This document shows, piece by piece, positions 1 through 64,000 of a stretch of 64,000 bases of DNA. The notes under the pieces are model-generated. The model was not told where the DNA came from. It worked only from the letters and a program-made list of their open reading frames with translations, and did not search any database. A program made the translations under genes and the position numbers. The DNA comes from Myxococcales bacterium (lineage in GTDB: Bacteria; Myxococcota; Myxococcia; Myxococcales; Myxococcaceae): contig JADLDB010000117.1 in the NCBI GenBank assembly GCA_020846875.1, forward strand, positions 1-64,000, read 5' to 3'. Positions within the stretch are counted from its first letter, which is position 1; every line of letters starts with the position of its first letter.

Positions 1-1338
1 GTCGCGCAGCTCCGTCCACGCGACCAGCCACTGCCCGTCCCAGCCGGCGGCCGCGGGCGAGTGCTGATCCGCCGGCCCCGCGGAGACGTGCACCGGGCCG
101 CGCACCTTCCCCGAGGCGTCGAGCCGCGCGGCGCGCACGTCCATGCAGTCGTCCGGCTGGAACCACTCCGCGGAACCGCTGGGGTGCGGGCGGTAGGCGA
201 GGGGCTCGCTCCACAGCAGCAGTCCGCCGTCGGCGAGCTCCACGAGGCCGTCGGTCCACCGGGCGGGCTGCTTCACCGCCGGCGGGAAGTCCGGCTCGGG
301 GACGACGACTCTGGGCGGGGCGCGCAGCTCGCCGGTGCCCTCGCGCACCGAGGCGGTGAAGACCTTCGCGCCCAGCCGCCAGGCCACGTGGAAGCCGTGC
401 GCGCCGTCCCACCCGACGACGGGGCGCTGGCCGTCCTTGGCCACCAGCACCTGCGCGTGCGTGAGGCGGCCTTCGCCCGGCACCGGCTGCGCGTAGAGCT
501 GGTACGTGCCGCCCTCGCCGGGGTGTAGCCACGCCACCAGGAACTGTCCGCCGCCGCCGGCGACGCGAGGGGCCTGCTCCTGCGCGAGGTCGCCGGAGAG
601 GAGCAACGGCCGCGAGTCCACCACCCGGCCGTCCGCCTCGAGGCGCGCGCCCCAGACGCGGTGCTGGGCGCCGTTGGCCTTGAGCTCCTCCCACACCACG
701 AGGAAGCGCTTCCCGTCGGACGCGACGCGCGGGCGCATCAGGTTGGCGCCGTTCACGGCGGCCAGCGACTTGCCCTCCTCCAGCACCGCGCCGTCCTTCA
801 GCGACAGGCGCGCGACGTACGGCTGCCAACCGGAGTCGGCCTGGTGCTGCCACGCGACGAGCGCGACGTCACCGGCGCAGGCCACCTCCGCGTCAGGGTC
901 GGAGCCGGACGGGCCGGGGCGGGCGAGTTCGTCCACGCGCCCGTCCTTCGCCACGCGCGCCGCGTGCACGCCGTCCAGGTCCTTCCAGGTGACGAGCCAC
1001 GCGCTGCCGCAGCCCGCTACGGCGGGCATGGGCCTGCCGCCCTTCACCTGCGCCTTCAAGACGAGGGGCGCCGAGTCCAGGCGCTTGCCGTCGGCGGACA
1101 GCCGCAGGCCGGCGAGGCCCTGCACCCCGTCCCGCGCGCGCCGGTTGTCCGTCCACACCACCAGCCAGCCGTCGTCGTTGCGGGCGGCGCGCACGTCGTT
1201 GTCTCTTCCCGCGGAGTGGGCCTGTACCGGCGGGAGCGTGGCCGCGCCATGACTGAAGGCGGTGGGCTCGGGCGGAGGGCTGCCGCGCCCCGCGCAGGGC
1301 AGCAACGCGACGACCAGCGAGGCGACCAGGGCGCGCAT
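1..1338 (-). CDS. Repeat-containing lipoprotein, C-terminus beyond window edge
   Basis: The frame is open from an ATG at 1338 to the first base of the window, so at least 446 residues are present and the end is missing. A signal peptide with lipobox LLPC (Cys15) predicts a lipoprotein. The body repeats a unit of roughly 55-70 residues built around a hydrophobic strand such as WLVVWTD, WLVTWKD, FLVVWEE or FLVAWLH, followed by an A-R-L-x-x-x-G-x-V segment; this looks like a beta-propeller or other all-beta repeat of the kind common in secreted myxobacterial proteins. A GGAG about 11 bases before the ATG can serve as ribosome binding site. It lies downstream of the oxidase fragment on the same strand, 68 bases away. 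Function unknown; binding or surface role is inference only. Confidence 0.75.
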   Translation of the reverse strand, partial: MRALVASLVVALLPCAGRGSPPPEPTAFSHGAATLPPVQAHSAGRDNDVRAARNDDGWLVVWTDNRRARDGVQGLAGLRLSADGKRLDSAPLVLKAQVKGGRPMPAVAGCGSAWLVTWKDLDGVHAARVAKDGRVDELARPGPSGSDPDAEVACAGDVALVAWQHQADSGWQPYVARLSLKDGAVLEEGKSLAAVNGANLMRPRVASDGKRFLVVWEELKANGAQHRVWGARLEADGRVVDSRPLLLSGDLAQEQAPRVAGGGGQFLVAWLHPGEGGTYQLYAQPVPGEGRLTHAQVLVAKDGQRPVVGWDGAHGFHVAWRLGAKVFTASVREGTGELRAPPRVVVPEPDFPPAVKQPARWTDGLVELADGGLLLWSEPLAYRPHPSGSAEWFQPDDCMDVRAARLDASGKVRGPVHVSAGPADQHSPAAAGWDGQWLVAWTELRD

Positions 1339-1406
1339 GGGGGCGATTCTCCGCATTGGACGGCCCGCGTCACGCGCTTCGTTCCTTGAAGGAGGCGCTG
1401 TCGCCG

Positions 1407-2456
1407 TTACGCCGGGGCAATGTTCCGGTTGATGTGGAAGAGGTTGTCCGGGTCATACTGCTTCTTCACCGCCGCCAGCCGCGGGTAGTTGGAGCCGTAC
1501 GCCGCGCGGACGCGGTCCTCTCCCTCGTCCGCCGCCTGGAAGTTCACGTACACGCCGCCGGTGGAGAAGGGCCGCAGCGCTTCCCACGTCCCGCGCACCC
1601 AGGACAGGCACCGCTCGCCGATCGGATCGCCCACCGGCCAGCAGCCCTGGACGCCGGCGACGAAGGCGGCGTCGCGGTTGCCCACCGCGCCTTCGTCCAT
1701 CGGCCGCTCCTCGAGCGCCCCGCCCAACTGGAAGAGGACCAACTGGGACAGCGGCGACGGGTTCACCTCGGCGCGGGCCCTCGCGGCCTCGAGCAGGCGA
1801 TCGCCGAGGCCCGGCAGGTACTCGGACTTCCAGTAGTACGCAAGGCCGCTGGGCTGGGTGGCGTCCAGCATCCGCTGCTGCTCCACGTACGACTTCTCCA
1901 CCACCAGGTCGGCGATGGGGCGGCCGAAGGCCTTGAGCGGCCGAAGCTCGTCGCGCGCCTTTTCCAGCTCGCCGCTGTGGCAGCAGACGACGCCGATGAT
2001 CGGCTTGCCGTGGAAGGCCGGCGGAATGAAGGGCGCGGGAGGGGCGCGGCGCAGCGTGACGGCGCAGGTCAGCTCGCGCGAAGACTTCGCCATGAAGTCG
2101 CGCACGAAGGGCAGCACCTCCGGGAGCTGTGCGCCGTCCCAGGCGATGAGGCCGCCCAGGATGCGCGGGCCCACCTTGTGGAGCCGGAAGGTGAGCTGCG
2201 TCACTACGCCGAAGTTCCCCCCGCCGCCGCGCAGGGCCCAGAACAGCTCCGGCTCGCTCTCACGCGACACCTGGCGCACCACCCCGTCGGCCGTCACCAC
2301 CTCGCACGCCAGCAGGTTGTCGACGGTGAAGCCGAAGCGCCGGGTGAGGTAGCCGAAGCCCCCGCCCAGGGTGAGGCCCGCCACGCCCGTCTCCGACACG
2401 AAGCCCAGCACCGTCGCCAGCCCGTGCGCCTGCGTCTCGCGGTCGACGTCGCCCAA
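1407..2456 (-). pseudogene. 5'-truncated FAD-linked oxidase, berberine-bridge type
   Basis: The 349 residues match the central and C-terminal parts of FAD_binding_4/BBE oxidoreductases: GDVDRETQ, TGVAGLTLGGGFGYL, VVTADG, FWALRGGGGNFGVVT and the terminal BBE motif with YDPDNLFHINRNI. Family members are about 450-470 residues and begin with a FAD-binding segment carrying RGGGHN, the usual site of covalent flavin attachment. That segment, about 110 residues, is absent. The frame only reaches back to the TGA of the neighbouring YjbR gene at 2520, and no ATG or GTG is available; the first usable codon is TTG at 2456, exactly where the family's TWGDVD motif would start. The most likely reading is a deletion that removed the 5' part, leaving a non-functional remnant. 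An assembly error is the alternative. Confidence 0.65.
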
Positions 2457-2519
2457 CAGGCGAGAGGAATAACGGGCGCCGCCGGGACGCGCAGGGCGGA
2501 CGCTTCGCCCGACGGGGCG

Positions 2520-2945
2520 TCACTTCTGGCGGGGAGCCTTCTTCTTCGAAGCGGCGGGCCTCGCCGGCGGCGGCGGCGCGGCGAGCTGCTTCACCAGCTT
2601 CTTCGGCGCCTGGGCCCGGTAGCTCTCGTTGAGCCACTGCTTGAGCAGCTCGACGGGTGGGTCGTCCGCTTCCTTGAACTGCGCGCTCACCCACCCGCTC
2701 TTGCCCAGCCCGTAGGCCGCCGGCTGGGTGAAGGGCAGGGTGAGTGCGAGGCCCGCCGACGCGGGCAGCTTGCAGGAGAGCTGGAGCGGCTCTCCCTCGA
2801 CGCTCAGGTACGCGAACGTCTTGTCGGCGACGGCGAGGTCGAGGTGTCCCGGCCAGGGGCTCTTGGTGTGCGCGCCAGGGTAGGCCAGCCCGAAGGCGCG
2901 CAGGGCCAGCAACGCCGCGTGGTGCCGGTGCCTTCGCTTCGCCAT
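2520..2945 (-). CDS. MmcQ/YjbR family protein
   Basis: A 141-residue protein of the YjbR/MmcQ fold (DUF419): the core has the order LDLAVADKTFAYLSVEG, LSCKLPASA and GKSGWVSAQF, then a WLNESYRA helix, as in the family. These are small double-wing DNA-binding-like proteins of unproven function. The ATG at 2945 is preceded by GAGAGGAG at good spacing. The C-terminus has a Pro/Ala stretch and a basic tail (SKKKAPRQK) beyond the normal domain. Its stop codon is followed in the same frame, 21 codons later, by the truncated oxidase, so the deletion that damaged the oxidase ended just after this gene. Translation level and role are unknown. Confidence 0.75.
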   Translation of the reverse strand: MAKRRHRHHAALLALRAFGLAYPGAHTKSPWPGHLDLAVADKTFAYLSVEGEPLQLSCKLPASAGLALTLPFTQPAAYGLGKSGWVSAQFKEADDPPVELLKQWLNESYRAQAPKKLVKQLAAPPPPARPAASKKKAPRQK

Positions 2946-2965
2946 GTGCGAGCTCCTCTCGCCGG

Positions 2966-3745
2966 CTACTGCTGGGCCAGCCTCTGCAGCGCCTTGTCCG
3001 CCTGCTGCGCGAAGTCCAGGCCGTCCACGTCTCCACGCTTCCTGCCCAGCTCCACCGCCTTCTGGTACGCCAGCCTGGCGCCGTCGGCGTCTCCGGTGGC
3101 CTTGAGGCACTCCGCCAGGGCGATCTGATTGAGCGGGTGCGCGGGCGCGCGCTCCACCGCCTTCTTCGCCTCAATGAGGGCCCCGTCCGAGTCACCGGGC
3201 CCCACCGGCCACCCCGGCGCCCGCACCAGCAGCAGCGCCAGCACCCGCGCCGGCCCCGCCTCCTCCATCATCGGCTCGGCCGCGTCGGCCTTCTGGAGCA
3301 GCACGATGATGTTCTTCAAGTCCACCACGCCCGAGGACGGGTGTTCCCGCGCGGCGGTGCCCCGCGCCACCGCCTGCCAGTAGTCGCACCGCGCCGTGCC
3401 GGGCGTGCGCAGTTGGCACTGGTTGCCCGCCGCCAACGCTTCGGCCACCAGCGTCTTGCGGTCCTTCTTCGCGCCGTGCTCCAGCAGCCAGGCCACCGAG
3501 CGGATGACGCCGATCGCGCCCTCCACCCGCTTTGGATCGCCGATGGCCGCCGTCTGGTACACCCCGATGGACTCGCGCACCGCCGCCTCGTCGGGGCGCC
3601 TCTCGTACAGCGCGTCGGCGTCGGCCAGCGTCTCGTCCACCGTCTTCGCGGTGCTCTTCACCTGTGGCAACTGCACCCGGCCGCGGGGACACCCGGTGAG
3701 CGCCACGGCCAGGGTGGCGAGGAGGACGGCGTACCAACGGCTCAC
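2966..3745 (-). CDS. TPR-like lipoprotein, possibly TatT family
   Basis: A 259-residue lipoprotein: lipobox LTGC (Cys19) after a short signal peptide. The mature part is helical, with repeats resembling tetratricopeptides (AVRESIGVYQTAAIGDPKR, and PAHPLNQIALAECLKATGD followed by ARLAYQKAVELGRK near the C-terminus). Large all-helical lipoproteins of this kind include the TatT subunit that accompanies some periplasmic binding proteins; the assignment here rests on architecture only. The GTG start at 3745 overlaps the stop codon of the PhnD-like gene by four bases (GTGA), so the two are translationally coupled and probably act together at the envelope. Confidence 0.6.
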   Translation of the reverse strand: MSRWYAVLLATLAVALTGCPRGRVQLPQVKSTAKTVDETLADADALYERRPDEAAVRESIGVYQTAAIGDPKRVEGAIGVIRSVAWLLEHGAKKDRKTLVAEALAAGNQCQLRTPGTARCDYWQAVARGTAAREHPSSGVVDLKNIIVLLQKADAAEPMMEEAGPARVLALLLVRAPGWPVGPGDSDGALIEAKKAVERAPAHPLNQIALAECLKATGDADGARLAYQKAVELGRKRGDVDGLDFAQQADKALQRLAQQ

Positions 3746-4611
3746 TTCGTGGCGCCTCCGAAGGCCTTCTTCGCCGCCGCCAGCGCCGCGTCATCGAGGG
3801 GCACGAAGCCCGTCAGCCGCACCCCCTCGAGGGCGGCCTTGCCTTTGGGGGTGCTGGCCAGCTTCGAAAGAGCGCCCTGCACGGCCTTCCAGTCGGCGGC
3901 GCTCAGCCGGTCGCCCAGCGTCGCCACCACCGCCACCGGCGCCTTCGCCCCCACGTGCACCACCTCGAGCTCCGGCGCGAAGGGCAGGGTGGGCAGCGCC
4001 TTCGCCTGCTCGGCGTCCAGCACCACCGCCAGCTTCTCGGCGCCGGCCGCGGCCTTCCGCAGCGCGGACAGCACCTGGCCGCCCGTCGTCACCTTCACCG
4101 AGGCCGGCAGGGGACCGAAGCCGCCCAGGGCCACCTTCGTCACGAAGTTCGGCGCGTAGCCCGCGGTGGAGAAGACGGTGTAGCCGTCGAGGTCTGCGGC
4201 CTTCTTCACGGCGCCCTTCTTCGCCACCAGCGTCCAGCCTTCCTCGGCCTCGCGGTCCTGCTGGACGACGGCCAGCCGCGCCGTCAACTTCAGCCCGGCT
4301 TCGTGCTGCAGGAAGAAGGGCAGCGGCACCAGGGCCAGCACCACGTCGGGCTGCGCGAGGCGGGTGAGGCCCGCCTTCTCTTGCGGGAAGTAGGTGGCGC
4401 CGAACTGCTCCTTCGGCCAGCCGGCCCCCTCGGCCAGCGCGGCCGCGATCTCATCCATGCGCGGCTGGGCCTCTTCGGTGGTGCCCGGGTAGCCGGGGGC
4501 GCAGAAGACGAGCGCGCGCGGGCCGGCGGCAGGCGCGGCCTTGGGCCCGGCGAGCGCCAGGGACGCGGTCAACAGGGCGAGGGAGGCCAACGGGAAGGGC
4601 AGACGGCGCAT
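3742..4611 (-). CDS. PhnD-like periplasmic substrate-binding protein
   Basis: A 289-residue secreted protein: signal peptide to about residue 22, then a two-lobed binding-protein fold. Segments such as RMDEIAAALAEGAGW, PDVVLALVPLPFFLQ, AVVQQDREAEEGWTLVAKKG, DLDGYTVFSTAGYAPNFV and a late GTLGDRLSAADWKAVQGAL-like region match the PhnD/phosphonate-type ABC binding-protein family (PF12974). No ABC permease or ATPase lies nearby; instead it is coupled by a 4-base overlap to a TPR-like lipoprotein. This suggests a binding protein that hands its ligand to, or signals through, the lipoprotein. The ligand cannot be read from sequence. The ATG at 4611 was chosen because it gives a normal signal peptide. 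Divergent to an RND exporter across a 160-bp spacer. Confidence 0.6.
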   Translation of the reverse strand: MRRLPFPLASLALLTASLALAGPKAAPAAGPRALVFCAPGYPGTTEEAQPRMDEIAAALAEGAGWPKEQFGATYFPQEKAGLTRLAQPDVVLALVPLPFFLQHEAGLKLTARLAVVQQDREAEEGWTLVAKKGAVKKAADLDGYTVFSTAGYAPNFVTKVALGGFGPLPASVKVTTGGQVLSALRKAAAGAEKLAVVLDAEQAKALPTLPFAPELEVVHVGAKAPVAVVATLGDRLSAADWKAVQGALSKLASTPKGKAALEGVRLTGFVPLDDAALAAAKKAFGGATK

Positions 4612-4771
4612 GGCGGCACGCTCATTACACGACGGCGCGGGCAGGTGAGGCAGAGATTTGGTCAGCGCTGCTGGCCAATCGACGGCGGGGGGCGGGGGAG
4701 CTTCATCGGCGACGGCCAGCCTCTCATGGGCGTTGCGCGCGGGGGAATGGCTTCGTAAGCGGCTGTCCGGA

Positions 4772-7075
4772 ATGGACGAAGGCGGCACCCGCGTCGAACG
4801 GCTCCTGGCGGCGATCATCGCCCGGCGGATCCTCGTGGTCGTGGTGTGGCTGTTGCTGCTCCCGGTGGGGGTGTGGCTGGCGCTGCAGATCCCCAGCGAC
4901 GGGGCCATCGATCGCCTGGTGGTGGAGAGCGACCCCGACGTGGTGCTGACCCGCTCCTTCCAGAAGGTGTTCCCCGAGGGCCGGCAGTTGGTGCTGCTCT
5001 TCCAGCCGCAGGGCGACCCCTTCTCGCCCGAGGCGGTGCGCGAGCTGGGGGCGGTGGAGGACGCGGTGGGCAAGCTGCCGGGGGTGGTGACCTTCTCGGC
5101 GCTGTCCATCTTCCGCCGGAAGGACTCGCTGCTGGACGCCGACGGCTACGCCACCCGCTACAAGGCCTTCGCCTTCGGCACGCCGCTCTTCAAGAAGCAG
5201 GGGCTGGTGGGCGATCACCACGCGTCGATGGCGGTCACCTTCGCGGCGCCCACCTCGGCGGCGCGCGACGCCATGTTGGAGAAGATCGACGAGGCGCTGG
5301 CGCAGACGCCGCACGGGGCGCTGGGCGAGGTGCGCCGCGTCGGCCAGCCGTACCTGGAGAACTGGCTGGAGAACGAGACGCGCAGCGCCACCGTCCGCTA
5401 CTTCCCCCTCTTCGGCGCCTTCGTGGTGGTGCTGGTGCTGGCGCTGTACCGCTCGGTGCGGGCGCTCTTGGCCATCCTCCTCACCCTGGGCGTGACGGTG
5501 GCGCTGGCGGTGGGGCTGGGGCACCTGCTGGGCTTCTCCCTCACCATCGTGTCCGAGGTGATGCCGCTGGTGGTGCTGGTCACCACCACCGCCACCCTGG
5601 TGTACCTGCACAGCCGCTACATCCAGCAGCCGAAGGACGTGCCCCTCGAGCGGCACCACGTCTTCGCGCTGGCCAACAAGGCGCTGCCGGTGACGGCGTC
5701 GCTCATCGCCGCGCTGGTGGGCTTCGCGGCGCTGGCCGTCTCGCAGATCCGCCCCATCCGGGAGATGGGCCTGTGGACGGCGGGCGGCCTGGCGCTCTCG
5801 TGGCTCACCAGCTTCACGCTCTTCCCCGCGCTGCAGCGGCTCTTCAAGGCCCCGACGCGGCCGGGGGAGACGCCGGCGGGCCAGCTCTACACGCGAATGG
5901 CGGACGCGCTGCCCGGCTTCACCTACCGCTACCGGTGGGCGCTGCTGGCGATGTCGCTTCTGGGCGCTGCGGCCGGCGGCGCGGCGCTGTTCGGCGTGCC
6001 GGGCACGTCGCTGGCACCCATGCCGATGGGCGTCGACGCGCTCGACTACATCGACGAGGACCTCCCGGTGCGGAAGGACCTGATGGCCTATGAGAAGGCC
6101 ATCGCCGGGCTGGCCGCGGTGCGGGTGTGGGTGAGGCTGGACGACGGCCAGGCGGTGGAGCCGGCCGCGCTGCAGGCCATCGATCGCTTCACCACCGCGG
6201 TGTCGAAGGAAGAAGGCGTCACCTCGGTGGTCGGGCCCACCACCATCCTGCGGCTGCGCCGGTACCTGGCGGGCCAGGGCGACGCGCTGCCGGAGGACCC
6301 GGAGGCCTTCGCCGCCGCCACCGCGGACCTGGAGCAGCTCTTGCTCACCGAGAAGGAGCTGCGGGGGTTCATCGACTTGAAGACGATGGGCCAGGTGCAG
6401 GTGATGGTGCTGACCCGCCGGGGCACCGCCGCCAGCTTCGAGCGGCTCAAGGCCCGGCTGGACGCGCTGTGGAAGTCAGAGCAGGCGCGCTCGCCGGCGC
6501 TGGCGAAGGCCACCCAGACGGTGGTGGGCGAGTCGATCATGCAGGCGAAGATCGCCACCCACCTGGTGCCCACCCTGACGGAGAGCTTCGGGCTGACCGC
6601 GCTGCTCATCTTCCTCACCTTCCTGGTGGTGTTCCGCAGCGGGGCGGCGCGGGTGATGGCGATGGTGCCGTCGGTGTTCGCGATCCTCGCCACCTTCCTG
6701 GTGATGCGGCTGACCGGCATGCCGCTCAACGTGGCCACCATCCTCATCGCCACCACGGTGCTGGGCACCACCGAGAACGACCAGGTGCACTTCTTCCACC
6801 ACTACCAGGAAGCGAAGAGGGACGGCGCCAGCGTGGAGCAGTCGCTGCGCCACACGCTGCACGTGTCGGGGCACGCGATCATCTTCGCCACGCTGATCAA
6901 CATGAGCGGCTTTCTGGCGCTCAGCTTCTCCAACCTGCCGCCGATGCGGGAGTTCGGTGTCGTCACCTCCATCGCCTTCGCCTTCTCCATGCTGGCGGAC
7001 TTCACCGCGCTGCCGGCGGCGCTGTGGATCGTGATGCGGGCGAAGCCGGACCAGCTTGAGGGCAAGCCGCCCTGA
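4772..7075 (+). CDS. RND superfamily exporter, MMPL/HAE3-like
   Basis: A 767-residue inner membrane protein with the duplicated RND layout: one transmembrane helix (about 18-38), a periplasmic domain (45-210), five helices (about 215-375), a seventh helix (about 400-420), a second periplasmic domain and five further helices to residue 755. Hydrophobic stretches such as FGAFVVVLVLALY and the late TTVLGTTENDQVHFFHHY, with charged residues inside a membrane segment, are typical of proton-driven MMPL/HAE3 transporters of lipids or hopanoids. It stands alone with no membrane fusion protein or outer membrane channel. The ATG at 4772 fits the family N-terminus; an upstream in-frame extension exists but looks non-coding and the ribosome binding site is weak. 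Substrate unknown. Confidence 0.8.
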   Translation: MDEGGTRVERLLAAIIARRILVVVVWLLLLPVGVWLALQIPSDGAIDRLVVESDPDVVLTRSFQKVFPEGRQLVLLFQPQGDPFSPEAVRELGAVEDAVGKLPGVVTFSALSIFRRKDSLLDADGYATRYKAFAFGTPLFKKQGLVGDHHASMAVTFAAPTSAARDAMLEKIDEALAQTPHGALGEVRRVGQPYLENWLENETRSATVRYFPLFGAFVVVLVLALYRSVRALLAILLTLGVTVALAVGLGHLLGFSLTIVSEVMPLVVLVTTTATLVYLHSRYIQQPKDVPLERHHVFALANKALPVTASLIAALVGFAALAVSQIRPIREMGLWTAGGLALSWLTSFTLFPALQRLFKAPTRPGETPAGQLYTRMADALPGFTYRYRWALLAMSLLGAAAGGAALFGVPGTSLAPMPMGVDALDYIDEDLPVRKDLMAYEKAIAGLAAVRVWVRLDDGQAVEPAALQAIDRFTTAVSKEEGVTSVVGPTTILRLRRYLAGQGDALPEDPEAFAAATADLEQLLLTEKELRGFIDLKTMGQVQVMVLTRRGTAASFERLKARLDALWKSEQARSPALAKATQTVVGESIMQAKIATHLVPTLTESFGLTALLIFLTFLVVFRSGAARVMAMVPSVFAILATFLVMRLTGMPLNVATILIATTVLGTTENDQVHFFHHYQEAKRDGASVEQSLRHTLHVSGHAIIFATLINMSGFLALSFSNLPPMREFGVVTSIAFAFSMLADFTALPAALWIVMRAKPDQLEGKPP

Positions 7076-7087
7076 GGTTTGGGCGCG

Positions 7088-7100
7088 CGGGCGAGGCCCG
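7088..7100 (+). terminator. Short GC hairpin after RND gene
   Basis: CGGGC-GAG-GCCCG, a perfect 5-bp stem with a 3-base loop 13 bases after the exporter stop codon, nested in a longer imperfect repeat (CGCGCGG and CCGCGCG). There is no T-tract. The rest of the 248-bp gap up to the kdsC stop holds no gene that I can support. Confidence 0.25.
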
Positions 7101-7323
7101 TCAGTCCGCGCGGGTGGCTCCGGCAGCGCCTGCGCCCACTCCTCGGAGTCCGCGGCGCCGCGATTCCCGAGCGCCGGTCCACCACGGCCAGGGACGTGCC
7201 GCCGTCAAAGGTCATGAGGGGCGACCCGCTCGACGCCTGACGGGAGGAAGCTGGCGCCGGCGAGCCCAAGCGTGATCATCGATGGGTCTGGCATTGTCAC
7301 TGCGTACGCTCTGGCGTGGCTAC

Positions 7324-7854
7324 TCACCCGGCCGGGTGGCGCATCAGGTGGAGCGCCTTCTCCCAGCGGCCGGTGGCCTGGAGCACCAGCTCGAGCAGCT
7401 CCCGGGCGCAGCCGCGGCCGCCGGGCTTCGACGCGACGTAGTGCACGGAGGCCTTCACCTCCGGCGCGGCGTCGGAGGGACAGGCGGACAGCGCGGCCTG
7501 GCCCATCGCGGGCAGGTCGTTCACGTCGTCGCCCATGTACGCGGCCTCGCCGGGCGCGACGCCCAGCTCCTCGCACAGCTCCGCGAACGCCGGCCCCTTC
7601 TCGCGCCGGCCCTGGAACACCTTCGCCAACTTGAGCTCATTCGCCCGCGTCTCCACGATGCGGGAGCTGCGCGCGGTGAGCAGCGCCACCGGCAGCCCGG
7701 TCAGCCGCGCCAGCACCATCGCGTGGCCGTCCTTCACGTCGAAGCGCTTCATCACCTCGCCGTCGGGGCCGTACCAGAGCCCGCCGTCGGTCAGCACCCC
7801 GTCCACGTCGAACACCACCAGCTTCACCCGCAAAGCGCGCTCCTCCGCCGTCAC
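7324..7854 (-). CDS. kdsC: 3-deoxy-D-manno-octulosonate 8-phosphate phosphatase KdsC
   Basis: A 176-residue HAD-family phosphatase that removes phosphate from Kdo-8-P, giving Kdo for lipopolysaccharide. HAD motif I is FDVDGVLTDG (nucleophile Asp16, acid/base Asp18), motif II LLTARSS, and motif IV MGDDVNDLPA; the short length without a cap domain and the VKDGHAM segment are typical of KdsC. The GTG start overlaps the kdsA stop by four bases (GTGA), so it is translationally coupled to the preceding step of the pathway. Cytoplasmic, expected to be a tetramer. Confidence 0.93.
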   Translation of the reverse strand: MTAEERALRVKLVVFDVDGVLTDGGLWYGPDGEVMKRFDVKDGHAMVLARLTGLPVALLTARSSRIVETRANELKLAKVFQGRREKGPAFAELCEELGVAPGEAAYMGDDVNDLPAMGQAALSACPSDAAPEVKASVHYVASKPGGRGCARELLELVLQATGRWEKALHLMRHPAG

Positions 7855-8681
7855 GGCTGGTGCCCCAGCGCCCGGCGGATCGCCAGCACCTGCTTCACCG
7901 TCTCTTCGAACAGCTCGAAGGTGAGGCTGCACGGCCCGTCGCACAAGGCCTGGTCCGGGTCCTCGTGCACCTCGGTGAAGAGCGCGTCGATGCCCGCCGC
8001 CGCCGCCGCGCGCGCCAGAAGCGACACGAACTTCCGCTCGCCCGCCGTCTCACCTTCGCCGGCGCTGGGCAACTGCACCGAGTGCGTGGCGTCGAAGCAG
8101 ATGACCAACCCCGCTTCCCGCATCTGCGCGAAGCCGCGCATGTCCACCACCAGGTTGTTGTAGCCGAAGGACGAGCCGCGCTCCGTCACCAGCACGTTGG
8201 GGTTGCCCGACTCGAAGGCCTTGCGCGCGGAGTGAATGATGTCTTTGGGCGCGACGAACTGGCCCTTCTTCAGGTTGACGCCGCGTCCCGACTTCGCCAC
8301 CGCCACCACGAGGTCCGTCTGCCGGCAGAGGAACGCAGGCACCTGAAGAATGTCCGCCACCTCCGCCGCCGGCCCCACCTGCTTCGTCTCGTGCACGTCG
8401 GTGAGGATGGGCACGCCCACCGTCTCCTTCACCTTGCGCAGCACGCGCAGGCCTTCGGTGAGGCCCGGCCCGCGGAAGGACTTGATGGAGGTCCGGTTCG
8501 CCTTGTCGTAGCTGCACTTGAAGGCGAACGGCACGCTCAGCCGCGCGCACACGTCTTTGAGGCGCGCGGCGTGGCGCAGCACCAGCTCCTCCGACTCGAT
8601 GACGTCGGGGCCGGCGATGAGGAAGAGCGGCCGGCCTGGGCCGACGCGGTGACCCGCGAGGGAGATCTCCGGGGCGCCCAT
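7851..8681 (-). CDS. kdsA: 3-deoxy-8-phosphooctulonate synthase KdsA
   Basis: A 276-residue class I DAHP-synthase-like TIM barrel that condenses phosphoenolpyruvate with arabinose 5-phosphate to Kdo-8-P. Recognisable are IAGPDVIESEEL, FKCSYDKANRTS, GLRVLRKVKETVGVPILTDVHE, VDILQVPAFLCRQTD, KKGQFVAPKDI, TERGSSFGYNNLVVDMR and FDATHSVQLP. Length is standard. The metal-dependent type carries a Cys early in the barrel at FKCSYDKANR; this segment here reads C rather than N at that position's neighbour, so the metal class was not decided. It starts 3 bases after the pyrG stop and overlaps kdsC by 4 bases: an operon pyrG-kdsA-kdsC joining nucleotide and lipopolysaccharide precursor synthesis, since Kdo is activated with CTP. 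Confidence 0.95.
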   Translation of the reverse strand: MGAPEISLAGHRVGPGRPLFLIAGPDVIESEELVLRHAARLKDVCARLSVPFAFKCSYDKANRTSIKSFRGPGLTEGLRVLRKVKETVGVPILTDVHETKQVGPAAEVADILQVPAFLCRQTDLVVAVAKSGRGVNLKKGQFVAPKDIIHSARKAFESGNPNVLVTERGSSFGYNNLVVDMRGFAQMREAGLVICFDATHSVQLPSAGEGETAGERKFVSLLARAAAAAGIDALFTEVHEDPDQALCDGPCSLTFELFEETVKQVLAIRRALGHQP

Positions 8682-8684
8682 GCG

Positions 8685-10358
<1,674 letters not shown>

Positions 10359-10427
10359 TCAAGCAAGCCTGTGAGGGCTGAGTCGCCGCCGGGTGACGCC
10401 GTGAAGGATCAGCTCCCCGGGTACGGG

Positions 10428-10449
10428 AAAAGGGCCTGGGCAGGCTTTT
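10428..10449 (+). promoter_or_regulatory. Leader hairpin with T-tract before the CARDB protein gene
   Basis: AAAAGGGCCT, a GGGC loop and AGGCTTTT can pair over 8 bp with two G-U pairs, and the 3' arm is a run of T. This resembles a small intrinsic terminator lying 32 bases upstream of the GTG start at 10482 within the 171-bp divergent spacer. It may be an attenuator or mark an upstream transcript end. No clear -35/-10 pair was recognised. Confidence 0.3.
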
Positions 10450-10481
10450 CGCCGCGGGCCAGAGAGGTTAGGGATGGGCCC

Positions 10482-13400
10482 GTGAAGACCTCAGCCCCCC
10501 GCCTCGCCCTGTCTGCCGCCGTCGCCGCCGCGCTGTTCGCTACGCCCGCCGCGGCGCAGTTGCTCATCTTCAACACGACCACTCAGCCGTACGTACCGCT
10601 GACGGGTGGGACCACCCTGTCCTTCTCCAGCACCGACGACGGCTCCACCATCGTCTCGCTGCCGTGGGCGTTCCCCTGGTTCAGCACCAACTACACCCAG
10701 GTGCTGGTGCAGACGAACGGCTTCATCAGCTTCGACACCGCGAACTGCACCTCGGGCTGCTTCTCCAACGGACTCCTACCGAGCGCCACGGCGCCCAACA
10801 ACGGCATCTTCGGCTGGTGGGACGACTTGTCCGTCTCGTCAGGCGTCGTCACCACGCACAACGTCGGCGGGGAGTTCGTCATCCAGTACGCCAACGTGAC
10901 CAACCTCGGAGGGTCCTACACGACGAACTTCCAGATTCGCCTCTCGCCCGCAGGCACCGCCGTTCTGCACTACGGCGCCTTCAGCGGCCCTGGTGGCAAT
11001 GCCAGCGTGGGCTTCGAGGGCCCGGGCGGGACCCAGGGCCTCAGGACGCTGGCTGCTGCCGGTGGTACCTGCACGTCGGTGGACCAGTCGGGCTGCTGCA
11101 GCGGCTCCAGCAGCACGGGCAGCCCCCGGGCCTGCCTCGTCACCGACGTCGTGCCTGGCACGCGCGTCCTCATCGGCGAGCCGCCTGTCCCTGAGCTGGC
11201 CGTGCCGAGCGTCACGCTCTCCAACCTCGTCGTGCAGTCCGACAACAACCTCACCTTCGACGTGCAGGCCCAGGTGCGCAACTACGGCCAGCAGCCGGCC
11301 AGCAACTTCCTCTGGCGCGCGTACCTCTCGACGGACCCGGTGCTGAACGCGGCCGACCAGCTCGTGGCGCAGGGCGGGCCGATCAGCGTAGGCCCCACCA
11401 CCGTCACCACCGTCAACACGCCCGCGGCCACCACCACCGCGCCGCCGCAGGGCGCGTACTACGTGCTCTTCGAGGTCGACCCCACCAACGTGGTGGTGGA
11501 GGCCAGCGAGCAGAACAACGTGGGCGCCACCGTCGACACCTTCGTCTACGGCCTGGACCTGGTGGCGGCCAGCATCGTCGGGGTGGCCAACTCCGGCGGC
11601 GGCAACGTCGACCCCATCCAGGTGAACTGGCGCAACCGCGGCACCAACTCGCCGGGCCCGGTGACCTACCGCATCCTCCTGTCCAACGACGCGCTGCTGG
11701 ACGTGAACGACTTCGTCATCCACACCGGCACGCGCAGCGTCACCGGCGGCGAGACGGTCAACGAGACGGTGATGGTCACCATGCCGGCCGGCGCCCCCAA
11801 CGGCGACTTCTTCTACCTGTTGCAGCTCGACCCGGCCAACGCGCTGACCGAGGCCAGCGAGGCCAACAACCTCGTGGCCTCCGGCTCGCGCGTCAGCGTG
11901 CGCCGCGCCGACCTGGTAGCCGAGTTCGCCGACGTCCTCGACCCTTCGACGGGCCTCTCGACGCGCACCGGGCGCTTCGGCGAGCCCATTCGCGCCACGG
12001 TGCGCCTGTCCAACCAGGGCGGCGCCAACGCCTCCAACTTCTACGTGGCCCTGGTGGTGTCCAACGACGCCACGCTGTCGCTCCTGTCCGACACGCTGGT
12101 CTGCGAGCAGGTGGTGGCGTTGTCGACCCCGGGCGGAATGCCTTCCACGGTGACGCTGAACTGCAACCTGCCGCTCAACACCTCGGCGGGCCAGCCCTTC
12201 GGCACCGGCCAGTACTACTTCTTCCTGGTCACCGACTCGACGGGCGCGGTCTTCGAGTCGAACGAAGGCAACAACAACCTCACCGTGGGGCCGGTGCGCA
12301 TCACCGCGCCCGGCGCGGACCTGATGGTGGCCAGCGTGGTGGCCCCGGCGGCCGGCGGGGTGGGCGAGACGATCCCCGTCATCCGCACCTTGAGGAACGT
12401 GGGCAACCTGGACGCGCCCGCGGCGGCGTACCGCTACGTCGCGTCGGTCAACGACATCATCACCCCCGACGACATTCCCCTGGACATCATCGACGCCACC
12501 ACCGGTACGCCCAGCAGCGAGGGCACCGTGACGCTGGCGCGCGACCAGGCCGACTCGAAGACGGAGCTGGTTCGCCTGTCCGCCACCATGCCACCGGGCA
12601 CGTATTACATCGGGTGCCTGGTCGATCCACAGGCCGCCGTGGCCGACCTCGATCGCAGCAACAACGCCAGGGCGTCTTTGCCCATGCCGGTGGCGCCGTC
12701 GTCGCTGGTCATCACCACCACCGTGCTGCCGGACGCGACGGTGGGCGTGCCCTTCGGCTACCGGCTGGCGGCGCGGGGAGAGCAGGGCGCGTCCCAGTGG
12801 GCCTTCGACCCAAGTCAGGGCACGCCGCCCTCGTGGCTCACCTTGAACGGGACGGACGGCAGCCTGGCCGGCACGCCCGACACCGCGGAGGTCGTCTCCT
12901 TCACCGTCACCCTGCAGAACGCCGGGCGCACGGTGGCGCGGCGGCTCGCGCTGCGGGTGCTGCCGCCCACCACCCAGGTGACGGTCACCACGAAGAGCCT
13001 GCCGGCGGTGGTGAACTCCTCGGGCGTCACCTTCAGCTACGCGCTGGGGGCGGCGGGGGGCTCGAGGCCGTACGCCTGGCGCGTGTCCCAGGGCGCGCTG
13101 CCCAGCGGCCTCGTGCTGTCGATGGAGGGGGTGCTGGCCGGCTCGCCGCGCGGCACGCCCAACGGAAACACCAACATCACCGTGGAGGTGCGGGACAACA
13201 CCGGGGGGGTGGCCACCCAGCCGCTGGTGGTGCGCCTGGTGCCGCCGGGCTCCATCGTCTTCCGCACGCTGGCGGTGCAGGACGGGCTCACCGGGCAGGA
13301 CTACCTGCAGGACATCGCGGTGGAGAACTCCGACGGCTCGCCGCTGGCCAAGCCGCTCAAGTGGACGCTGACGGGCACGCTGCCGGAAGGGCTGTCGCTG

Positions 13401-13895
13401 TCCGAGCAGTCGGAGCTGGTGACGCTGTCCGGCAAGCCCACGTCGGCCGGCTTCTACAGCTTCGCGCTGACGGTGGAGGACGCCAACGGCCGCGCCGACT
13501 CGATGACCTACGGCCTGTCCATCTACCCGCCGCGCTACCGGTTGATGTTGGCGGGCGTGGCCGATCCGCTGCATCCGGGAGACACGGTGGAAGGCACCTT
13601 CACGGTCAGCCCGGCGGGGGCGGTGCAGTACCGGGTGGTGAGCGGAACGTTGCCTCCCGGCGTGGCCCTCAGCACCGAGGGCGTGCTCTCGGGGACGGTG
13701 GCCGAGGAGAAGAGCGAAGGCCTGTGGACCTTCGTGGTGGAGGCGAAGGACTCCACGGGCGCGAGCGGCCTGTCGTCCTTCGCCCTTGAGGTGGTGCGGA
13801 TTCCTCCGAAGCAGGGCTGCGCCAGCGTGGACGTCTCGGGCGGGCCGGCGGTGATGCTGGGCCTGCTGCTGCTGCTGCGCCGGCGCCGGCGGTAG
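10482..13895 (+). CDS. Large CARDB/Ig-like surface protein with MYXO-CTERM-like tail
   Basis: A 1137-residue secreted protein. After a signal peptide ending near ATPAAAQ (residue 26) comes a beta-rich domain (about 30-220) with NGFISFDT and FGWWDDL, resembling nidogen/PEP-type domains. Then follow about four CARDB-type repeats (230-725), each with phrases such as VRNYGQQPASNF, EASEQNN, EASEANN or ESNEGNN, and about four putative Ig domains (730-1110) with LPSGL / LPEGLSLS / LPPGVALS and GxL-SGTP phrases. The C-terminus has GCASVDVSGG, a hydrophobic run and five Arg, a MYXO-CTERM-like sorting signal that is thought to anchor proteins at the myxobacterial surface. GTG start with AGGGA 8 bases upstream. 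Likely adhesin or surface-layer component; that role is inferred. Confidence 0.85.
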   Translation: MKTSAPRLALSAAVAAALFATPAAAQLLIFNTTTQPYVPLTGGTTLSFSSTDDGSTIVSLPWAFPWFSTNYTQVLVQTNGFISFDTANCTSGCFSNGLLPSATAPNNGIFGWWDDLSVSSGVVTTHNVGGEFVIQYANVTNLGGSYTTNFQIRLSPAGTAVLHYGAFSGPGGNASVGFEGPGGTQGLRTLAAAGGTCTSVDQSGCCSGSSSTGSPRACLVTDVVPGTRVLIGEPPVPELAVPSVTLSNLVVQSDNNLTFDVQAQVRNYGQQPASNFLWRAYLSTDPVLNAADQLVAQGGPISVGPTTVTTVNTPAATTTAPPQGAYYVLFEVDPTNVVVEASEQNNVGATVDTFVYGLDLVAASIVGVANSGGGNVDPIQVNWRNRGTNSPGPVTYRILLSNDALLDVNDFVIHTGTRSVTGGETVNETVMVTMPAGAPNGDFFYLLQLDPANALTEASEANNLVASGSRVSVRRADLVAEFADVLDPSTGLSTRTGRFGEPIRATVRLSNQGGANASNFYVALVVSNDATLSLLSDTLVCEQVVALSTPGGMPSTVTLNCNLPLNTSAGQPFGTGQYYFFLVTDSTGAVFESNEGNNNLTVGPVRITAPGADLMVASVVAPAAGGVGETIPVIRTLRNVGNLDAPAAAYRYVASVNDIITPDDIPLDIIDATTGTPSSEGTVTLARDQADSKTELVRLSATMPPGTYYIGCLVDPQAAVADLDRSNNARASLPMPVAPSSLVITTTVLPDATVGVPFGYRLAARGEQGASQWAFDPSQGTPPSWLTLNGTDGSLAGTPDTAEVVSFTVTLQNAGRTVARRLALRVLPPTTQVTVTTKSLPAVVNSSGVTFSYALGAAGGSRPYAWRVSQGALPSGLVLSMEGVLAGSPRGTPNGNTNITVEVRDNTGGVATQPLVVRLVPPGSIVFRTLAVQDGLTGQDYLQDIAVENSDGSPLAKPLKWTLTGTLPEGLSLSEQSELVTLSGKPTSAGFYSFALTVEDANGRADSMTYGLSIYPPRYRLMLAGVADPLHPGDTVEGTFTVSPAGAVQYRVVSGTLPPGVALSTEGVLSGTVAEEKSEGLWTFVVEAKDSTGASGLSSFALEVVRIPPKQGCASVDVSGGPAVMLGLLLLLRRRRR

Positions 13896-13922
13896 GCGCG
13901 CCCTCGGCCTCGAGGAGGCGCC
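13895..13922. terminator. Putative bidirectional hairpin terminator
   Basis: GGCGCGCCCTC, a 6-base loop and GAGGAGGCGCC form an 11-bp stem with two mismatches between the convergent stops of the CARDB protein gene and narK2. The downstream bases CCTTCT are only weakly T-rich, so function is tentative. Confidence 0.35.
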
Positions 13923-13943
13923 CCTTCTACCCCTGGCTCGAGC

Positions 13944-15392
13944 TCACGCCACCGGGCCCTGCTGAGGCCGCTTGTCCCACCAGGTGCCCTTCCAGGTGCC
14001 GAAGTCGAAGCGCTCCTGGCCGGGTCGCGTGAAGAACCAGTAGTTGATGGCGCTGCCCACGACGAAGAAGGCGCCCGCGCCCCAGAAGAAGGCGTTGGCC
14101 GACCCGAAGGTCGAGATGGACGCGCCGATCAGCGACGAGAACAGGAGCGGTCCAAAGGCCGCCCACGCGCCCGTCCACCCGAGCACCTGCGCGCCCTTCT
14201 GGGGGTCGTACGCGAAGATGATCGGGTACTGGCGGAACGTGGCGAAGTTGCCGATGCCAGCCATGAGGAACAGCCACAACATCACCACGACGAACCCGGG
14301 GAACTGCTCCAGGCCCGTCGGCGTCAGGTAGCCGCCAAAGACGAGCGCCAGGCAGCCGATCACCAGCCCCGCTCCGGAGACCTGCGTCCAGACGCTGCCT
14401 CCGAAGCGGTCGGCGAACGGCCCGCCGACGAAGCGCACCACCGAGCCGACGAGCGGCCCCAGGAAGGCGTAGGCGAGCGGATCGGGCGCATCAGGGTAGC
14501 CGCCGTAGATCGACTTGATCATCAGCGGGAAGGCCGCCGCCAGCCCCGAGAAGCTGCCGAAGGTCATGATGTACGTCACGACGCAGAACCACACGTACTT
14601 GTCGCTCACCATGTTCTTCACCATGGCGCCGACCGTCGGCTTCTTGCCGGGCACGCTGCGCAGGAACATCGCGCACAGCACGCTCGCCAGCACCAGGTAC
14701 GGCACGTACCAGAAGGCGGCGTTCTGCAGCCACACGCTCTTCTGCACCGCCCCCTTGACGAAGGTCTGCGGTCCCCCAAAGGCAGACACCAGCGGGAAGC
14801 CGATGATCCACGGCGTGATGAACTGCACGATGCTGACACCCAGGTTGCCCACCCCTGCCTGCAGGCCCAGCGCCGTCCCCTGCAGCCGCTTGGGGAAGAA
14901 CACCGAGGTCGACGGCATGAACGACGAGAAGTCGCCGCCGCCCATCCCGCACAGGAAGGCGATGCTCAGGAAGCTCGAGTACGGCGTCTGCGGGTCCTGC
15001 ACGGCGAACCCCAGCCACAGCATGGGGAAGACCTTCAGGAACGTCGCCGTCGTGACGGTGAGGCGCGTGCCGTAGATGGGGATCAAGAAGGAGTGCACCA
15101 GCCGCAGCAGGCCCCCCGACAAGCCCGGCATGGCCGTCAGCCAGAACAACTGCATGGTGTCGAACTGAAAGCCCACGCTGTTCAGGCGCACCGCCACCGC
15201 GCTGAACACGAACCACGTGGCGAACGAGGCCGTCAGCGAGAAGGTGGTGAGCAGCAGCGTCTGCCAGGCGCGCTTGCTCCCCTCCGCCCTCCAGAAGCGC
15301 CGATCGTCCGGCGCCCAGCCAGGCAGCCAACCCGCAAGCCCACCCACGCGACCGGGGGGCGGATTCGCCCCGGGCCCTGATCCCTGTGCCAT
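13944..15392 (-). CDS. narK2: Nitrate/nitrite transporter, NarK2-like MFS
   Basis: A 482-residue major facilitator protein of the nitrate/nitrite porter family, about 12 membrane helices. The signature FLCGMGGGDFSSFMPSTSVFFPKRLQGTALG, read in pieces (GMGGGDFSSFM, FFPKRLQG, AGVGNLGVSIVQ), corresponds to the GGGNF / FFPK / GLGNMGVS motifs of E. coli NarK and of NarK2 domains, usually nitrate/nitrite antiporters. It would export nitrite made by NarGHI in exchange for nitrate. The ATG at 15392 has a strong GGGAGGTGA site that overlaps the end of narK1, only 3 bases away. The two porters lie in the same order as the halves of the fused NarK1-NarK2 protein of Paracoccus. Last gene of the nar operon. 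Confidence 0.85.
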   Translation of the reverse strand: MAQGSGPGANPPPGRVGGLAGWLPGWAPDDRRFWRAEGSKRAWQTLLLTTFSLTASFATWFVFSAVAVRLNSVGFQFDTMQLFWLTAMPGLSGGLLRLVHSFLIPIYGTRLTVTTATFLKVFPMLWLGFAVQDPQTPYSSFLSIAFLCGMGGGDFSSFMPSTSVFFPKRLQGTALGLQAGVGNLGVSIVQFITPWIIGFPLVSAFGGPQTFVKGAVQKSVWLQNAAFWYVPYLVLASVLCAMFLRSVPGKKPTVGAMVKNMVSDKYVWFCVVTYIMTFGSFSGLAAAFPLMIKSIYGGYPDAPDPLAYAFLGPLVGSVVRFVGGPFADRFGGSVWTQVSGAGLVIGCLALVFGGYLTPTGLEQFPGFVVVMLWLFLMAGIGNFATFRQYPIIFAYDPQKGAQVLGWTGAWAAFGPLLFSSLIGASISTFGSANAFFWGAGAFFVVGSAINYWFFTRPGQERFDFGTWKGTWWDKRPQQGPVA

Positions 15393-15395
15393 CGT

Positions 15396-16913
15396 TCACC
15401 TCCCGCTGCTACCACCCAGCGCCGGAACCCGCTCGATGCTCTGCGCCACCTGTGCGTTCGCCTCCTGCTCGATGAGGCGCACCGTGCGCATCAGCCACAA
15501 CAGGCAGACCACCGAGAGCGCGAACATCAACATCCAGCAACTGGTCCACAGCCCGGTCCAGTCGAGCAGGTAGCCGAACAGGATGGGGCAGACGAAGCCG
15601 CCGAGGCCGCCGATGACGCCGACCATGCCGCCCACCACGCCCACCTGCTCCGGAAAGTAGTTGGGGATGTACTTGTACACCCCGGCCTTGCCGATGCCCC
15701 AGATGATGCCGATGACCATCACCAGGAAGGTGAAGATCCACACGTTGGCTTGAAAGGAGATGCGCGTCACGCCCTTGGCCAGCAGCTCGCGCTTCTGCAC
15801 CTTCTGCCCGACGGTGACGACCGGCTCCTGCCACACCTGTTTGCTGGGGAAGACCTCCACCGACTCGTCGGTCGCCCGGGACTCGGGAGGCCTGGGGGCG
15901 AGCTGGTAGGTGTCGGGCCCGACCGTCACGCTGGTGCCGGTGACGTCCGTGACGACGCCGGGCCGCAGCGCCATGACGCCCCGTCCGGGCGAGTAGCTCT
16001 CGAGCTTCGGGACGATCACCGCGGCGCAGATCAGACACGAGGCGGCGAGCACCCAGAACATCACCCGGCGCGCGCCGAACCTGTCCGACAGCCAGCCGCC
16101 GAGCGCGCGGACGACGCCCGAGGGGAAGCTGAAGATGGACGCGAGGATGCCGGCGGTGACCAGCGGCATGTAGTAGGCGTTGACGAAGTACGGCACGAGC
16201 CACTGCGAGAACGCCACGAAGCAGCCGAACACCAGGAAGTAGTACAGGCCAAAGCGCCACACCCGCGCCGACTTGAGCGGCGCGAGCTGCTGCCTGAGCG
16301 TCAGGTTCGCGCTGGTGGGCTTCCGGTTGGTCGACAGCAGCAGGAACAGAATGCCGATGCCGAGCAGCACCACGGCGTACAGCTTCGGCAGCGTGCGCCA
16401 GCCCTCGAGGTGGGCGCCGCCCTCGGTGAAGCGGTTGAGCAGGGTGGGGGCGAACAGCGTGGTCAGCGACGCGCCTGCGTTGCCGGCGCCGAAGATGCCC
16501 AGCACCGTGCCCTGGTGCTTCTTCGGGTACCACACCGAGGTGAAGGCGATGCCGATGGAGAAGCCCGTACCGGTGAAGCCGAAGCCGAAGCTGCACAGCG
16601 CGAAGCCCCAGAAGGAGTCGACGGTGCTCAACAGGTACATCGGCACCGCCGAGAGCAGCAGCATCGCCGCGAACACCGGCTTGCCGCCGAACCTGTCGGT
16701 GAGCAGCCCGGCGGGCAGTCGGAAGACGGCGCCCGTCAGGACCGGAATGCCCATCAGCCAGCCGATCTCGACCGGCCCCCAGGGGTAGACGAGGTTGTTG
16801 GAGAGGAAGGTGACCAGCACCCCGTTCAGCATCCACGCCGCGAAGCAGGCGGTGAACGCCAGGGTGTTCAGCAGCAGGGCTACGTGGGACTTACCGCTGG
16901 CCGCCTCCTGCAT
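15396..16913 (-). CDS. narK1: Nitrate transporter, NarK1-like MFS with extra periplasmic domain
   Basis: A 505-residue MFS porter. The segment GFTGTGFSIGIAF, then VWYPKKHQGTVLG and FGAGNAGASLTT, matches NarK1-type nitrate/proton symporters. Twelve helices are seen, but between helices 9 and 10 (about residues 303-390) there is a soluble insert of some 85 residues, predicted to face the periplasm. It contains GVVTDVTGTSVTVG and EPVVTVGQKVQKRELLAKGV; the latter resembles the V-x-x-G-x-x-V-x-x-x-x-L-L hairpin of biotinyl/lipoyl-like barrels. Start ATG at 16913 with AGGGAGA upstream. Likely brings nitrate in before nitrite is available for exchange. Confidence 0.82.
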   Translation of the reverse strand: MQEAASGKSHVALLLNTLAFTACFAAWMLNGVLVTFLSNNLVYPWGPVEIGWLMGIPVLTGAVFRLPAGLLTDRFGGKPVFAAMLLLSAVPMYLLSTVDSFWGFALCSFGFGFTGTGFSIGIAFTSVWYPKKHQGTVLGIFGAGNAGASLTTLFAPTLLNRFTEGGAHLEGWRTLPKLYAVVLLGIGILFLLLSTNRKPTSANLTLRQQLAPLKSARVWRFGLYYFLVFGCFVAFSQWLVPYFVNAYYMPLVTAGILASIFSFPSGVVRALGGWLSDRFGARRVMFWVLAASCLICAAVIVPKLESYSPGRGVMALRPGVVTDVTGTSVTVGPDTYQLAPRPPESRATDESVEVFPSKQVWQEPVVTVGQKVQKRELLAKGVTRISFQANVWIFTFLVMVIGIIWGIGKAGVYKYIPNYFPEQVGVVGGMVGVIGGLGGFVCPILFGYLLDWTGLWTSCWMLMFALSVVCLLWLMRTVRLIEQEANAQVAQSIERVPALGGSSGR

Positions 16914-16940
16914 ACGCCATCTCCCTGTCCTCTGGCGTCC

Positions 16941-17612
16941 TCACGCCCGCCGCGCGCCCATGCCGTCGAGCTCGGCCTTCGAGAGGAGCCGCTGCGCCGA
17001 CGCGAAGACGATGTTGTCTTCCCGGAACATGTGCAGCCGCAACAGCTCGACCAGGTTGTCCATCGCGTGCAGCCCCGCCTTCACGACGGTCAGCGCCGAC
17101 GCCTCGTCGCGGAGCGTCAGCCCCAGCCTGATGAAGTTCAGCGCCACCGCCGCGAGCTGCGCGGCGTCCTGGTGCTCCTTCCGCATGATGTCCACCGGCG
17201 TCGTCACCGCCTCGCCGCCCTTGCTGTGCTCGCCGTCCGCGATCAGCCGGTCGTGGAGCAGGGGGAACAGCACCGCCTCCTCCTCGCGGCTGTGCGGCAC
17301 GAAGTCGCGATCGAACGTCTCGAGGAAGCGCATCACCTCGCGGTCGCTCTCCTCGTTGAAGCCGCCCGTCTTGACCTTCTGCAGGACGGCCTCTACCCGA
17401 TCGAGCGCCTCACCCAGCCGCGCGTGCTCCCCGCCCAGCCGCCCGAGGAACGGGTGGAGCCCCCCCTCGGGGATCGCCTCCACGCCCGGCGGCTGGTAGG
17501 CCTGCGGGGGATCCATCGGAGACAGCGCGCCGTGGGAGGCGCCGTGGTCCGGCTGCCGGTGGACCGGGTCCTCGAGGACGTTCAGCTTCAGCTTCATCAT
17601 GGTCGAGGTCAT
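16941..17612 (-). CDS. Hemerythrin HHE-domain protein of the nar operon
   Basis: A 223-residue cytoplasmic protein with an up-down four-helix hemerythrin-like fold. Candidate diiron ligands are seen in HPFLGRLGGEHARL, HSREEEAVLFPLLHDRL, MRKEHQDA and LLRLHMFREDNIVF. Its ATG overlaps the narI stop codon by one base (TGATG), so it is translated with the nitrate reductase. Related proteins bind oxygen or nitric oxide or repair iron-sulfur clusters damaged by NO (YtfE/RIC family). A role in protecting or sensing around NarGHI is an inference from position. The first 50 residues are low-complexity and not part of the domain. Confidence 0.75.
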   Translation of the reverse strand: MTSTMMKLKLNVLEDPVHRQPDHGASHGALSPMDPPQAYQPPGVEAIPEGGLHPFLGRLGGEHARLGEALDRVEAVLQKVKTGGFNEESDREVMRFLETFDRDFVPHSREEEAVLFPLLHDRLIADGEHSKGGEAVTTPVDIMRKEHQDAAQLAAVALNFIRLGLTLRDEASALTVVKAGLHAMDNLVELLRLHMFREDNIVFASAQRLLSKAELDGMGARRA

Positions 17613-18343
17613 CAGTTGTTCCTCGGGCGGGTTTCGGTCCACGGGGTCCGCGGGTCTCGGATCGCCTTGCGATCCCAGTTCCAGATGACGCGCTGGTACG
17701 GCCGGGCCAGGTAGTGGAGCGGCGCCACCAGGATGTGCACCAGCCGCGTGAAGGGGAAGACGGTGACGATGAGGAAGGCGCCGATGATGTGCAGCTTGAT
17801 CGGCACCGGCAGCGCGCTCACCGCGGTGATGTTGGGGTCGAGCTTGAGGAGCGACCAGAGGTAGGGGGAGAGGTCCGAGGCGAACCACGACGAGCCCCAG
17901 CGGTAGCTGAAGGCCGTCCAGAGCCCGAGGATCACCTGCGCGAGCAGGAGCAGCTCGAGGAAGATGTCCATGCGCGTCGTCACCATCTTGACGCGCACGT
18001 TGGTGAACCGGCGGACCAGGAGCCCACCCAGCCCGAAGAGGATGGTGAGCCCGAAGCTGAACGCCGTGACCTGGAGGATGAGGAGCCGCAGCGGGTCGCC
18101 GTTCCAGAGCAGGATCCCCCGCGGGATGAGGAACGCCGTCAGGTGGCCGAAGCCGACCACCAGGATGCCGATGTGGAAGGGCACCGTGCCCCAGAAGAGC
18201 GACCGCCCCTCGAGGAACTGCGACGACAGCGACGAGACCTTGAAGGCCTTCGAGCGGTACCGCACGATCGTCCCGAGCAGGAAGACGACGATGGCGATGT
18301 ACGGCAGGCCGACGAAGAGGAATAGGTTCAGGTTGGTCATCAT
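17612..18343 (-). CDS. narI: Respiratory nitrate reductase gamma subunit NarI
   Basis: A 243-residue membrane cytochrome b with five helices that oxidises quinol and passes electrons to NarH. The four haem ligands of the E. coli protein (His56, 66, 187, 205) have counterparts at His57, His67, His185 and His203 (FHIGILVVGFGH and KLHIIGAF..RLVH), with the correct spacing. The ATGATG at 18343 overlaps the narJ stop by four bases. Length is slightly above the E. coli protein (225). Confidence 0.95.
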   Translation of the reverse strand: MMTNLNLFLFVGLPYIAIVVFLLGTIVRYRSKAFKVSSLSSQFLEGRSLFWGTVPFHIGILVVGFGHLTAFLIPRGILLWNGDPLRLLILQVTAFSFGLTILFGLGGLLVRRFTNVRVKMVTTRMDIFLELLLLAQVILGLWTAFSYRWGSSWFASDLSPYLWSLLKLDPNITAVSALPVPIKLHIIGAFLIVTVFPFTRLVHILVAPLHYLARPYQRVIWNWDRKAIRDPRTPWTETRPRNN

Positions 18344-19017
18344 GTCCTCTCGGATCTCGCGTGGTCGTCCTCGACCCTCAGCTCGGCGTCGACGGACGCG
18401 GCGAACTTGGAGTCCTCGGCGAACGGCATGGGCTCGGGCAGCGAGAAGTCACGCTGCAGGACCAGCCGCAGGGCCACCAGCGCGTGCCGGTAGGCGGTGC
18501 GCTGCTCCCCTTCCGCCGTGTCGAGGACCGTCTTGTGGTGCTTCTTGTACAGCGCTTCCTTCTTCGCCATGCGGCTCGGCTCGAACTCGTTGATCATCTC
18601 CTGCACCGCCGGCCCGAGCAGCACCTTCACGAACTCGTCGCAGGACTTCGGGTCGAGCCTGGGCAGCAGGCGCAGCACGTTCGTCAGGTGGTCAGCGAGC
18701 TCCAGGCCACAGTCGTTCTTGGCGCGGGTGTGCTCGGCGCTCAGCTTGGCGAGCAGCGCGCCGCGCTTGTAGTCCTCGCCGAACAACGTGTAGCCGATGT
18801 CGAGCGAGGTGATCGGCTGGACGTCGAAGGTGCGCGTGTGCAGCTCGCGCAAGGCGATCGGATCGGCCTTCGGCAGCAGGCGCTCGAACTCGCGCAGCGC
18901 CTGCGCCGCCTTCGGGTGATCAGCGCAGAGCGCGGCGGCCCGCGTCACGTCCGCGTCGAACGAGGGCTCCGGGAAGCCGAAGACCCTGGCCAGCGCTTCG
19001 TACAGTTCGCCGTTCAT
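18340..19017 (-). CDS. narJ: Nitrate reductase molybdenum cofactor assembly chaperone NarJ
   Basis: A 225-residue all-helical chaperone of the NarJ/NarW (TorD-like) family, which binds apo-NarG and allows cofactor insertion. It starts with LYEALARVFGFPEPSF, the usual N-terminal helix, and has LREFERLLP, the DIGYTLFGEDYKRGALL segment (family motif YxxTFDxxxxxSLYLxExxxGDSRRRG in weaker form) and ELADHLTNVLRLLPRL. The ATG at 19017 shares one base with the narH stop (TGATG); a GTG at 19020 is an alternative start with a four-base overlap. Placed between narH and narI as in all nar operons. Confidence 0.92.
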   Translation of the reverse strand: MNGELYEALARVFGFPEPSFDADVTRAAALCADHPKAAQALREFERLLPKADPIALRELHTRTFDVQPITSLDIGYTLFGEDYKRGALLAKLSAEHTRAKNDCGLELADHLTNVLRLLPRLDPKSCDEFVKVLLGPAVQEMINEFEPSRMAKKEALYKKHHKTVLDTAEGEQRTAYRHALVALRLVLQRDFSLPEPMPFAEDSKFAASVDAELRVEDDHARSERT

Positions 19018-20567
19018 CACAGACCTCGCTCGGGCTGCTCGCGGAAACCGAAGCCCGTCGAGCCCTTGACGTCACCGGTGAACTCGATCATCTCCATCGC
19101 CTGCTCGCGGTGCGCCGGCGGAATGACGAAGCGGTCGTTGAACTTCGCGAGCGCCGTCAGGTAGAAGATCGCCTCGGCCGACTCCTGCGTGAGCTTGGTG
19201 TCGCGCAGCGCCTGGGCCATCTTCGCCTCGGTCACGTCGCCCACCGTCTTCCAGCGCCGGTAGATCCGCACCGCCATCAGCTTCTTGAGCTTGTCCGCCA
19301 CCGCAGCGGTGTCGCCCGCGCTGAACATGCTGGCCAGGTACTTGAGCGGGAAGCGCGCCTGCTCGACGGTGCCCCAGAGCTCCTCGGTGGACGTGTCGTA
19401 CAGCCAGTCGTCGGTCCACGTCTTGGCGATGGGGTTCAGCTTGCTCTGCTGCGCCGAGTTGCCCCGCTTCACCGAGGCCATCACCGGCAGGAGCGGCGGC
19501 ACGTACCAGAGCATCGGCAGGGTGCGGAACTCGGGGTGCAGGGGCAGCGCCATGCCCCACTCCTTGATGAACTTGTACACTGGCGACGTCTGCGCGGCCT
19601 TGATGGTCGAGTCCGGCACGCCGTTGGCCTTCGCCGAGGCGATCACCCGGGGATCGAAGGGATCCATCAGCATGTCGAGCTGCCGCTGCACCAGCTCGCT
19701 CGTCTCGGCCGAGGCGGCCGCCTCGATGCGGTCCGCGTCGTAGAGGATCACCCCCAGGTAGCGGATGCGCCCGACGCACGAGTGCATGCACGCCGGCGCG
19801 TAGCCAGCTTCCATTCGCGGGAAGCAGAGGATGCACTTCTCCGACTTGCCGGTGTGCCAGTTGTAATAGGACTTCTTGTAGGGGCACGCCGTCACGCACA
19901 TGCGCCAGGCGCGGCACACCTTCTGGTTGATGAGGACGATGCCGTCCTCGCCGCGCTTGTAGATCGCCCCCGACGGGCAGGACGCCACGCAGGCAGGGTT
20001 CAGGCAGTGGTTGCAGATGCGCGGCAGGTAGAAGAACGCCATGCGCTCGAGCTGGAACATCGCCTCGCGCTCGGCCTCGGTCATCGCTTCGAGGTTGGGA
20101 TCGTTGCGCGCGTAGTCCGGCGAGCCGCTGAGGTCGTCGTCCCAGTTGGGGCCCATCTTCACGTCCATCGGCTCGCCCGTGATGAGCGAGATGGGCCGCG
20201 CCGTGGGCTGGTCGTCCCCCGGGGGCGCCTCGATCAGGTTCAGGTACCGGTACGTGAAGGGCTCGTAGTAGTCCTCCACCGTCGGCATCGACGGGTTGTG
20301 GAAGATGTTCAACAGCCCGCGCTGCTTGCCCGCGCCGCGCAGGTGGATGCGGCCAGACTCGTCCCGGTGCCAGCCGCCCCGGTAGATGTTCTGGTTTTCC
20401 CACTTCTGCGGGTAGCCGGTGCCGGGCTTGGTCTCGACGTTGTTCCACCACTGGTACTCGGCGCCCTTGCGGTCGGTCCAGATGTTCTTGCAAGCGATCG
20501 AGCAGGTGTGACAGCCGATACACTTATCAAGATGAAAGACCATCGAGATCTGCGCTCTGATATCCAT
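19017..20567 (-). CDS. narH: Respiratory nitrate reductase beta subunit NarH
   Basis: A 516-residue iron-sulfur subunit carrying one [3Fe-4S] and three [4Fe-4S] clusters between NarI and NarG. Cysteine groups are Cys16-19-22-26 (CIGCHTCSIAC), ICNHCLNPACVASCP, CRAWRMCVTACP and SEKCILCFPRMEAGYAPACMHSC in pieces. Trp in CRAWRMC replaces a cysteine, as in E. coli NarH, where it defines the 3Fe cluster. Start ATG at 20567 with AGGGTG upstream, 15 bases after narG. Length matches the family (about 510). Confidence 0.97.
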   Translation of the reverse strand: MDIRAQISMVFHLDKCIGCHTCSIACKNIWTDRKGAEYQWWNNVETKPGTGYPQKWENQNIYRGGWHRDESGRIHLRGAGKQRGLLNIFHNPSMPTVEDYYEPFTYRYLNLIEAPPGDDQPTARPISLITGEPMDVKMGPNWDDDLSGSPDYARNDPNLEAMTEAEREAMFQLERMAFFYLPRICNHCLNPACVASCPSGAIYKRGEDGIVLINQKVCRAWRMCVTACPYKKSYYNWHTGKSEKCILCFPRMEAGYAPACMHSCVGRIRYLGVILYDADRIEAAASAETSELVQRQLDMLMDPFDPRVIASAKANGVPDSTIKAAQTSPVYKFIKEWGMALPLHPEFRTLPMLWYVPPLLPVMASVKRGNSAQQSKLNPIAKTWTDDWLYDTSTEELWGTVEQARFPLKYLASMFSAGDTAAVADKLKKLMAVRIYRRWKTVGDVTEAKMAQALRDTKLTQESAEAIFYLTALAKFNDRFVIPPAHREQAMEMIEFTGDVKGSTGFGFREQPERGL

Positions 20568-20582
20568 TGTCTTTCACCCTTC

Positions 20583-23500
20583 CTAGAAGACCACCGAGGT
20601 CATCTTCTTGACGACGACGTGCGTGTCTCGTTGCGGGGCGATGGGGCCCCAGTAGTTGAAGTGGTAGCTGAACTGGCCGTACCCACCGCTGAGGAAGTTC
20701 GGCTTGAGGTGGATGCGGGTGAAGCTGTTGTGGCCGCCGGCGCGCCGGTTGCCGCGCACCTGCGACTTGGGAATGCCGACCGTCCGCTCCGGGACGTGGT
20801 AGACGATGCACACGCCCTTGGGGATGCGTGAGCTCACGCAGGCCCGGGTGCAGTACACGCCGTGGTCGTTGTAGACCTCGACCCAGTCGTTGTCCTGAAT
20901 CCCCAGCGCCGCCGCGTCCGCCTCGCTCATCCAGCACGGCTCGCACCCGCGCGACAGGGTGAGCATGCGGTGGTTTTCCATGTACGTGGAGTGGATGTGC
21001 CACTTCCCGTGGGGCGTCAGGCAGTTGAGCGCGACGGCCTGACCGCTCTTCAGCGTCTCTTTCAGATCGCCGTACGCCTCGGGCCTGGGCGAAGGCTTGT
21101 ACGTCGGCAGGTTCTCGCCGTACGCGAGGTACATCTCGTGATCGAGGTAGAAGTGCTGTCGCCCGGTCAGCGTGCGCCACGGCACCAGCCGGTCATGGTT
21201 GTAGGTGTACGCCGCGTAGGCCCGGCCGTTGTTCATCAGCCCCGACCAGAGCGGCGAGGTGTTGTAGCGCCGCGGCTGCGCCTGGAGTTCCTCGTAGGTG
21301 ATGCGCACGTCCTCGCTGCCGGCGCCGAGGTCCGCGAGCTGCAAGCCCGTCTTCTTCTCCATGTTCCGATAGGCGCGCATGTTGAGCACGCCGTTCGTCA
21401 GGGTGGACAGGTGCAAGAGGACGTTGGCCGCCAGGTTGTCTTCGCGCAGCGACGGGTAGGTCTTCCCGTCCACCGTCTCGGTCGGGAAGTGGTTCGACGC
21501 GATGAGCTGGTCGTACTCGGCCTCGCAGTGGTAGTGGTTGCCGTGGCCGCCGAGGCCGTTCTTGCGCACGCCCTCCCCGAGGCTGATGTATTTCTCGTAG
21601 AGCTTGGTGTAGTCGCGCTCGACCACCCCCAGCTTGTGCATCGTCTTTCCAGGGACGGCGTCGCACTCGCCGCGGTACCAGTCCTTCACCTCGGGCTGGG
21701 TGATCTCGTCAGCCGAGTCGTGCGACAGCGGCGTCGCGACGACGTCCTTCTGGACTCCGGCGAGGTGCTTCTTCGCGCACTCGCTGGTGGCCTTGGCGAG
21801 CAGCTTGAAGATGTCCCAGTCCGACTTCGACTCCCACACCGGCGCCACCGCCTGCGACAGCGGGTGGATGAAGGAGTGCAGGTCCGTGCTGTTGAGGTCG
21901 GCTTTCTCGTACCAAGACGCCGCCGGCAGGACGATGTCTGAGTACAGCGCCGACGAGTCCATGCGGAAGTTGAGGTCGACGATCAGATCCAGCTTCCCGG
22001 TCGGCGCGACCTCGTGCCACTTCACTTCCTTGGTGTGCTCCTCGGAGTCCTTCCCGATCGCGTTGGAGTGGGTGCCGAGGTAGTGCTTGAGGGCGTACTC
22101 GTGCCCCTTCATGCTCCCCATGATGGCGTTGCCGCGCCAGATGTACCAGACGCGGGGGAAGTTCACTTCGTTCTCGGGATCGGCGATCGAGTACTGGAGC
22201 TGCTTGGTCTTCAGCTTCTCGAGCACGTACTGGGTGATCTCCGCGTCGCTCTTCTTGCCGCTCTCCGCGGCCTCGCGCGTCAGCTCGAGCGGGTTCTGCG
22301 CGAACTGCGGGTAGTACGGCATCCACCCCATGCGCACCGACTGGTAGATGGAGTCGGCGGTGTGCTGCGCGGTCTGCTCATTCTTCGGGACCGCGTTGTA
22401 GCGGGAGAACTGGCCGTCGTACCGGTACTGGCAGGTGTTGATGTAGTGCCAGAGCGGCGCCTGCTGGAGGCGGCTGGGGCCCTGCCAGTCCTTGGCGAAG
22501 GCGATCGCCGCCCAGGAGTCGACCGGCGCCAGCTTCTCCTGCCCGACGTAGTGGTTGAGGCCGCCGCCGTTCTTGCCCACGCAGCCGGAGAGCATCAGCG
22601 CCATGGCGCCGGCGCGGTACATCAGGTTGGCGTGGTACCAGTGGTTGATACCGGCGCCGATGATGATCATGCACTTGCCCTGCGTGATCTCGGCGGTGTT
22701 CGCCCACTCGCGCGCGAACTGCAGCACCGTCTTGCTGTCGATCCCGGTGAGGATCTCCTGCCAGGCCGGCGTGTAGGCCGCGTCCTTGTCGCTGTAGTCC
22801 TTCGGGTAGTCCCCCGCGAGCCCGCGGCCCACGCCGTACTGGGCCATGATCAGGTCGTACACCGTCGTCACCGGGATCTTGCCCGACGCCGTCTCGATGT
22901 ACCGGACCGGCACGTCGCGCACCGCCATCTTGTCGAGCCCGAAGTCGGTGAACCCGGTCGGGAGCGTGGCGTCGCGGTTGCCGATGAAGGTGAGGAGCGG
23001 ATCGTACGCCGCCCCGTCCGCGGCGTTCTCGAGCCGCATGTTCCAGTTGCCCTGGGCCTTGTCCCAGCGGTGGCCCACGCTGCCCTTGGGCACCACCAGC
23101 TCGTTGGTCTTCTGGTCGACGTTGAGGAACTTCCAGTCGCCGTTCTCGATGTCCTTCCAGCGGGCGATTTCCTTGGCGCGCACCAGGCGGCCAGGGCGGT
23201 AACGCTCGCCGTCCTTCTCGAGCTTCACCAGGTAGGGGCTGTCCGTGAACTTCTTGACGTAGTCGATGAAGTACGGCGTCGCCTTCTCGTGGTGGAACTC
23301 CTTGAGGATGACGTGGGACACGGCCATCCAGAAGGCGCCGTCGCTGCCGGCGTGCAGCGGGACCCACTGGTCGGCGTACTTGCAGACCTGGCTGAAGTCC
23401 GGTGAGAAGACCACCGCCTTCGTGCCGTTGTGCCGCGCCTCGGCGAAGAAGTGGCAGTCCGGGGTGCGCGTCATGTTGAGGCACGCGCCCATGTCGGCGA

Positions 23501-24200
23501 TGAGCTTCGAGTTGTACCAGTCGGCGCTCTCGCACACGTCGGTCTGCTCGCCCCAGATCTCCGGGAAGGCGGTGGGCAGATCGCAGTACCAGTCGTAGAA
23601 GCTCAGGTTCACGCCGCCGAAGAGCTGCAGGAAGCGCGCGCCGGCCGCGTAGCTCAACATCGACATCGCGGGGATGGGCGAGAAGCCGAAGACGCGATCG
23701 GGGCCGTGCTTCTTGGCCGTGTAGATGTTCGCCGCCGCCATCAGCTCGAGGACCGTGTCCCAGCTCGCGCGGCGAAAGCCGCCCTTGCCGCGGGCCTGCT
23801 GGTACGCCGAGCGCTTCTTGGGATCCTTCTGCAGGTTCTCCCACGCCAGCACCGCGTCACCCTTCGCCGCCGCCTTCTCTCGCTCGAAGGCGTCGATCAG
23901 CGCGCCGCGAATGAGCGGGTACTTGATGCGCAGCGGGCTGTAGAGGTACCAGGAGTACGAGATGCCGCGCTGACACCCGCGGGGCTCGTACGGCGGCAGC
24001 GAGTCCTCGAGCAGCGGGTAGTCGAGCTGCTGCGTCTCCCACACCACGATCCCGTCCTTGACGTGGATCTGCCAGGAGCAGCCCCCTGTGCAGTTGACGC
24101 CGTGGGTGCTCCGCACGATGCGGTCGTGCTGGAAGCGGTTGCGGTAGAACTCCTCCCACTGGCGCGTCTGAGGCGAGATGATGTCCTGGATCCAGCTCAT
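20583..24200 (-). CDS. narG: Respiratory nitrate reductase alpha subunit NarG
   Basis: A 1205-residue catalytic subunit reducing nitrate to nitrite at a Mo-bis-MGD centre. The FS0 [4Fe-4S] ligands appear as His33, Cys37, Cys41 (HGVNCTGGC) and Cys76 (PRGCQRG). The Mo ligand region [13 protein letters not shown] is conserved, with Asp207 equivalent to E. coli Asp222. No twin-arginine signal is present at the N-terminus ([15 protein letters not shown]), so the enzyme is expected to face the cytoplasm. The ATG is preceded by GGAGAGAGGG. It starts 40 bases after the dihaem cytochrome gene. Genes for molybdopterin synthesis are not in this window. Confidence 0.97.
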
Positions 24201-24240
24201 TGCCCTCTCTCCTTCGGTCTTCGAACGTTGATGGTGGGGA

Positions 24241-25098
24241 TCACTCGCTGTCCAACTGGCGGGCGAACACCTTCTGGTTGACGGGCCCGGCCTTGCGGTT
24301 GCGCCAGAGGAACCCGTAGAGCGCCATCAGCACCAGCGCCCCACCGAGGCCGCCGAACAACAGCTTCATGCTGTCCTGGCGCGGCTGATCGTACAGAGAG
24401 TGGCCGCTGAGGCTCTCCAGGTAGCCAGAGAGCTCCCTGACCTCGGCCTCGGTGAGCGGCTTGCCGGCGAAGGCCTGCTCCATCACCGGGAAGGGGGGGG
24501 CGCTCAGAATGGCCTGCAGCCCGGGGCCCCCGAGGCGCGTGTACGACGTGGTCAACTCCTTGGCCAGGACGCCGCCGCCGATCACCTCGTCGTGCATGAC
24601 GTGGTGGCACGAGCTGCACGCCGGCCCGCCGTTGGCCAGGGCCGCCGTGCCCTGGAAGAGCGCCGCGCCCTTCGCGATCTCTTCAGGCGTCGCCGGCGGG
24701 GCGGCCTCCACCTTGACCTCCTGGGCCGCGCCCCCACGGATGTGGACCAGGATGTCCCGGATCTCGGCTGGCGACAGCGCCACGTCCGGCATCGGGACGT
24801 CGGCGTACTCGTGGAACAGCGCGACGGCGTCGGGATCGCCGGCCTTCACCAGGGCCTGCGACGAGGCGATCCACTTGATGAGCCACGCCTCGGAGCGGCG
24901 GTCACTCACGCCCTTCAAGTCGGGGCCGACGCGCTTGCCACCACCGATGGTGTGACACGCGGCGCACAGCTTCGCGAAGTTCTCCGCCGCGGTGCCGCCC
25001 TGCGCGAGGGCCGTGCCTGGCAGCGCCAGCCCCAGCGCGACGACGGGCAACAGAGCCCAGCGCGCCTTCCAATTCCTCTTCGTCGCCAGCTTCCTCAT
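24241..25098 (-). CDS. narC: Membrane-anchored dihaem cytochrome c, NarC type
   Basis: A 285-residue protein, first gene of the nar operon. After a signal peptide (ending near GTALAQ) there are two c-type haem sites, CAACH and CSSCHH, each in its own domain, with candidate Met ligands in ADVPMPDV and FPVMEQAF. A single hydrophobic helix ([20 protein letters not shown]) near the C-terminus anchors it, leaving a short cytoplasmic tail. A dihaem cytochrome at the head of nar is known in Thermus (NarC of the NarCGHI complex), where it is needed for the reductase and for NADH-linked electron flow; E. coli lacks it. The ATG at 25098 has GAGAGG upstream; an in-frame GTG at 25110 is possible. Confidence 0.85.
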
Positions 25099-25163
25099 GG
25101 TCAGCGCCACCTCTCTGCTCGCTTGGGTGCGACTGCTTCGGGCGCGCAGTAAGGCCGGTGGCT

Positions 25164-25181
25164 CTTACAGCCGGCTTACAG
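25164..25181 (-). promoter_or_regulatory. Paired heptamer operator, candidate SARP site, in the nar promoter
   Basis: On the minus strand CTGTAAG occurs twice, separated by CCGG, an exact 7+4 spacing with 11-bp period, starting 83 and 72 bases before the cytochrome ATG at 25098. SARP activators such as ActII-ORF4 bind tandem heptamers with 11-bp spacing just before the -10 box. About 10 bases downstream CCTTACT may be a -10 element. A further inverted partial copy (GTAAGG on the plus strand, 25149-25154) faces it. The neighbouring gene encodes a SARP-output regulator. The assignment is inferred from spacing and context. The remaining 162-bp gap (25099-25260) has no gene. Confidence 0.55.
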
Positions 25182-25260
25182 ACCGGCAGATCGGGGGGGC
25201 GGGCCGTCGAAGCCCAGTGAAGGCGCGGGTTTCGTGAAGGCGAGGTGGGGCGAGAGGCGG

Positions 25261-27390
25261 TTACGCCCGCAAGAGCCGCGCGTGCCGCGCGCGGATTTCA
25301 TCGCCCGGCTGCGCGTCGAGCTCGTCGGCGAGCCGGCGCTGGTAGCCCTCGTAGGCCGCGAGCGCCTCGCCCACCCTGCCGAGCTGCGCGAGCAGGTCCA
25401 GCTGGGAGAGCAGCAGGTCCTCCCGGAAGGGCGACGCCCGCAGCGCCCTGCGCAGACACGAGAGGCGCTCTTCCGCGCGCTGGGGCTCCACGTACAGGCC
25501 CGCCAGGGTGGCGAGCGCGTCGACGTAGACGTCCCGGAGCTCCGCGCGCTCCGCCTCGCACCACTCGGCGAACGGCTCGTCCTCGAACAGGTCGCCGCCG
25601 TAGAGCTGCACGAGCTGCTCGAAGTGCGCGATGGCCTCGGGCGAGCGCGCGACGGCAGGCCGCTTCGAGGCGAGCGCGCGGAAGCGGAGCAGATCGATGG
25701 AGATGGGCCCGTGCACGTCCAGGTAATAGACCTCGTCCTGGCTGCGCACGAAGGTGGGGCCGCGCTTGCCGCGATCGAGCTCGATGACGGAGCGCAGGTC
25801 GTGGATGATGCCGTGCAGCCGGTTGGCGCCCTGGCGTGGATCGACCTCGGGCCAGAGGTGCTCGATGAGCACCTCGCGGTGGAGCGGCGTGCCCGCCTTG
25901 AGCGCGAGCAGCTTGAGCAGCGTGATCGCCTTGCTGCGGGTGAAGGCCTCGCTGGGGACGAGCTGCCCTCGGCGGAAGATGGCGAACGGCCCCAGGCAGC
26001 GCAGCTCCAGCTCCGGCGGGGCCGGGGCGGGGGTGACGGCCGAGCTCGTCACCGCCTCGGCGGCCCCGCTGGCGCGCGCGCCCTGCCGCCAGACCGCGAT
26101 CTGGTGGGCCATGTTGGCGAGGCTGACCAGGCGCCCCGAGTCTGCGCCCTCGCGGCCGAAGTCGAGGACGGCGAGGCCCTGGAGGCGGCCCTCCGCGACC
26201 AGCGGCAGGCAGCACGGCTTGACGAGCCGACGCGGCAGCCCTTGTCGGCAGAGCGCGGGCCACTCGCGGCGCCCCTGGCTCGCGACGAAGCCGCGCCCCG
26301 ACGCGGCCTGGCAGTCCGCCCAGGAGCCGCTCTCTGCGTGGCTGCAGACCAGCGACGCAGGGCCCGTCGAGACGACCGTGCTCAGGCGGCCGGAGCTGGG
26401 GTCGACGAGCGCCAGCGAGCCGCTCTGCGCGCCGGCGGAGTCCCGCAGCCCCTCGAGTACCTCGCGCGCCCCGCGCCCCCAGTCATCAATCCTGGAGCAC
26501 CAGGTGTCCACGAGCTGTCGCGACGCCCCGAGCTCGGCGCGGACAGCCGTGGCGACCGGCACGGCGGCGCGCTTGAGCAGCTCGAGCACGTGCTTGACCG
26601 GGAAGTCCGCGCGCCGCGACAGCAGTTGAATCGAGCCCAGGGCACCCTGCGCGTCCGGCAGGGGAATGGCGACCACCGAGCGCAGCCCGGCGTCGATGAC
26701 CGGCCGCCGGAGGAAGCGCGGATCGCCCGCCAGGCCGCCCTGGACGCACAGCGGGTCCCCGGTCGCCGCGACGATGCCCGGGTAACCGAGGCCGAGCTCG
26801 AAGCGCGTGCGCGCGCGGAGCGCGTCGCTGTGAGGGCCCGTCCAGACGCACAGCAGGGGGTCGCGCGTCTGGGGCTCGCAGAGGAAGATCTCACCGTCGT
26901 CCGCGCCCGCGGCGCTCACCAGCACCTCGAGCGCGCTGCGCAGCCCGGTGAGCAGCTCGCCCTTCGAGACATGGAAGGCCAGCTCACCGACGACCGCGGC
27001 GATGTCGGGGTGATCGCCAGCGCTCCCCTTCTCGAGGGCTCGCTGCACGACGCCGAGGAGCGCGCCGTTGTCGAAGGGCTTGGTGAGGTAGTCGCAGGCG
27101 CCGGTGCGGATGGCGGCGACGGCAGCGTCGATGGTGCCGTACCCCGTGATGAGGACGACCCTGGTCGTGGGCCAGCGCGCGTGGACGACCTCGAGCAGGG
27201 CCATTCCGCTCATCGCCGGCATGCGGACGTCGCTGAGCACGAGGTCGAAGGCCTCCTGCTCCATCAGGGCGAGCGCCGCCTTGCCGGAGTGGGCGACGCC
27301 TACACGGTGCCCGGCCTCGTCGAGCAGCATGCCGATGCCCCGCGCCATGTCGCGGTTGTCGTCGACCACGAGGACGCGCGCGCTGCTCAC
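25261..27390 (-). CDS. Response regulator with receiver, two GAF-like domains and SARP output
   Basis: A 709-residue regulator. Residues 5-120 are a receiver domain (Asp10-Asp11, phospho-acceptor Asp54 in LSDVRMP, Thr82, Lys104 in LTKPF). About 140-290 and 300-445 look like GAF domains. From residue 461 an OmpR-like winged helix (LELRCLGPFAIF, HREVLIEHLWPEVD) is followed by a BTAD helical repeat domain (566-706, FAEWCEAERAELRDVYVDAL), together a SARP module. SARPs are mainly known from Streptomyces; fusion to a phospho-receiver is uncommon. The GTG start overlaps the stop of the sensor kinase by four bases, so the two form a two-component pair. It faces the nar operon directly, making nar the likely target. 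DnrS of the Thermus nitrate cluster may be a distant counterpart. Confidence 0.85.
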   Translation of the reverse strand: MSSARVLVVDDNRDMARGIGMLLDEAGHRVGVAHSGKAALALMEQEAFDLVLSDVRMPAMSGMALLEVVHARWPTTRVVLITGYGTIDAAVAAIRTGACDYLTKPFDNGALLGVVQRALEKGSAGDHPDIAAVVGELAFHVSKGELLTGLRSALEVLVSAAGADDGEIFLCEPQTRDPLLCVWTGPHSDALRARTRFELGLGYPGIVAATGDPLCVQGGLAGDPRFLRRPVIDAGLRSVVAIPLPDAQGALGSIQLLSRRADFPVKHVLELLKRAAVPVATAVRAELGASRQLVDTWCSRIDDWGRGAREVLEGLRDSAGAQSGSLALVDPSSGRLSTVVSTGPASLVCSHAESGSWADCQAASGRGFVASQGRREWPALCRQGLPRRLVKPCCLPLVAEGRLQGLAVLDFGREGADSGRLVSLANMAHQIAVWRQGARASGAAEAVTSSAVTPAPAPPELELRCLGPFAIFRRGQLVPSEAFTRSKAITLLKLLALKAGTPLHREVLIEHLWPEVDPRQGANRLHGIIHDLRSVIELDRGKRGPTFVRSQDEVYYLDVHGPISIDLLRFRALASKRPAVARSPEAIAHFEQLVQLYGGDLFEDEPFAEWCEAERAELRDVYVDALATLAGLYVEPQRAEERLSCLRRALRASPFREDLLLSQLDLLAQLGRVGEALAAYEGYQRRLADELDAQPGDEIRARHARLLRA

Positions 27391-29135
27391 TGAGCCTCCT
27401 CCAGCAGGACGCCCGTCCCGGGCCCGGTGCCGAGGAGCGCCGGCGCGGGGGCGTTGGCGCCTTCCGGGAGCAGGACGCGGAAGATCGTCCCCGCGTCGGC
27501 GGTGCTCTCGACGTCGATGCGCCCGTGGTGAAACCGGACCACGTTCTCGGCGATCCACAGGCCCAGGCCCGTCCCGCTCTCCTTCGTGGTGTAGAAGGGC
27601 TGGAACACCCGCTCCAGCTCGTCTGGCGCGATGCCGGGGCCGGTGTCGCGCACCTCGATGGCGTGGGACATGCCGTCGGCGCGCCCGGGCGTGGAATAGG
27701 CGCGGATCGCGACGGTCCCCTCGGCGCCCGCCGCCTCGACGGCGTTGACCGCGAGGTTGAGCACGGCCTGGTGCAGCATGCCGGCGTCGGCCATGGCGGC
27801 CAGCTCGTCGGCCTCGCCGGCGTCGGTCGTGACGCGGACATGAGCGCGTAGGGCGAGGGGTCGGACGGCCTCGGCGATCTCACGACACAGCCGCCGCAGG
27901 TTCACCGGCCGCCACTCGGGCCGCTGCGGCCGCGCGAGGTTCAACAGGCCGCCGACGATCCGCCGGCAGGCGTCGGCGTTGCGGTGGATGATTTCGAGGT
28001 TCTCGCGCAGCGGCTCCGGCGGCTGCCGGGCGAGCGCGTGCTCGCTGTACAGGAAGATGACGCCGATCGGGTTGTTGATCTCGTGGGCCACCGCCGCGGC
28101 GAGGCGGCCGACGACGCTCATCTGCTCGTCGTGCATGAGGCGCTTTTCGATCGCCAGCCGCTCGGTGAGGTCGCGCGCCACCATCACGAGGCCGAGCGTC
28201 TCCCCTTCGGCGCTGCGCACCAGCGAGTGTACCGTCTCGAAGGTGCGCCCGCCCCGCTCGAAGGTCACCTTCGTGACGGGCGGGGCGCCGGGCGTCCCCG
28301 CCGAGGCCATGAGCTCTTCGAAGGCGACGGGCGTCGCCCCCTGCTCCTGGGCCGGCCAGAGGGCGCGCCCGCGCTGGTTGCTGAAGAGCACGTTGCCGCG
28401 CGCATCGACGAAGGTGACCGCGTCCCCCATGCAGTCGATGATCGCCTGGAGCCGCTCCCGCTCGGTGTCGACCGCGACCTGCGCGGAGGCGAGCAGGTCC
28501 TTCTCGTGCTGGAGCTCCGCGACCGTGGTCATCAGCTTGCGCCGCCCCCAGTGCAGCCGCTGGGTGAGGAAGCGGGTGAAGGCCGAGAGCGTCACCAGGG
28601 TGAGGACCAGCCCCCCGAGCCCGGCCAGCGCGGTGAGATCGAGCGCGTGGCTGGCGCCGGGGCGCGCCACGCAGTGATGGGCGAGCAGCCCGTGCCCTTC
28701 GGTGGCGAGGGCGGCGACGAGCGCGACGGTCAGGAGGAGGACGCGGGTGGCCCCGCGCCCGGAGAGGACGATGTTGGCGTTGACGACGTGGAGCGCGAAC
28801 AGCGGCAGGAACGGGTTCTCGAGGCCGCCGGCGAAGTGGGCGAAGGCCGCCAGCGCCAGGCAGTCGATGGTGATCTGCGCTCCGAAGGAGCCCAGCCCCG
28901 CGGCCCCGCGCGAGGGGCCCAGCCACGCCAGCGCGGCGTTGTAGGCGGCGAGCGCGCCGGCGACCGCCCAGAGCCACGGCGCCGAGCCGGCCGGCAGCCG
29001 GTCGAACACCGGACCGGCGAGCCCCAGGATGACCCCGACGCCCAACAGGGCGATCCACCGCAGGCTGACCAGCCAGGAGAAGAGCGGCTCGCTCGGATCT
29101 CGCGCGGCCCCGGCACCCGGATCGAGAGAGAACAT
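27387..29135 (-). CDS. Membrane PAS-domain histidine kinase, partner of the SARP regulator
   Basis: A 582-residue sensor. Five or six N-terminal helices (about 20-185) form a membrane sensor without a large periplasmic domain, followed by a helical linker, a PAS domain (about 215-330, IIDCMGDAVTFVDARGNVLF), HisKA with His351 in VAHEINNPIG, and HATPase_c with N box LNLAVNAVEA, DTGPGIAP and GTGLGLWIAE. The AHEINNP phrase and polytopic N-terminus resemble RegB/PrrB-like and ElrB-type redox sensors, whose signal comes from the membrane or quinone pool; this parallel is tentative. The ATG at 29135 has GGAG at 8 bases. Coupled to the response regulator by GTGA. Confidence 0.88.
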   Translation of the reverse strand: MFSLDPGAGAARDPSEPLFSWLVSLRWIALLGVGVILGLAGPVFDRLPAGSAPWLWAVAGALAAYNAALAWLGPSRGAAGLGSFGAQITIDCLALAAFAHFAGGLENPFLPLFALHVVNANIVLSGRGATRVLLLTVALVAALATEGHGLLAHHCVARPGASHALDLTALAGLGGLVLTLVTLSAFTRFLTQRLHWGRRKLMTTVAELQHEKDLLASAQVAVDTERERLQAIIDCMGDAVTFVDARGNVLFSNQRGRALWPAQEQGATPVAFEELMASAGTPGAPPVTKVTFERGGRTFETVHSLVRSAEGETLGLVMVARDLTERLAIEKRLMHDEQMSVVGRLAAAVAHEINNPIGVIFLYSEHALARQPPEPLRENLEIIHRNADACRRIVGGLLNLARPQRPEWRPVNLRRLCREIAEAVRPLALRAHVRVTTDAGEADELAAMADAGMLHQAVLNLAVNAVEAAGAEGTVAIRAYSTPGRADGMSHAIEVRDTGPGIAPDELERVFQPFYTTKESGTGLGLWIAENVVRFHHGRIDVESTADAGTIFRVLLPEGANAPAPALLGTGPGTGVLLEEAQ

Positions 29136-29252
29136 GGGCCTGCTCCAGTTCACGAGGGCGGACGGTACCATGCGCCCGCACCCTACGCAGAAGGCGGGCC
29201 AGCCCTATCGGCGCGGTAGTCCTGGTTTGCCTTGGAGAGGTCTTCGGGCGAT

Positions 29253-29267
29253 GTTGCAAGTTGCAAC
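29253..29267. promoter_or_regulatory. Perfect 15-bp palindrome between divergent sensor-kinase genes
   Basis: GTTGCAA-G-TTGCAAC is an exact inverted repeat with a one-base centre in the 170-bp spacer, 38 bases upstream of the GTG of the NarX-like gene. Such AT-leaning symmetry is rare in this GC-rich DNA and fits a dimeric regulator. It is not a standard FNR (TTGAT-N4-ATCAA) site. Confidence 0.5.
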
Positions 29268-29305
29268 GTCGCGAAACAGGGGAAGGCCAGGCAGAAGGCG
29301 GGACG

Positions 29306-31132
29306 GTGAACGACGAACCGGACGCAAAGCGGCCCTCGACGGCGTGGCGGATCGTCAGCATCTTCCTCACGCTGCGCGGGCGCCTCATCCTGCTCGTCTG
29401 CTTCGCGACGGTGCCCGCGATCTTCTTCATCTTCTTCGTGGCGGCCAGGGAAAGAGAAGCCGCCTCCGCCCGCATGCAGACCGAGGCCCGGCACATGGGC
29501 AGCCTGGCCTCACGGGAGCACGCCCATCAGCTCGAAGGAGGCAGGAGCCTGCTGCGCCGGCTCGCCCAGGTGGCCGCTTGTGACAGCCAGCCGCAGGCAG
29601 CTCAGCCCACCTGCCCGGAGTACCTGCCGGCGCTGCTGAGCGGGTTCCCGCAGTTCGCCAACCTCGGGGTGGCGTCACCTCAAGGGGAAGTCCTCTGCAG
29701 CGCCGCCCCGGTCCACCACCCGGCGAGCCTGCGGACGAACGTCGCCTTCGAGCGCGCCCTCGGCTCCTCAGACGTCGAGACGGGGACCTACGTCGTCGGG
29801 TTCGTCGGCCGGCCGGTGCTCCACCTGGCGCTGGCGATCCGCGATGGAGGCGGGGCGAGCTGCGGGGTGACCTTCGTCGCGGTCGAGCTCGGCTGGCTCG
29901 ACCAGCTGACCCGGCAGGCGAACCTCCCCGCGGACTACTGGCTGCTCATCACCGACCGGACGGGGCAGGTGCTGGCGCGCTCGGGCCCGGCCGAGGGCGC
30001 TCCGGTCGCCGAACCGCCCGCCCTGGCGGAGGTGCTCCATCGCCCGGAGGGAGCCGTCCTCGAGGGCGGCACACCGCCTTCCGCGAGGTACTTCGTGGCC
30101 ACCCCCATGGAGGGCGCGTCGGGGATCTTCGTCGTGGCGGGCTTGCCGTACGAGCGCGTGCGGGCGGCGGCGAACCAGGCCTTCTACCGGACGCTGGTCG
30201 GCCTCGCGCTGGCGACCATCTTCACCATCATCTCGTCCATCCTCGCCGCGGAGTTCTCCGTCTTGCGGGTGCTTCGCGGGCTGACGCGCGCGGTGCGCAA
30301 GATCGGCGCGGGCGATCTGTCGGCGCGGGCGCCGATCCCCGGGAGCCACGGCGAGCTGCGGGAGCTCGCCGTCTCCTTCGCCGCCATGGCCGACGCCCTG
30401 ACCGTGCGGCAGCGTGAAGCGTCAGAGGCGCGGGAGCGCCTGCGCGCCCTCTCGCATCGGCTGCAGGCGGTGCGCGACGAGGAGGCGGGGCGGATCGCCC
30501 GGGAGCTCCACGACGAGCTCGGCCAGCTCCTCACCGGGCTGAAGATGGAGCTGACGCGCGTCCGCCGGGTCAGCAGCGGGGAGGGCCAAAAGGCCGCCGT
30601 GGAGCAGGTGATGGTCGAGATGAGCCGGCAGATCGACGACGCGATCGACTCGGTCCGGCGCCTCTCGTCCGAGCTGCGGCCACCGGTGCTCGACCGGCTC
30701 GGCCTGGCGGCGGCCCTCGACTGGCTCGCGCGGGACTGCGAGGCGAAGGCGGGGCCGGCGGTCGCGCTCCACGTCAAGGACCTCGAAGGGCCGATCGACA
30801 GCCTGATCTCGACGGCCGTCTTCCGCATCGTGCAGGAGGCGCTGACCAACGTCCTCCGGCACGCGGAGGCGAGCGAGGTCACCATTGACGTCGTGGGGAC
30901 CGCGACGACGTTGACGCTCACGATTTCCGACAACGGCAAGGGGATCGACCTGGCCCGGGCCGAGGGGCCGAAGGCCCTGGGCATTCTGGGCATGAGGGAG
31001 CGCGCGCTGCTCGTGGGCGGCTCCTTTCGGGTGCAGGGGGAGCGTGGCCGCGGCACGAGCATTACCGTAGTCGTGCCCAGACAGCCTCCGCCGGTGCACG
31101 TCTCGGAGGCGGGCCAGGAGCGAGCGCCGTGA
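29306..31132 (+). CDS. NarX-like membrane sensor histidine kinase
   Basis: A 608-residue HisKA_3-type kinase. Topology: helix at about 20-42, a periplasmic domain to residue 290 resembling Cache/double-PAS folds, a second helix (LVGLALATIFTIISSIL, about 293-315), then HAMP (VLRGLTRAVRKIGAGDLSAR), a coiled linker, the HisKA_3 motif RIARELHDELGQLLTGL with the phospho-His, and HATPase_c (EALTNVLRHAEA, DNGKGID, LGMRERA). No NarX-type P-box was recognised in the periplasmic part, so nitrate is not proven as the ligand. The GTG at 29306 has AGAAGGCGGG upstream. Overlaps the NarL-like gene by four bases. Confidence 0.88.
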   Translation: MNDEPDAKRPSTAWRIVSIFLTLRGRLILLVCFATVPAIFFIFFVAAREREAASARMQTEARHMGSLASREHAHQLEGGRSLLRRLAQVAACDSQPQAAQPTCPEYLPALLSGFPQFANLGVASPQGEVLCSAAPVHHPASLRTNVAFERALGSSDVETGTYVVGFVGRPVLHLALAIRDGGGASCGVTFVAVELGWLDQLTRQANLPADYWLLITDRTGQVLARSGPAEGAPVAEPPALAEVLHRPEGAVLEGGTPPSARYFVATPMEGASGIFVVAGLPYERVRAAANQAFYRTLVGLALATIFTIISSILAAEFSVLRVLRGLTRAVRKIGAGDLSARAPIPGSHGELRELAVSFAAMADALTVRQREASEARERLRALSHRLQAVRDEEAGRIARELHDELGQLLTGLKMELTRVRRVSSGEGQKAAVEQVMVEMSRQIDDAIDSVRRLSSELRPPVLDRLGLAAALDWLARDCEAKAGPAVALHVKDLEGPIDSLISTAVFRIVQEALTNVLRHAEASEVTIDVVGTATTLTLTISDNGKGIDLARAEGPKALGILGMRERALLVGGSFRVQGERGRGTSITVVVPRQPPPVHVSEAGQERAP

Positions 31133-31761
31133 GGGTCCTCATCGCCGACGACCACATGATTGTCCGCTCGGGGCTCAGGCGCATGCTCGAGGCGGAGTTC
31201 CCGGGCGCGGTGGTCGGCGAGGTGACGAGCTGCCGCGAGCTCCTCGACCAGGCGAACGCAGCCCGGTGGGACGTGGTGATCCTCGACGTCGCGCTCGGCA
31301 CGGAGAACGGGCTCAACGTGCTGCCCCAGTTGAAGGAGGCGCACCCCACCTTGCCGGTCATCGTGCTGTCCATGTACGGCGAGCGGCAGTTCATCACCCG
31401 GGCGCTGGCAGAAGGCGCCTCCGCGTACCTCACCAAGGAGCAGGCCGCGGACGAGGAGCTCTTCCGCGCCATTCGCGCCGTGTGCGCCGGGCGCCGGTAC
31501 CTCGGCGAGGCGCTGGCCGAGCAGCTCGCCGATCACCTGGCGAAGGATCGAGGGGACAAGCCGCACGAGGCGCTCTCGGGGCGTGAGCTCGAGGTCTTCC
31601 TGCTGCTGGCCGCCGCCAGGTCGGTGTCGGAGATCGCCGAGCGGCTGGGGCTGAGCGTCAAGACGGTCAGCACCTACCGGACCCGCATCCTCGAGAAGAT
31701 GTCGCTCGAGACCAACGCCGAGCTCATCCAGTACGCCGTCCGCAACGGGCTGGCCGGCTGA
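31129..31761 (+). CDS. NarL/FixJ-family response regulator
   Basis: A 210-residue regulator: receiver domain (DDHMIVRSGL, phospho-Asp in VILDVALG, Lys in YLTKEQ) and a C-terminal LuxR-type helix-turn-helix (LSGRELEVFLLLAAARSVS, then AERLGLSVKTVSTYR). The GTG start overlaps the kinase stop (GTGA). With the kinase it forms a NarX-NarL-like pair placed divergently from the PAS kinase/SARP pair. Targets may include the downstream channel gene or nar, but no site could be assigned. Confidence 0.92.
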   Translation: MRVLIADDHMIVRSGLRRMLEAEFPGAVVGEVTSCRELLDQANAARWDVVILDVALGTENGLNVLPQLKEAHPTLPVIVLSMYGERQFITRALAEGASAYLTKEQAADEELFRAIRAVCAGRRYLGEALAEQLADHLAKDRGDKPHEALSGRELEVFLLLAAARSVSEIAERLGLSVKTVSTYRTRILEKMSLETNAELIQYAVRNGLAG

Positions 31762-31863
31762 CGCTGTAGGACAGACGCCGACGCCGGGCCTCTGGCCGCT
31801 CCTACGCTGCGGTCGGACGCCGGCTGATACCGGGCGGGCGCGGGCCGGTCCATCGTTGGGACC

Positions 31864-33045
31864 ATGATGGAGGCGATCCCAACGGCCGCGGCTCCCCGGT
31901 GGACACGGGTCAGGCGCTACGTCGACGAGGGCCTGTCGACGTTGCACCCCGCCTACTTCGCGATGTCCATGGCGACGGGAATCGTCTCCATCGCCTGCCA
32001 CCTGCTGGGCCTGGTGGACCTGTCGACGCTGCTCTTCTGGTTCAACGTCGTCGCCTACGTCGTCATCTGGGCCGCGATGATCGGCCGCGCGGTCCGCTAC
32101 CCGAAGCAGTTCTTCGCGGACTGGGCGAGCCACCAGCGAGGCCCGGGCTTCTTCACCTCCGTCGCCGCGACCTGCGTGCTCGGCACCCAGTTGGTGCTGC
32201 ACCACCAGGCCGCCACGCTGGGCTTCGCGCTCTGGCTCTTCGGCCTGCTGCTCTGGGTCGTCTGCACGTACTCGGTCTTCGTCGCGCTGAGCGTGCGCGA
32301 GGACAAGCCGTCGCTGGCCGATGGGATCAACGGGGGCTGGCTGATCGCGGTGGTCGCCACGCAGGCCATCTGCATCCTGGGGTGTCAGGTCCTTCCCGAT
32401 CGCCTTGGGAATCGCGACGCCGCGCTCTTCCTCCTCACCTCGTTCTGGCTCTGCGGCGGGATGCTCTACATCTGGATGATCTCGCTCATCTTCTACCGCT
32501 ACACCTTCTTCCGCTTCTCGCCTACGGACCTCATGCCGCCCTACTGGGTCAACATGGGCGCCGTGGCCATCTCGACCGTCGCGGGCACCGCGCTGCTCGC
32601 TGCCGGTGGTGGCTCGGCCTTCATGGACTCCCTCAAGCCGTTCGTGAAGGGCTTCACGATTCTCTACTGGGCGACGGCGACCTGGTGGATCCCGATGCTG
32701 CTGGTGCTGGGGATCTGGCGCCACGCCGTGCGGCGGGCGCCGGTCCGCTACGATCCGCTCTACTGGGGCCTCGTCTTCCCGCTGGGTATGTACAGCGTCT
32801 GCACCTACCGCCTGGTGCACACCTTCGAGCTCCCCTTCCTCGCCTGGCTCTCGAGGGGCTTCGTGATGGTCGCGATCATCGCGTGGCTGTTGACGTTCTT
32901 CGGGCTCGTCACGCGGTTCCTCTACCTGATCCTGCTGGCGGCGCGATCGCTGCGGCCCCCCCCAGGGATCCTCAGAGGCCCGGTGGCCTCACCGGTGTTC
33001 GAGCGAGCAGGCGCAACCCCATCTTCCACTGGAGGTCCATCATGA
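31864..33045 (+). CDS. TDT/SLAC1-family membrane channel (TehA-like)
   Basis: A 393-residue membrane protein with about ten helices, of the tellurite-resistance/dicarboxylate transporter (TehA/Mae1/SLAC1) family: LHPAYFAMSMATGIVSIACHLLG is the usual first segment, followed by helical hairpins and the late YWGLVFPLGMYSVCTYRLVH. SLAC1-type proteins pass small anions, including nitrate in plants. Its position next to nar suggests anion (nitrate/nitrite) movement, an inference. It ends ATGA on the next gene. The 102-bp upstream gap holds CTGTAGG, close to the nar heptamer, but only once. Confidence 0.78.
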   Translation: MMEAIPTAAAPRWTRVRRYVDEGLSTLHPAYFAMSMATGIVSIACHLLGLVDLSTLLFWFNVVAYVVIWAAMIGRAVRYPKQFFADWASHQRGPGFFTSVAATCVLGTQLVLHHQAATLGFALWLFGLLLWVVCTYSVFVALSVREDKPSLADGINGGWLIAVVATQAICILGCQVLPDRLGNRDAALFLLTSFWLCGGMLYIWMISLIFYRYTFFRFSPTDLMPPYWVNMGAVAISTVAGTALLAAGGGSAFMDSLKPFVKGFTILYWATATWWIPMLLVLGIWRHAVRRAPVRYDPLYWGLVFPLGMYSVCTYRLVHTFELPFLAWLSRGFVMVAIIAWLLTFFGLVTRFLYLILLAARSLRPPPGILRGPVASPVFERAGATPSSTGGPS

Positions 33046-33419
33046 GTGCGAATCCGTCGTCGTCCGTTGAACGTGGTGAAGCGTGGATGCCGATTCACCA
33101 GAGCAAGAGCCGCGGCGAGACGGCCAGCGCGAGGGCCACCCGCGCCGAGTCGCACCAGAGGACCGGCAAGGTGCTGGTGGTCGCCGGCTTCATCGTCACC
33201 ATCGTCGGCGTGGTGCTCTACTGCGCGGTCACCTTCGCGGGAGGAATGGACGCCGGCATGGGCGACATTCTCTTCCACAACGCGGTGCCCTTCGCCCGGG
33301 CCACGCTGGGGGTGCTGGGGCTCGGCACGCTCTTGTGGCTGGTGGGCTCGTTCACCTACCTCCGGGGCGCGATGGACGCCGATGAAGAGCCCGGCGACGA
33401 GCCGCCGGCCGCGCAGTAA
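33042..33419 (+). CDS. Small two-helix membrane protein coupled to the TDT channel
   Basis: A 125-residue protein not recognised from known families. Residues 1-40 are polar, then two membrane helices follow (about 43-66, VLVVAGFIVTIVGVVLYCAV, and 83-106, ATLGVLGLGTLLWLVGSFTYL), and the tail is acidic (DADEEPGDEPPAAQ). The ATG overlaps the channel stop (ATGA) and GGAGG lies 7 bases upstream, so it is well translated and may be an accessory subunit. Its stop codon directly abuts that of the convergent hydrolase. Confidence 0.7.
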   Translation: MSANPSSSVERGEAWMPIHQSKSRGETASARATRAESHQRTGKVLVVAGFIVTIVGVVLYCAVTFAGGMDAGMGDILFHNAVPFARATLGVLGLGTLLWLVGSFTYLRGAMDADEEPGDEPPAAQ

Positions 33420-34211
<792 letters not shown>

Positions 34212-34227
34212 GCGTGGGCCTGGCCTC

Positions 34228-35472
34228 TTACTTCGGCGCGGGTCCCGCCGGAGCGCCGCCCCCGTCTGGAGGAGCCGCCGGGCGCCGGGTGATGAGCAGG
34301 TGGTAGTGCAGCTGCTTGTCCAGGTACCCGTAGCGGAAGGGCAGCGGCCTGGCCTTCTTCCACAGCGCCCGGAACTCCTCGTTGTACTGGGGGCTGGCGC
34401 CGAGGAAGGACTCCTCGAAGGAGCCGAAGGCCTCTTGCTCGAAGCCCGCCGCCTTCGCGAACTTCGGCGGAATGCCGGTGGAGTCGGACACCATGAAGAC
34501 CATGTGAGACAGCAGCCAGGTGCGGATGGTGGAGAAGGCGTCGCGCCAGAGCAGGTAGCTGGCGGCCTTGGTCATCGCCACCACCTTGCCCTTGCCGTTC
34601 AAGTACGCCTGCATCGCCGTGTCCTTCCCGAAGTGCTCGTCGTCGAGGTTCTGCGGGAAGTGCCGGTGGACGCGCGCCTCCTTCTTCGGGTCGCCGCCCT
34701 TCTTCACGAAGACGAGCTCCAGGTTGTCGAAGGCGGGCGAGAAGTCCGGCGACACCCACTTCGCGTGGAGCAGCTCCGCCGTCCTCCCTTCGGTGGCCTC
34801 CAATTCGCCCTTCGTCAGGTAGCGCAGGCTGCCGTCGCCGTTCACCTTCACGTACTTCAAGGACACCGGCTCGAAGCCGTGCACCGCCAGCGCCATCAAG
34901 AAGAAGGACAGCTGCCCGGGCAGGTCGCCTCGCTGGCCCTTCATCAGGTTGACCGTCTTGGAGTCGTTGGCGGTCAGCAGCCCCGAGGACGTCTGTCGCA
35001 GCAGCGCCAGGGACTGCTCGAGCTGCTTCTTGTCGAGGGTGGTGATGCGGCGGGGATCGCCCGCGTGCTCCAGCGACATGGTGGTGAGGTCGCGCGCGCC
35101 CGGAAACGTGGTGAGCGCCGAGAGCAGGTCGCCGCCGCCGAAGGGGTAGACGACGGTGGTGGGCAGCCCCGCCGGCGTGAGGGCCTCGAGGAAGGGGATG
35201 GCCTGCTTCACCCACGTCTCGCGGTACTTGCCGTAGCGGCGCTGCATCTCCACGCAGTGGGCGGCCACCACCTTCGCGTCGAGGTGCTTGGGCAGAGGCG
35301 TCTCGTCGCCGCAGGCCACCACGCGGAAGAGCAGCTTCGCCTCGGCGGTGAAGTCCAGCACCTCGCTCGAGGGGGCAGTCGCCCGGGGAGGGGCAGCGGT
35401 GGGCGCGGGGGAGGTGGCAGAGGGGGCGGTGCTGGCGAGCAGCAGCAAGAAGGGCAGGGAAGCGAGCGACAT
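34228..35472 (-). CDS. Secreted protein of unknown function
   Basis: A 414-residue exported protein with signal peptide (MSLASLPFLLLLAST) and a Pro/Thr-rich linker. It contains RRYGKYRETWVKQAIPFL, TVVYPFGGGDLLSALTTFPGA and TTMSLEHAGDPR, then an alternating alpha/beta body and FRYGYLDKQLHYHLLIT near the end. I do not recognise a named domain. The start at 35472 is preferred for signal peptide shape; an ATG four codons upstream (35484) is possible. Upstream partner of the hydrolase gene; divergent from the barrel-like protein across about 57 bp. Confidence 0.65.
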   Translation of the reverse strand: MSLASLPFLLLLASTAPSATSPAPTAAPPRATAPSSEVLDFTAEAKLLFRVVACGDETPLPKHLDAKVVAAHCVEMQRRYGKYRETWVKQAIPFLEALTPAGLPTTVVYPFGGGDLLSALTTFPGARDLTTMSLEHAGDPRRITTLDKKQLEQSLALLRQTSSGLLTANDSKTVNLMKGQRGDLPGQLSFFLMALAVHGFEPVSLKYVKVNGDGSLRYLTKGELEATEGRTAELLHAKWVSPDFSPAFDNLELVFVKKGGDPKKEARVHRHFPQNLDDEHFGKDTAMQAYLNGKGKVVAMTKAASYLLWRDAFSTIRTWLLSHMVFMVSDSTGIPPKFAKAAGFEQEAFGSFEESFLGASPQYNEEFRALWKKARPLPFRYGYLDKQLHYHLLITRRPAAPPDGGGAPAGPAPK

Positions 35473-35529
35473 TGGGCCGAGCATCTACCACTCGCGAACG
35501 CTTGTCAGGGGTGAGGGGACGTGCGAGCC

Positions 35530-36534
35530 ATGGGCCTCATGCGCGCGTCCTCGGTGGCGTTGGTGCTGGTGTGCCTGGCTTCCCCCGCTTTCGGGCAGGC
35601 TGGGGGCGTGCCCCGGCTGTCGGTCCGCCGTGCCGACGCGAGCAGCACCGGCATGCACCCCTTCCAGTTGGACGCCGTCCTGCGGTCGGCCTTCGCGGAA
35701 GAGGCGCTGAGCAGCGAGCCCACCTTCGAGCTGGTGTCCGAGTACGAGGCCGACGTCATCGTCGGGGTGCACAGCGAGTCGGAGCCCAACCTCTTCCGCG
35801 TCGTCTTCGAGCTGTCCACCACGCGGCTGCCCGTCTTGAAGGACAGGGCCACGGTCGACCTGCAGCGCGCGGAGGTCGGGATTCAGACGGCGCGGCTGAT
35901 GGTGAAGACGGTGGCGCTGCGGGCGAAGGCGCTCCTGCACCAGGCGGAGCTGGCGGCCTCCGAAGGGGCGCTGCAGGCCACCGCGCCGCCTGCCGAAGAC
36001 GACGGCCGGCCTGGCCCCTTCACCCTGAAATTGCCTCCGCCGCGCGAGTGGGGGCGGCTGGACGTGGTGGCCACCGGCGGCCTGTCCACGCCGGCCGGCT
36101 ACGTGGGGGCGCGCGTCGGGTTGAACCCCTTCAGCTACGTGGGCCTCACCTTCGCCGCGGGCTACAGCAGCTGGGGCGCGCGGGTGAGCCCCGGCGCGCG
36201 GGTGTACCCCTTCGGGCTGGACCTGCTGGGGCTGTACGGCGAGCTGGACGCCTTCGTCTCCCTCGGGCAGGGCGCCGCGGTGGTGCTGGCGGGGCAGGAC
36301 GTGGCGGTGCAGCTCAAGTCCACGCTGTCCGTCGCGCCGATGCTGGGGTACCGCCAGCAGCTCCTCAAGTGGCTGGTGGCCGAGGTGTACCTGGGCTGGG
36401 CCTTCCGCCTCGCCTCGGAGAACGTCTCCCGCGACGACGGCCAGCCGGTGGACAAGGCGCTGCTGGACTCGCTGGAAGGGCGGCAGCCGCAGGGCTTCAT
36501 CGCGGGCGTGGCCCTCGGCGCCAGCTTCTTCTGA
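35530..36534 (+). CDS. Exported protein with putative outer-membrane beta-barrel C-terminus
   Basis: A 334-residue protein with a signal peptide ending at AFGQA. The N-terminal half (about 30-150) is a mixed domain (VSEYEADVIVGVHSE) like small periplasmic domains. The second half alternates aromatic and small residues in strands (YVGLTFAAGYSSWGAR, VYPFGLDLLGLYGELD, LVAEVYLGWAFRLAS) and ends with Phe-Phe, the typical last residue of outer membrane barrels. Function unknown. GAGGGG lies 11 bases before the ATG; an in-frame GTG at 35521 is an alternative. Confidence 0.6.
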   Translation: MGLMRASSVALVLVCLASPAFGQAGGVPRLSVRRADASSTGMHPFQLDAVLRSAFAEEALSSEPTFELVSEYEADVIVGVHSESEPNLFRVVFELSTTRLPVLKDRATVDLQRAEVGIQTARLMVKTVALRAKALLHQAELAASEGALQATAPPAEDDGRPGPFTLKLPPPREWGRLDVVATGGLSTPAGYVGARVGLNPFSYVGLTFAAGYSSWGARVSPGARVYPFGLDLLGLYGELDAFVSLGQGAAVVLAGQDVAVQLKSTLSVAPMLGYRQQLLKWLVAEVYLGWAFRLASENVSRDDGQPVDKALLDSLEGRQPQGFIAGVALGASFF

Positions 36535-36544
36535 CGGCGTGGCG

Positions 36545-36574
36545 CAGGTGGACTGCGCGCCGCGCAGTCACCTG
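36545..36574 (+). terminator. Strong hairpin after the barrel-like gene
   Basis: CAGGTG, a bulged G, ACTGCGCG, one central base, CGCGCAGT and CACCTG form a 14-bp stem 10 bases after the stop codon. There is no clear T-run (TCGTTGT follows). Best read as a transcription terminator or 3'-end stabiliser. Confidence 0.55.
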
Positions 36575-36744
36575 TCGTTGTCACATGTCGACATCAACGA
36601 ATGACCTCGCGACCCGACAGCTGACGGGCGGCTGGGCGTGCACACCCTGAAGACCGCGCGGAACTGCTGGAGGTCGAGCGCGCCGTGGCGCTCAATCTGG
36701 ATCTTCCACTCGCCGCGCGGGAATGAAGCTGCCTTGAAGGCGAC
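36568..36744 (-). pseudogene. Possible coding remnant in frame after crcB
   Basis: Directly after the crcB stop the same frame stays open for 58 codons and reads like protein: FPRGEWKIQIERHGALDL, then QQFRAVFRVC. There is no start codon and no ribosome binding site. The second part runs into the two inverted repeats and is unlikely to be coding. It may be the tail of a gene lost by deletion, or a downstream extension of crcB before a stop arose. Evidence is composition only. Confidence 0.3.
36575..36600. repeat. Second inverted repeat abutting the hairpin
   Basis: TCGTTG and CAACGA flank the 10-bp palindrome ATGTCGACAT, with four extra bases on the left side. It begins at the base after the preceding hairpin. 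Role unknown: operator, or part of a composite element. Confidence 0.4.
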
Positions 36745-37128
36745 TCAACCTCTCACGACGAGCTTCGCAGCGAGTACCCCCAGCACCACCATGAGGAACC
36801 CGCCCACCGTCGTCGCGGTGAAGTTCACCAGCGCCGGCCATCGCGCGCCTTCCGCCGCGAGCTGCGTCGTCTCCCACGCGTAGGCCGAGTAGGTGGTGAA
36901 GCCGCCCAGCACGCCGGCCGTCAGCGCGAAGCGCAGCGTCTGCGGGAAGCTGGAGACGCTCAACGACAGCTGCATCACCAGTCCGATGAAGAGGCAGCCC
37001 ACCAGGTTCACCAGCAGCGTGCCCACCGGGAAGGACTGGCCGAAGCGCCCGCCCGCCCACAGGCCCACCAGGTACCGCGCCCCCGTCCCCACCGCCCCGC
37101 CGAGACACACCAGGAGAAAGCGTTCCAT
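36745..37128 (-). CDS. crcB: Fluoride channel CrcB/Fluc
   Basis: A 127-residue membrane protein with four helices that exports fluoride as an antiparallel dimer. Hallmarks are CLGGAVGTGARYLVG, the Asn-containing TLLVNLVGC, and GVLGGFTTYSAYAWE (GGxTTxS motif with the conserved aromatic). Length is typical. The ATG at 37128 is chosen for similarity; a GTG six codons upstream (37146) is possible. No fluoride riboswitch could be recognised upstream; the preceding sequence is occupied by a gene fragment. Confidence 0.93.
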   Translation of the reverse strand: MERFLLVCLGGAVGTGARYLVGLWAGGRFGQSFPVGTLLVNLVGCLFIGLVMQLSLSVSSFPQTLRFALTAGVLGGFTTYSAYAWETTQLAAEGARWPALVNFTATTVGGFLMVVLGVLAAKLVVRG

Positions 37129-37142
37129 GTGAGACGCGTTGC

Positions 37143-37440
37143 TCACCCCGAAAGCGTGGCCGCGTCAAGGCGCCTCCGCGGCCGCTCCGTGCTTTCCCAG
37201 GTACTGTCCACCTCGACGAGAGCAAGGAGGCTGCGCTGCTCCAGCTCCACCACGAAGGCCCACGGGCCCGTCGAGCCGGTGGCGCTGCACCAGCCCTGCG
37301 CCGGGCTGCCGTCCACCAGCGACTCGGGGGACCAGGTGCCGCCGTCGCTGGCCGGCGTCTCGGTGAAGGCGACGCCGGCTCGAGCGCCAGCGGGTCGGCG
37401 AGGACCGCGAGGGGGAGGAGAGGGAGGGCCGCTCCGTCGA
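37143..37440 (-). pseudogene. Frameshifted secreted glycan-binding-like fragment
   Basis: On the minus strand one frame gives a hydrophobic, signal-like stretch (ALPLLPLAVLADPLALEP); at about 37380 the sense jumps to the next frame: AGVAFTETPASDGGTW, then SPESLVDGSPAQGWCSATG, WAFVVELEQRSLLALVEV. The second part resembles discoidin or NADase-type glycan-binding domains (ENxVDGxxxTAW). No clean start was found and the end is short, so it looks like a decayed gene. The gap 37129-37555 otherwise holds nothing that I can support. Confidence 0.35.
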
Positions 37441-37555
37441 GAGGTGACGTTCCCGATTCTGCATCACGGCCGGGCTGGTTCGGCCGACGCGTCCGACTCG
37501 TCGTATGCTCGGCTTCGTGCTGGCGAGGACGCACTACTCAGCCTTGGGAGGGCGC

Positions 37556-38090
37556 ATGGGCCGTCGAGGCGGTGGGCCGGACCTCACGTTGCTCGAGGGC
37601 GTCGTGTCGGACCGCGTGCTCGATGCGATGAGGATCGCTGCGGCCGAACTGTCCCGCCTGGGCGTTCGCCACTGGATCGTCGGTGGCCTGGCCGTGGGGG
37701 CCCACGGCCACCCGCGGGCGACCCGCGGCGTGGACTTCTTCGTTGGCGACGAGGCCTTCGAGCACCACAGCGGAGGGCTGGTGACGATGAAGCCCGGAGT
37801 GCCCATTCAGGCCAACGGCGTCGTGGTCGATCACCTGTCCGCCCAGGACGAGCCGTTTCTTCGCGACGCGCTTCCGCCGCCCGAGCGGCCACTTGAAGTC
37901 GCTCCGATCGAGGTGTTGCTGTACCTGAAGCTCAGGTCTCCGCGTGCCAAGGATCGCGCGGACGTGGTGGAAGCTCATCAAGGCCGGCGCCGACGTCGAG
38001 CGAACGCGCGCGTACCTCCAGGCGCACGCCGCGGAGCTCGTTCCGGAGCTCGAACGCGCGATCGCCTCCGCCCGCGCGGAAGAGGACTGA
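37556..38090 (+). pseudogene. Nucleotidyltransferase with one-base frameshift
   Basis: The first 139 codons encode a nucleotidyltransferase-fold protein: HWIVGGLAVGAHGHPRATRG followed by VDFFVGDEAF, and NGVVVDHL as a later acidic motif, as in AbiEii-like or DUF6036-type proteins. At about 37971, in GTGGTGGAAGCTC, one extra A breaks the frame; removing it restores VVELIKAGADVERTRAYLQA and a C-terminus AELVPELERAIASARAEED typical of the family, ending at TGA 38088-38090. Start ATG at 37556 has GGGAGG upstream. A sequencing error would give an intact gene of about 177 codons. No toxin-antitoxin partner is adjacent. Confidence 0.7.
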
Positions 38091-38096
38091 CGCGCT

Positions 38097-39623
38097 TCAC
38101 GCCTCCGTCTGCGGGCGCTTCGGATCCGGCCAGTCCACGTGGAAGAACTTCCCGCGCGGCGCGTCCACCCGCTCGAAGGTGTGGGCCCCGAAGAAGTCGC
38201 GCTGCGCCTGGATGAGGTTGGCCGGCAGCGTCGCCGCCCGGTACCCGTCGAAGTACGACAGCGCCGAGGCAAACGCCGGCGCCGGCACGCCCTCCAGCGC
38301 GCACGCCGCCACCACCGTCCGCCAGTTGGCCTGGGCCTTTGCCACCGCGTCCGCGAAGTAGGGATCGAGCAGCAGGTTGGCCAGCGCCGGGTCGCGCGCG
38401 TAGGCGAGGGTGATCTTCTGCAGGAAGCGCGCGCGGATGATGCAGCCCCCGCGGAAGATCTGCGCGATGGCCCCGAAGTCCAGCTTCCACCCGTGCTCCT
38501 TTGCTGCCGCCGCCATCAACTGGAAGCCCTGCGCGTAGGCCGCCAGCTTCGAGCAGTAGAGCGCGTCGCGCACCGCCGCCACCGTCACCTCGAGGCGGTG
38601 CGGAGCCGGCGCGGAGGTGAGCACCTTCGAGGCCGCCACGCGCTCCTCCTTCCGCGCGCTCAAGTACCGCTGGAAGACCGCCTCCGCGATGGTGGGGCTG
38701 GGCACGCCCAGGTCCAGGGCCGAGGTGCTGGTCCACTTCCCCGTGCCCTTCTGCCCCGCGGCGTCCAGCACCACCTCCACGAAGGGCCGGCCCGTCGCGC
38801 CGTCCCGGTGCCTGAGCACCTCGGCGGTGATCTCGATGAGGAAGCTGTCCAGGTCGCCTTCGTTCCACTCGGTGAAGATGCCCGCCGCCTCGGCGACGGA
38901 CTTCTTCAAGACGCGCGTCAGCACGTCGAAGGCCTCGGCGATCAGCTCCATGTCCGCGTACTCGATGCCGTTGTGCACCATCTTCACGTAGTGCCCGGCG
39001 CCGTCCGCGCCGATGTACGTGGTGCACGGCACGCCGCCCGTCACCGGCCGGCCCGGTGCAGCGCCCGACAGCGGCTTGCCGGTGGTGGCGTCCACCTTCG
39101 CGGCGATGGCCTTCCACACCGGCTCGAGGTGCGCCCACGCCTCCGGCTTGCCGCCCGGCATCAGCGACGGCCCGAAGCGCGCGCCTTCTTCCCCCCCCGA
39201 CACCCCGGAGCCGACGAAGAAGAGGCCCTTCTCGCCCAGCGCCTTCTCCCGGCGGATGGTGTCGGTGAAGAGCGCGTTGCCCCCGTCGACGATGACGTCC
39301 CCCTTCGACAAGAGCGGCGTCAGGCCGTCGATGACCGCGTCGGTGGGCCCGCCGGCCTTCACCATGATGACGATGCGGCGCGGCGCCTTGATGGAGGCCA
39401 CGAAGGCCTTGAGCTCCGCGGCCGGCACCAGCGCTCCGCCGGTGGTGCTGAACACCTCCGGCGGGTGGCCGGCGATGAAGCGCTCGGTGACGGAGGTGGT
39501 GCGGTTGAAGACGGCCACCCGGTAGCCGTGGTCCGCGATGTTGAGCGCCAGGTTCTGTCCCATCACCGCGAGGCCGATGAGGCCCAGGTCGGCGGAGGCG
39601 GGAGCGGGTGGAGTCAGTGCCAT
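38097..39623 (-). CDS. gnd: 6-phosphogluconate dehydrogenase, decarboxylating
   Basis: A 508-residue enzyme turning 6-phosphogluconate into ribulose 5-phosphate, CO2 and NADPH. The N-terminal Rossmann motif is [21 protein letters not shown], with VFNRT after it; [33 protein letters not shown] and [17 protein letters not shown] carry the substrate and catalytic residues, and the C-terminal helical domain ends past [12 protein letters not shown]. An insert between the two halves ([18 protein letters not shown]) makes it longer than the usual 470. Start ATG with GGAGGACTCACC upstream, 13 bases after pgl. Last gene of the operon. Confidence 0.95.
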
Positions 39624-39636
39624 GGTGAGTCCTCCT

Positions 39637-40335
39637 TCAAGAAGCGGGGGCGTCGAGCCGCGAGGCGGCGGCGCGATCGAGAAACCACAGGGAGAGGCGG
39701 GCGGCGCGGTGGACGAGGGCGGCGGGCAGCGCGGACTGGGGGTTTCCCAGCGCCTGGGCCACCGCGTCGCGCTTGGCCTCCCCGGTGACGAGGAACCACA
39801 CGGCGCGCGCCTCCCGCAGCGCCGCCAACGTCAGCGTCAGCCGCGCGGGCGGAGGCTTGGGCGAGTCGGTGAGCGCCGCCACCCGCGCGCGCTCCTCGTG
39901 GAGCAGCGCGTGCCCGGGGAAGAGCGAGGCCACGTGCCCGTCGGGCCCCACGCCCAGGTGCACCACGTCCAGGAGCGGCAGCGACGCCTCGTACTCCCTG
40001 GCCGCGTCGAGAGGCGGCCGCTCGCCCGCCATGCGGTGGACGTTGGCCGAAGGGACGCCGCAGGGCCCCAGCAGCACCTCCAGCGCCAGCCGGAAGTTGC
40101 TTTCTGCGTCGTCGGGCGGCACGCAGCGCTCGTCGGAGAAGTGGAAGTGCGTCCTGGCCCAGTCCACGTCCGCCCGCGCCAGTCGGGGGTACAGCGCCCT
40201 GGCCGCCGAGCCGCCGGTGAGCGCGCAGTGGAAGACGCCGCGCGCGGAGATGGCTTCCCCCGCCGCCGCCTCGGTGCGCTGCGCCAGCGCCCCCGCCAGC
40301 ACCTCCAGCGCCTGCTCGATGTAGAGCTCGGTCAT
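39637..40335 (-). CDS. pgl: 6-phosphogluconolactonase
   Basis: A 232-residue lactonase of the DevB/NagB-like family, hydrolysing 6-phosphogluconolactone. Motifs: [36 protein letters not shown] and [19 protein letters not shown], the last being the signature of the family. The ATG at 40335 is preferred (GGAGGAG 11 bases upstream); a GTG at 40347 that overlaps the opcA stop is in frame too. Lies between opcA and gnd. Confidence 0.93.
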
Positions 40336-40343
40336 CGCCAGGG

Positions 40344-41405
40344 TCACTCCTCCAGCTCTATGGCCCGGTGCAGCGCCGCCGGGTACAGCTTGTCCCGCCC
40401 CCGCGCCCCCAGCGCCGCCACCACCAGCGCCTCGTCGGCCAGCGCCACGTGAGGCAGCGCGCGCGCCGGCCAGCTCCCGTCGAGGGTGAGGCCTGCGTCG
40501 GTGGAGGTGATCCGCACCTTCTCGCCGCGGTCGCTCTCGAAGGACATGCGCGAGACGCCCGGGCCGGCCGCGGGGGTGAGGTCCACCAGCGCCGCGCCCT
40601 GCTGCCGAGGCACCCGCCAGCCGGGGCTCTGGCGATCGCCCAGGCGCTCCGGGGTCCCCCAGCCGAGCCGCGCGCCCAGCCAGCCCAGCAGCAGCTTCGC
40701 GCTGGCGAACGCCTCGGGGGCGCACTCCACCGCCACGCGCTTGAGCCGGTACAACATGCCCGCCTCCACCGGCGCGTCGAAGGCCCCGGCGATCGCCAAC
40801 CGGCGCGGCGCCAGCTTGAGCCACGCCAGGTCCGCCACCCGGTGCGAGGCCTTGCTGCCCAGCGCCTCCACGCGCTCGAGGCCGCCGGCGCCCAGCGCGC
40901 CGGTGTCGACGATCAGCCGATCCGCGGTGGTCACCAGCTCCTCCACCAACGGGGCGCGCGAGGGGACGCCGGCCCACAGCACCGCGGTGGGGATGTCTGG
41001 CACCAGCAGCGCGCGGGTCAGCGAGGGCAGGTGATCGCTCCCCCTGCCCCTGGCCTCGATGGTGATCTCCTCGGTGCACACCAGCTTCCCGCCGCCCGGC
41101 ATCATCCGGCAGTTGGCGGTGACGAAGGCCTCCACTTCCGCGCCGGTGGCGTTGGCGCGTTGATTCAGGAGGAGCGTGCGCGAGGGGACGACGGCCACCA
41201 GGGCGTCGGCGAGGTGCCGGGCGCGGGTGAGCTCCGCGTCGGTGGAGGCGAACACCACCAGGTTCCACGAGCAGGCGCGCGTCACGGAGGTCTCGGCGCC
41301 GGTGGCGCTGGCCTTGCGCCACAGCGCGGCCAGATCGCGCTCGATCGCCGCCACGTCCACGCCTACCGCGTGGCCGCCGGTGAAGCGCTCCACGTCGGCA
41401 GTCAC
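40344..41405 (-). CDS. opcA: Glucose-6-phosphate dehydrogenase assembly protein OpcA
   Basis: A 353-residue OpcA-family protein, a subunit that activates or assembles Zwf, best studied in cyanobacteria and actinobacteria. Family features seen: TRACSWNLVVFASTD, SRTLLLNQR, VCTEEITIEARG, HLPSLTRALLVPDIPTAVLW and RLIVDTGAL. Its GTG start overlaps the zwf stop by four bases, so it is made stoichiometrically with Zwf. The carboxy-terminal half (ADLAWLKLAPRRLAIAGAFD) is also typical. Confidence 0.9.
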   Translation of the reverse strand: MTADVERFTGGHAVGVDVAAIERDLAALWRKASATGAETSVTRACSWNLVVFASTDAELTRARHLADALVAVVPSRTLLLNQRANATGAEVEAFVTANCRMMPGGGKLVCTEEITIEARGRGSDHLPSLTRALLVPDIPTAVLWAGVPSRAPLVEELVTTADRLIVDTGALGAGGLERVEALGSKASHRVADLAWLKLAPRRLAIAGAFDAPVEAGMLYRLKRVAVECAPEAFASAKLLLGWLGARLGWGTPERLGDRQSPGWRVPRQQGAALVDLTPAAGPGVSRMSFESDRGEKVRITSTDAGLTLDGSWPARALPHVALADEALVVAALGARGRDKLYPAALHRAIELEE

Positions 41406-42934
41406 GGCCGCCTCCAGTGGTGACCGGCCCGCAGGAGCAGCCGATCCGCCTCGTCGGGTCCCCAGGTGCCCGCCTCGTACGTCTCCACGTCGTCGGCGGC
41501 CGCGTCCCACGCCTCGTGGACTCTTGAAATCCACCGCCACGACGCCTCCACCTCGTCCCCGCGGGTGAAGAGCGCCTGATCCCCCAGCATGCAGTCGAGC
41601 AGGAGCCGCTCGTACGCCTCCGGGGGCTCCTGCCCGAAGGACGTCCCGTAGCGGAACTCCATGTTGACCGGTTGGATCTCCAGGGTGTTGCCCGGCACCT
41701 TGGCGCCGAAGCGCAGGCTGACGCCTTCGTCCGGCTGGATGCGGATCGCCAGCACGTTGGGCGACTGCCCCGCCTGCGCGCGATCGCCGAAGAGCCGCAG
41801 CGGCGCCTCGCGGAACACCAGCGCCACCTCGGTCACCTTCTTGGGCATCGCCTTGGCCGAGCGCAGGTAGAAGGGCACGCCGGCCCAGCGCCAGTTGTCG
41901 ATGAACAGCTTGAGGGCCACGTAGGTCTCGCGCTTCGAGCCCGGCTGCACCCCCGGCTCCTCCTGGTAGCCGACCTGCCGGCGGCCGGACACGGTGCCCG
42001 CCCGGTACTGCCCGCGCACCACGAATTCGTCGAAGCGCCCCTCGGGGATGGGCCGCAGCGCCTTCAAGACCTTCACCTTCTCGTCGCGCAGGTCGTCGGC
42101 GTGGGTGGAGACGGGCGGCTCCATGGCGGTGATGGCCAGCACCTGGAAGAGGTGGTTCTGCACCATGTCCCGGAGAATGCCGGCCTGCTCGAAGTAGCCG
42201 CCGCGGCCCTCGATGCCCAGCGCCTCCGCGCCGGTGATCTGCACGTGATCGACGTAGCGGCTGTTCCACAGCGGCTCGAAGAGGCCGTTGGCGAAGCGCA
42301 GCACCATCAGGTTCTGCACCGTCTCTTTTCCGAGGTAGTGGTCGATGCGGTACACGCTGGACTCGTCCAGCACGCCCAGCACCTCGCGGTTGAGCGCCTG
42401 CGCGGTCAAGAGGTCCGTGCCGAAGGGCTTCTCGATGATCACCCGGCGGAAGGGGCGGCCCTTCGACGCGTCCACCAGGCCGGCTTCACCCAGCCGCTTC
42501 ACCGCCACGGGGAAGGTGGACGGCGGGGTGGACAGGTAGAAGACGCGGTTGCCGGGGATGCCTCGGTCCTGGTCCAGCGCGGCGAGGCGGGCCTTGAGCG
42601 CCTGGTAGCTGGCGGGATCGTCGTAGTCGCCCGTCTGGAAGAAGAGGTTCTTCGAGAAGGCGTCCCAGGCGTGCGGCTCGAGCGGCCGGTGACGGGCGAA
42701 CTTCGCGCAGGCCTCTTTCAGCTCGGCGCGGAAGGCGTCGTCGCTGGTGCCCTTGCGGGCGAAGCCGACGATGGCCATCGACGCGGGCAACAGCCGCTCG
42801 CAGGCCAGGGTGTACAGCGCGGGCACCAGCTTGCGTCGGGTGAGGTCGCCCGAGGCCCCGAAGATGACCACCGTGCACGGCTCGGGCAGGCGCTCATCCA
42901 CCAGTCCCTGTCGCAGCGGGTTGGGTTCCGTCAC
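41402..42934 (-). CDS. zwf: Glucose-6-phosphate 1-dehydrogenase
   Basis: A 510-residue enzyme oxidising glucose 6-phosphate with NADP, first step of the oxidative pentose phosphate route. Motifs: VVIFGASGDLTRRKLVPALY (coenzyme), KPFGTDL, and the active site RIDHYLGKETVQNLMVLRFAN. The GTG at 42934 precedes TEPNPLRQGL and has AGGGGGCG upstream; the frame is open further but without family similarity. First gene of zwf-opcA-pgl-gnd, divergent from a pseudopilin gene across about 196 bp. Confidence 0.96.
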   Translation of the reverse strand: MTEPNPLRQGLVDERLPEPCTVVIFGASGDLTRRKLVPALYTLACERLLPASMAIVGFARKGTSDDAFRAELKEACAKFARHRPLEPHAWDAFSKNLFFQTGDYDDPASYQALKARLAALDQDRGIPGNRVFYLSTPPSTFPVAVKRLGEAGLVDASKGRPFRRVIIEKPFGTDLLTAQALNREVLGVLDESSVYRIDHYLGKETVQNLMVLRFANGLFEPLWNSRYVDHVQITGAEALGIEGRGGYFEQAGILRDMVQNHLFQVLAITAMEPPVSTHADDLRDEKVKVLKALRPIPEGRFDEFVVRGQYRAGTVSGRRQVGYQEEPGVQPGSKRETYVALKLFIDNWRWAGVPFYLRSAKAMPKKVTEVALVFREAPLRLFGDRAQAGQSPNVLAIRIQPDEGVSLRFGAKVPGNTLEIQPVNMEFRYGTSFGQEPPEAYERLLLDCMLGDQALFTRGDEVEASWRWISRVHEAWDAAADDVETYEAGTWGPDEADRLLLRAGHHWRRP

Positions 42935-43130
42935 GCGCGCCCCCTGTCTTCGCGCGCCGAAGGTTACCGGGCCGGGAGCCACAGTCGCGCCAATTCGACA
43001 GCGGCCCCCACCGGTGCGCGGGACTTCTTGTCGCGGCTGGGTCCGGTCCCTCCGTCGGAGCGCGGAGTTCCCGCCGGCACGCGCACTGCACAGCGCCGCC
43101 CCAGGGCCACTGAACGAAACGGAGGAAGAC

Positions 43131-43523
43131 ATGAAACGAAGGAAGGCGCGCGGGTTGACGCTGATCGAGATCGTCGTCGTCGTCACCATCTCGGCGCTGT
43201 TGATGTCGGCGGTGGCGGTGTCGGCGCTCACCATCCATCAGAACTCGCTGCGGGAGCGCGCGCGGATGGACGTGCGCACGGTGCTCAACGTGCTGGACAT
43301 GTACCGGATGAGCAAGGGCCGCTACCCGGAGCCGGAGAAGGGGCTGGGGGCGTTGACGGCGGCGAAGCTGGTGAAGGAGGTGCCGACCGATCCCTGGGGC
43401 AAGGCCTACGCCTACGCCCTGGAGGAAGGCGAGCCGGTCGTCACCTCGTTCGGCGCGGACGGCGCGCCGGGCGGCACCGGCAGCGACGCGGACGTGTCCA
43501 GCCAGGCGCTGGACGAAGACTGA
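43131..43523 (+). CDS. GspG-like type II secretion pseudopilin
   Basis: A 130-residue type IV pilin-like protein: basic leader KRRKARG, cleavage before LTLIEIVVVVTISALL with Glu5 of the mature chain, and the major pseudopilin pattern RYPEPEKGLGALTA and PTDPWGKAYAY, with a C-terminal Asp-rich calcium-site-like tail (GADGAPGGTGSDAD). Cleaved by prepilin peptidase, it would polymerise at the inner membrane. No other gsp gene is near. GGAGGAAGAC precedes the ATG. Its TGA and the stop of the convergent lipoprotein together read TGATCA, with no gap. Confidence 0.85.
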   Translation: MKRRKARGLTLIEIVVVVTISALLMSAVAVSALTIHQNSLRERARMDVRTVLNVLDMYRMSKGRYPEPEKGLGALTAAKLVKEVPTDPWGKAYAYALEEGEPVVTSFGADGAPGGTGSDADVSSQALDED

Positions 43524-43844
43524 TCAGGGCGGTGGCACCGCAGCGCACTTCCCCTGAACGCACTTCGCGTTCATCGGCGGGCAGGGTGCGCAGGCGATGG
43601 CCGGCTGCGGGCCACACCACTGCAGGGCGCGGCTCCGCTCGGTGTTCCACGCGGACAGGCTGCCGGAGTTGATGGCGTCGTTGGCGCACTGGCACACCGC
43701 GCAGACGTCGCCGGAGAAGACCACAATGCAGTGCGAGTCCGACGAGCAGGTTTGATCGAAGCGGCTCGCGTCCAGCACGGTGGAGCCCGGGCAGGCCGTC
43801 AGGCCCAGCACCATGGCCACGCCCAGGAGCCCGGTCCGCTTCAC
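43524..43844 (-). CDS. Small cysteine-containing lipoprotein
   Basis: A 106-residue lipoprotein: lipobox LTAC after LLGVAMVLG. The mature part has about nine Cys in CSSDSHCIVV, CAVCQC, QWCGP and CAPCPPMNAKCVQGKC, which suggests disulphide bonding outside the cytoplasm. No family recognised; the pattern is common in myxobacterial surface proteins. GTG start with a weak AAAGG site. Overlaps no other gene, if the permease starts at its CTG. Confidence 0.65.
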   Translation of the reverse strand: MKRTGLLGVAMVLGLTACPGSTVLDASRFDQTCSSDSHCIVVFSGDVCAVCQCANDAINSGSLSAWNTERSRALQWCGPQPAIACAPCPPMNAKCVQGKCAAVPPP

Positions 43845-43908
43845 CTTTCCAGTCTGGCACGTCCGCTGCCCCTGGCGTGCTAAAGGTCGCGGCCCAGGGG
43901 AGCGCCAC

Positions 43909-45248
43909 CTGACCGGTCCGACACCCACCAGGAGCTTCGGTCTCGCCTCGGGCGTCGGCCTCGTCGTCGCCAACATGGTGGGCGCGGGCGTCTTCCTCTC
44001 CACCGGCTTCATGGCCCAGTCGCTGGGGCCGGCGCACATCCTGCTGGCGTGGGTGATCGGCGCGGTGCTGGCCCTGTGCGGCGCGGTGGCCTACGCCGAG
44101 GTGGCGCGCCTGGTTCCCCACAGCGGCGGCGAGTACCGCTACCTCTCCACGCTGCTCCACCCCTCCCTGGGCTACCTCGCCGGGTGGGCCTCGCTGCTGG
44201 TGGGCTTCTCCGCGCCCATCGCGCTGGACGCGCTGGCTGCCGGGGCCTTCGCGCGCGCGGTGAACAGCTCGCTCGATCCACGCGTCGTAGGGGCCGTGCT
44301 GATCATCGGCCTCACCGGGCTGCACGCCCTACGCCTCAAGGTGTCCGCCCGGGGGCAGAACGTGCTGGTGGCGCTCAAGGTGCTGCTCCTGGCGGGCTTC
44401 GTGGGGGTGGGCGTGGCGGCGGGCACGGTAGCGTGGCCGGCCTGGACGCCGCCGCACCCGTCGCCGTCGCCGTGGCCGGACCTGGTGGGCAGCCTCTTCT
44501 TCATCGCCTTCGCCTTCAGCGGGTGGAACGCGGCGGTGTACGCGGCCGACGAATTCAAGGCCCCGGAGCGCGACGTGCCCAGGGCGATGCTGTTGGGCTG
44601 CCTCTCGGTGGGCGCGCTGTACCTGGTGGTGAACTACCTCTTCGTGGCCAACCTGACGCCGGAGCAGGGCGCCGTCGTCTTCCACTACGACGACTTCACG
44701 TCGCTCAAGGGGCAGTACGAGCAGGTGACGTTGGGGCAGGCGGTGATGGCGGCGCTGCTGGGGCCGGTGGCGGCGCGGGTGATGAGCGGAGTGATGGTGC
44801 TGCTCTTCGTGTCCGCGATGAGCGCCATGCTCCTGCTGGGGCCGCGCGTGTACGCGGCGATGGCCCGTGACGGCTTTCTGCCCGCGGCGCTCGAGGGCCA
44901 CGAGGGCCGTCCCCCGGCGGGCGCGATCGTCCTGCAGGGCGCGCTGGGCCTGCTGCTGCTGGTCGTCCACGACGTCCGCACGGTGTTGTCCAACGTGGGG
45001 GCCATTCTCGTCCTCTTCGCCGCGCTGACGGTGTCGGGGTTGTTCCGCGCGGCCTTCACCGCGAAGACGGCGGAGCAGCGGCCTCGCCTCCCGGCGCTGC
45101 TGGCGGCGGGGGTGTACGTCGCTTCGTCCGGGTGGATGTTGTGGGTGGGCCTCCAGCGCTCGCCGACGCTGTTCCTCTGGGTGGCCGGCGTGGCGGTGGT
45201 GGCGGTGGGCGCGTGGTGGGCGACGACGATGGCGCGCAGGAGGACGGC

Positions 45249-45252
<4 letters not shown>
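43909..45252 (+). CDS. APC-family amino acid permease, probable CTG start
   Basis: A 447-residue transporter with 11-12 helices of the amino acid/polyamine/organocation family: the first helix has GLASGVGLVVANMVGAGVFLSTG (GxG unwound region GAG), with EVARLVPHSGGEYRYL and FAFSGWNAAVYAADEFK as in APC members. The frame has no ATG, GTG or TTG between the divergent lipoprotein gene and the first helix; CTG at 43909 lies 6 bases after AGGGGAG and gives LTGPTPTRSFG, the expected N-terminus. An ATG at 43816 would overlap the other gene. Its stop overlaps the kinase start (ATGA). Confidence 0.8.
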
Positions 45253-47240
<1,988 letters not shown>

Positions 47241-47335
47241 CCCAAGCGCCCCAAAATTCCGAAGGGGGCAGGGGCATTGCCCGGTGCCGGAGGCCCTCGT
47301 AGTGTCAGCGCACGACACCGTTCGTGGGGGGATGC

Positions 47336-49402
47336 GTGAGGATTCAGGGCGTCGGCGCTACCGACCACGCTCGTCGGCAGCGAGCGATCATTCGCGTTTG
47401 CGGAGCGGCGGTGGTGTCCGCGCTGCTGTTGCTGGTGAAGGCGCTCTTTCTCGGGCCCTCGCCCGAGTGGGGCACCAGCGTCTTGCTGCTGCTGGTGGCC
47501 GTCGCCGTCCTCGGCGTGGTGCTCCTCGCGCGCCGTGGGCATGTGCGAGCGGCCGGCGTCACGCTGACGGCGGTGGTGCTGGTGGGGGTCACCGCCGGTC
47601 CGCTGGTCCGGGGCCAGGTCGGCTATGCGCCCTTCTTCGTCGTCATCGCGACCATCGTGGCCGCGGTCACCCTCGAGCCGCGCGACGTCTACGTCACCAT
47701 CGGCGCGGGCCTCCTCTCGCTGGCGCTGATCGCCTGGCTCGGCGCCGGCTTCAGCCCTCAGCCCGGGCTCCCCGGCGGTGTCCTCGTCAACGGCGTCATC
47801 CTCTTCGGGCTGCTCTCGGCGGTTGCCGTCATGATGGCCGTCGGGGTGCGGCGCCTGCTGGACGACCTCGACCTGCGAGAGCGCGAGGCCCACCAGGCGC
47901 GCGAAGAGGCCCGGCAGGCCGACGTGCGGGCGCGCGTCATCGCGGACAACACCGGCGATCTGATCACTCTGGTGAGTCTGCAGGGCGAGGTCGTCTGGGT
48001 CAGCCCTTCACACCGGCGGGTGCTGGGCGCCGGAGCGCTCGCCGGCCAGTACGCGGGCTGGAACCACCTGGTGCACCCCGAGGACCTGCAGCCGATCCTC
48101 GACGCCTTCTCCGGGGCCAGCCAGGGGCGGGTGGTCCGTCGGCAGCTTCGCCTCAAGCAGCGCGACGGCACCTGGGGCTGGTTCGAAGCCCTCTTCTCCC
48201 CGGTACCCGGAGAGCCGTTCGTGGTGGTGGCCACCCGCGACGTCACCGAGGTGCGGGCGCTGTCGGCGCAGCTCGAGGCCTCGCAGAAGATGGAAGCGCT
48301 GGGCCGGCTCGCCGGCGGTGTGGCCCACGACTTCAACAACCTCCTCTCGGTGATGCAGTCCTGCGCGTCGCTGGTGCGCAGCGAGCTGCCCGAAGGGAAC
48401 GAGGCCGGCGAGGACCTGGACGATCTGCAGGGCGCCATCGAGCGCGCCACCGCGTTGACCCGCCAGTTGCTGGCCTTCAGCCGCCGCGAGGTGGTGGTGC
48501 CGTCGCGCCTGGTGCTGGGCGAGGTGCTGGCCCCCACGGTGGACCTGGTGCGGCGCTTGTTGGGCAAGCAGGTGGAGGTGCGCTTCTCCCTGGCGCCCGG
48601 CGGCTGGCCGGTGCGGGCAGCGGTTTCCCAGCTCGAGCAGGTGGTGATGAACCTGTGCGTCAACGCCCGGGACGCGATGCCTCAAGGCGGACTGCTGGAG
48701 CTCGAGGTCGCGCCGGTACAGGACGGGGCGCTGGGCGAGGCGATGTGCCTGTCGGTGCGCGACAACGGCACCGGGATGAGCGAGGAGACGCGCTCGCGCC
48801 TCTTCGAGCCCTTCTTCACCACCAAGCCGCCGGGTCGCGGCACGGGCCTGGGCCTGGCCACCGTCTACGGCATCGTCAACGGACTGGGGGGGCGCATCGA
48901 GGTGCACACGGCTCTGGGTAAGGGGTCCGAGTTCCGCGTCCTGCTGCCCCGCGCGCCCGAGGGAGAGGCGACTGTTCCGTCGCCGTCGAGCTCGTCCCTG
49001 CAGCGACCGTCGCCCCTGGTCTTCGTGGTGGATGACGATTCACCGGTCCGCACGTTGATGGTGAAGCTCCTGACCGGCGGCGGCTTTCAGGTGCGGCACT
49101 TCCCGTCCGGGGAAGAGGCGCTGGGCGCTCTGACCGCCAGCAACAGGCCCGACGTGCTGGTGACCGACGTGATGCTGCCGAGGATGGACGGGGTGCGGCT
49201 CGCCGAGGCCTTCCGGGAGCGCCTCCCGGGGCTGCAGGTGGTGCTGGTGTCGGGCTTCGCGCCGAACCCCGCCGCCACCGAGCGCCTCGTCGCGCAGGGC
49301 GCCCGCTTCCTGCCCAAGCCGTTCACGCCCGCGACGCTGCTCGCCGCCGTCCAGGCGGACGCCGGGCCGCCTGAGGAGGAGCCCGCGCAGCCCGGCCGTT
49401 GA
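47336..49402 (+). CDS. Hybrid histidine kinase with C-terminal receiver
   Basis: A 688-residue protein: about five or six N-terminal helices (20-165), coiled linker, PAS domain (about 205-320, [21 protein letters not shown]), HisKA with the His in [12 protein letters not shown], HATPase_c ([30 protein letters not shown]), and a receiver domain (about 565-680, [30 protein letters not shown]). The phospho-His segment is of the HDFNNLL type common in hybrid kinases of this order. GTG start with GGGGGGA upstream. No output regulator adjacent. Confidence 0.88.
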
Positions 49403-49484
49403 GGCGCTTGACGTCGCTGCCCTTTCCGAATCGCCCGCCTCCCGCTGGCCGCGGGGGCGCAGGCGTCGTAAACGGCCGTTCTCG

Positions 49485-50669
49485 ATGCGCCTCGTTCCCC
49501 TCTACGTCCTCCTCGGCGCGCTGTCCGCCTGCGGACCGGCCACCCCCGCTGATCCGCTGCCCTTCGAGCCCGCCTCGGCCACCGCCGCGCCCGATCCGGC
49601 GAAGCCTGGCCCCTTCCCGGTGGGCGTGCGCACCGTCACCTACGAGGACACCGGCCGCCGGAAGCCTGACGGCTCACCGCGCCTCCTGGTGACCGAGATC
49701 TGGTACCCCGCCACCCAGGCCACCCGCGGCCAGCCCGGCGTCAGCTACGACGTTCGCAGCGTGTTCACCGAGGCGCAGGTGGCGGCGCTCAGCGGCGTGG
49801 AAGTCCCGCTGCTCGAGACGGCCGCGGTGCGCGACGCGCCGCTGGCCACCGAGCACGGCCCCTTTCCGTTGATCGTCTTCGCCCACGGGCAGGGCGCGGT
49901 GCGGTGGCAGTCCACCTACTACACGGTGACGCTGGCCTCGCACGGCTACGTGGTGATCTCCACGGACCATGAGGGCGGCACGCTGTACGACCTGGTGCGG
50001 GGCAACCTGCAGAACGTGGCGGTGGGCCTGGAGACCCGCCCGGTGGACGTGCGGTACCTGCTCAACCGGATGGAGCGGCTCAAGCCGGAGGATCCGCTGT
50101 ACGGCCACCTGGACCTGGGGCACATCGGCGTCACCGGCCACTCCTTCGGCGCGCTCACTTCCTTCCGGGTGGGGGCGGAGGATCCCCGGGTGAAGGCGAT
50201 CGTCCCCCAGGCGCCCACCGACGTGAACCTCGCCTGGCTGGGGCTGCCCCAGCCGGTGAAGCTGAACATGCCGGTGATGGTGCAGGCCGCCCACCGGGAC
50301 CAGACGCTGGAGTGGGACTCGAACATCGTCCCCACCTGGCCCCTGCTGGAGCGCCCGCGCTGGCTGGTGGACCTGGTGCAGGGCGGGCACTTCACCTTCT
50401 CGGATCTCTGCGCCTTCGATCTCGCGTCCATCGCCGAGCGCGTCAGCCTGGACGTGATGGGCGCCGACGTGCGCAAGGTGCTGGAGGACGGCTGCGCAGC
50501 TCCCGCGCCGCCGGCGTCGGTGGCCCAGCCGGTCATCAACCACTTCGGGGTGGCCTTCTTCAACGCGCACCTGCGCGGCTCGGAAGGCTCGAAGGCGCTG
50601 CTCACGCAGGAGAGGGGCGACGCGGTGGCGGGCGCGCCGGGCGTGGTGGCGGTGACCGCGGATCCCTGA
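49485..50669 (+). CDS. Lipase/PAF-acetylhydrolase-like lipoprotein
   Basis: A 394-residue lipoprotein: lipobox LSAC (Cys16), then an alpha/beta-hydrolase of the platelet-activating-factor-acetylhydrolase or dienelactone-hydrolase kind. Features: FPVGVRTVTYEDTGR, EIWYPATQATRG, PFPLIVFAHGQGAV, the nucleophile motif VTGHSFGALTS, an acid in PVMVQAAHRDQT and late His in VQGGHFTFSDLC. Probably an esterase at the outer membrane; substrate unknown. Alone on its strand, no clear operon partner. Confidence 0.78.
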   Translation: MRLVPLYVLLGALSACGPATPADPLPFEPASATAAPDPAKPGPFPVGVRTVTYEDTGRRKPDGSPRLLVTEIWYPATQATRGQPGVSYDVRSVFTEAQVAALSGVEVPLLETAAVRDAPLATEHGPFPLIVFAHGQGAVRWQSTYYTVTLASHGYVVISTDHEGGTLYDLVRGNLQNVAVGLETRPVDVRYLLNRMERLKPEDPLYGHLDLGHIGVTGHSFGALTSFRVGAEDPRVKAIVPQAPTDVNLAWLGLPQPVKLNMPVMVQAAHRDQTLEWDSNIVPTWPLLERPRWLVDLVQGGHFTFSDLCAFDLASIAERVSLDVMGADVRKVLEDGCAAPAPPASVAQPVINHFGVAFFNAHLRGSEGSKALLTQERGDAVAGAPGVVAVTADP

Positions 50670-50775
50670 CGGCTTCCGCTTCCGGCTCGTTTGATCATTG
50701 ACGGGACGCGGGGCTGGTGGTGTCACCCGCCTCCGGAAGCGTCCTGTCGTCCCCTCTCGTCTGCGAGGTCCCGCC

Positions 50776-53502
50776 ATGCTGCTCGCCGCTCTCGTCGCCG
50801 TCTCGCTGTCGGCCCCGCCGGCCGCCGCCAAAGGCCCGCCGAAGCCGTTCACCCAGGTCAGCGCCATCGAAGGCATGACCGAGTACGCGCTGCCCAACGG
50901 GCTCAAGGTGCTCTTCGTGCCCGACGCCTCCAAGCCGTCGGTGACGGTCAACCTCACCGTCTTCGTCGGCAGCCGCCAGGAGAACTACGGCGAGAAGGGC
51001 ATGGCCCACCTCTTCGAGCACATGCTCTTCAAGCGGACCAAGAAGTTCGCGTCCATCAAGGACGAGCTGACCAAGCTGGGCGGCATGGCCAACGGCACCA
51101 CCTGGTACGACCGCACCAACTACTTCGAGTCCTTCCCGGCCGACGACGCCAAGGTGCAGCGGGCCATCGAGCTGGAAGCCCAGCGGCTGCGCAGCGCCAT
51201 CGTCTCGCGCGACGAGCTGACCACCGAGATGACGGTGGTGCGCAACGAGCTGGAGATGGGCGAGAACCAGCCGGTGCGGGTGCTGGAGCAGCGCCTGGTG
51301 TCCGCCGCCTACGAGTGGCACAACTACGGCCACGACACCATCGGGCCGCGCAGCGACATCGAGAACGTGCCCAACGAGAAGCTCCTGGCCTGGTACGAGA
51401 CGTACTACCAGCCGGACAACGCGATGCTGATCCTCGCGGGCCGCTTCGACGAAGCCAAGGCCTTCAAGGCGATCGCCGACAACTTCGGGAAGATGCCGAA
51501 GCCGAAGCGGGCGCTGCCGAAGACGTACACGGTCGAGCCCACGCAGGACGGTGAGAAGTCGGTGGTGGTGCGGCGGGTGGGCGGCGCGCCGGTGCTGATG
51601 GTGGGCTACCATGTGCCCGCGGGGACGGATCCGGACTACGCGGCCATCGACATCCTCGATCGCGCGCTGGGCGCTTCGCCGTCGGGCCGCCTCTACAAGG
51701 CGCTGGTGGAGACGAAGAAGGCCGCCAAGGTGCACTGCGAGAACTTTCAGGTGGCGGAGCCCGGCTACTTCGTCTGCATCGCCGAGCTCGGCCCGAAGGA
51801 TCCGGTGGGCCCGGCCCGTGACGCGCTGGTGAGCACCATGGAGAACCTCGGCAAGCAGCCGCTGACGAAGGAGGAGGTGGAGCGCGCGAAGGTGGCCCTG
51901 GCCAAGGACTTCGAGACCATCCTCTCCACCAGCGACCGGGTGGGGATCATGATCAGCGAGTTCGCCGCCATGGGCGACTGGCGCATGCTCTTCCTGCACC
52001 GGGACCGCATCGCCGCCGCCACGGTGGACGACGTGATGCGGGTGTACGGGAAGTACTTCAAGCCGTCGAACCGCTCGCTGGCCGAGTACGTGCCCACCGA
52101 GAAGCCCGAGCGCGCAGAGATCCCCGCGCTGGTGGACCTGGGGCCGGTGCTCAAGGAGTACAAGGGCAAGGCCGCCATGGCCCAGGGCGAGGCCTTCGAC
52201 GCCAGCCCGAAGAACATCGACGCGCGCACCACCCGCGCCACCCTGGCCAACGGGATGAAGGTGGCGCTGCTGTCCAAGAAGACGCGCGGCGAGACGGTGA
52301 ACGTGGCCATCGACTTGAACTGGGGGGACGAGAAGACGCTGGCCAACCTGCGCGCGACGGGGGACTTCGCCGCGAAGATGCTGCTGCGCGGCACGAAGAA
52401 GAAGTCGCGCCAGGAGGTGAAGGACGCCTTCGACAAGCTGAAGGCCCAGGTGAGCGTGCGCCCCGGCCCGCAGAGCGTCACCGTGGGCGTCGAGGTGCAC
52501 CGCCCCGAGCTGGCGGCCACCCTGGACCTCATCGCCGAGTGCCTCGAGGAGCCCAGCTTCGATCCGAAGGAGTTCGAGAACCTGCGGCGCGAGGTGCTGG
52601 CCGACGCGGAGAAGAAGAAGGACGACCCGATGGCCATCGGGCAGCTGGGCCTGCAGCGGATGATGTCGCCCTTCCACAAGGGGCACCCGCTGTACGTGCC
52701 GAGCTGGCCGGAGATCATCGCCGACGCCACCGCGGTGAAGCCGGAGCAGGCGAAGGCCTACCACGCGCGCTTCTACGGGGCGCAGGCCGGCTACGTAGCG
52801 GTGGTGGGTGACTTCGACGACAAGGCCGTCACCGCGCAGCTCGAGAAGCTGTTCGGCGGCTGGAAGGGCGCCGCCGCGTACACCCGCATCCCCGTGCCGT
52901 ACTCGTCGGTCGAGGCGAAGGTGTCCAGCATCGAGACCCCGGACAAGGCGATGGCCTTCTTCGGCGCGGGCCTCACCTTCCAGATGAAGGACGACAGCCC
53001 CGACTACCCGGCGATGGTGATGGCCGACTACCTCTTGGGGGGCGGCTTCTTGAACGGGCGGGTGCCGCAGCGCCTGCGGGAGAAGGAAGGCCTGTCCTAC
53101 GGCGCGGGCACCTTCATGCGGGTGGACGGGCACGACGAGCGCGCCGCGCTGATGGGCTACGCCATCTACGCGCCGCAGAACGTAGAGAAGGTGGAGAAGG
53201 GCTTCTTCGAAGAGGTGGACAAGGCCGTCACCGGCGGCTTCACCGAGAAGGAGCTGGCGCTGGCCAGGGAAGGGCTCTTGAAGGAGCGCGAGCAGGGCCG
53301 CAGCGAGGACGCGGTGCTGGCGATGGACCTCATCGACCAGCTCGACCTGGGCCGCACCATGGCCTTCGAGGGCCAGGTGGACGACAAGCTCAAGGCGCTC
53401 AAGGTGACCGACGTGGCCGCCACCTTGAAGAAGTACGTGGACGCGAAGAAGCTGGCGGCGCTGAAGGTGGGCGACTTCAAGAAGGTCGCTCCTCCGAAGT
53501 AG
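50776..53502 (+). CDS. Exported M16-family zinc metalloprotease, two-domain
   Basis: A 908-residue protein with a signal peptide (MLLAALVAVSLSAPPAAA). The first half has the inverted zinc motif HLFEH (His78, Glu81, His82) with a later Glu ligand about residue 158 (VVRNELEMGEN) and GGMANGTTWYDRTNYFES. The second half repeats the fold without HxxEH, as expected for the inactive M16 partner (GLSYGAGTFMRVDGHDE carries the R/Y pair). Such pitrilysin-like enzymes degrade peptides in the periplasm. ATG at 50776 after GAGGTCCC. Four bases separate it from miaE. Confidence 0.92.
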   Translation: MLLAALVAVSLSAPPAAAKGPPKPFTQVSAIEGMTEYALPNGLKVLFVPDASKPSVTVNLTVFVGSRQENYGEKGMAHLFEHMLFKRTKKFASIKDELTKLGGMANGTTWYDRTNYFESFPADDAKVQRAIELEAQRLRSAIVSRDELTTEMTVVRNELEMGENQPVRVLEQRLVSAAYEWHNYGHDTIGPRSDIENVPNEKLLAWYETYYQPDNAMLILAGRFDEAKAFKAIADNFGKMPKPKRALPKTYTVEPTQDGEKSVVVRRVGGAPVLMVGYHVPAGTDPDYAAIDILDRALGASPSGRLYKALVETKKAAKVHCENFQVAEPGYFVCIAELGPKDPVGPARDALVSTMENLGKQPLTKEEVERAKVALAKDFETILSTSDRVGIMISEFAAMGDWRMLFLHRDRIAAATVDDVMRVYGKYFKPSNRSLAEYVPTEKPERAEIPALVDLGPVLKEYKGKAAMAQGEAFDASPKNIDARTTRATLANGMKVALLSKKTRGETVNVAIDLNWGDEKTLANLRATGDFAAKMLLRGTKKKSRQEVKDAFDKLKAQVSVRPGPQSVTVGVEVHRPELAATLDLIAECLEEPSFDPKEFENLRREVLADAEKKKDDPMAIGQLGLQRMMSPFHKGHPLYVPSWPEIIADATAVKPEQAKAYHARFYGAQAGYVAVVGDFDDKAVTAQLEKLFGGWKGAAAYTRIPVPYSSVEAKVSSIETPDKAMAFFGAGLTFQMKDDSPDYPAMVMADYLLGGGFLNGRVPQRLREKEGLSYGAGTFMRVDGHDERAALMGYAIYAPQNVEKVEKGFFEEVDKAVTGGFTEKELALAREGLLKEREQGRSEDAVLAMDLIDQLDLGRTMAFEGQVDDKLKALKVTDVAATLKKYVDAKKLAALKVGDFKKVAPPK

Positions 53503-53506
53503 GCGC

Positions 53507-54076
53507 ATGAAGCTCAAGGTGGCGACCAGCGGCGCGTGGCTGCCCCACGCGCTCGCCCACTTCGACGAGGTGCTCGTGGACCACGCGCACTGCGAGAAGA
53601 AGGCCGCCGCCAACGCGCTGTCCCTGCTGCAGGCCTACCCCGAGGTGCCCGGCCTGCCGGCGCAGATGGCCCGGCTGGCGCGCGAGGAGTCGGCGCACCT
53701 GGCGCGCGTGCTGCAGGTGATGGAGGCACGGGGCCTCGCCCTGGGGCGTGACGGGGGCGATCCCTACGCCCAGGGGTTGCAGAGGCTGCTCCGGCACGGG
53801 GCGAAGGAGCGGCAGCTCGACCGCTTCCTGGTGGCCGGCCTCATCGAGGCGCGCAGCTGCGAGCGGCTGGAGCTGCTGGCCCGGGGGCTCGAGGACAAGG
53901 CGCTGGCCCGCTTCTACGCGGAGCTGGCGCAGAGCGAAGACGGGCACACCACGCTGTTCGAGCGGCTGGCCCGCGAGGTGGCCGACGAGGCGACGGTGGC
54001 GACGCGGCTCGAGCACCTGCTCACCAGGGAAGCGGAGCTGATTGAGGGGCTGCCGCTGCGCGCGGCCGTGCACTGA
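53507..54076 (+). CDS. miaE: tRNA-(ms2io6A)-hydroxylase MiaE
   Basis: A 189-residue ferritin-like diiron monooxygenase that hydroxylates the isopentenyl side chain of ms2i6A37 in tRNA. Ligand motifs are HAHCEKKAAANAL, AREESAHLARV (Glu61, His64), LIEARSCERL (Glu114) and AQSEDGHTTLF (Glu144, His147). Length is typical. Starts four bases after the M16 gene, hence probably one transcript, though no functional link is apparent. miaA and miaB are not in the window. Confidence 0.92.
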   Translation: MKLKVATSGAWLPHALAHFDEVLVDHAHCEKKAAANALSLLQAYPEVPGLPAQMARLAREESAHLARVLQVMEARGLALGRDGGDPYAQGLQRLLRHGAKERQLDRFLVAGLIEARSCERLELLARGLEDKALARFYAELAQSEDGHTTLFERLAREVADEATVATRLEHLLTREAELIEGLPLRAAVH

Positions 54077-54099
54077 GCTTGTCCTGAGACGTCACGGGC

Positions 54100-54936
54100 C
54101 TATGGCGCCCACACCAGCCGCTGCGCCCGCCCGGTGAGGTAGCCCACCTTCTGGGCGATGCGCCCGAAGGACGGGTTGGAGTCGTCCACGCGCACGGTGA
54201 GCCGCGGCAGCGAGGACAAGAGGAAGCGGCTGATCTGCCCCAGGCAGTGCACCGCGTGGCCCTTCCCGCGCTCCTCGGGCAGCGTGTACAGGCCTTCCAG
54301 CTCGGCGCCGAACTGGCTGCGGCTGCCCACGTCCAGCTTGAAGACCAGCTTCCCCTTCTGCTCCAGCACGTAGGTGCGGCCGGCGCGCACCCGCTGGCGC
54401 ACCCGCACCGGGAAGCCCTCCGCGTCCTCCGAGAGCGGGTCTCGCTCGTACAGCTCCTTCACGCACGCCGCGCCCATCGGCACCAGCTGCGGCAGATCCG
54501 CCTCCGCCGCCACGCGCAGCAGCGGGTTGGTGAAGGGGCCTAGGTCGTCCGCCGACACGTAGTAGAGCTTCTGCACCCGCGACACCTTCGGCGTCACCTG
54601 AAAGGACTGGCACAGCGCGTCCACCAGCGCTCTCTCGCCGAGGCAGCTCTTCAGCGTCACCTTGCCGGCCAGCGTGCGGGCGATCTCCTGCAGGTGGGGC
54701 GTGCTGCCGGCGGACGGCACCACCAGGCCGCCCGCGCCACCGACGAAGAGGACGGCGGTCAACTCTCCGTCGGCGAAGCGGCCGTGAAAAGCGAAGGGCG
54801 CTCGGTTGGGGCCGCACACCACGCCGAACTCCTCCATCAACCCCAGCAGGTAGAGGTTGTGCGGCGTGTCCTTGGTGAGGAGCGCCCTCAGGGCGGCGAG
54901 GTGCGTGGGGCCCAGGGGCTCGACGGTGACGGCCAT
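54100..54936 (-). CDS. GNAT-family N-acetyltransferase
   Basis: A 278-residue protein with a C-terminal GNAT domain: EGLYTLPEERGKGHAVHCLGQ gives the acetyl-CoA pyrophosphate loop (R-G-K-G-H), and VRVDDSNPSFGRIAQKVGY the final strand and helix. The N-terminal half (TPHNLYLLGLMEEFG, PNRAPFAFHGR) is a second GNAT-like lobe as in DUF4081-type proteins. Substrate unknown. Convergent with miaE, 23 bases apart. Confidence 0.85.
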   Translation of the reverse strand: MAVTVEPLGPTHLAALRALLTKDTPHNLYLLGLMEEFGVVCGPNRAPFAFHGRFADGELTAVLFVGGAGGLVVPSAGSTPHLQEIARTLAGKVTLKSCLGERALVDALCQSFQVTPKVSRVQKLYYVSADDLGPFTNPLLRVAAEADLPQLVPMGAACVKELYERDPLSEDAEGFPVRVRQRVRAGRTYVLEQKGKLVFKLDVGSRSQFGAELEGLYTLPEERGKGHAVHCLGQISRFLLSSLPRLTVRVDDSNPSFGRIAQKVGYLTGRAQRLVWAP

Positions 54937-54999
54937 GACGGGAAGCGGACTGTACGCGAACCACGGCCCCCGTCGAGGCGGAGCAGAATGGCCGGCGCA

Positions 55000-55206
55000 T
55001 TATGGCAGGGGCACCTTCAGCACGGTCGGGATCGGCTCCGCCGACGTTGCCTCGAGGCGATCCGCGAGAATCCGCAGAGCGAGCGCCACCGCAGCACGCG
55101 CCGCTTCCTTGCGGCTCTTGGCGTAGAGCTGTGCACCAGGCACGGCCACCACCTCGCCGATCCACCGCCCGTCCGTTTCTCGCTCTGGCTCGATGCGGAC
55201 CTTCAT
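55000..55206 (-). CDS. Orphan HicB-like antitoxin-family protein
   Basis: A 68-residue protein with the HicB/UPF0150 partial RNase H fold: KVRIEPERETDGRWIGEV then VAVPGAQLYAKSRKEAARAA and a helix ALALRILADRLE. No C-terminal DNA-binding domain and no HicA toxin on either side (checked 54937-54999 and 55207-55281). It may be a solitary member or a remnant. The ATG has only a weak AGGCG site. Confidence 0.7.
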   Translation of the reverse strand: MKVRIEPERETDGRWIGEVVAVPGAQLYAKSRKEAARAAVALALRILADRLEATSAEPIPTVLKVPLP

Positions 55207-55281
55207 GGCGCACGCCTGTGCGCAGGGTGCCAATCACATGCGCCGAGTGCGTCGCCTCGCGGCCTCAGCCTTGTGCTTGCG

Positions 55282-56649
55282 TCACGGCGTACACGACGCC
55301 AGGCACGCGCCCTGCTCGCACCGGCCCGACGCGCAGTCCGCCCCGACGAGGCAGGCGGCGCCCGGCCCCAGCGGCGCCACGCACTTGAGGCCCGCCGTCC
55401 CCGCGTCCACGCACGGGCCCCACAGGCAGGCCTTCGTCTGCTCGCAGGACTGGCCGGGCTCGCGCAATTCGCGGCACTCGCCCCCCGCGCAGGTGGAGTG
55501 GACCTGGCAGGCCCGGGCGTCCGCGCACGGCTGCCCGTCGTCGAGGCGCTTGCCGCACACCGCGCCGCCGTCCCCTGGGAGGCAGGCGAGGTGGGCCTTG
55601 CAGTCCCCGTGGCGCACGCAGGCCTCACCTTCCCCGTGCGGGCCCTCGCAGGTGCCGGGCGCACTGGCCGTCCACTCCGCGCACACCGTCCCCGGTGGGC
55701 AGGCCTGCTCGGGGGTGCAGGGCACGCCCACCTGGTCGAGGACGGTGGGTTCGCACACGCCGGACCGTGCGCCGCAGACCAGGTCCGGCAGGCACTGGCC
55801 CGGCAGGCAGCCCGTCCCGAGACCCTTGCGCGGCAGGCAGGTGCCGCCGTCCAGGGCTACGTCACACCAGGCCTCCTCGTCGCAGCGGCCGTAGAAGCAT
55901 GCCACTCCGGCGGGCGGCAGTTGGCGGCACTGGTTCAGGTGGCACCACAGGCCCTCGAGACACCGGGTATCCGTGTCGCAGGGCTCGCCGAGGCCCGCCC
56001 AGGCCGTGCAGGTGCCCAGCCCTGGCGTGATGATGGATGGCCGGCAGAAGAGGCGCGCCACGCAGTCCTCGTCCTGGCGGCAGACTTCCCCCGTCACCCC
56101 GCGCGGCAGGCAACTGCGGGGACAGGCGGCGCCCCGGCACACGCCTTCGGCACACTCGCGGTAGTCGCCGTAACAGGCCTGGCGCAGGTTGGCCGCGGGC
56201 TTGAGGAAGTTGCTGCACGAGTCGGGCAGGCCTTCCCACTCGGCGCAGGAGCGCGTGGCGAGCGCGTCCGCACAGTCCTGGGCGAGGTGGCCGTCGTACT
56301 TGAGCGTCGCCACGCCTTGGGCCACCCGCGCCGGCCAGGTGCCGGGGCCGCACCAGGTGGCTGCCAGCCGCTTCTGGCAGCGCTCGGCGTCGTCCGCGGC
56401 GCTGCCGATGAGGCCGCAGCGCTGCAGGTACTCGCAGCGCTTCTGGTTGAGGACTGCGCACGCCGAGTCCACCTCGAGGCCCGCGTCCCCCGGGGGGAGG
56501 CCCGCGTCGGAGCCGCCGTCGCCGGGCATCGTCCCCCCGTCGGGCGTGCCCGCGTCGGGCCTCGTCAGCGACACCGCGCTGCAAGACACCACCAGGGCGC
56601 CCACGAAGGCCAGCGCCAACACCAGAGGAGAAGAAGAGCGCCGCGTCAC
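55282..56649 (-). CDS. Cysteine-rich lipoprotein, paralogue 1
   Basis: A 455-residue lipoprotein (lipobox VVSC, Cys23). After a PDAG/PGDGG-rich linker it has an N-terminal domain with CAVLNQKRCEYLQRCGL, then about ten disulphide-rich modules with spacing C-x5-C-x3-5-C (GEVCRQDEDCVARLFCRPS, GEPCDTDTRCLEGLWC, GEACVRHGDCKAHLAC), like Dickkopf or EGF-type repeats. Some 50 Cys in all. Same plan as the gene just upstream; the two are tandem duplicates separated by 18 bases. GTG start. Binding or structural role at the cell surface is inferred. Confidence 0.82.
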   Translation of the reverse strand: MTRRSSSPLVLALAFVGALVVSCSAVSLTRPDAGTPDGGTMPGDGGSDAGLPPGDAGLEVDSACAVLNQKRCEYLQRCGLIGSAADDAERCQKRLAATWCGPGTWPARVAQGVATLKYDGHLAQDCADALATRSCAEWEGLPDSCSNFLKPAANLRQACYGDYRECAEGVCRGAACPRSCLPRGVTGEVCRQDEDCVARLFCRPSIITPGLGTCTAWAGLGEPCDTDTRCLEGLWCHLNQCRQLPPAGVACFYGRCDEEAWCDVALDGGTCLPRKGLGTGCLPGQCLPDLVCGARSGVCEPTVLDQVGVPCTPEQACPPGTVCAEWTASAPGTCEGPHGEGEACVRHGDCKAHLACLPGDGGAVCGKRLDDGQPCADARACQVHSTCAGGECRELREPGQSCEQTKACLWGPCVDAGTAGLKCVAPLGPGAACLVGADCASGRCEQGACLASCTP

Positions 56650-56667
56650 TGCCAGGAAACCCGCCGT

Positions 56668-57927
56668 CTAGAACCCGCCGTCGGCCCTCTGTGCACAGGC
56701 GGCGATGCAACGCCCGCCGAAACCTCCGTCGGGCAAGGTGCCGAAGGTGCACTCATTCGACAGGCACAGCCCATCATAGTTGCACTCTTCGCCGTCCGCG
56801 CGCCGGCCCACGCAGGTGTCGTCATTGGTGGCAGAAAACTCACACGAGAAGCCGGGGGCGCAGCGGTAGAAGCTGCCGCGGCTGGAGCAGTCTCCGCCGT
56901 CGCGGGGCAGGGGCCGGCACTGCTGGGCGCGGCCGTCGCAGTACAGCCCGTCTTCGCAGTCGTCGTAGTTGACGCAGTTGTCGCCCAGGGCGGCCTTGGG
57001 CAGGCACGCGCCGGTGGTGATGACGGTGCTGCAGCGCAGGCTGGGCAGACAGGAGGAGGGGCCGGTGCAGGTTCCGCCCACCCCGGCGCGCAGCTGGCAG
57101 GTGCCGGGGGGCCACACCCCGCCGGTGGGCGGCTGCTGGCGGCAGGAGTACTCGCCGGTGCAGAAGGGGTAGCCGTTGGTGGTGGCGCAGGCCTCCCCCG
57201 GGCCGGCGTTGCGCTTGAGGCAGTGGCCGCCCACGCAGGCGTGGGTGGAGGCGCACTCGTCCCAGCTTGCGCAGCCGGCGTCGTCACCGCCGAAGGGCCG
57301 GCACACGCGCGTGCCCGCGTCGCCGAGGGCGCAGGTGTCGACGGAGGGATTGCACCGCGTGGTGAAGCCGTCGCACGCGCCCCCGGTGGACACCCAGCCG
57401 CGGCACCGGTGCGGGCACTGCTCGTCGTAGAGGTAGCAGAAGCCCTCGGGGGCGCACTCGGTGGGGAGGATGCAGCCCCCGTCGGGCGGCACCAGCCCCG
57501 AGAAGACGGTGGCGCAGGCGGGCGGCTCGTCGGTGCAGCTCCCCTGCGCGTAGGCATTCAAGCAGTCCAGCGCGCCGCCCATCAGGTACTGGAGGCGGCC
57601 CTCGGCCACGGCGCGGGTGAGGGCCGCCTGTTCACACTCCAGGGCCTCGCGCTGCAGGCAGTCGGGCAGTCCTCCCGCAGACAGGCGCCCGCAGCGCACG
57701 TCGCGGAAGCAGAGGGCCTGGGCCCGCGCGGCGCACCAACTGGCCGCAGGCACCTGGGTGAAGCCCGCGTCGGGGATGCCCGCGTCGCGGCGGGGCGGCC
57801 CGGCGTCGGGGAGCCCGGCGTCGACGGGCCCCGCGTCGGGAGGTGGCGTGCCGGAGTCCTCCTGGCTCTGCGGGGCAGGGCAGGCGCAGAGGACACAGAC
57901 GGCGAGGGACAGCCACGGGTGACGCAC
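56668..57927 (-). CDS. Cysteine-rich lipoprotein, paralogue 2
   Basis: A 419-residue lipoprotein (lipobox LCAC, Cys15) with repeated DAG-x-PDAG motifs as a linker, an N-terminal CAARAQALCFRDVRCGRL domain equivalent to that of the downstream paralogue, and modules such as GGACDGFTTRCNPSVDTC, DDCEDGLYCDGRAQQC and EECNYDGLCLSNEC. GTG start without clear ribosome binding site. The pair is likely co-transcribed. Divergent from the second Ser/Thr kinase across 91 bp. Confidence 0.82.
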   Translation of the reverse strand: MRHPWLSLAVCVLCACPAPQSQEDSGTPPPDAGPVDAGLPDAGPPRRDAGIPDAGFTQVPAASWCAARAQALCFRDVRCGRLSAGGLPDCLQREALECEQAALTRAVAEGRLQYLMGGALDCLNAYAQGSCTDEPPACATVFSGLVPPDGGCILPTECAPEGFCYLYDEQCPHRCRGWVSTGGACDGFTTRCNPSVDTCALGDAGTRVCRPFGGDDAGCASWDECASTHACVGGHCLKRNAGPGEACATTNGYPFCTGEYSCRQQPPTGGVWPPGTCQLRAGVGGTCTGPSSCLPSLRCSTVITTGACLPKAALGDNCVNYDDCEDGLYCDGRAQQCRPLPRDGGDCSSRGSFYRCAPGFSCEFSATNDDTCVGRRADGEECNYDGLCLSNECTFGTLPDGGFGGRCIAACAQRADGGF

Positions 57928-58018
57928 GAGGAGGGCACCCTACGTGAAATGTCCGCCTTCCGCGACAGCGGGAGGAAGCAAGCGAAGCGGTCCCGGGAGG
58001 CGGTAGGGTTGGGGCCTC

Positions 58019-59800
58019 GTGAGCCAGGACGGGCTGCCCTCCATCGGCAAGTACCAACTGCTGCGGAAGCTGGCCACCGGCGGCATGGCCGAGGTGTACC
58101 TGGCGCGGGCCGCCGGGCCGATGGGCTTCGAGAAGCTGGTGGTGCTCAAGCGGGTGCTGCCCCACCTGGCGGAGGAAGAGAACTTCGTCACCATGTTCCT
58201 CTCCGAGGCGCGGCTGGTGGCGCAGTTGAACCACCCCAACGTGGTGCAGGTCTTCGACTTCGGCGAGCACCTGGGCGTGTGGTTTCTGGTGATGGAGTTG
58301 ATCGACGGCCCCAACCTGCGCGCCCTGCTCAAGCGCGCGGCGGAGCGCAAGGAGGCGTTGCCCATTGCGCTGGTGGCGCGGGCCATCTCGCTGGCGGCGG
58401 AGGGGCTGGCCTACGCCCACGACTTCGTCGAGCCCCACAGCGGCCGGCACCTGGAGCTGGTGCACCGGGACATCAGCCCCGACAACATCCTCCTCTCGCG
58501 GACGGGCGCGGTGAAGGTGGTGGACTTCGGCATCGCCAAGGTGGCCACCCAGCTGCACCACACCCGCACCGGCATGGTGCGCGGGAAGTTCTCGTACATG
58601 CCGCCGGAGCAACTGCAGGGCGACAAGCTGGATCGCCGCGCCGACGTCTACGCGCTGGGCATGTGCCTGTACGAGCTGCTCACCGGGAAGAAGCCCTTCG
58701 ACACCAGCGTGGAGGCGGTGGTGGTGCGGGCGGTGCTGTACGAGCAGTTCACCAGCGCCGCGCAGTTCCGCCCCGAGCTGCCGCCGGCGCTCCTCACCAT
58801 CCTCGACAAGGCGCTGGCCAAGCGGCGCGACGAGCGCTACCCCGACTGCCGCGCGCTGCAGGGCGACCTGGAGCGCTTCATCGCCTCGCAGGGAGAGCCG
58901 GTGTCGCAGCTCGACCTCGCGCAGCTGGTGCAGCGGCTGGCGGGCCCCTCGCCCTGGGCCGGGCCGGTGCAGCCCAACCTGACGCCCGCGGAGCTGATGA
59001 CGCCCAGCACCGTCGACCGCATGGTGCAGGTGCCGCCCACCCCGGCCACGGTGCAGGTGCCCGAGGTGGCGCCGCCGCGTCCCAGCGCGCCGCCGGTGGG
59101 CCCCTACGACACCACGGAGATCGGCCAGCCCGGCTTCCAACCGCCGCGTCCGTCCGGCCCGCCGCCGCCCCCGCAGACCTGGAGCGGCCCCGCGCCGTCG
59201 ACTGAGCCGCTGCCGCCGTCCACCTGGAGCGGCCCGGCCCCGCAGCCCACCTACACCGGGCCCCCGCCCCTGCCGGAGCCGTCCTGGCCCCAGACGAACG
59301 CCCGGCCCCAGGCGCGCGGGGCCTGGCTGATGGTGGCGGCCGGCCTCGGCGCGGTGCTGATCGGCGGCGTGGTGACGGCCGCGGTGGTGACGGCCACGGA
59401 GAAGCCTCCGCAGCCGACGAAGGTGGTGGTGCGCCCGGCCACGGTGGATCCACCGGTGAAGCCGCCCGCGCCTCCACCCACCCCGGCTCCTCCGCCCGCT
59501 GCGGCAGTCACGCCTCCGCCGCCACCGCCGCCCGTCGTGCCGCCGAAGCCGGTGGAGCGGCGAAATAGGCCGCCGGCCGCGCCCAAAGGGCCCCTCGCCC
59601 AGGTGGAGTTCCGGGTGCGGCCCTTCGGCACCATCTACCTGGACGGCAAGCTGCTGGGCGACACGCCGATGGAGCCCGTCTCGGTGACGGTGGGCAAGCA
59701 CGCCCTGCGCATCGTCAACAAGGAGCTGGGCCGCGAGGAGAAGCGCACCATCGACGTGCCCGCGAAGGGCCTCACCGTGCGGCACAGCTTCGGGGAGTGA
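58019..59800 (+). CDS. Membrane Ser/Thr protein kinase with PEGA-like C-terminus
   Basis: A 593-residue kinase. Catalytic domain at 11-285: [12 protein letters not shown], Lys44 in [15 protein letters not shown] (Asp151), DFG (Asp169) and MPPEQ. A long Pro-rich linker (300-430), one helix (about 437-460), a second Pro-rich spacer and a small C-terminal beta domain ([17 protein letters not shown]) of PEGA type, known from surface-exposed parts of such kinases. GTG start. Its stop lies one base from that of convergent xdhC. Confidence 0.92.
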
Positions 59801-59801
59801 G

Positions 59802-60572
59802 TCAGCGCGGGCTGTCCTTGCGCCGCACCTCGATGAGGCGCGCGACGATGGAGACGGCGATCTCCTTCGGGGTGAGGGCGTTGATGTCCACGCCCATCGG
59901 CGACTCGAAGCGGCGCACGGCCTGCTCGTCAAAGCCGCTGGCCTCGAGCCGCTGGCGGAAGCGCTCGGCCTTGCGCCGGCTGCCGATGACGCCCAGCCAG
60001 GCGAGGGGTTTTCTGAGCAGCGCCTCCACGCAGGCCTGGTCCAGCGGGTGGTCGTGCGTCACCACGCAGGCGTAGACGTCGGCGCCGCCGGCCAGCGCCT
60101 TCGCCACCACCTCGGGGGGCTCGGGCCGCCGCGTCGCGGTGGGGAAGCGCTCGGCGGTGAGCCACTCGGCCCTCTCGTCGATGACGGACACCCGAAAGCC
60201 CACGTGGCTGGCCAGCGCGGCCACCTCCTTGGCCACGTGGCCGGCGCCGAAGACGTAGAGGGACGGCGCGGTGGCGTGCTTCTCCAGGAAGACGGTCATC
60301 CGCCCGCCGCAGCACATGCCGAGGTCGTGCGTGAGGTGCGTGTCCAGCGTGCGCGTCTGCGCGGAGGCGTCGGCGAGCAGCTGGAGGGCCGCGTCGATGA
60401 TCTGCTTCTCGATGGCCCCGCCGCCGATGGTGCCGCGCAGCGCTCCGCCTTCGAGGACGGCCATCTTCGAGCCCGGCTTCTGCGGGGTGCTGCCGTGCGA
60501 GGCGATCACCGTCGCCAGCACGAAGGGGCGACCCTCTTCGGCGAGGGCGGAGAGCTCGGAGAACAGCGTCAC
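59802..60572 (-). CDS. XdhC-family molybdoenzyme maturation factor
   Basis: A 256-residue protein of the XdhC/CoxI family: N-terminal VIASHGSTPQKPGSKMAVLE and THDLGMCCGGRMTVFLE, then a Rossmann-type C-terminal domain (LYVFGAGHVAKEVAALASHV, VIGSRRKAERF). XdhC binds and sulphurates molybdenum cofactor for xanthine-dehydrogenase-type enzymes. No such enzyme is nearby, and NarG does not need the sulphurated cofactor, so a link with nitrate respiration is not implied. GTG start, ribosome binding site unclear. Confidence 0.88.
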   Translation of the reverse strand: MTLFSELSALAEEGRPFVLATVIASHGSTPQKPGSKMAVLEGGALRGTIGGGAIEKQIIDAALQLLADASAQTRTLDTHLTHDLGMCCGGRMTVFLEKHATAPSLYVFGAGHVAKEVAALASHVGFRVSVIDERAEWLTAERFPTATRRPEPPEVVAKALAGGADVYACVVTHDHPLDQACVEALLRKPLAWLGVIGSRRKAERFRQRLEASGFDEQAVRRFESPMGVDINALTPKEIAVSIVARLIEVRRKDSPR

Positions 60573-60622
60573 GGACAGGAGTTAAGGGCCAAGCGGGGTG
60601 CGACGGGAAGGCCTTCCCTTCA

Positions 60623-60645
60623 CCGCTCCCCCGATGGGGGAGCGG
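60623..60645 (-). terminator. Perfect 10-bp hairpin after the 385-residue lipoprotein gene
   Basis: CCGCTCCCCC-GAT-GGGGGAGCGG, a flawless 10-bp stem with a three-base loop, lies 10 bases after the stop codon on the minus strand. No T-run follows. It separates the lipoprotein operon from xdhC. Confidence 0.6.
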
Positions 60646-60654
60646 GAGGAGTCG

Positions 60655-61812
60655 TCACTTGCTCTTCGGGCACGCCCCGGCGTCGGCCACCTTCTGCTGC
60701 TCGACGCGCACCACCTCGCCGGAGGTCTGGGTGAGCTGCTTGGAGAGGCTGGCTTCGACGTTGGCCCAGGCGGGATCCTTCGCCTTCTCGGCCTGCACCA
60801 GCTTCGCTTCGGCCTGGTACACCTCCACCAGCGCCTTCAGGGCGGCGAGGTTGGCGTCGTCGCCGGTCAGCACGTCGGCGCACTTCGCCCGCAGCTCGCC
60901 GATGAGGGACGGAGTGGGCTTCGCCTTGTACTTCTTCACCACCTCGTCGTAGCGGAGCGCGGCCGTGCCCCGGCGGCCGGCGGTGATCAGGACCTCCGCG
61001 GTGCGGCGGGAGCGGATCGCCTCGAGCTGCTGGAACTGGAGCGCGGCGGCCGCGTCCGGGTTGGCGCCCTGGGCCCAGCCATTCACCAGGATGAGGGGCA
61101 GCGCCATCTCAACGTCGGCCTTGGGCAGCGCCAGGGACCTCACCTTCTCGGTGAGGCAGGTGCCGAGCCCCGGCTTCGCGCCCACCCCGTCGAAGAGGAC
61201 GTCGGGCGCAGCGGTGGGCGTCAGCTTCAGCTTGGCCATCGGCTGCGGCGGCGCGGCGTCACCCACCTCGGCGAAGCAGCCGCACAGGGACGGCAGCGCC
61301 AGGCGCACCGTACCCGCCACGTCGCTGGCCACGTTTACCCCCAGGGCCACCGGCTTCACGCTCAGGGCCACCGGCACCTGGCCCGCCACCGCCGGCGCCC
61401 CCGCGGGCAGCCTGGGGAAGTCCACCGCCTTCGCCGCCGCTTCCAGGCACGCCTTGCCCGAGTCCGACACGCCCGTCCCCGAGACGGCCACCGTCACACC
61501 CGCCTCCGCCACCGTCAGCTTCACCGCCACGTCCGCGGGCGTGCCCTGCGCCGCCTTCGGGTCGAGGAAGCACTCCTGGAAGGCCGGGCCGCGGGTGAGC
61601 AGCGCGCCCATCACCACCTCCTCCGACAGCGGCTCGAGGGTGAGCGCGTGGCCGGGGCAGGCGGCGAGGTCGAAGGGGCTGTTGTTCATCACCGACATCT
61701 TCTCGCGCACGGGCTCGGCGGGGGCGCCGCTGCCGGTGGCGGCGGTGGACGACGGGGTGGCGCAGGCGAAGGCCGAGACGGTGAGGCAGGCGACTGCGAG
61801 GCGCTGGGGCAT
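60655..61812 (-). CDS. Lipoprotein with repeated AgmX/TonB-like domains
   Basis: A 385-residue protein with signal sequence and probable lipobox FACA (Cys17). Two similar segments have Cys-bounded strands: FQECFLDPKAA followed by VAVKLTVAEAGVTVAVSGTG and ACLEAAAKAVDFP, and a second LCGCFAEVGDA with TCLTEKVRSLALP; this resembles AgmX/PglI or TonB-type C-terminal domains of myxobacteria. The remainder is helical and Ala-rich (LKALVEVYQAEAKLVQAEKA). AAGGAG precedes the ATG. Function unknown. Confidence 0.65.
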   Translation of the reverse strand: MPQRLAVACLTVSAFACATPSSTAATGSGAPAEPVREKMSVMNNSPFDLAACPGHALTLEPLSEEVVMGALLTRGPAFQECFLDPKAAQGTPADVAVKLTVAEAGVTVAVSGTGVSDSGKACLEAAAKAVDFPRLPAGAPAVAGQVPVALSVKPVALGVNVASDVAGTVRLALPSLCGCFAEVGDAAPPQPMAKLKLTPTAAPDVLFDGVGAKPGLGTCLTEKVRSLALPKADVEMALPLILVNGWAQGANPDAAAALQFQQLEAIRSRRTAEVLITAGRRGTAALRYDEVVKKYKAKPTPSLIGELRAKCADVLTGDDANLAALKALVEVYQAEAKLVQAEKAKDPAWANVEASLSKQLTQTSGEVVRVEQQKVADAGACPKSK

Positions 61813-61844
61813 GGCGGCGCTCCTTCGGTGAGAGAGGTGGCTCG

Positions 61845-62465
61845 TCACTTCGCGGCGGGGGGAGGAGCGCCGGCGACGCCGCGCTCCCGGAAGGCGTCGG
61901 TGACCGCGTCGCCGATGGCGGCGGCCAGCTTCTTGGGCGACGTCTCGCTGGACTTCGAGCGCGCGGCCCACATCGGCTGCTCGTCCTCCAGCAGGTACAG
62001 CACCGTCTCCACGTCGTAGCTGCCGCTGTCCTCGCCCGGGCGGGAGACGGGCACGTAGGCGTAGGCGGTGTAGTAGCCGTACCAGCCGCCGGCGGGCATG
62101 TACGCGCCGCCTACCCACTGCGGGCCCTTGGCGTCGTTGAAGTGGATGTTCACCACCCGCGACACCAGCGCGCCGTCCACGCCCGCGGCCTTCACGCGCT
62201 CGATGATCGCCTCGCGGCCGGGCCGCTCGTCGAAGTTGACGTAGTCGTAGCCGGGCACCACGTTCAGGTTGGCGCCCTTCAGCGAGTCGGTGAGCGCCTC
62301 TTCGAACTCCACCCGGGCGCCGGGATTCTTGGCGATGGCGAACACCACCACCCTGGTGATGCGCTTCTCGCGGAGGGCGGGGTTGGTCCAGGTGGACTCC
62401 ACCGACGTGGAGTTGCAGCCGGACAGCGCGAGGAGAGCAGCAGAGAGGAGCAGGGCGCGGAGCAT
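61845..62465 (-). CDS. Small lipoprotein, possibly DUF4136-like
   Basis: A 206-residue lipoprotein (lipobox LSGC, Cys17). It starts STSVESTWTNPALREKRITR, then VVVFAIAKNPGARVEFEEAL and AAGVDGALVSRVVNIH, ending with EDEQPMWAARSKSSETSP and an Ala/Pro tail. The pattern (segment that converts parameters, a Gly/Tyr-rich loop GGWYGYYTAYAYVPV, and a late W-x-A/G motif) is shared with lipoproteins annotated DUF4136; the assignment is tentative. 38 bases after the 402-residue gene and 32 before the next; likely one operon. Confidence 0.65.
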   Translation of the reverse strand: MLRALLLSAALLALSGCNSTSVESTWTNPALREKRITRVVVFAIAKNPGARVEFEEALTDSLKGANLNVVPGYDYVNFDERPGREAIIERVKAAGVDGALVSRVVNIHFNDAKGPQWVGGAYMPAGGWYGYYTAYAYVPVSRPGEDSGSYDVETVLYLLEDEQPMWAARSKSSETSPKKLAAAIGDAVTDAFRERGVAGAPPPAAK

Positions 62466-62503
62466 GGTGCGCCTCGTAGCACCCGCCTCCGCCAGAGCAA
62501 GCG

Positions 62504-63712
62504 TCACGGCAGCGGCAGCTCGCCCCGGCCGCACGCGCGCGTGGTGTAGCGGCCCCGCGGCACCCCAGCGTCGACGCCCTGGGGGAGGAAGCCTCGCCAG
62601 GTGCCGTTGGAGGGCGAGAAGGCGCCGTCCTCCAGCGCGGCCTCGTCGACGATGACGTCCAGCACCTGGTCCAGGCTGGCGCCGTGCAGCACCACCGGCT
62701 CGCCGGCCGTCACCGGCCAGTCGACGCTCGCCACCTGCGGCGCGGGCCGGGCGGCGTCGCACACGTAGAAGGGCACCTCACTCCACGCCTGGCCGCCGCG
62801 GGTGTCGCGCAGCACCAGGTAGAGGGTGCCGGTGCGGCGCTGAGGCACTGGATCGGTCTCGTCTTCCCCACCCGGCGCGGTGAACACCGTCTTCACCTGC
62901 TCGCGCAGGGCGGTGCGCGCCTCGGTGAAGCGCCCGGCGGTGGAGTACCAGGCCACCAGCACGCGCTCCGTCTTCTGCTCCACGCCCGAGGGGGTGGGGT
63001 TGGTGAAGGCCTCGAAGGCGGAGTCGGGGGCGTCGGCGTCGAGCTCCACCGGCTCGCCCGGCAGCACGGTGACGTGGGCGCCGCGCGGCCAGCGCTCCTT
63101 CGCCACGAAGAAGGAGGACAGGGTGGGGTTCGAGTTGCGCTCCGGGCTCTGCGAGATGCGCACCCGGAAGAGCGCCGTCATCGCGCGGGTGCCGCCGTCC
63201 GCCACGCGCCCGAAGACGGCGGCCAGCTCCTCCTCGGTGGCGTCGGGCGGCACGTCCTCGGCGACCGCGAAGAGGAGCGCCTGGCCCACGGTGCCGGTGA
63301 GGCGCCGCTCGTCGCCCGGGGGGAGCGCGTCGAACACGTCCTGGTCCGCGTGGTAGGCGGCGCTGTCGCCCAGGCCGATGAGGCTGACGCCCGGGGGCAG
63401 CGTGCCGCCGTCGGACCGGGCGCCGCCGGCGACGACGCCCGCGGCGTTGCTCAAGGTCTCGAAGTCGCTGCAGGCGCTGCGGTTCAGGTTGAAGGGGTCC
63501 GGCGCGCAGCCCAGCCACAGCACGCTGCTGTCCTGCCCCGGGCGGGACGGATCGAGCACCAGGGCCTCGAGGCGGGCCGTCTCCCCGGGCGCGAGGTCGG
63601 CCGGCTGGGCGCGCACGCCCAACAGCCGCAGGTCCTCCACCAGCGTCTCGGGGCGGAAGCCCAGGTCGCAGCCGCACAGGGCCAGGGAGAGGACGAGGAG
63701 CGCGCGCTTCAC
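62504..63712 (-). CDS. Lipoprotein coupled to a TonB-dependent receptor
   Basis: A 402-residue lipoprotein (lipobox LCGC). Two parts: a first region with VLWLGCAPDPFNLNRSACS, and late Ig/TIG-like strands (QVASVDWPVTAGEPVVLHGAS). The GTG start overlaps the receptor's stop (GTGA); a second GTG one codon upstream is possible. Co-translation with the receptor suggests a surface partner for substrate capture, analogous to SusD or other lipoprotein partners in concept only, since the sequence is not SusD-like. Confidence 0.72.
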   Translation of the reverse strand: MKRALLVLSLALCGCDLGFRPETLVEDLRLLGVRAQPADLAPGETARLEALVLDPSRPGQDSSVLWLGCAPDPFNLNRSACSDFETLSNAAGVVAGGARSDGGTLPPGVSLIGLGDSAAYHADQDVFDALPPGDERRLTGTVGQALLFAVAEDVPPDATEEELAAVFGRVADGGTRAMTALFRVRISQSPERNSNPTLSSFFVAKERWPRGAHVTVLPGEPVELDADAPDSAFEAFTNPTPSGVEQKTERVLVAWYSTAGRFTEARTALREQVKTVFTAPGGEDETDPVPQRRTGTLYLVLRDTRGGQAWSEVPFYVCDAARPAPQVASVDWPVTAGEPVVLHGASLDQVLDVIVDEAALEDGAFSPSNGTWRGFLPQGVDAGVPRGRYTTRACGRGELPLP

Positions 63713-64000
63713 CACTCACCTCGCACCCCGAAGACCGGGAGGATGGGCAGGCCGCGCAGGTACGCCTCCTGCGAGTAGTCGTAGCTGTAGATGACGGCCT
63801 CGACGTTGCCGCGGTTGGTGACGTTCTGCACGTCGACGTAGAGGGCCAGCACCCACTGCTGGAAGACGAAGCGCTTGTCGAGGCGCACGTCGAGCTGGAA
63901 GAAGTCGGGCAGGCGACGGGTGAAGGAGACGTCGGCGATGGGGACGAAGTAGTTGCCGTTGGCGTCCCACACCGCGGCCTTGATCTCCCGGCTCAGCGGG
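63709..64000 (-). CDS. TonB-dependent receptor, C-terminal part only
   Basis: The last 96 codons of an outer membrane receptor; the start lies beyond the right edge. FFQLDVRLDKRFVFQQW, ALYVDVQNVTNRGNVEAV and the final FGVRGEW with terminal aromatic are the last strands of a TonB-dependent beta-barrel. Followed by the lipoprotein with a four-base overlap. Confidence 0.82.
   Translation of the reverse strand, partial: PLSREIKAAVWDANGNYFVPIADVSFTRRLPDFFQLDVRLDKRFVFQQWVLALYVDVQNVTNRGNVEAVIYSYDYSQEAYLRGLPILPVFGVRGEW

Follow-up and report, generated by a model that had tools for sequence, protein, structure and literature searches.

Repeat element upstream of narC

Two copies of the heptamer CTGTAAG stand between a gene for a response regulator and a nar operon in the 64,000-nucleotide stretch of DNA that we analyzed (positions 1 to 64,000 of contig JADLDB010000117.1 from a Myxococcales bacterium, referred to here as the window), and the question raised by this locus is whether these repeats are the operator of the adjacent regulator, and whether that regulator switches the nar genes on. 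Our analysis of the element showed that it reads CTGTAAG-CCGG-CTGTAAG on the minus strand (CTGTAAGCCGGCTGTAAG, 25181..25164), which bears out the two perfect heptamers with a 4-bp spacer reported in a preliminary description of the window (25181..25175 and 25170..25164). The pair precedes the first nar gene, narC, and occupies the range 66-83 nt ahead of its ATG (25098), where 72-83 bases had been given; an in-frame GTG at 25110 is a possible alternative narC start. The possible -10 described about 10 bases further on is also present, with CCTTACT at 25154..25148 (minus strand), in which the -10-like CTTACT begins exactly 10 nt past heptamer 2. The repeats lie in a gap bounded by the narC ATG and the stop codon of the regulator gene (25261), and a sequence scan identified no sigma-70-like -35/-10 pair in the narC promoter.

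A perfect 7-N4-7 repeat of any sequence was found in 1.75% of shuffles of the 152-bp gap, and the window contains 15 perfect repeats of this kind, so that the repeat by itself is only moderately surprising. This particular sequence, however, is unique in the 7,062,332-base genome at 0-1 mismatch, and its conservation, described below, decides that the element is real. The features of the locus are collected in Table 1. In all relatives where the front of the nar operon is present, a narC homologue heads it, as in the window. We also observed a gene at 16941-17600, between narI and narK1, that weakly resembles iron-sulfur cluster repair di-iron proteins (TIGR03652, under the cut-off), and this gene is retained in the nar operons of genomes G077, G183, and G195. 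On the other side of the locus, positions 29261-33045 of the plus strand encode a NarX/NarL-like system and then a SLAC1-family channel, divergent from the kinase-regulator pair and without a GTAAG pair.

Table 1. Features of the nar locus in the window (positions are those of the whole stretch)
Feature	Position	Strand	Basis or remark
Upstream repeat CTGTAAG	25175..25181	minus	GTAAG core unchanged in all 14 sites
Downstream repeat CTGTAAG, 11 bp past the first	25164..25170	minus	GTAA invariant in 14/14 sites, final G in 13/14
Spacer between heptamers, CCGG (4 bp)		minus	
-10-like hexamer CTTACT	25148..25153	minus	Starts exactly 10 nt past heptamer 2
Predicted transcription start	25138..25142	minus	Inferred from -10 position
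Response regulator REC-GAF-GAF-wHTH-BTAD, proposed binder	25261..27390	minus	PF00072, GAF, PF03704, weak Trans_reg_C
Recognition-helix segment GANRLHGIIHDLRSVIE, residues 521-537	25780..25830	minus	Alignment of relatives
GAF2 cysteines C349, C360, C381 (10/10 aligned), C393 (9/10)	26212..26346	minus	Alignment
Partner histidine kinase, overlaps regulator gene	27387..29171	minus	HisKA + HATPase_c
GGLENPF in kinase, RegB/PrrB-type quinone motif GGxxNPF	28809..28829	minus	Motif conserved in relatives
NarX/NarL-like pair, dCache-HAMP-HisKA_3 kinase + REC-GerE regulator	29261-31761	plus	Domain search
narC-like cytochrome c, first nar operon gene	24241..25098	minus	Pfam PF00034; ATG 25098
narG	20583..24200	minus	TIGR01580, 1447 bits, over its cut-off
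narH	19017..20567	minus	Relatives 86-87% identical; name inferred from sequence and position
narJ-like chaperone	18340..19020	minus	Name inferred from sequence and position
narI	17612..18343	minus	Name inferred from sequence and position
narK1-like transporter	15396..16913	minus	
narK2-like transporter	13944..15392	minus	

A SARP-type response regulator and its partner kinase

The neighboring protein had been read as REC-GAF-GAF-SARP, and our searches confirm these domains, with the BTAD matching PF03704 at 6e-21 and the winged helix matching PF00486 (Trans_reg_C) at 1e-5, slightly below the cut-off. The C-terminal 253 residues align across the whole wHTH+BTAD with EmbR (2fez, 2.6e-9) and with AfsR (8hvr, 2.3e-7), the closest solved relatives of this output domain. 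Judged by the Pfam BTAD and by these closest structures, the C-terminus of the regulator is a genuine SARP-type output domain, i.e., a winged helix followed by a BTAD. The protein does not have the N-terminal winged helix of the classical SARPs, nor does it belong to an actinomycete antibiotic cluster; it has a SARP-type domain but is not a classical SARP, its output domain being C-terminal behind REC-GAF-GAF and its gene linked to nar. Within the recognition helix, H526 and H530 are invariant in all ten aligned regulators, with Tyr at these positions in the Thermus regulator DnrS. An AlphaFold prediction for the output domain, built from two sequences, had low confidence in the DNA-binding wHTH, and we left it out of our reading. 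The conserved cysteines of the second GAF domain are a candidate Fe-S or other redox centre, and no more than suggestive of oxygen sensitivity.

Homologues of the partner kinase adjoin the regulator in G077, G195, G478, G267, and G298. In RegB, GGxxNPF serves as the quinone motif (PMC8191878); in the relatives of the window's kinase it reads GGVENPF or GGIDNPF. Against the ActS/PrrB/RegB family NF033792 this kinase scores 115 bits, where the cut-off is 350, which places it outside the family; we regard it as a putative RegB-like sensor and do not assign it to RegB. In G183, the regulator gene follows a moaA-like radical-SAM gene (molybdenum cofactor synthesis; L008:8611-11970), and no homologue of the partner kinase is adjacent to it.

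The repeat accompanies the regulator within the phylum

Three of the 195 genomes of the window's phylum contain the regulator, i.e., the window's own, G077, and G183, with the proteins of the latter two 56-58% identical to that of the window. Both of these relatives contain a repeat upstream of narC, which is CTGTAAGTCGCGTGTAAG in G077 (L007 16805..16788) and CTGTAAGCGACGTGTAAG in G183 (L009 5391..5374). The regulator gene is located at the opposite end of the nar region in both genomes, and behind moaA in G183; since it is away from narC there, the element is part of the narC promoter rather than of the 3′ end of the regulator gene. The degenerate pattern CTGTAAGNNNNSTGTAAG is present in 5 of the 195 genomes, and three of these matches are the narC promoters of the only three genomes bearing the regulator, with the other two (G064 and G188) in unrelated places (Fisher's exact test, 3/3 vs 2/192, p about 8e-6, the S position of CTGTAAGNNNNSTGTAAG having been chosen after seeing two relatives). 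Examination of these two places (L094 and L097) showed a perfect CTGTAAG-N4-CTGTAAG followed by AT-rich DNA, away from nar, and these pairs are possibly boxes of an OmpR/PhoB-type regulator.

Our survey also demonstrated that 17 genomes of the phylum have narG, 14 of them without the regulator. No GTAAG pair was found near narG in any of these 14, even at one mismatch, in the narG loci and up to 1.5 kb either side; a narC-like gene precedes narG in three of the 14 (G069, G010, and G009).

The repeat in more distant relatives

Most of the candidate loci taken from genome contigs proved to be unrelated receiver domains, and only L011, from a Deltaproteobacteria groundwater MAG (G195) of a phylum group other than that of the window's sample, was a true relative. 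Within the phylum group of G195, full-length regulators are located beside nar genes in G195, G478, G267, G298, and G252, and receiver-less regulators beside nar genes in G205 and G404. The repeat had been expected to persist in relatives sharing the regulator, and it does: GTAAG-N6-GTAAG is present in the same orientation in each of the 8 narC promoters that could be tested in other genomes with the regulator (seven independent, with G478 and G267, near copies whose flanks are 0.78-0.80 identical, counted as one, and with G195 excluded, as its contig ends inside narG). The pairs read CGTAAG-CCCCG-TGTAAG in G478 and G267, CGTAAG-TCGCC-TGTAAG in G298, GGTAAG-CGGGC-CGTAAG in G252, TGTAAG-TGGGG-TGTAAG in G205, and TGTAAG-TGCCC-TGTAAG in G404. 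Two of the regulators from genomes with such repeat-bearing promoters are only 31-34% identical to that of the window.

Five further copies were identified, located before narK2-narK1-kinase-regulator (G478 and G267), before a narK-like gene that follows narI (again in these two genomes), and before SLAC1-kinase-regulator (G298; L109:16553), the last being slightly degenerate, with GTAAT as its second repeat. The copies before the two sets of genes ending in kinase-regulator suggest autoregulation, and the G298 copy suggests that the SLAC1 channel may be part of the regulon; no GTAAG pair was found at the window's own kinase-regulator and SLAC1 promoters. Among the 71 genomes of the class of G205, the regulator was identified in G205 alone. 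It was not found in 396 genomes of the phylum of G490 (Vicinamibacteraceae), a weak search that scored two candidates per genome, or in 36 mixed genomes and records; these included a Thermus plasmid bearing dnrS, so that the latter search was blind to DnrS itself.

Geometry and specificity of the motif

Alignment of the 14 sites demonstrated that GTAAG-N6-GTAA is invariant, and that the last G is kept in 13. After a gap of 10 nt there is a T or C followed by an A in 13 of the 14, the sole exception being the CTTACT of the window, which is the poorest -10 of the set, the others being mostly TANNNN. TA stands at that offset in 10 of the 14 sites; of the remaining offsets between 0 and 23, none has TA in more than one sequence. 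These sites have the layout of a SARP target, i.e., direct repeats with a period of 11 bp (SARP targets may also have 22 bp) close upstream of a -10, and with a fixed distance in all 14, although in our framing the -10 follows the heptamer by 10 nt, vs 8 bp in the SARP rule (PMC10936776). Counting the first base of the window's heptamer as the first repeat position, and assigning -12 to -7 to the -10, would put the start of the second heptamer at -29, as in the afs box.

Between unrelated promoter pairs, identity is 0.83-1.00 in the core vs 0.15-0.60 in the upstream flanks, and a conserved core in flanks that cannot be aligned reflects selection and not recent descent. A search of the ten regulator-bearing whole genomes with GTAAGN6GTAAGN10YA, allowing no mismatch, returned 12 matches, all of them in nar clusters, with a single match for the reversed control.

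Alternative explanations

The alternative that survives best, though we consider it unlikely, is that the regulator binds the repeats but represses the operon, or gates read-through, instead of activating it. The operator overlaps the promoter core, and the regulator gene of the window lies immediately upstream in the same direction, with no terminator-like site seen in the regulator-narC gap, such that read-through may reach nar. However, the lack of a -35/-10 pair is what a promoter dependent on an activator should show, the constant distance to the -10 is in keeping with a contact to polymerase, DnrS acts as an activator (PMC5748679), and both G077 and G183 keep the site without a regulator gene upstream of it. 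On these comparisons, repression would fit less well than activation.

Boxes of the OmpR/PhoB family share the 11-bp layout, being direct repeats of 7 bp spaced by 4 bp, and the repeats might instead be bound by another winged-helix protein of this type, with the SARP-type regulator acting elsewhere. The shape fits, and the two unrelated CTGTAAG pairs of G064 and G188 show that such pairs exist elsewhere in the phylum; but a global regulator would have many sites, whereas the pattern is found only in nar clusters, and once in the window's genome, and it tracks the SARP-type regulator, including in G077 and G183 where the gene is distant from the narC promoter. We rejected a PhoB/OmpR-type box on this nar-only, regulator-linked distribution, and judge it improbable, more so than repression. 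Control of nar by the adjacent NarX/NarL-like system, through NarL heptamers in the gap as in enterobacteria, is less probable again: this pair does lie just beyond the kinase-regulator pair, but nine narC promoter regions contain no TACYNMT heptamer, and the nar regions searched in G077 and G183 contain no NarX/NarL homologue. As the same nine regions also contain no FNR-like site (up to 2 mismatches), NarL or FNR control was rejected. A chance coincidence, for which the frequency of some 7-N4-7 repeat in shuffled gaps might speak, has a negligible probability and was ruled out by the conservation of the pair in every relative that could be tested, amid flanks that do not align, and by its nar-only distribution across whole genomes.

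Proposed mechanism

We conclude that the repeats are very probably the operator through which a DnrS-type (SARP/BTAD) regulator activates the genes of respiratory nitrate reductase. The earlier reading that the adjacent SARP-type regulator uses them in this way is supported, as they are present in 8/8 testable narC promoters of relatives with the regulator and, near narG, in 0/14 genomes without it. From these sequences we infer that the regulator binds, where transcription starts, and that the effect is activation and not repression, and we likewise infer the phosphorylation and the signals of the system. Under anoxia, the membrane kinase, with its RegB quinone motif, would phosphorylate the receiver of the REC-GAF-GAF-SARP regulator, and the GAF2 cysteines may provide a second redox check. 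Two regulator protomers would then occupy the pair of GTAAG repeats as neighbors, offset by one turn of the helix and covering the place of the missing -35, where they would hold sigma region 4, such that RNA polymerase could use the weak -10 starting 10 nt downstream, and narC-GHJI and the genes behind would be switched on. Against this stand the SARP rule of 8 bp vs the 10 nt seen here, the poorest -10 of the set being that of the window, the window's own kinase-regulator promoter without a copy, and the Thermus nar promoter without the motif.

A more specific proposal, which we put forward tentatively and with some doubt, is a dual-input switch, in which a RegB-like quinone-sensing kinase is combined with a redox centre at the GAF2 cysteines, and only the doubly licensed regulator docks sigma on GTAAG-N6-GTAAG. 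If true, sigma adaptation by a SARP domain would control anaerobic respiration outside the actinobacteria, and this would be the first operator known for DnrS-type regulators. In broader terms, a SARP-type operator/activator layout very probably serves nitrate respiration here, together with a DnrS-like regulator that mostly has a receiver and is mostly paired with a kinase. This provides a precise, conserved, and testable predicted operator for the sister group of Thermus DnrS, a predicted regulon (the narC operon, narK, a SLAC1-type channel, and the regulator itself), and candidate specificity residues, and anaerobic respiration would join the antibiotic clusters as a setting in which the SARP promoter layout is used.

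Comparison with known systems

As in RegB/RegA (PrrB/PrrA), the kinase of the window has the GGxxNPF quinone motif, but it is far under the family cut-off, and its regulator is SARP-type and not of the RegA type. NarX/NarL is likewise a two-component control of nar, but with a different output domain and a different operator. The 11-bp repeats of the AfsR system (-40 to -30, then -29 to -19) overlap a -35 of poor quality that is accompanied by a weak -10, and the SARP dimer carries sigma region 4, with SARP repeats in general at a fixed distance from the -10, given as 8 bp (PMC10936776). The locus described here resembles AfsR and the afs box in its wHTH+BTAD output domain, in two 11-bp direct repeats over the -35 region, and in a weak -10 at a fixed spacing; unlike AfsR and other SARPs, it concerns respiratory and not antibiotic genes, its host is non-actinobacterial, the SARP domain is C-terminal behind REC-GAF-GAF, and the repeat is GTAAG.

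The Thermus regulator DnrS (GAF-BTAD), encoded beside narC-GHJIKT, is required for nar transcription, and its oxygen sensitivity is thought to reside in its GAF (PMC5748679, PMC6282519); assaying its binding to DNA did not prove feasible (PMC7694296). Unlike the regulator of the window, DnrS has no receiver domain, and its partner is the CRP-like DnrT and not a kinase. The recognition helix reads V-Y-x3-Y-R-LR in DnrS vs L-H-x3-H-x-LR in all of the motif-bearing set. No GTAAG pair was found in the 95-bp dnrS/narC gap of two Thermus plasmids, and we rejected a transfer of the motif to the Thermus nar promoter on this basis; the difference in the recognition helix agrees with this absence as a correlation only. 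Some of the GAF2 cysteines of the regulator family are common to DnrS. In Thermus thermophilus, dnrST is located upstream of narCGHJIKT, DnrS is a GAF-GAF-BTAD homologue of the window's regulator (27% identity over 487 aa), and the Thermus narG is homologous to that of the window (58%); the window contains, as Thermus does, a GAF-BTAD protein of the DnrS type beside narC-GHJI.
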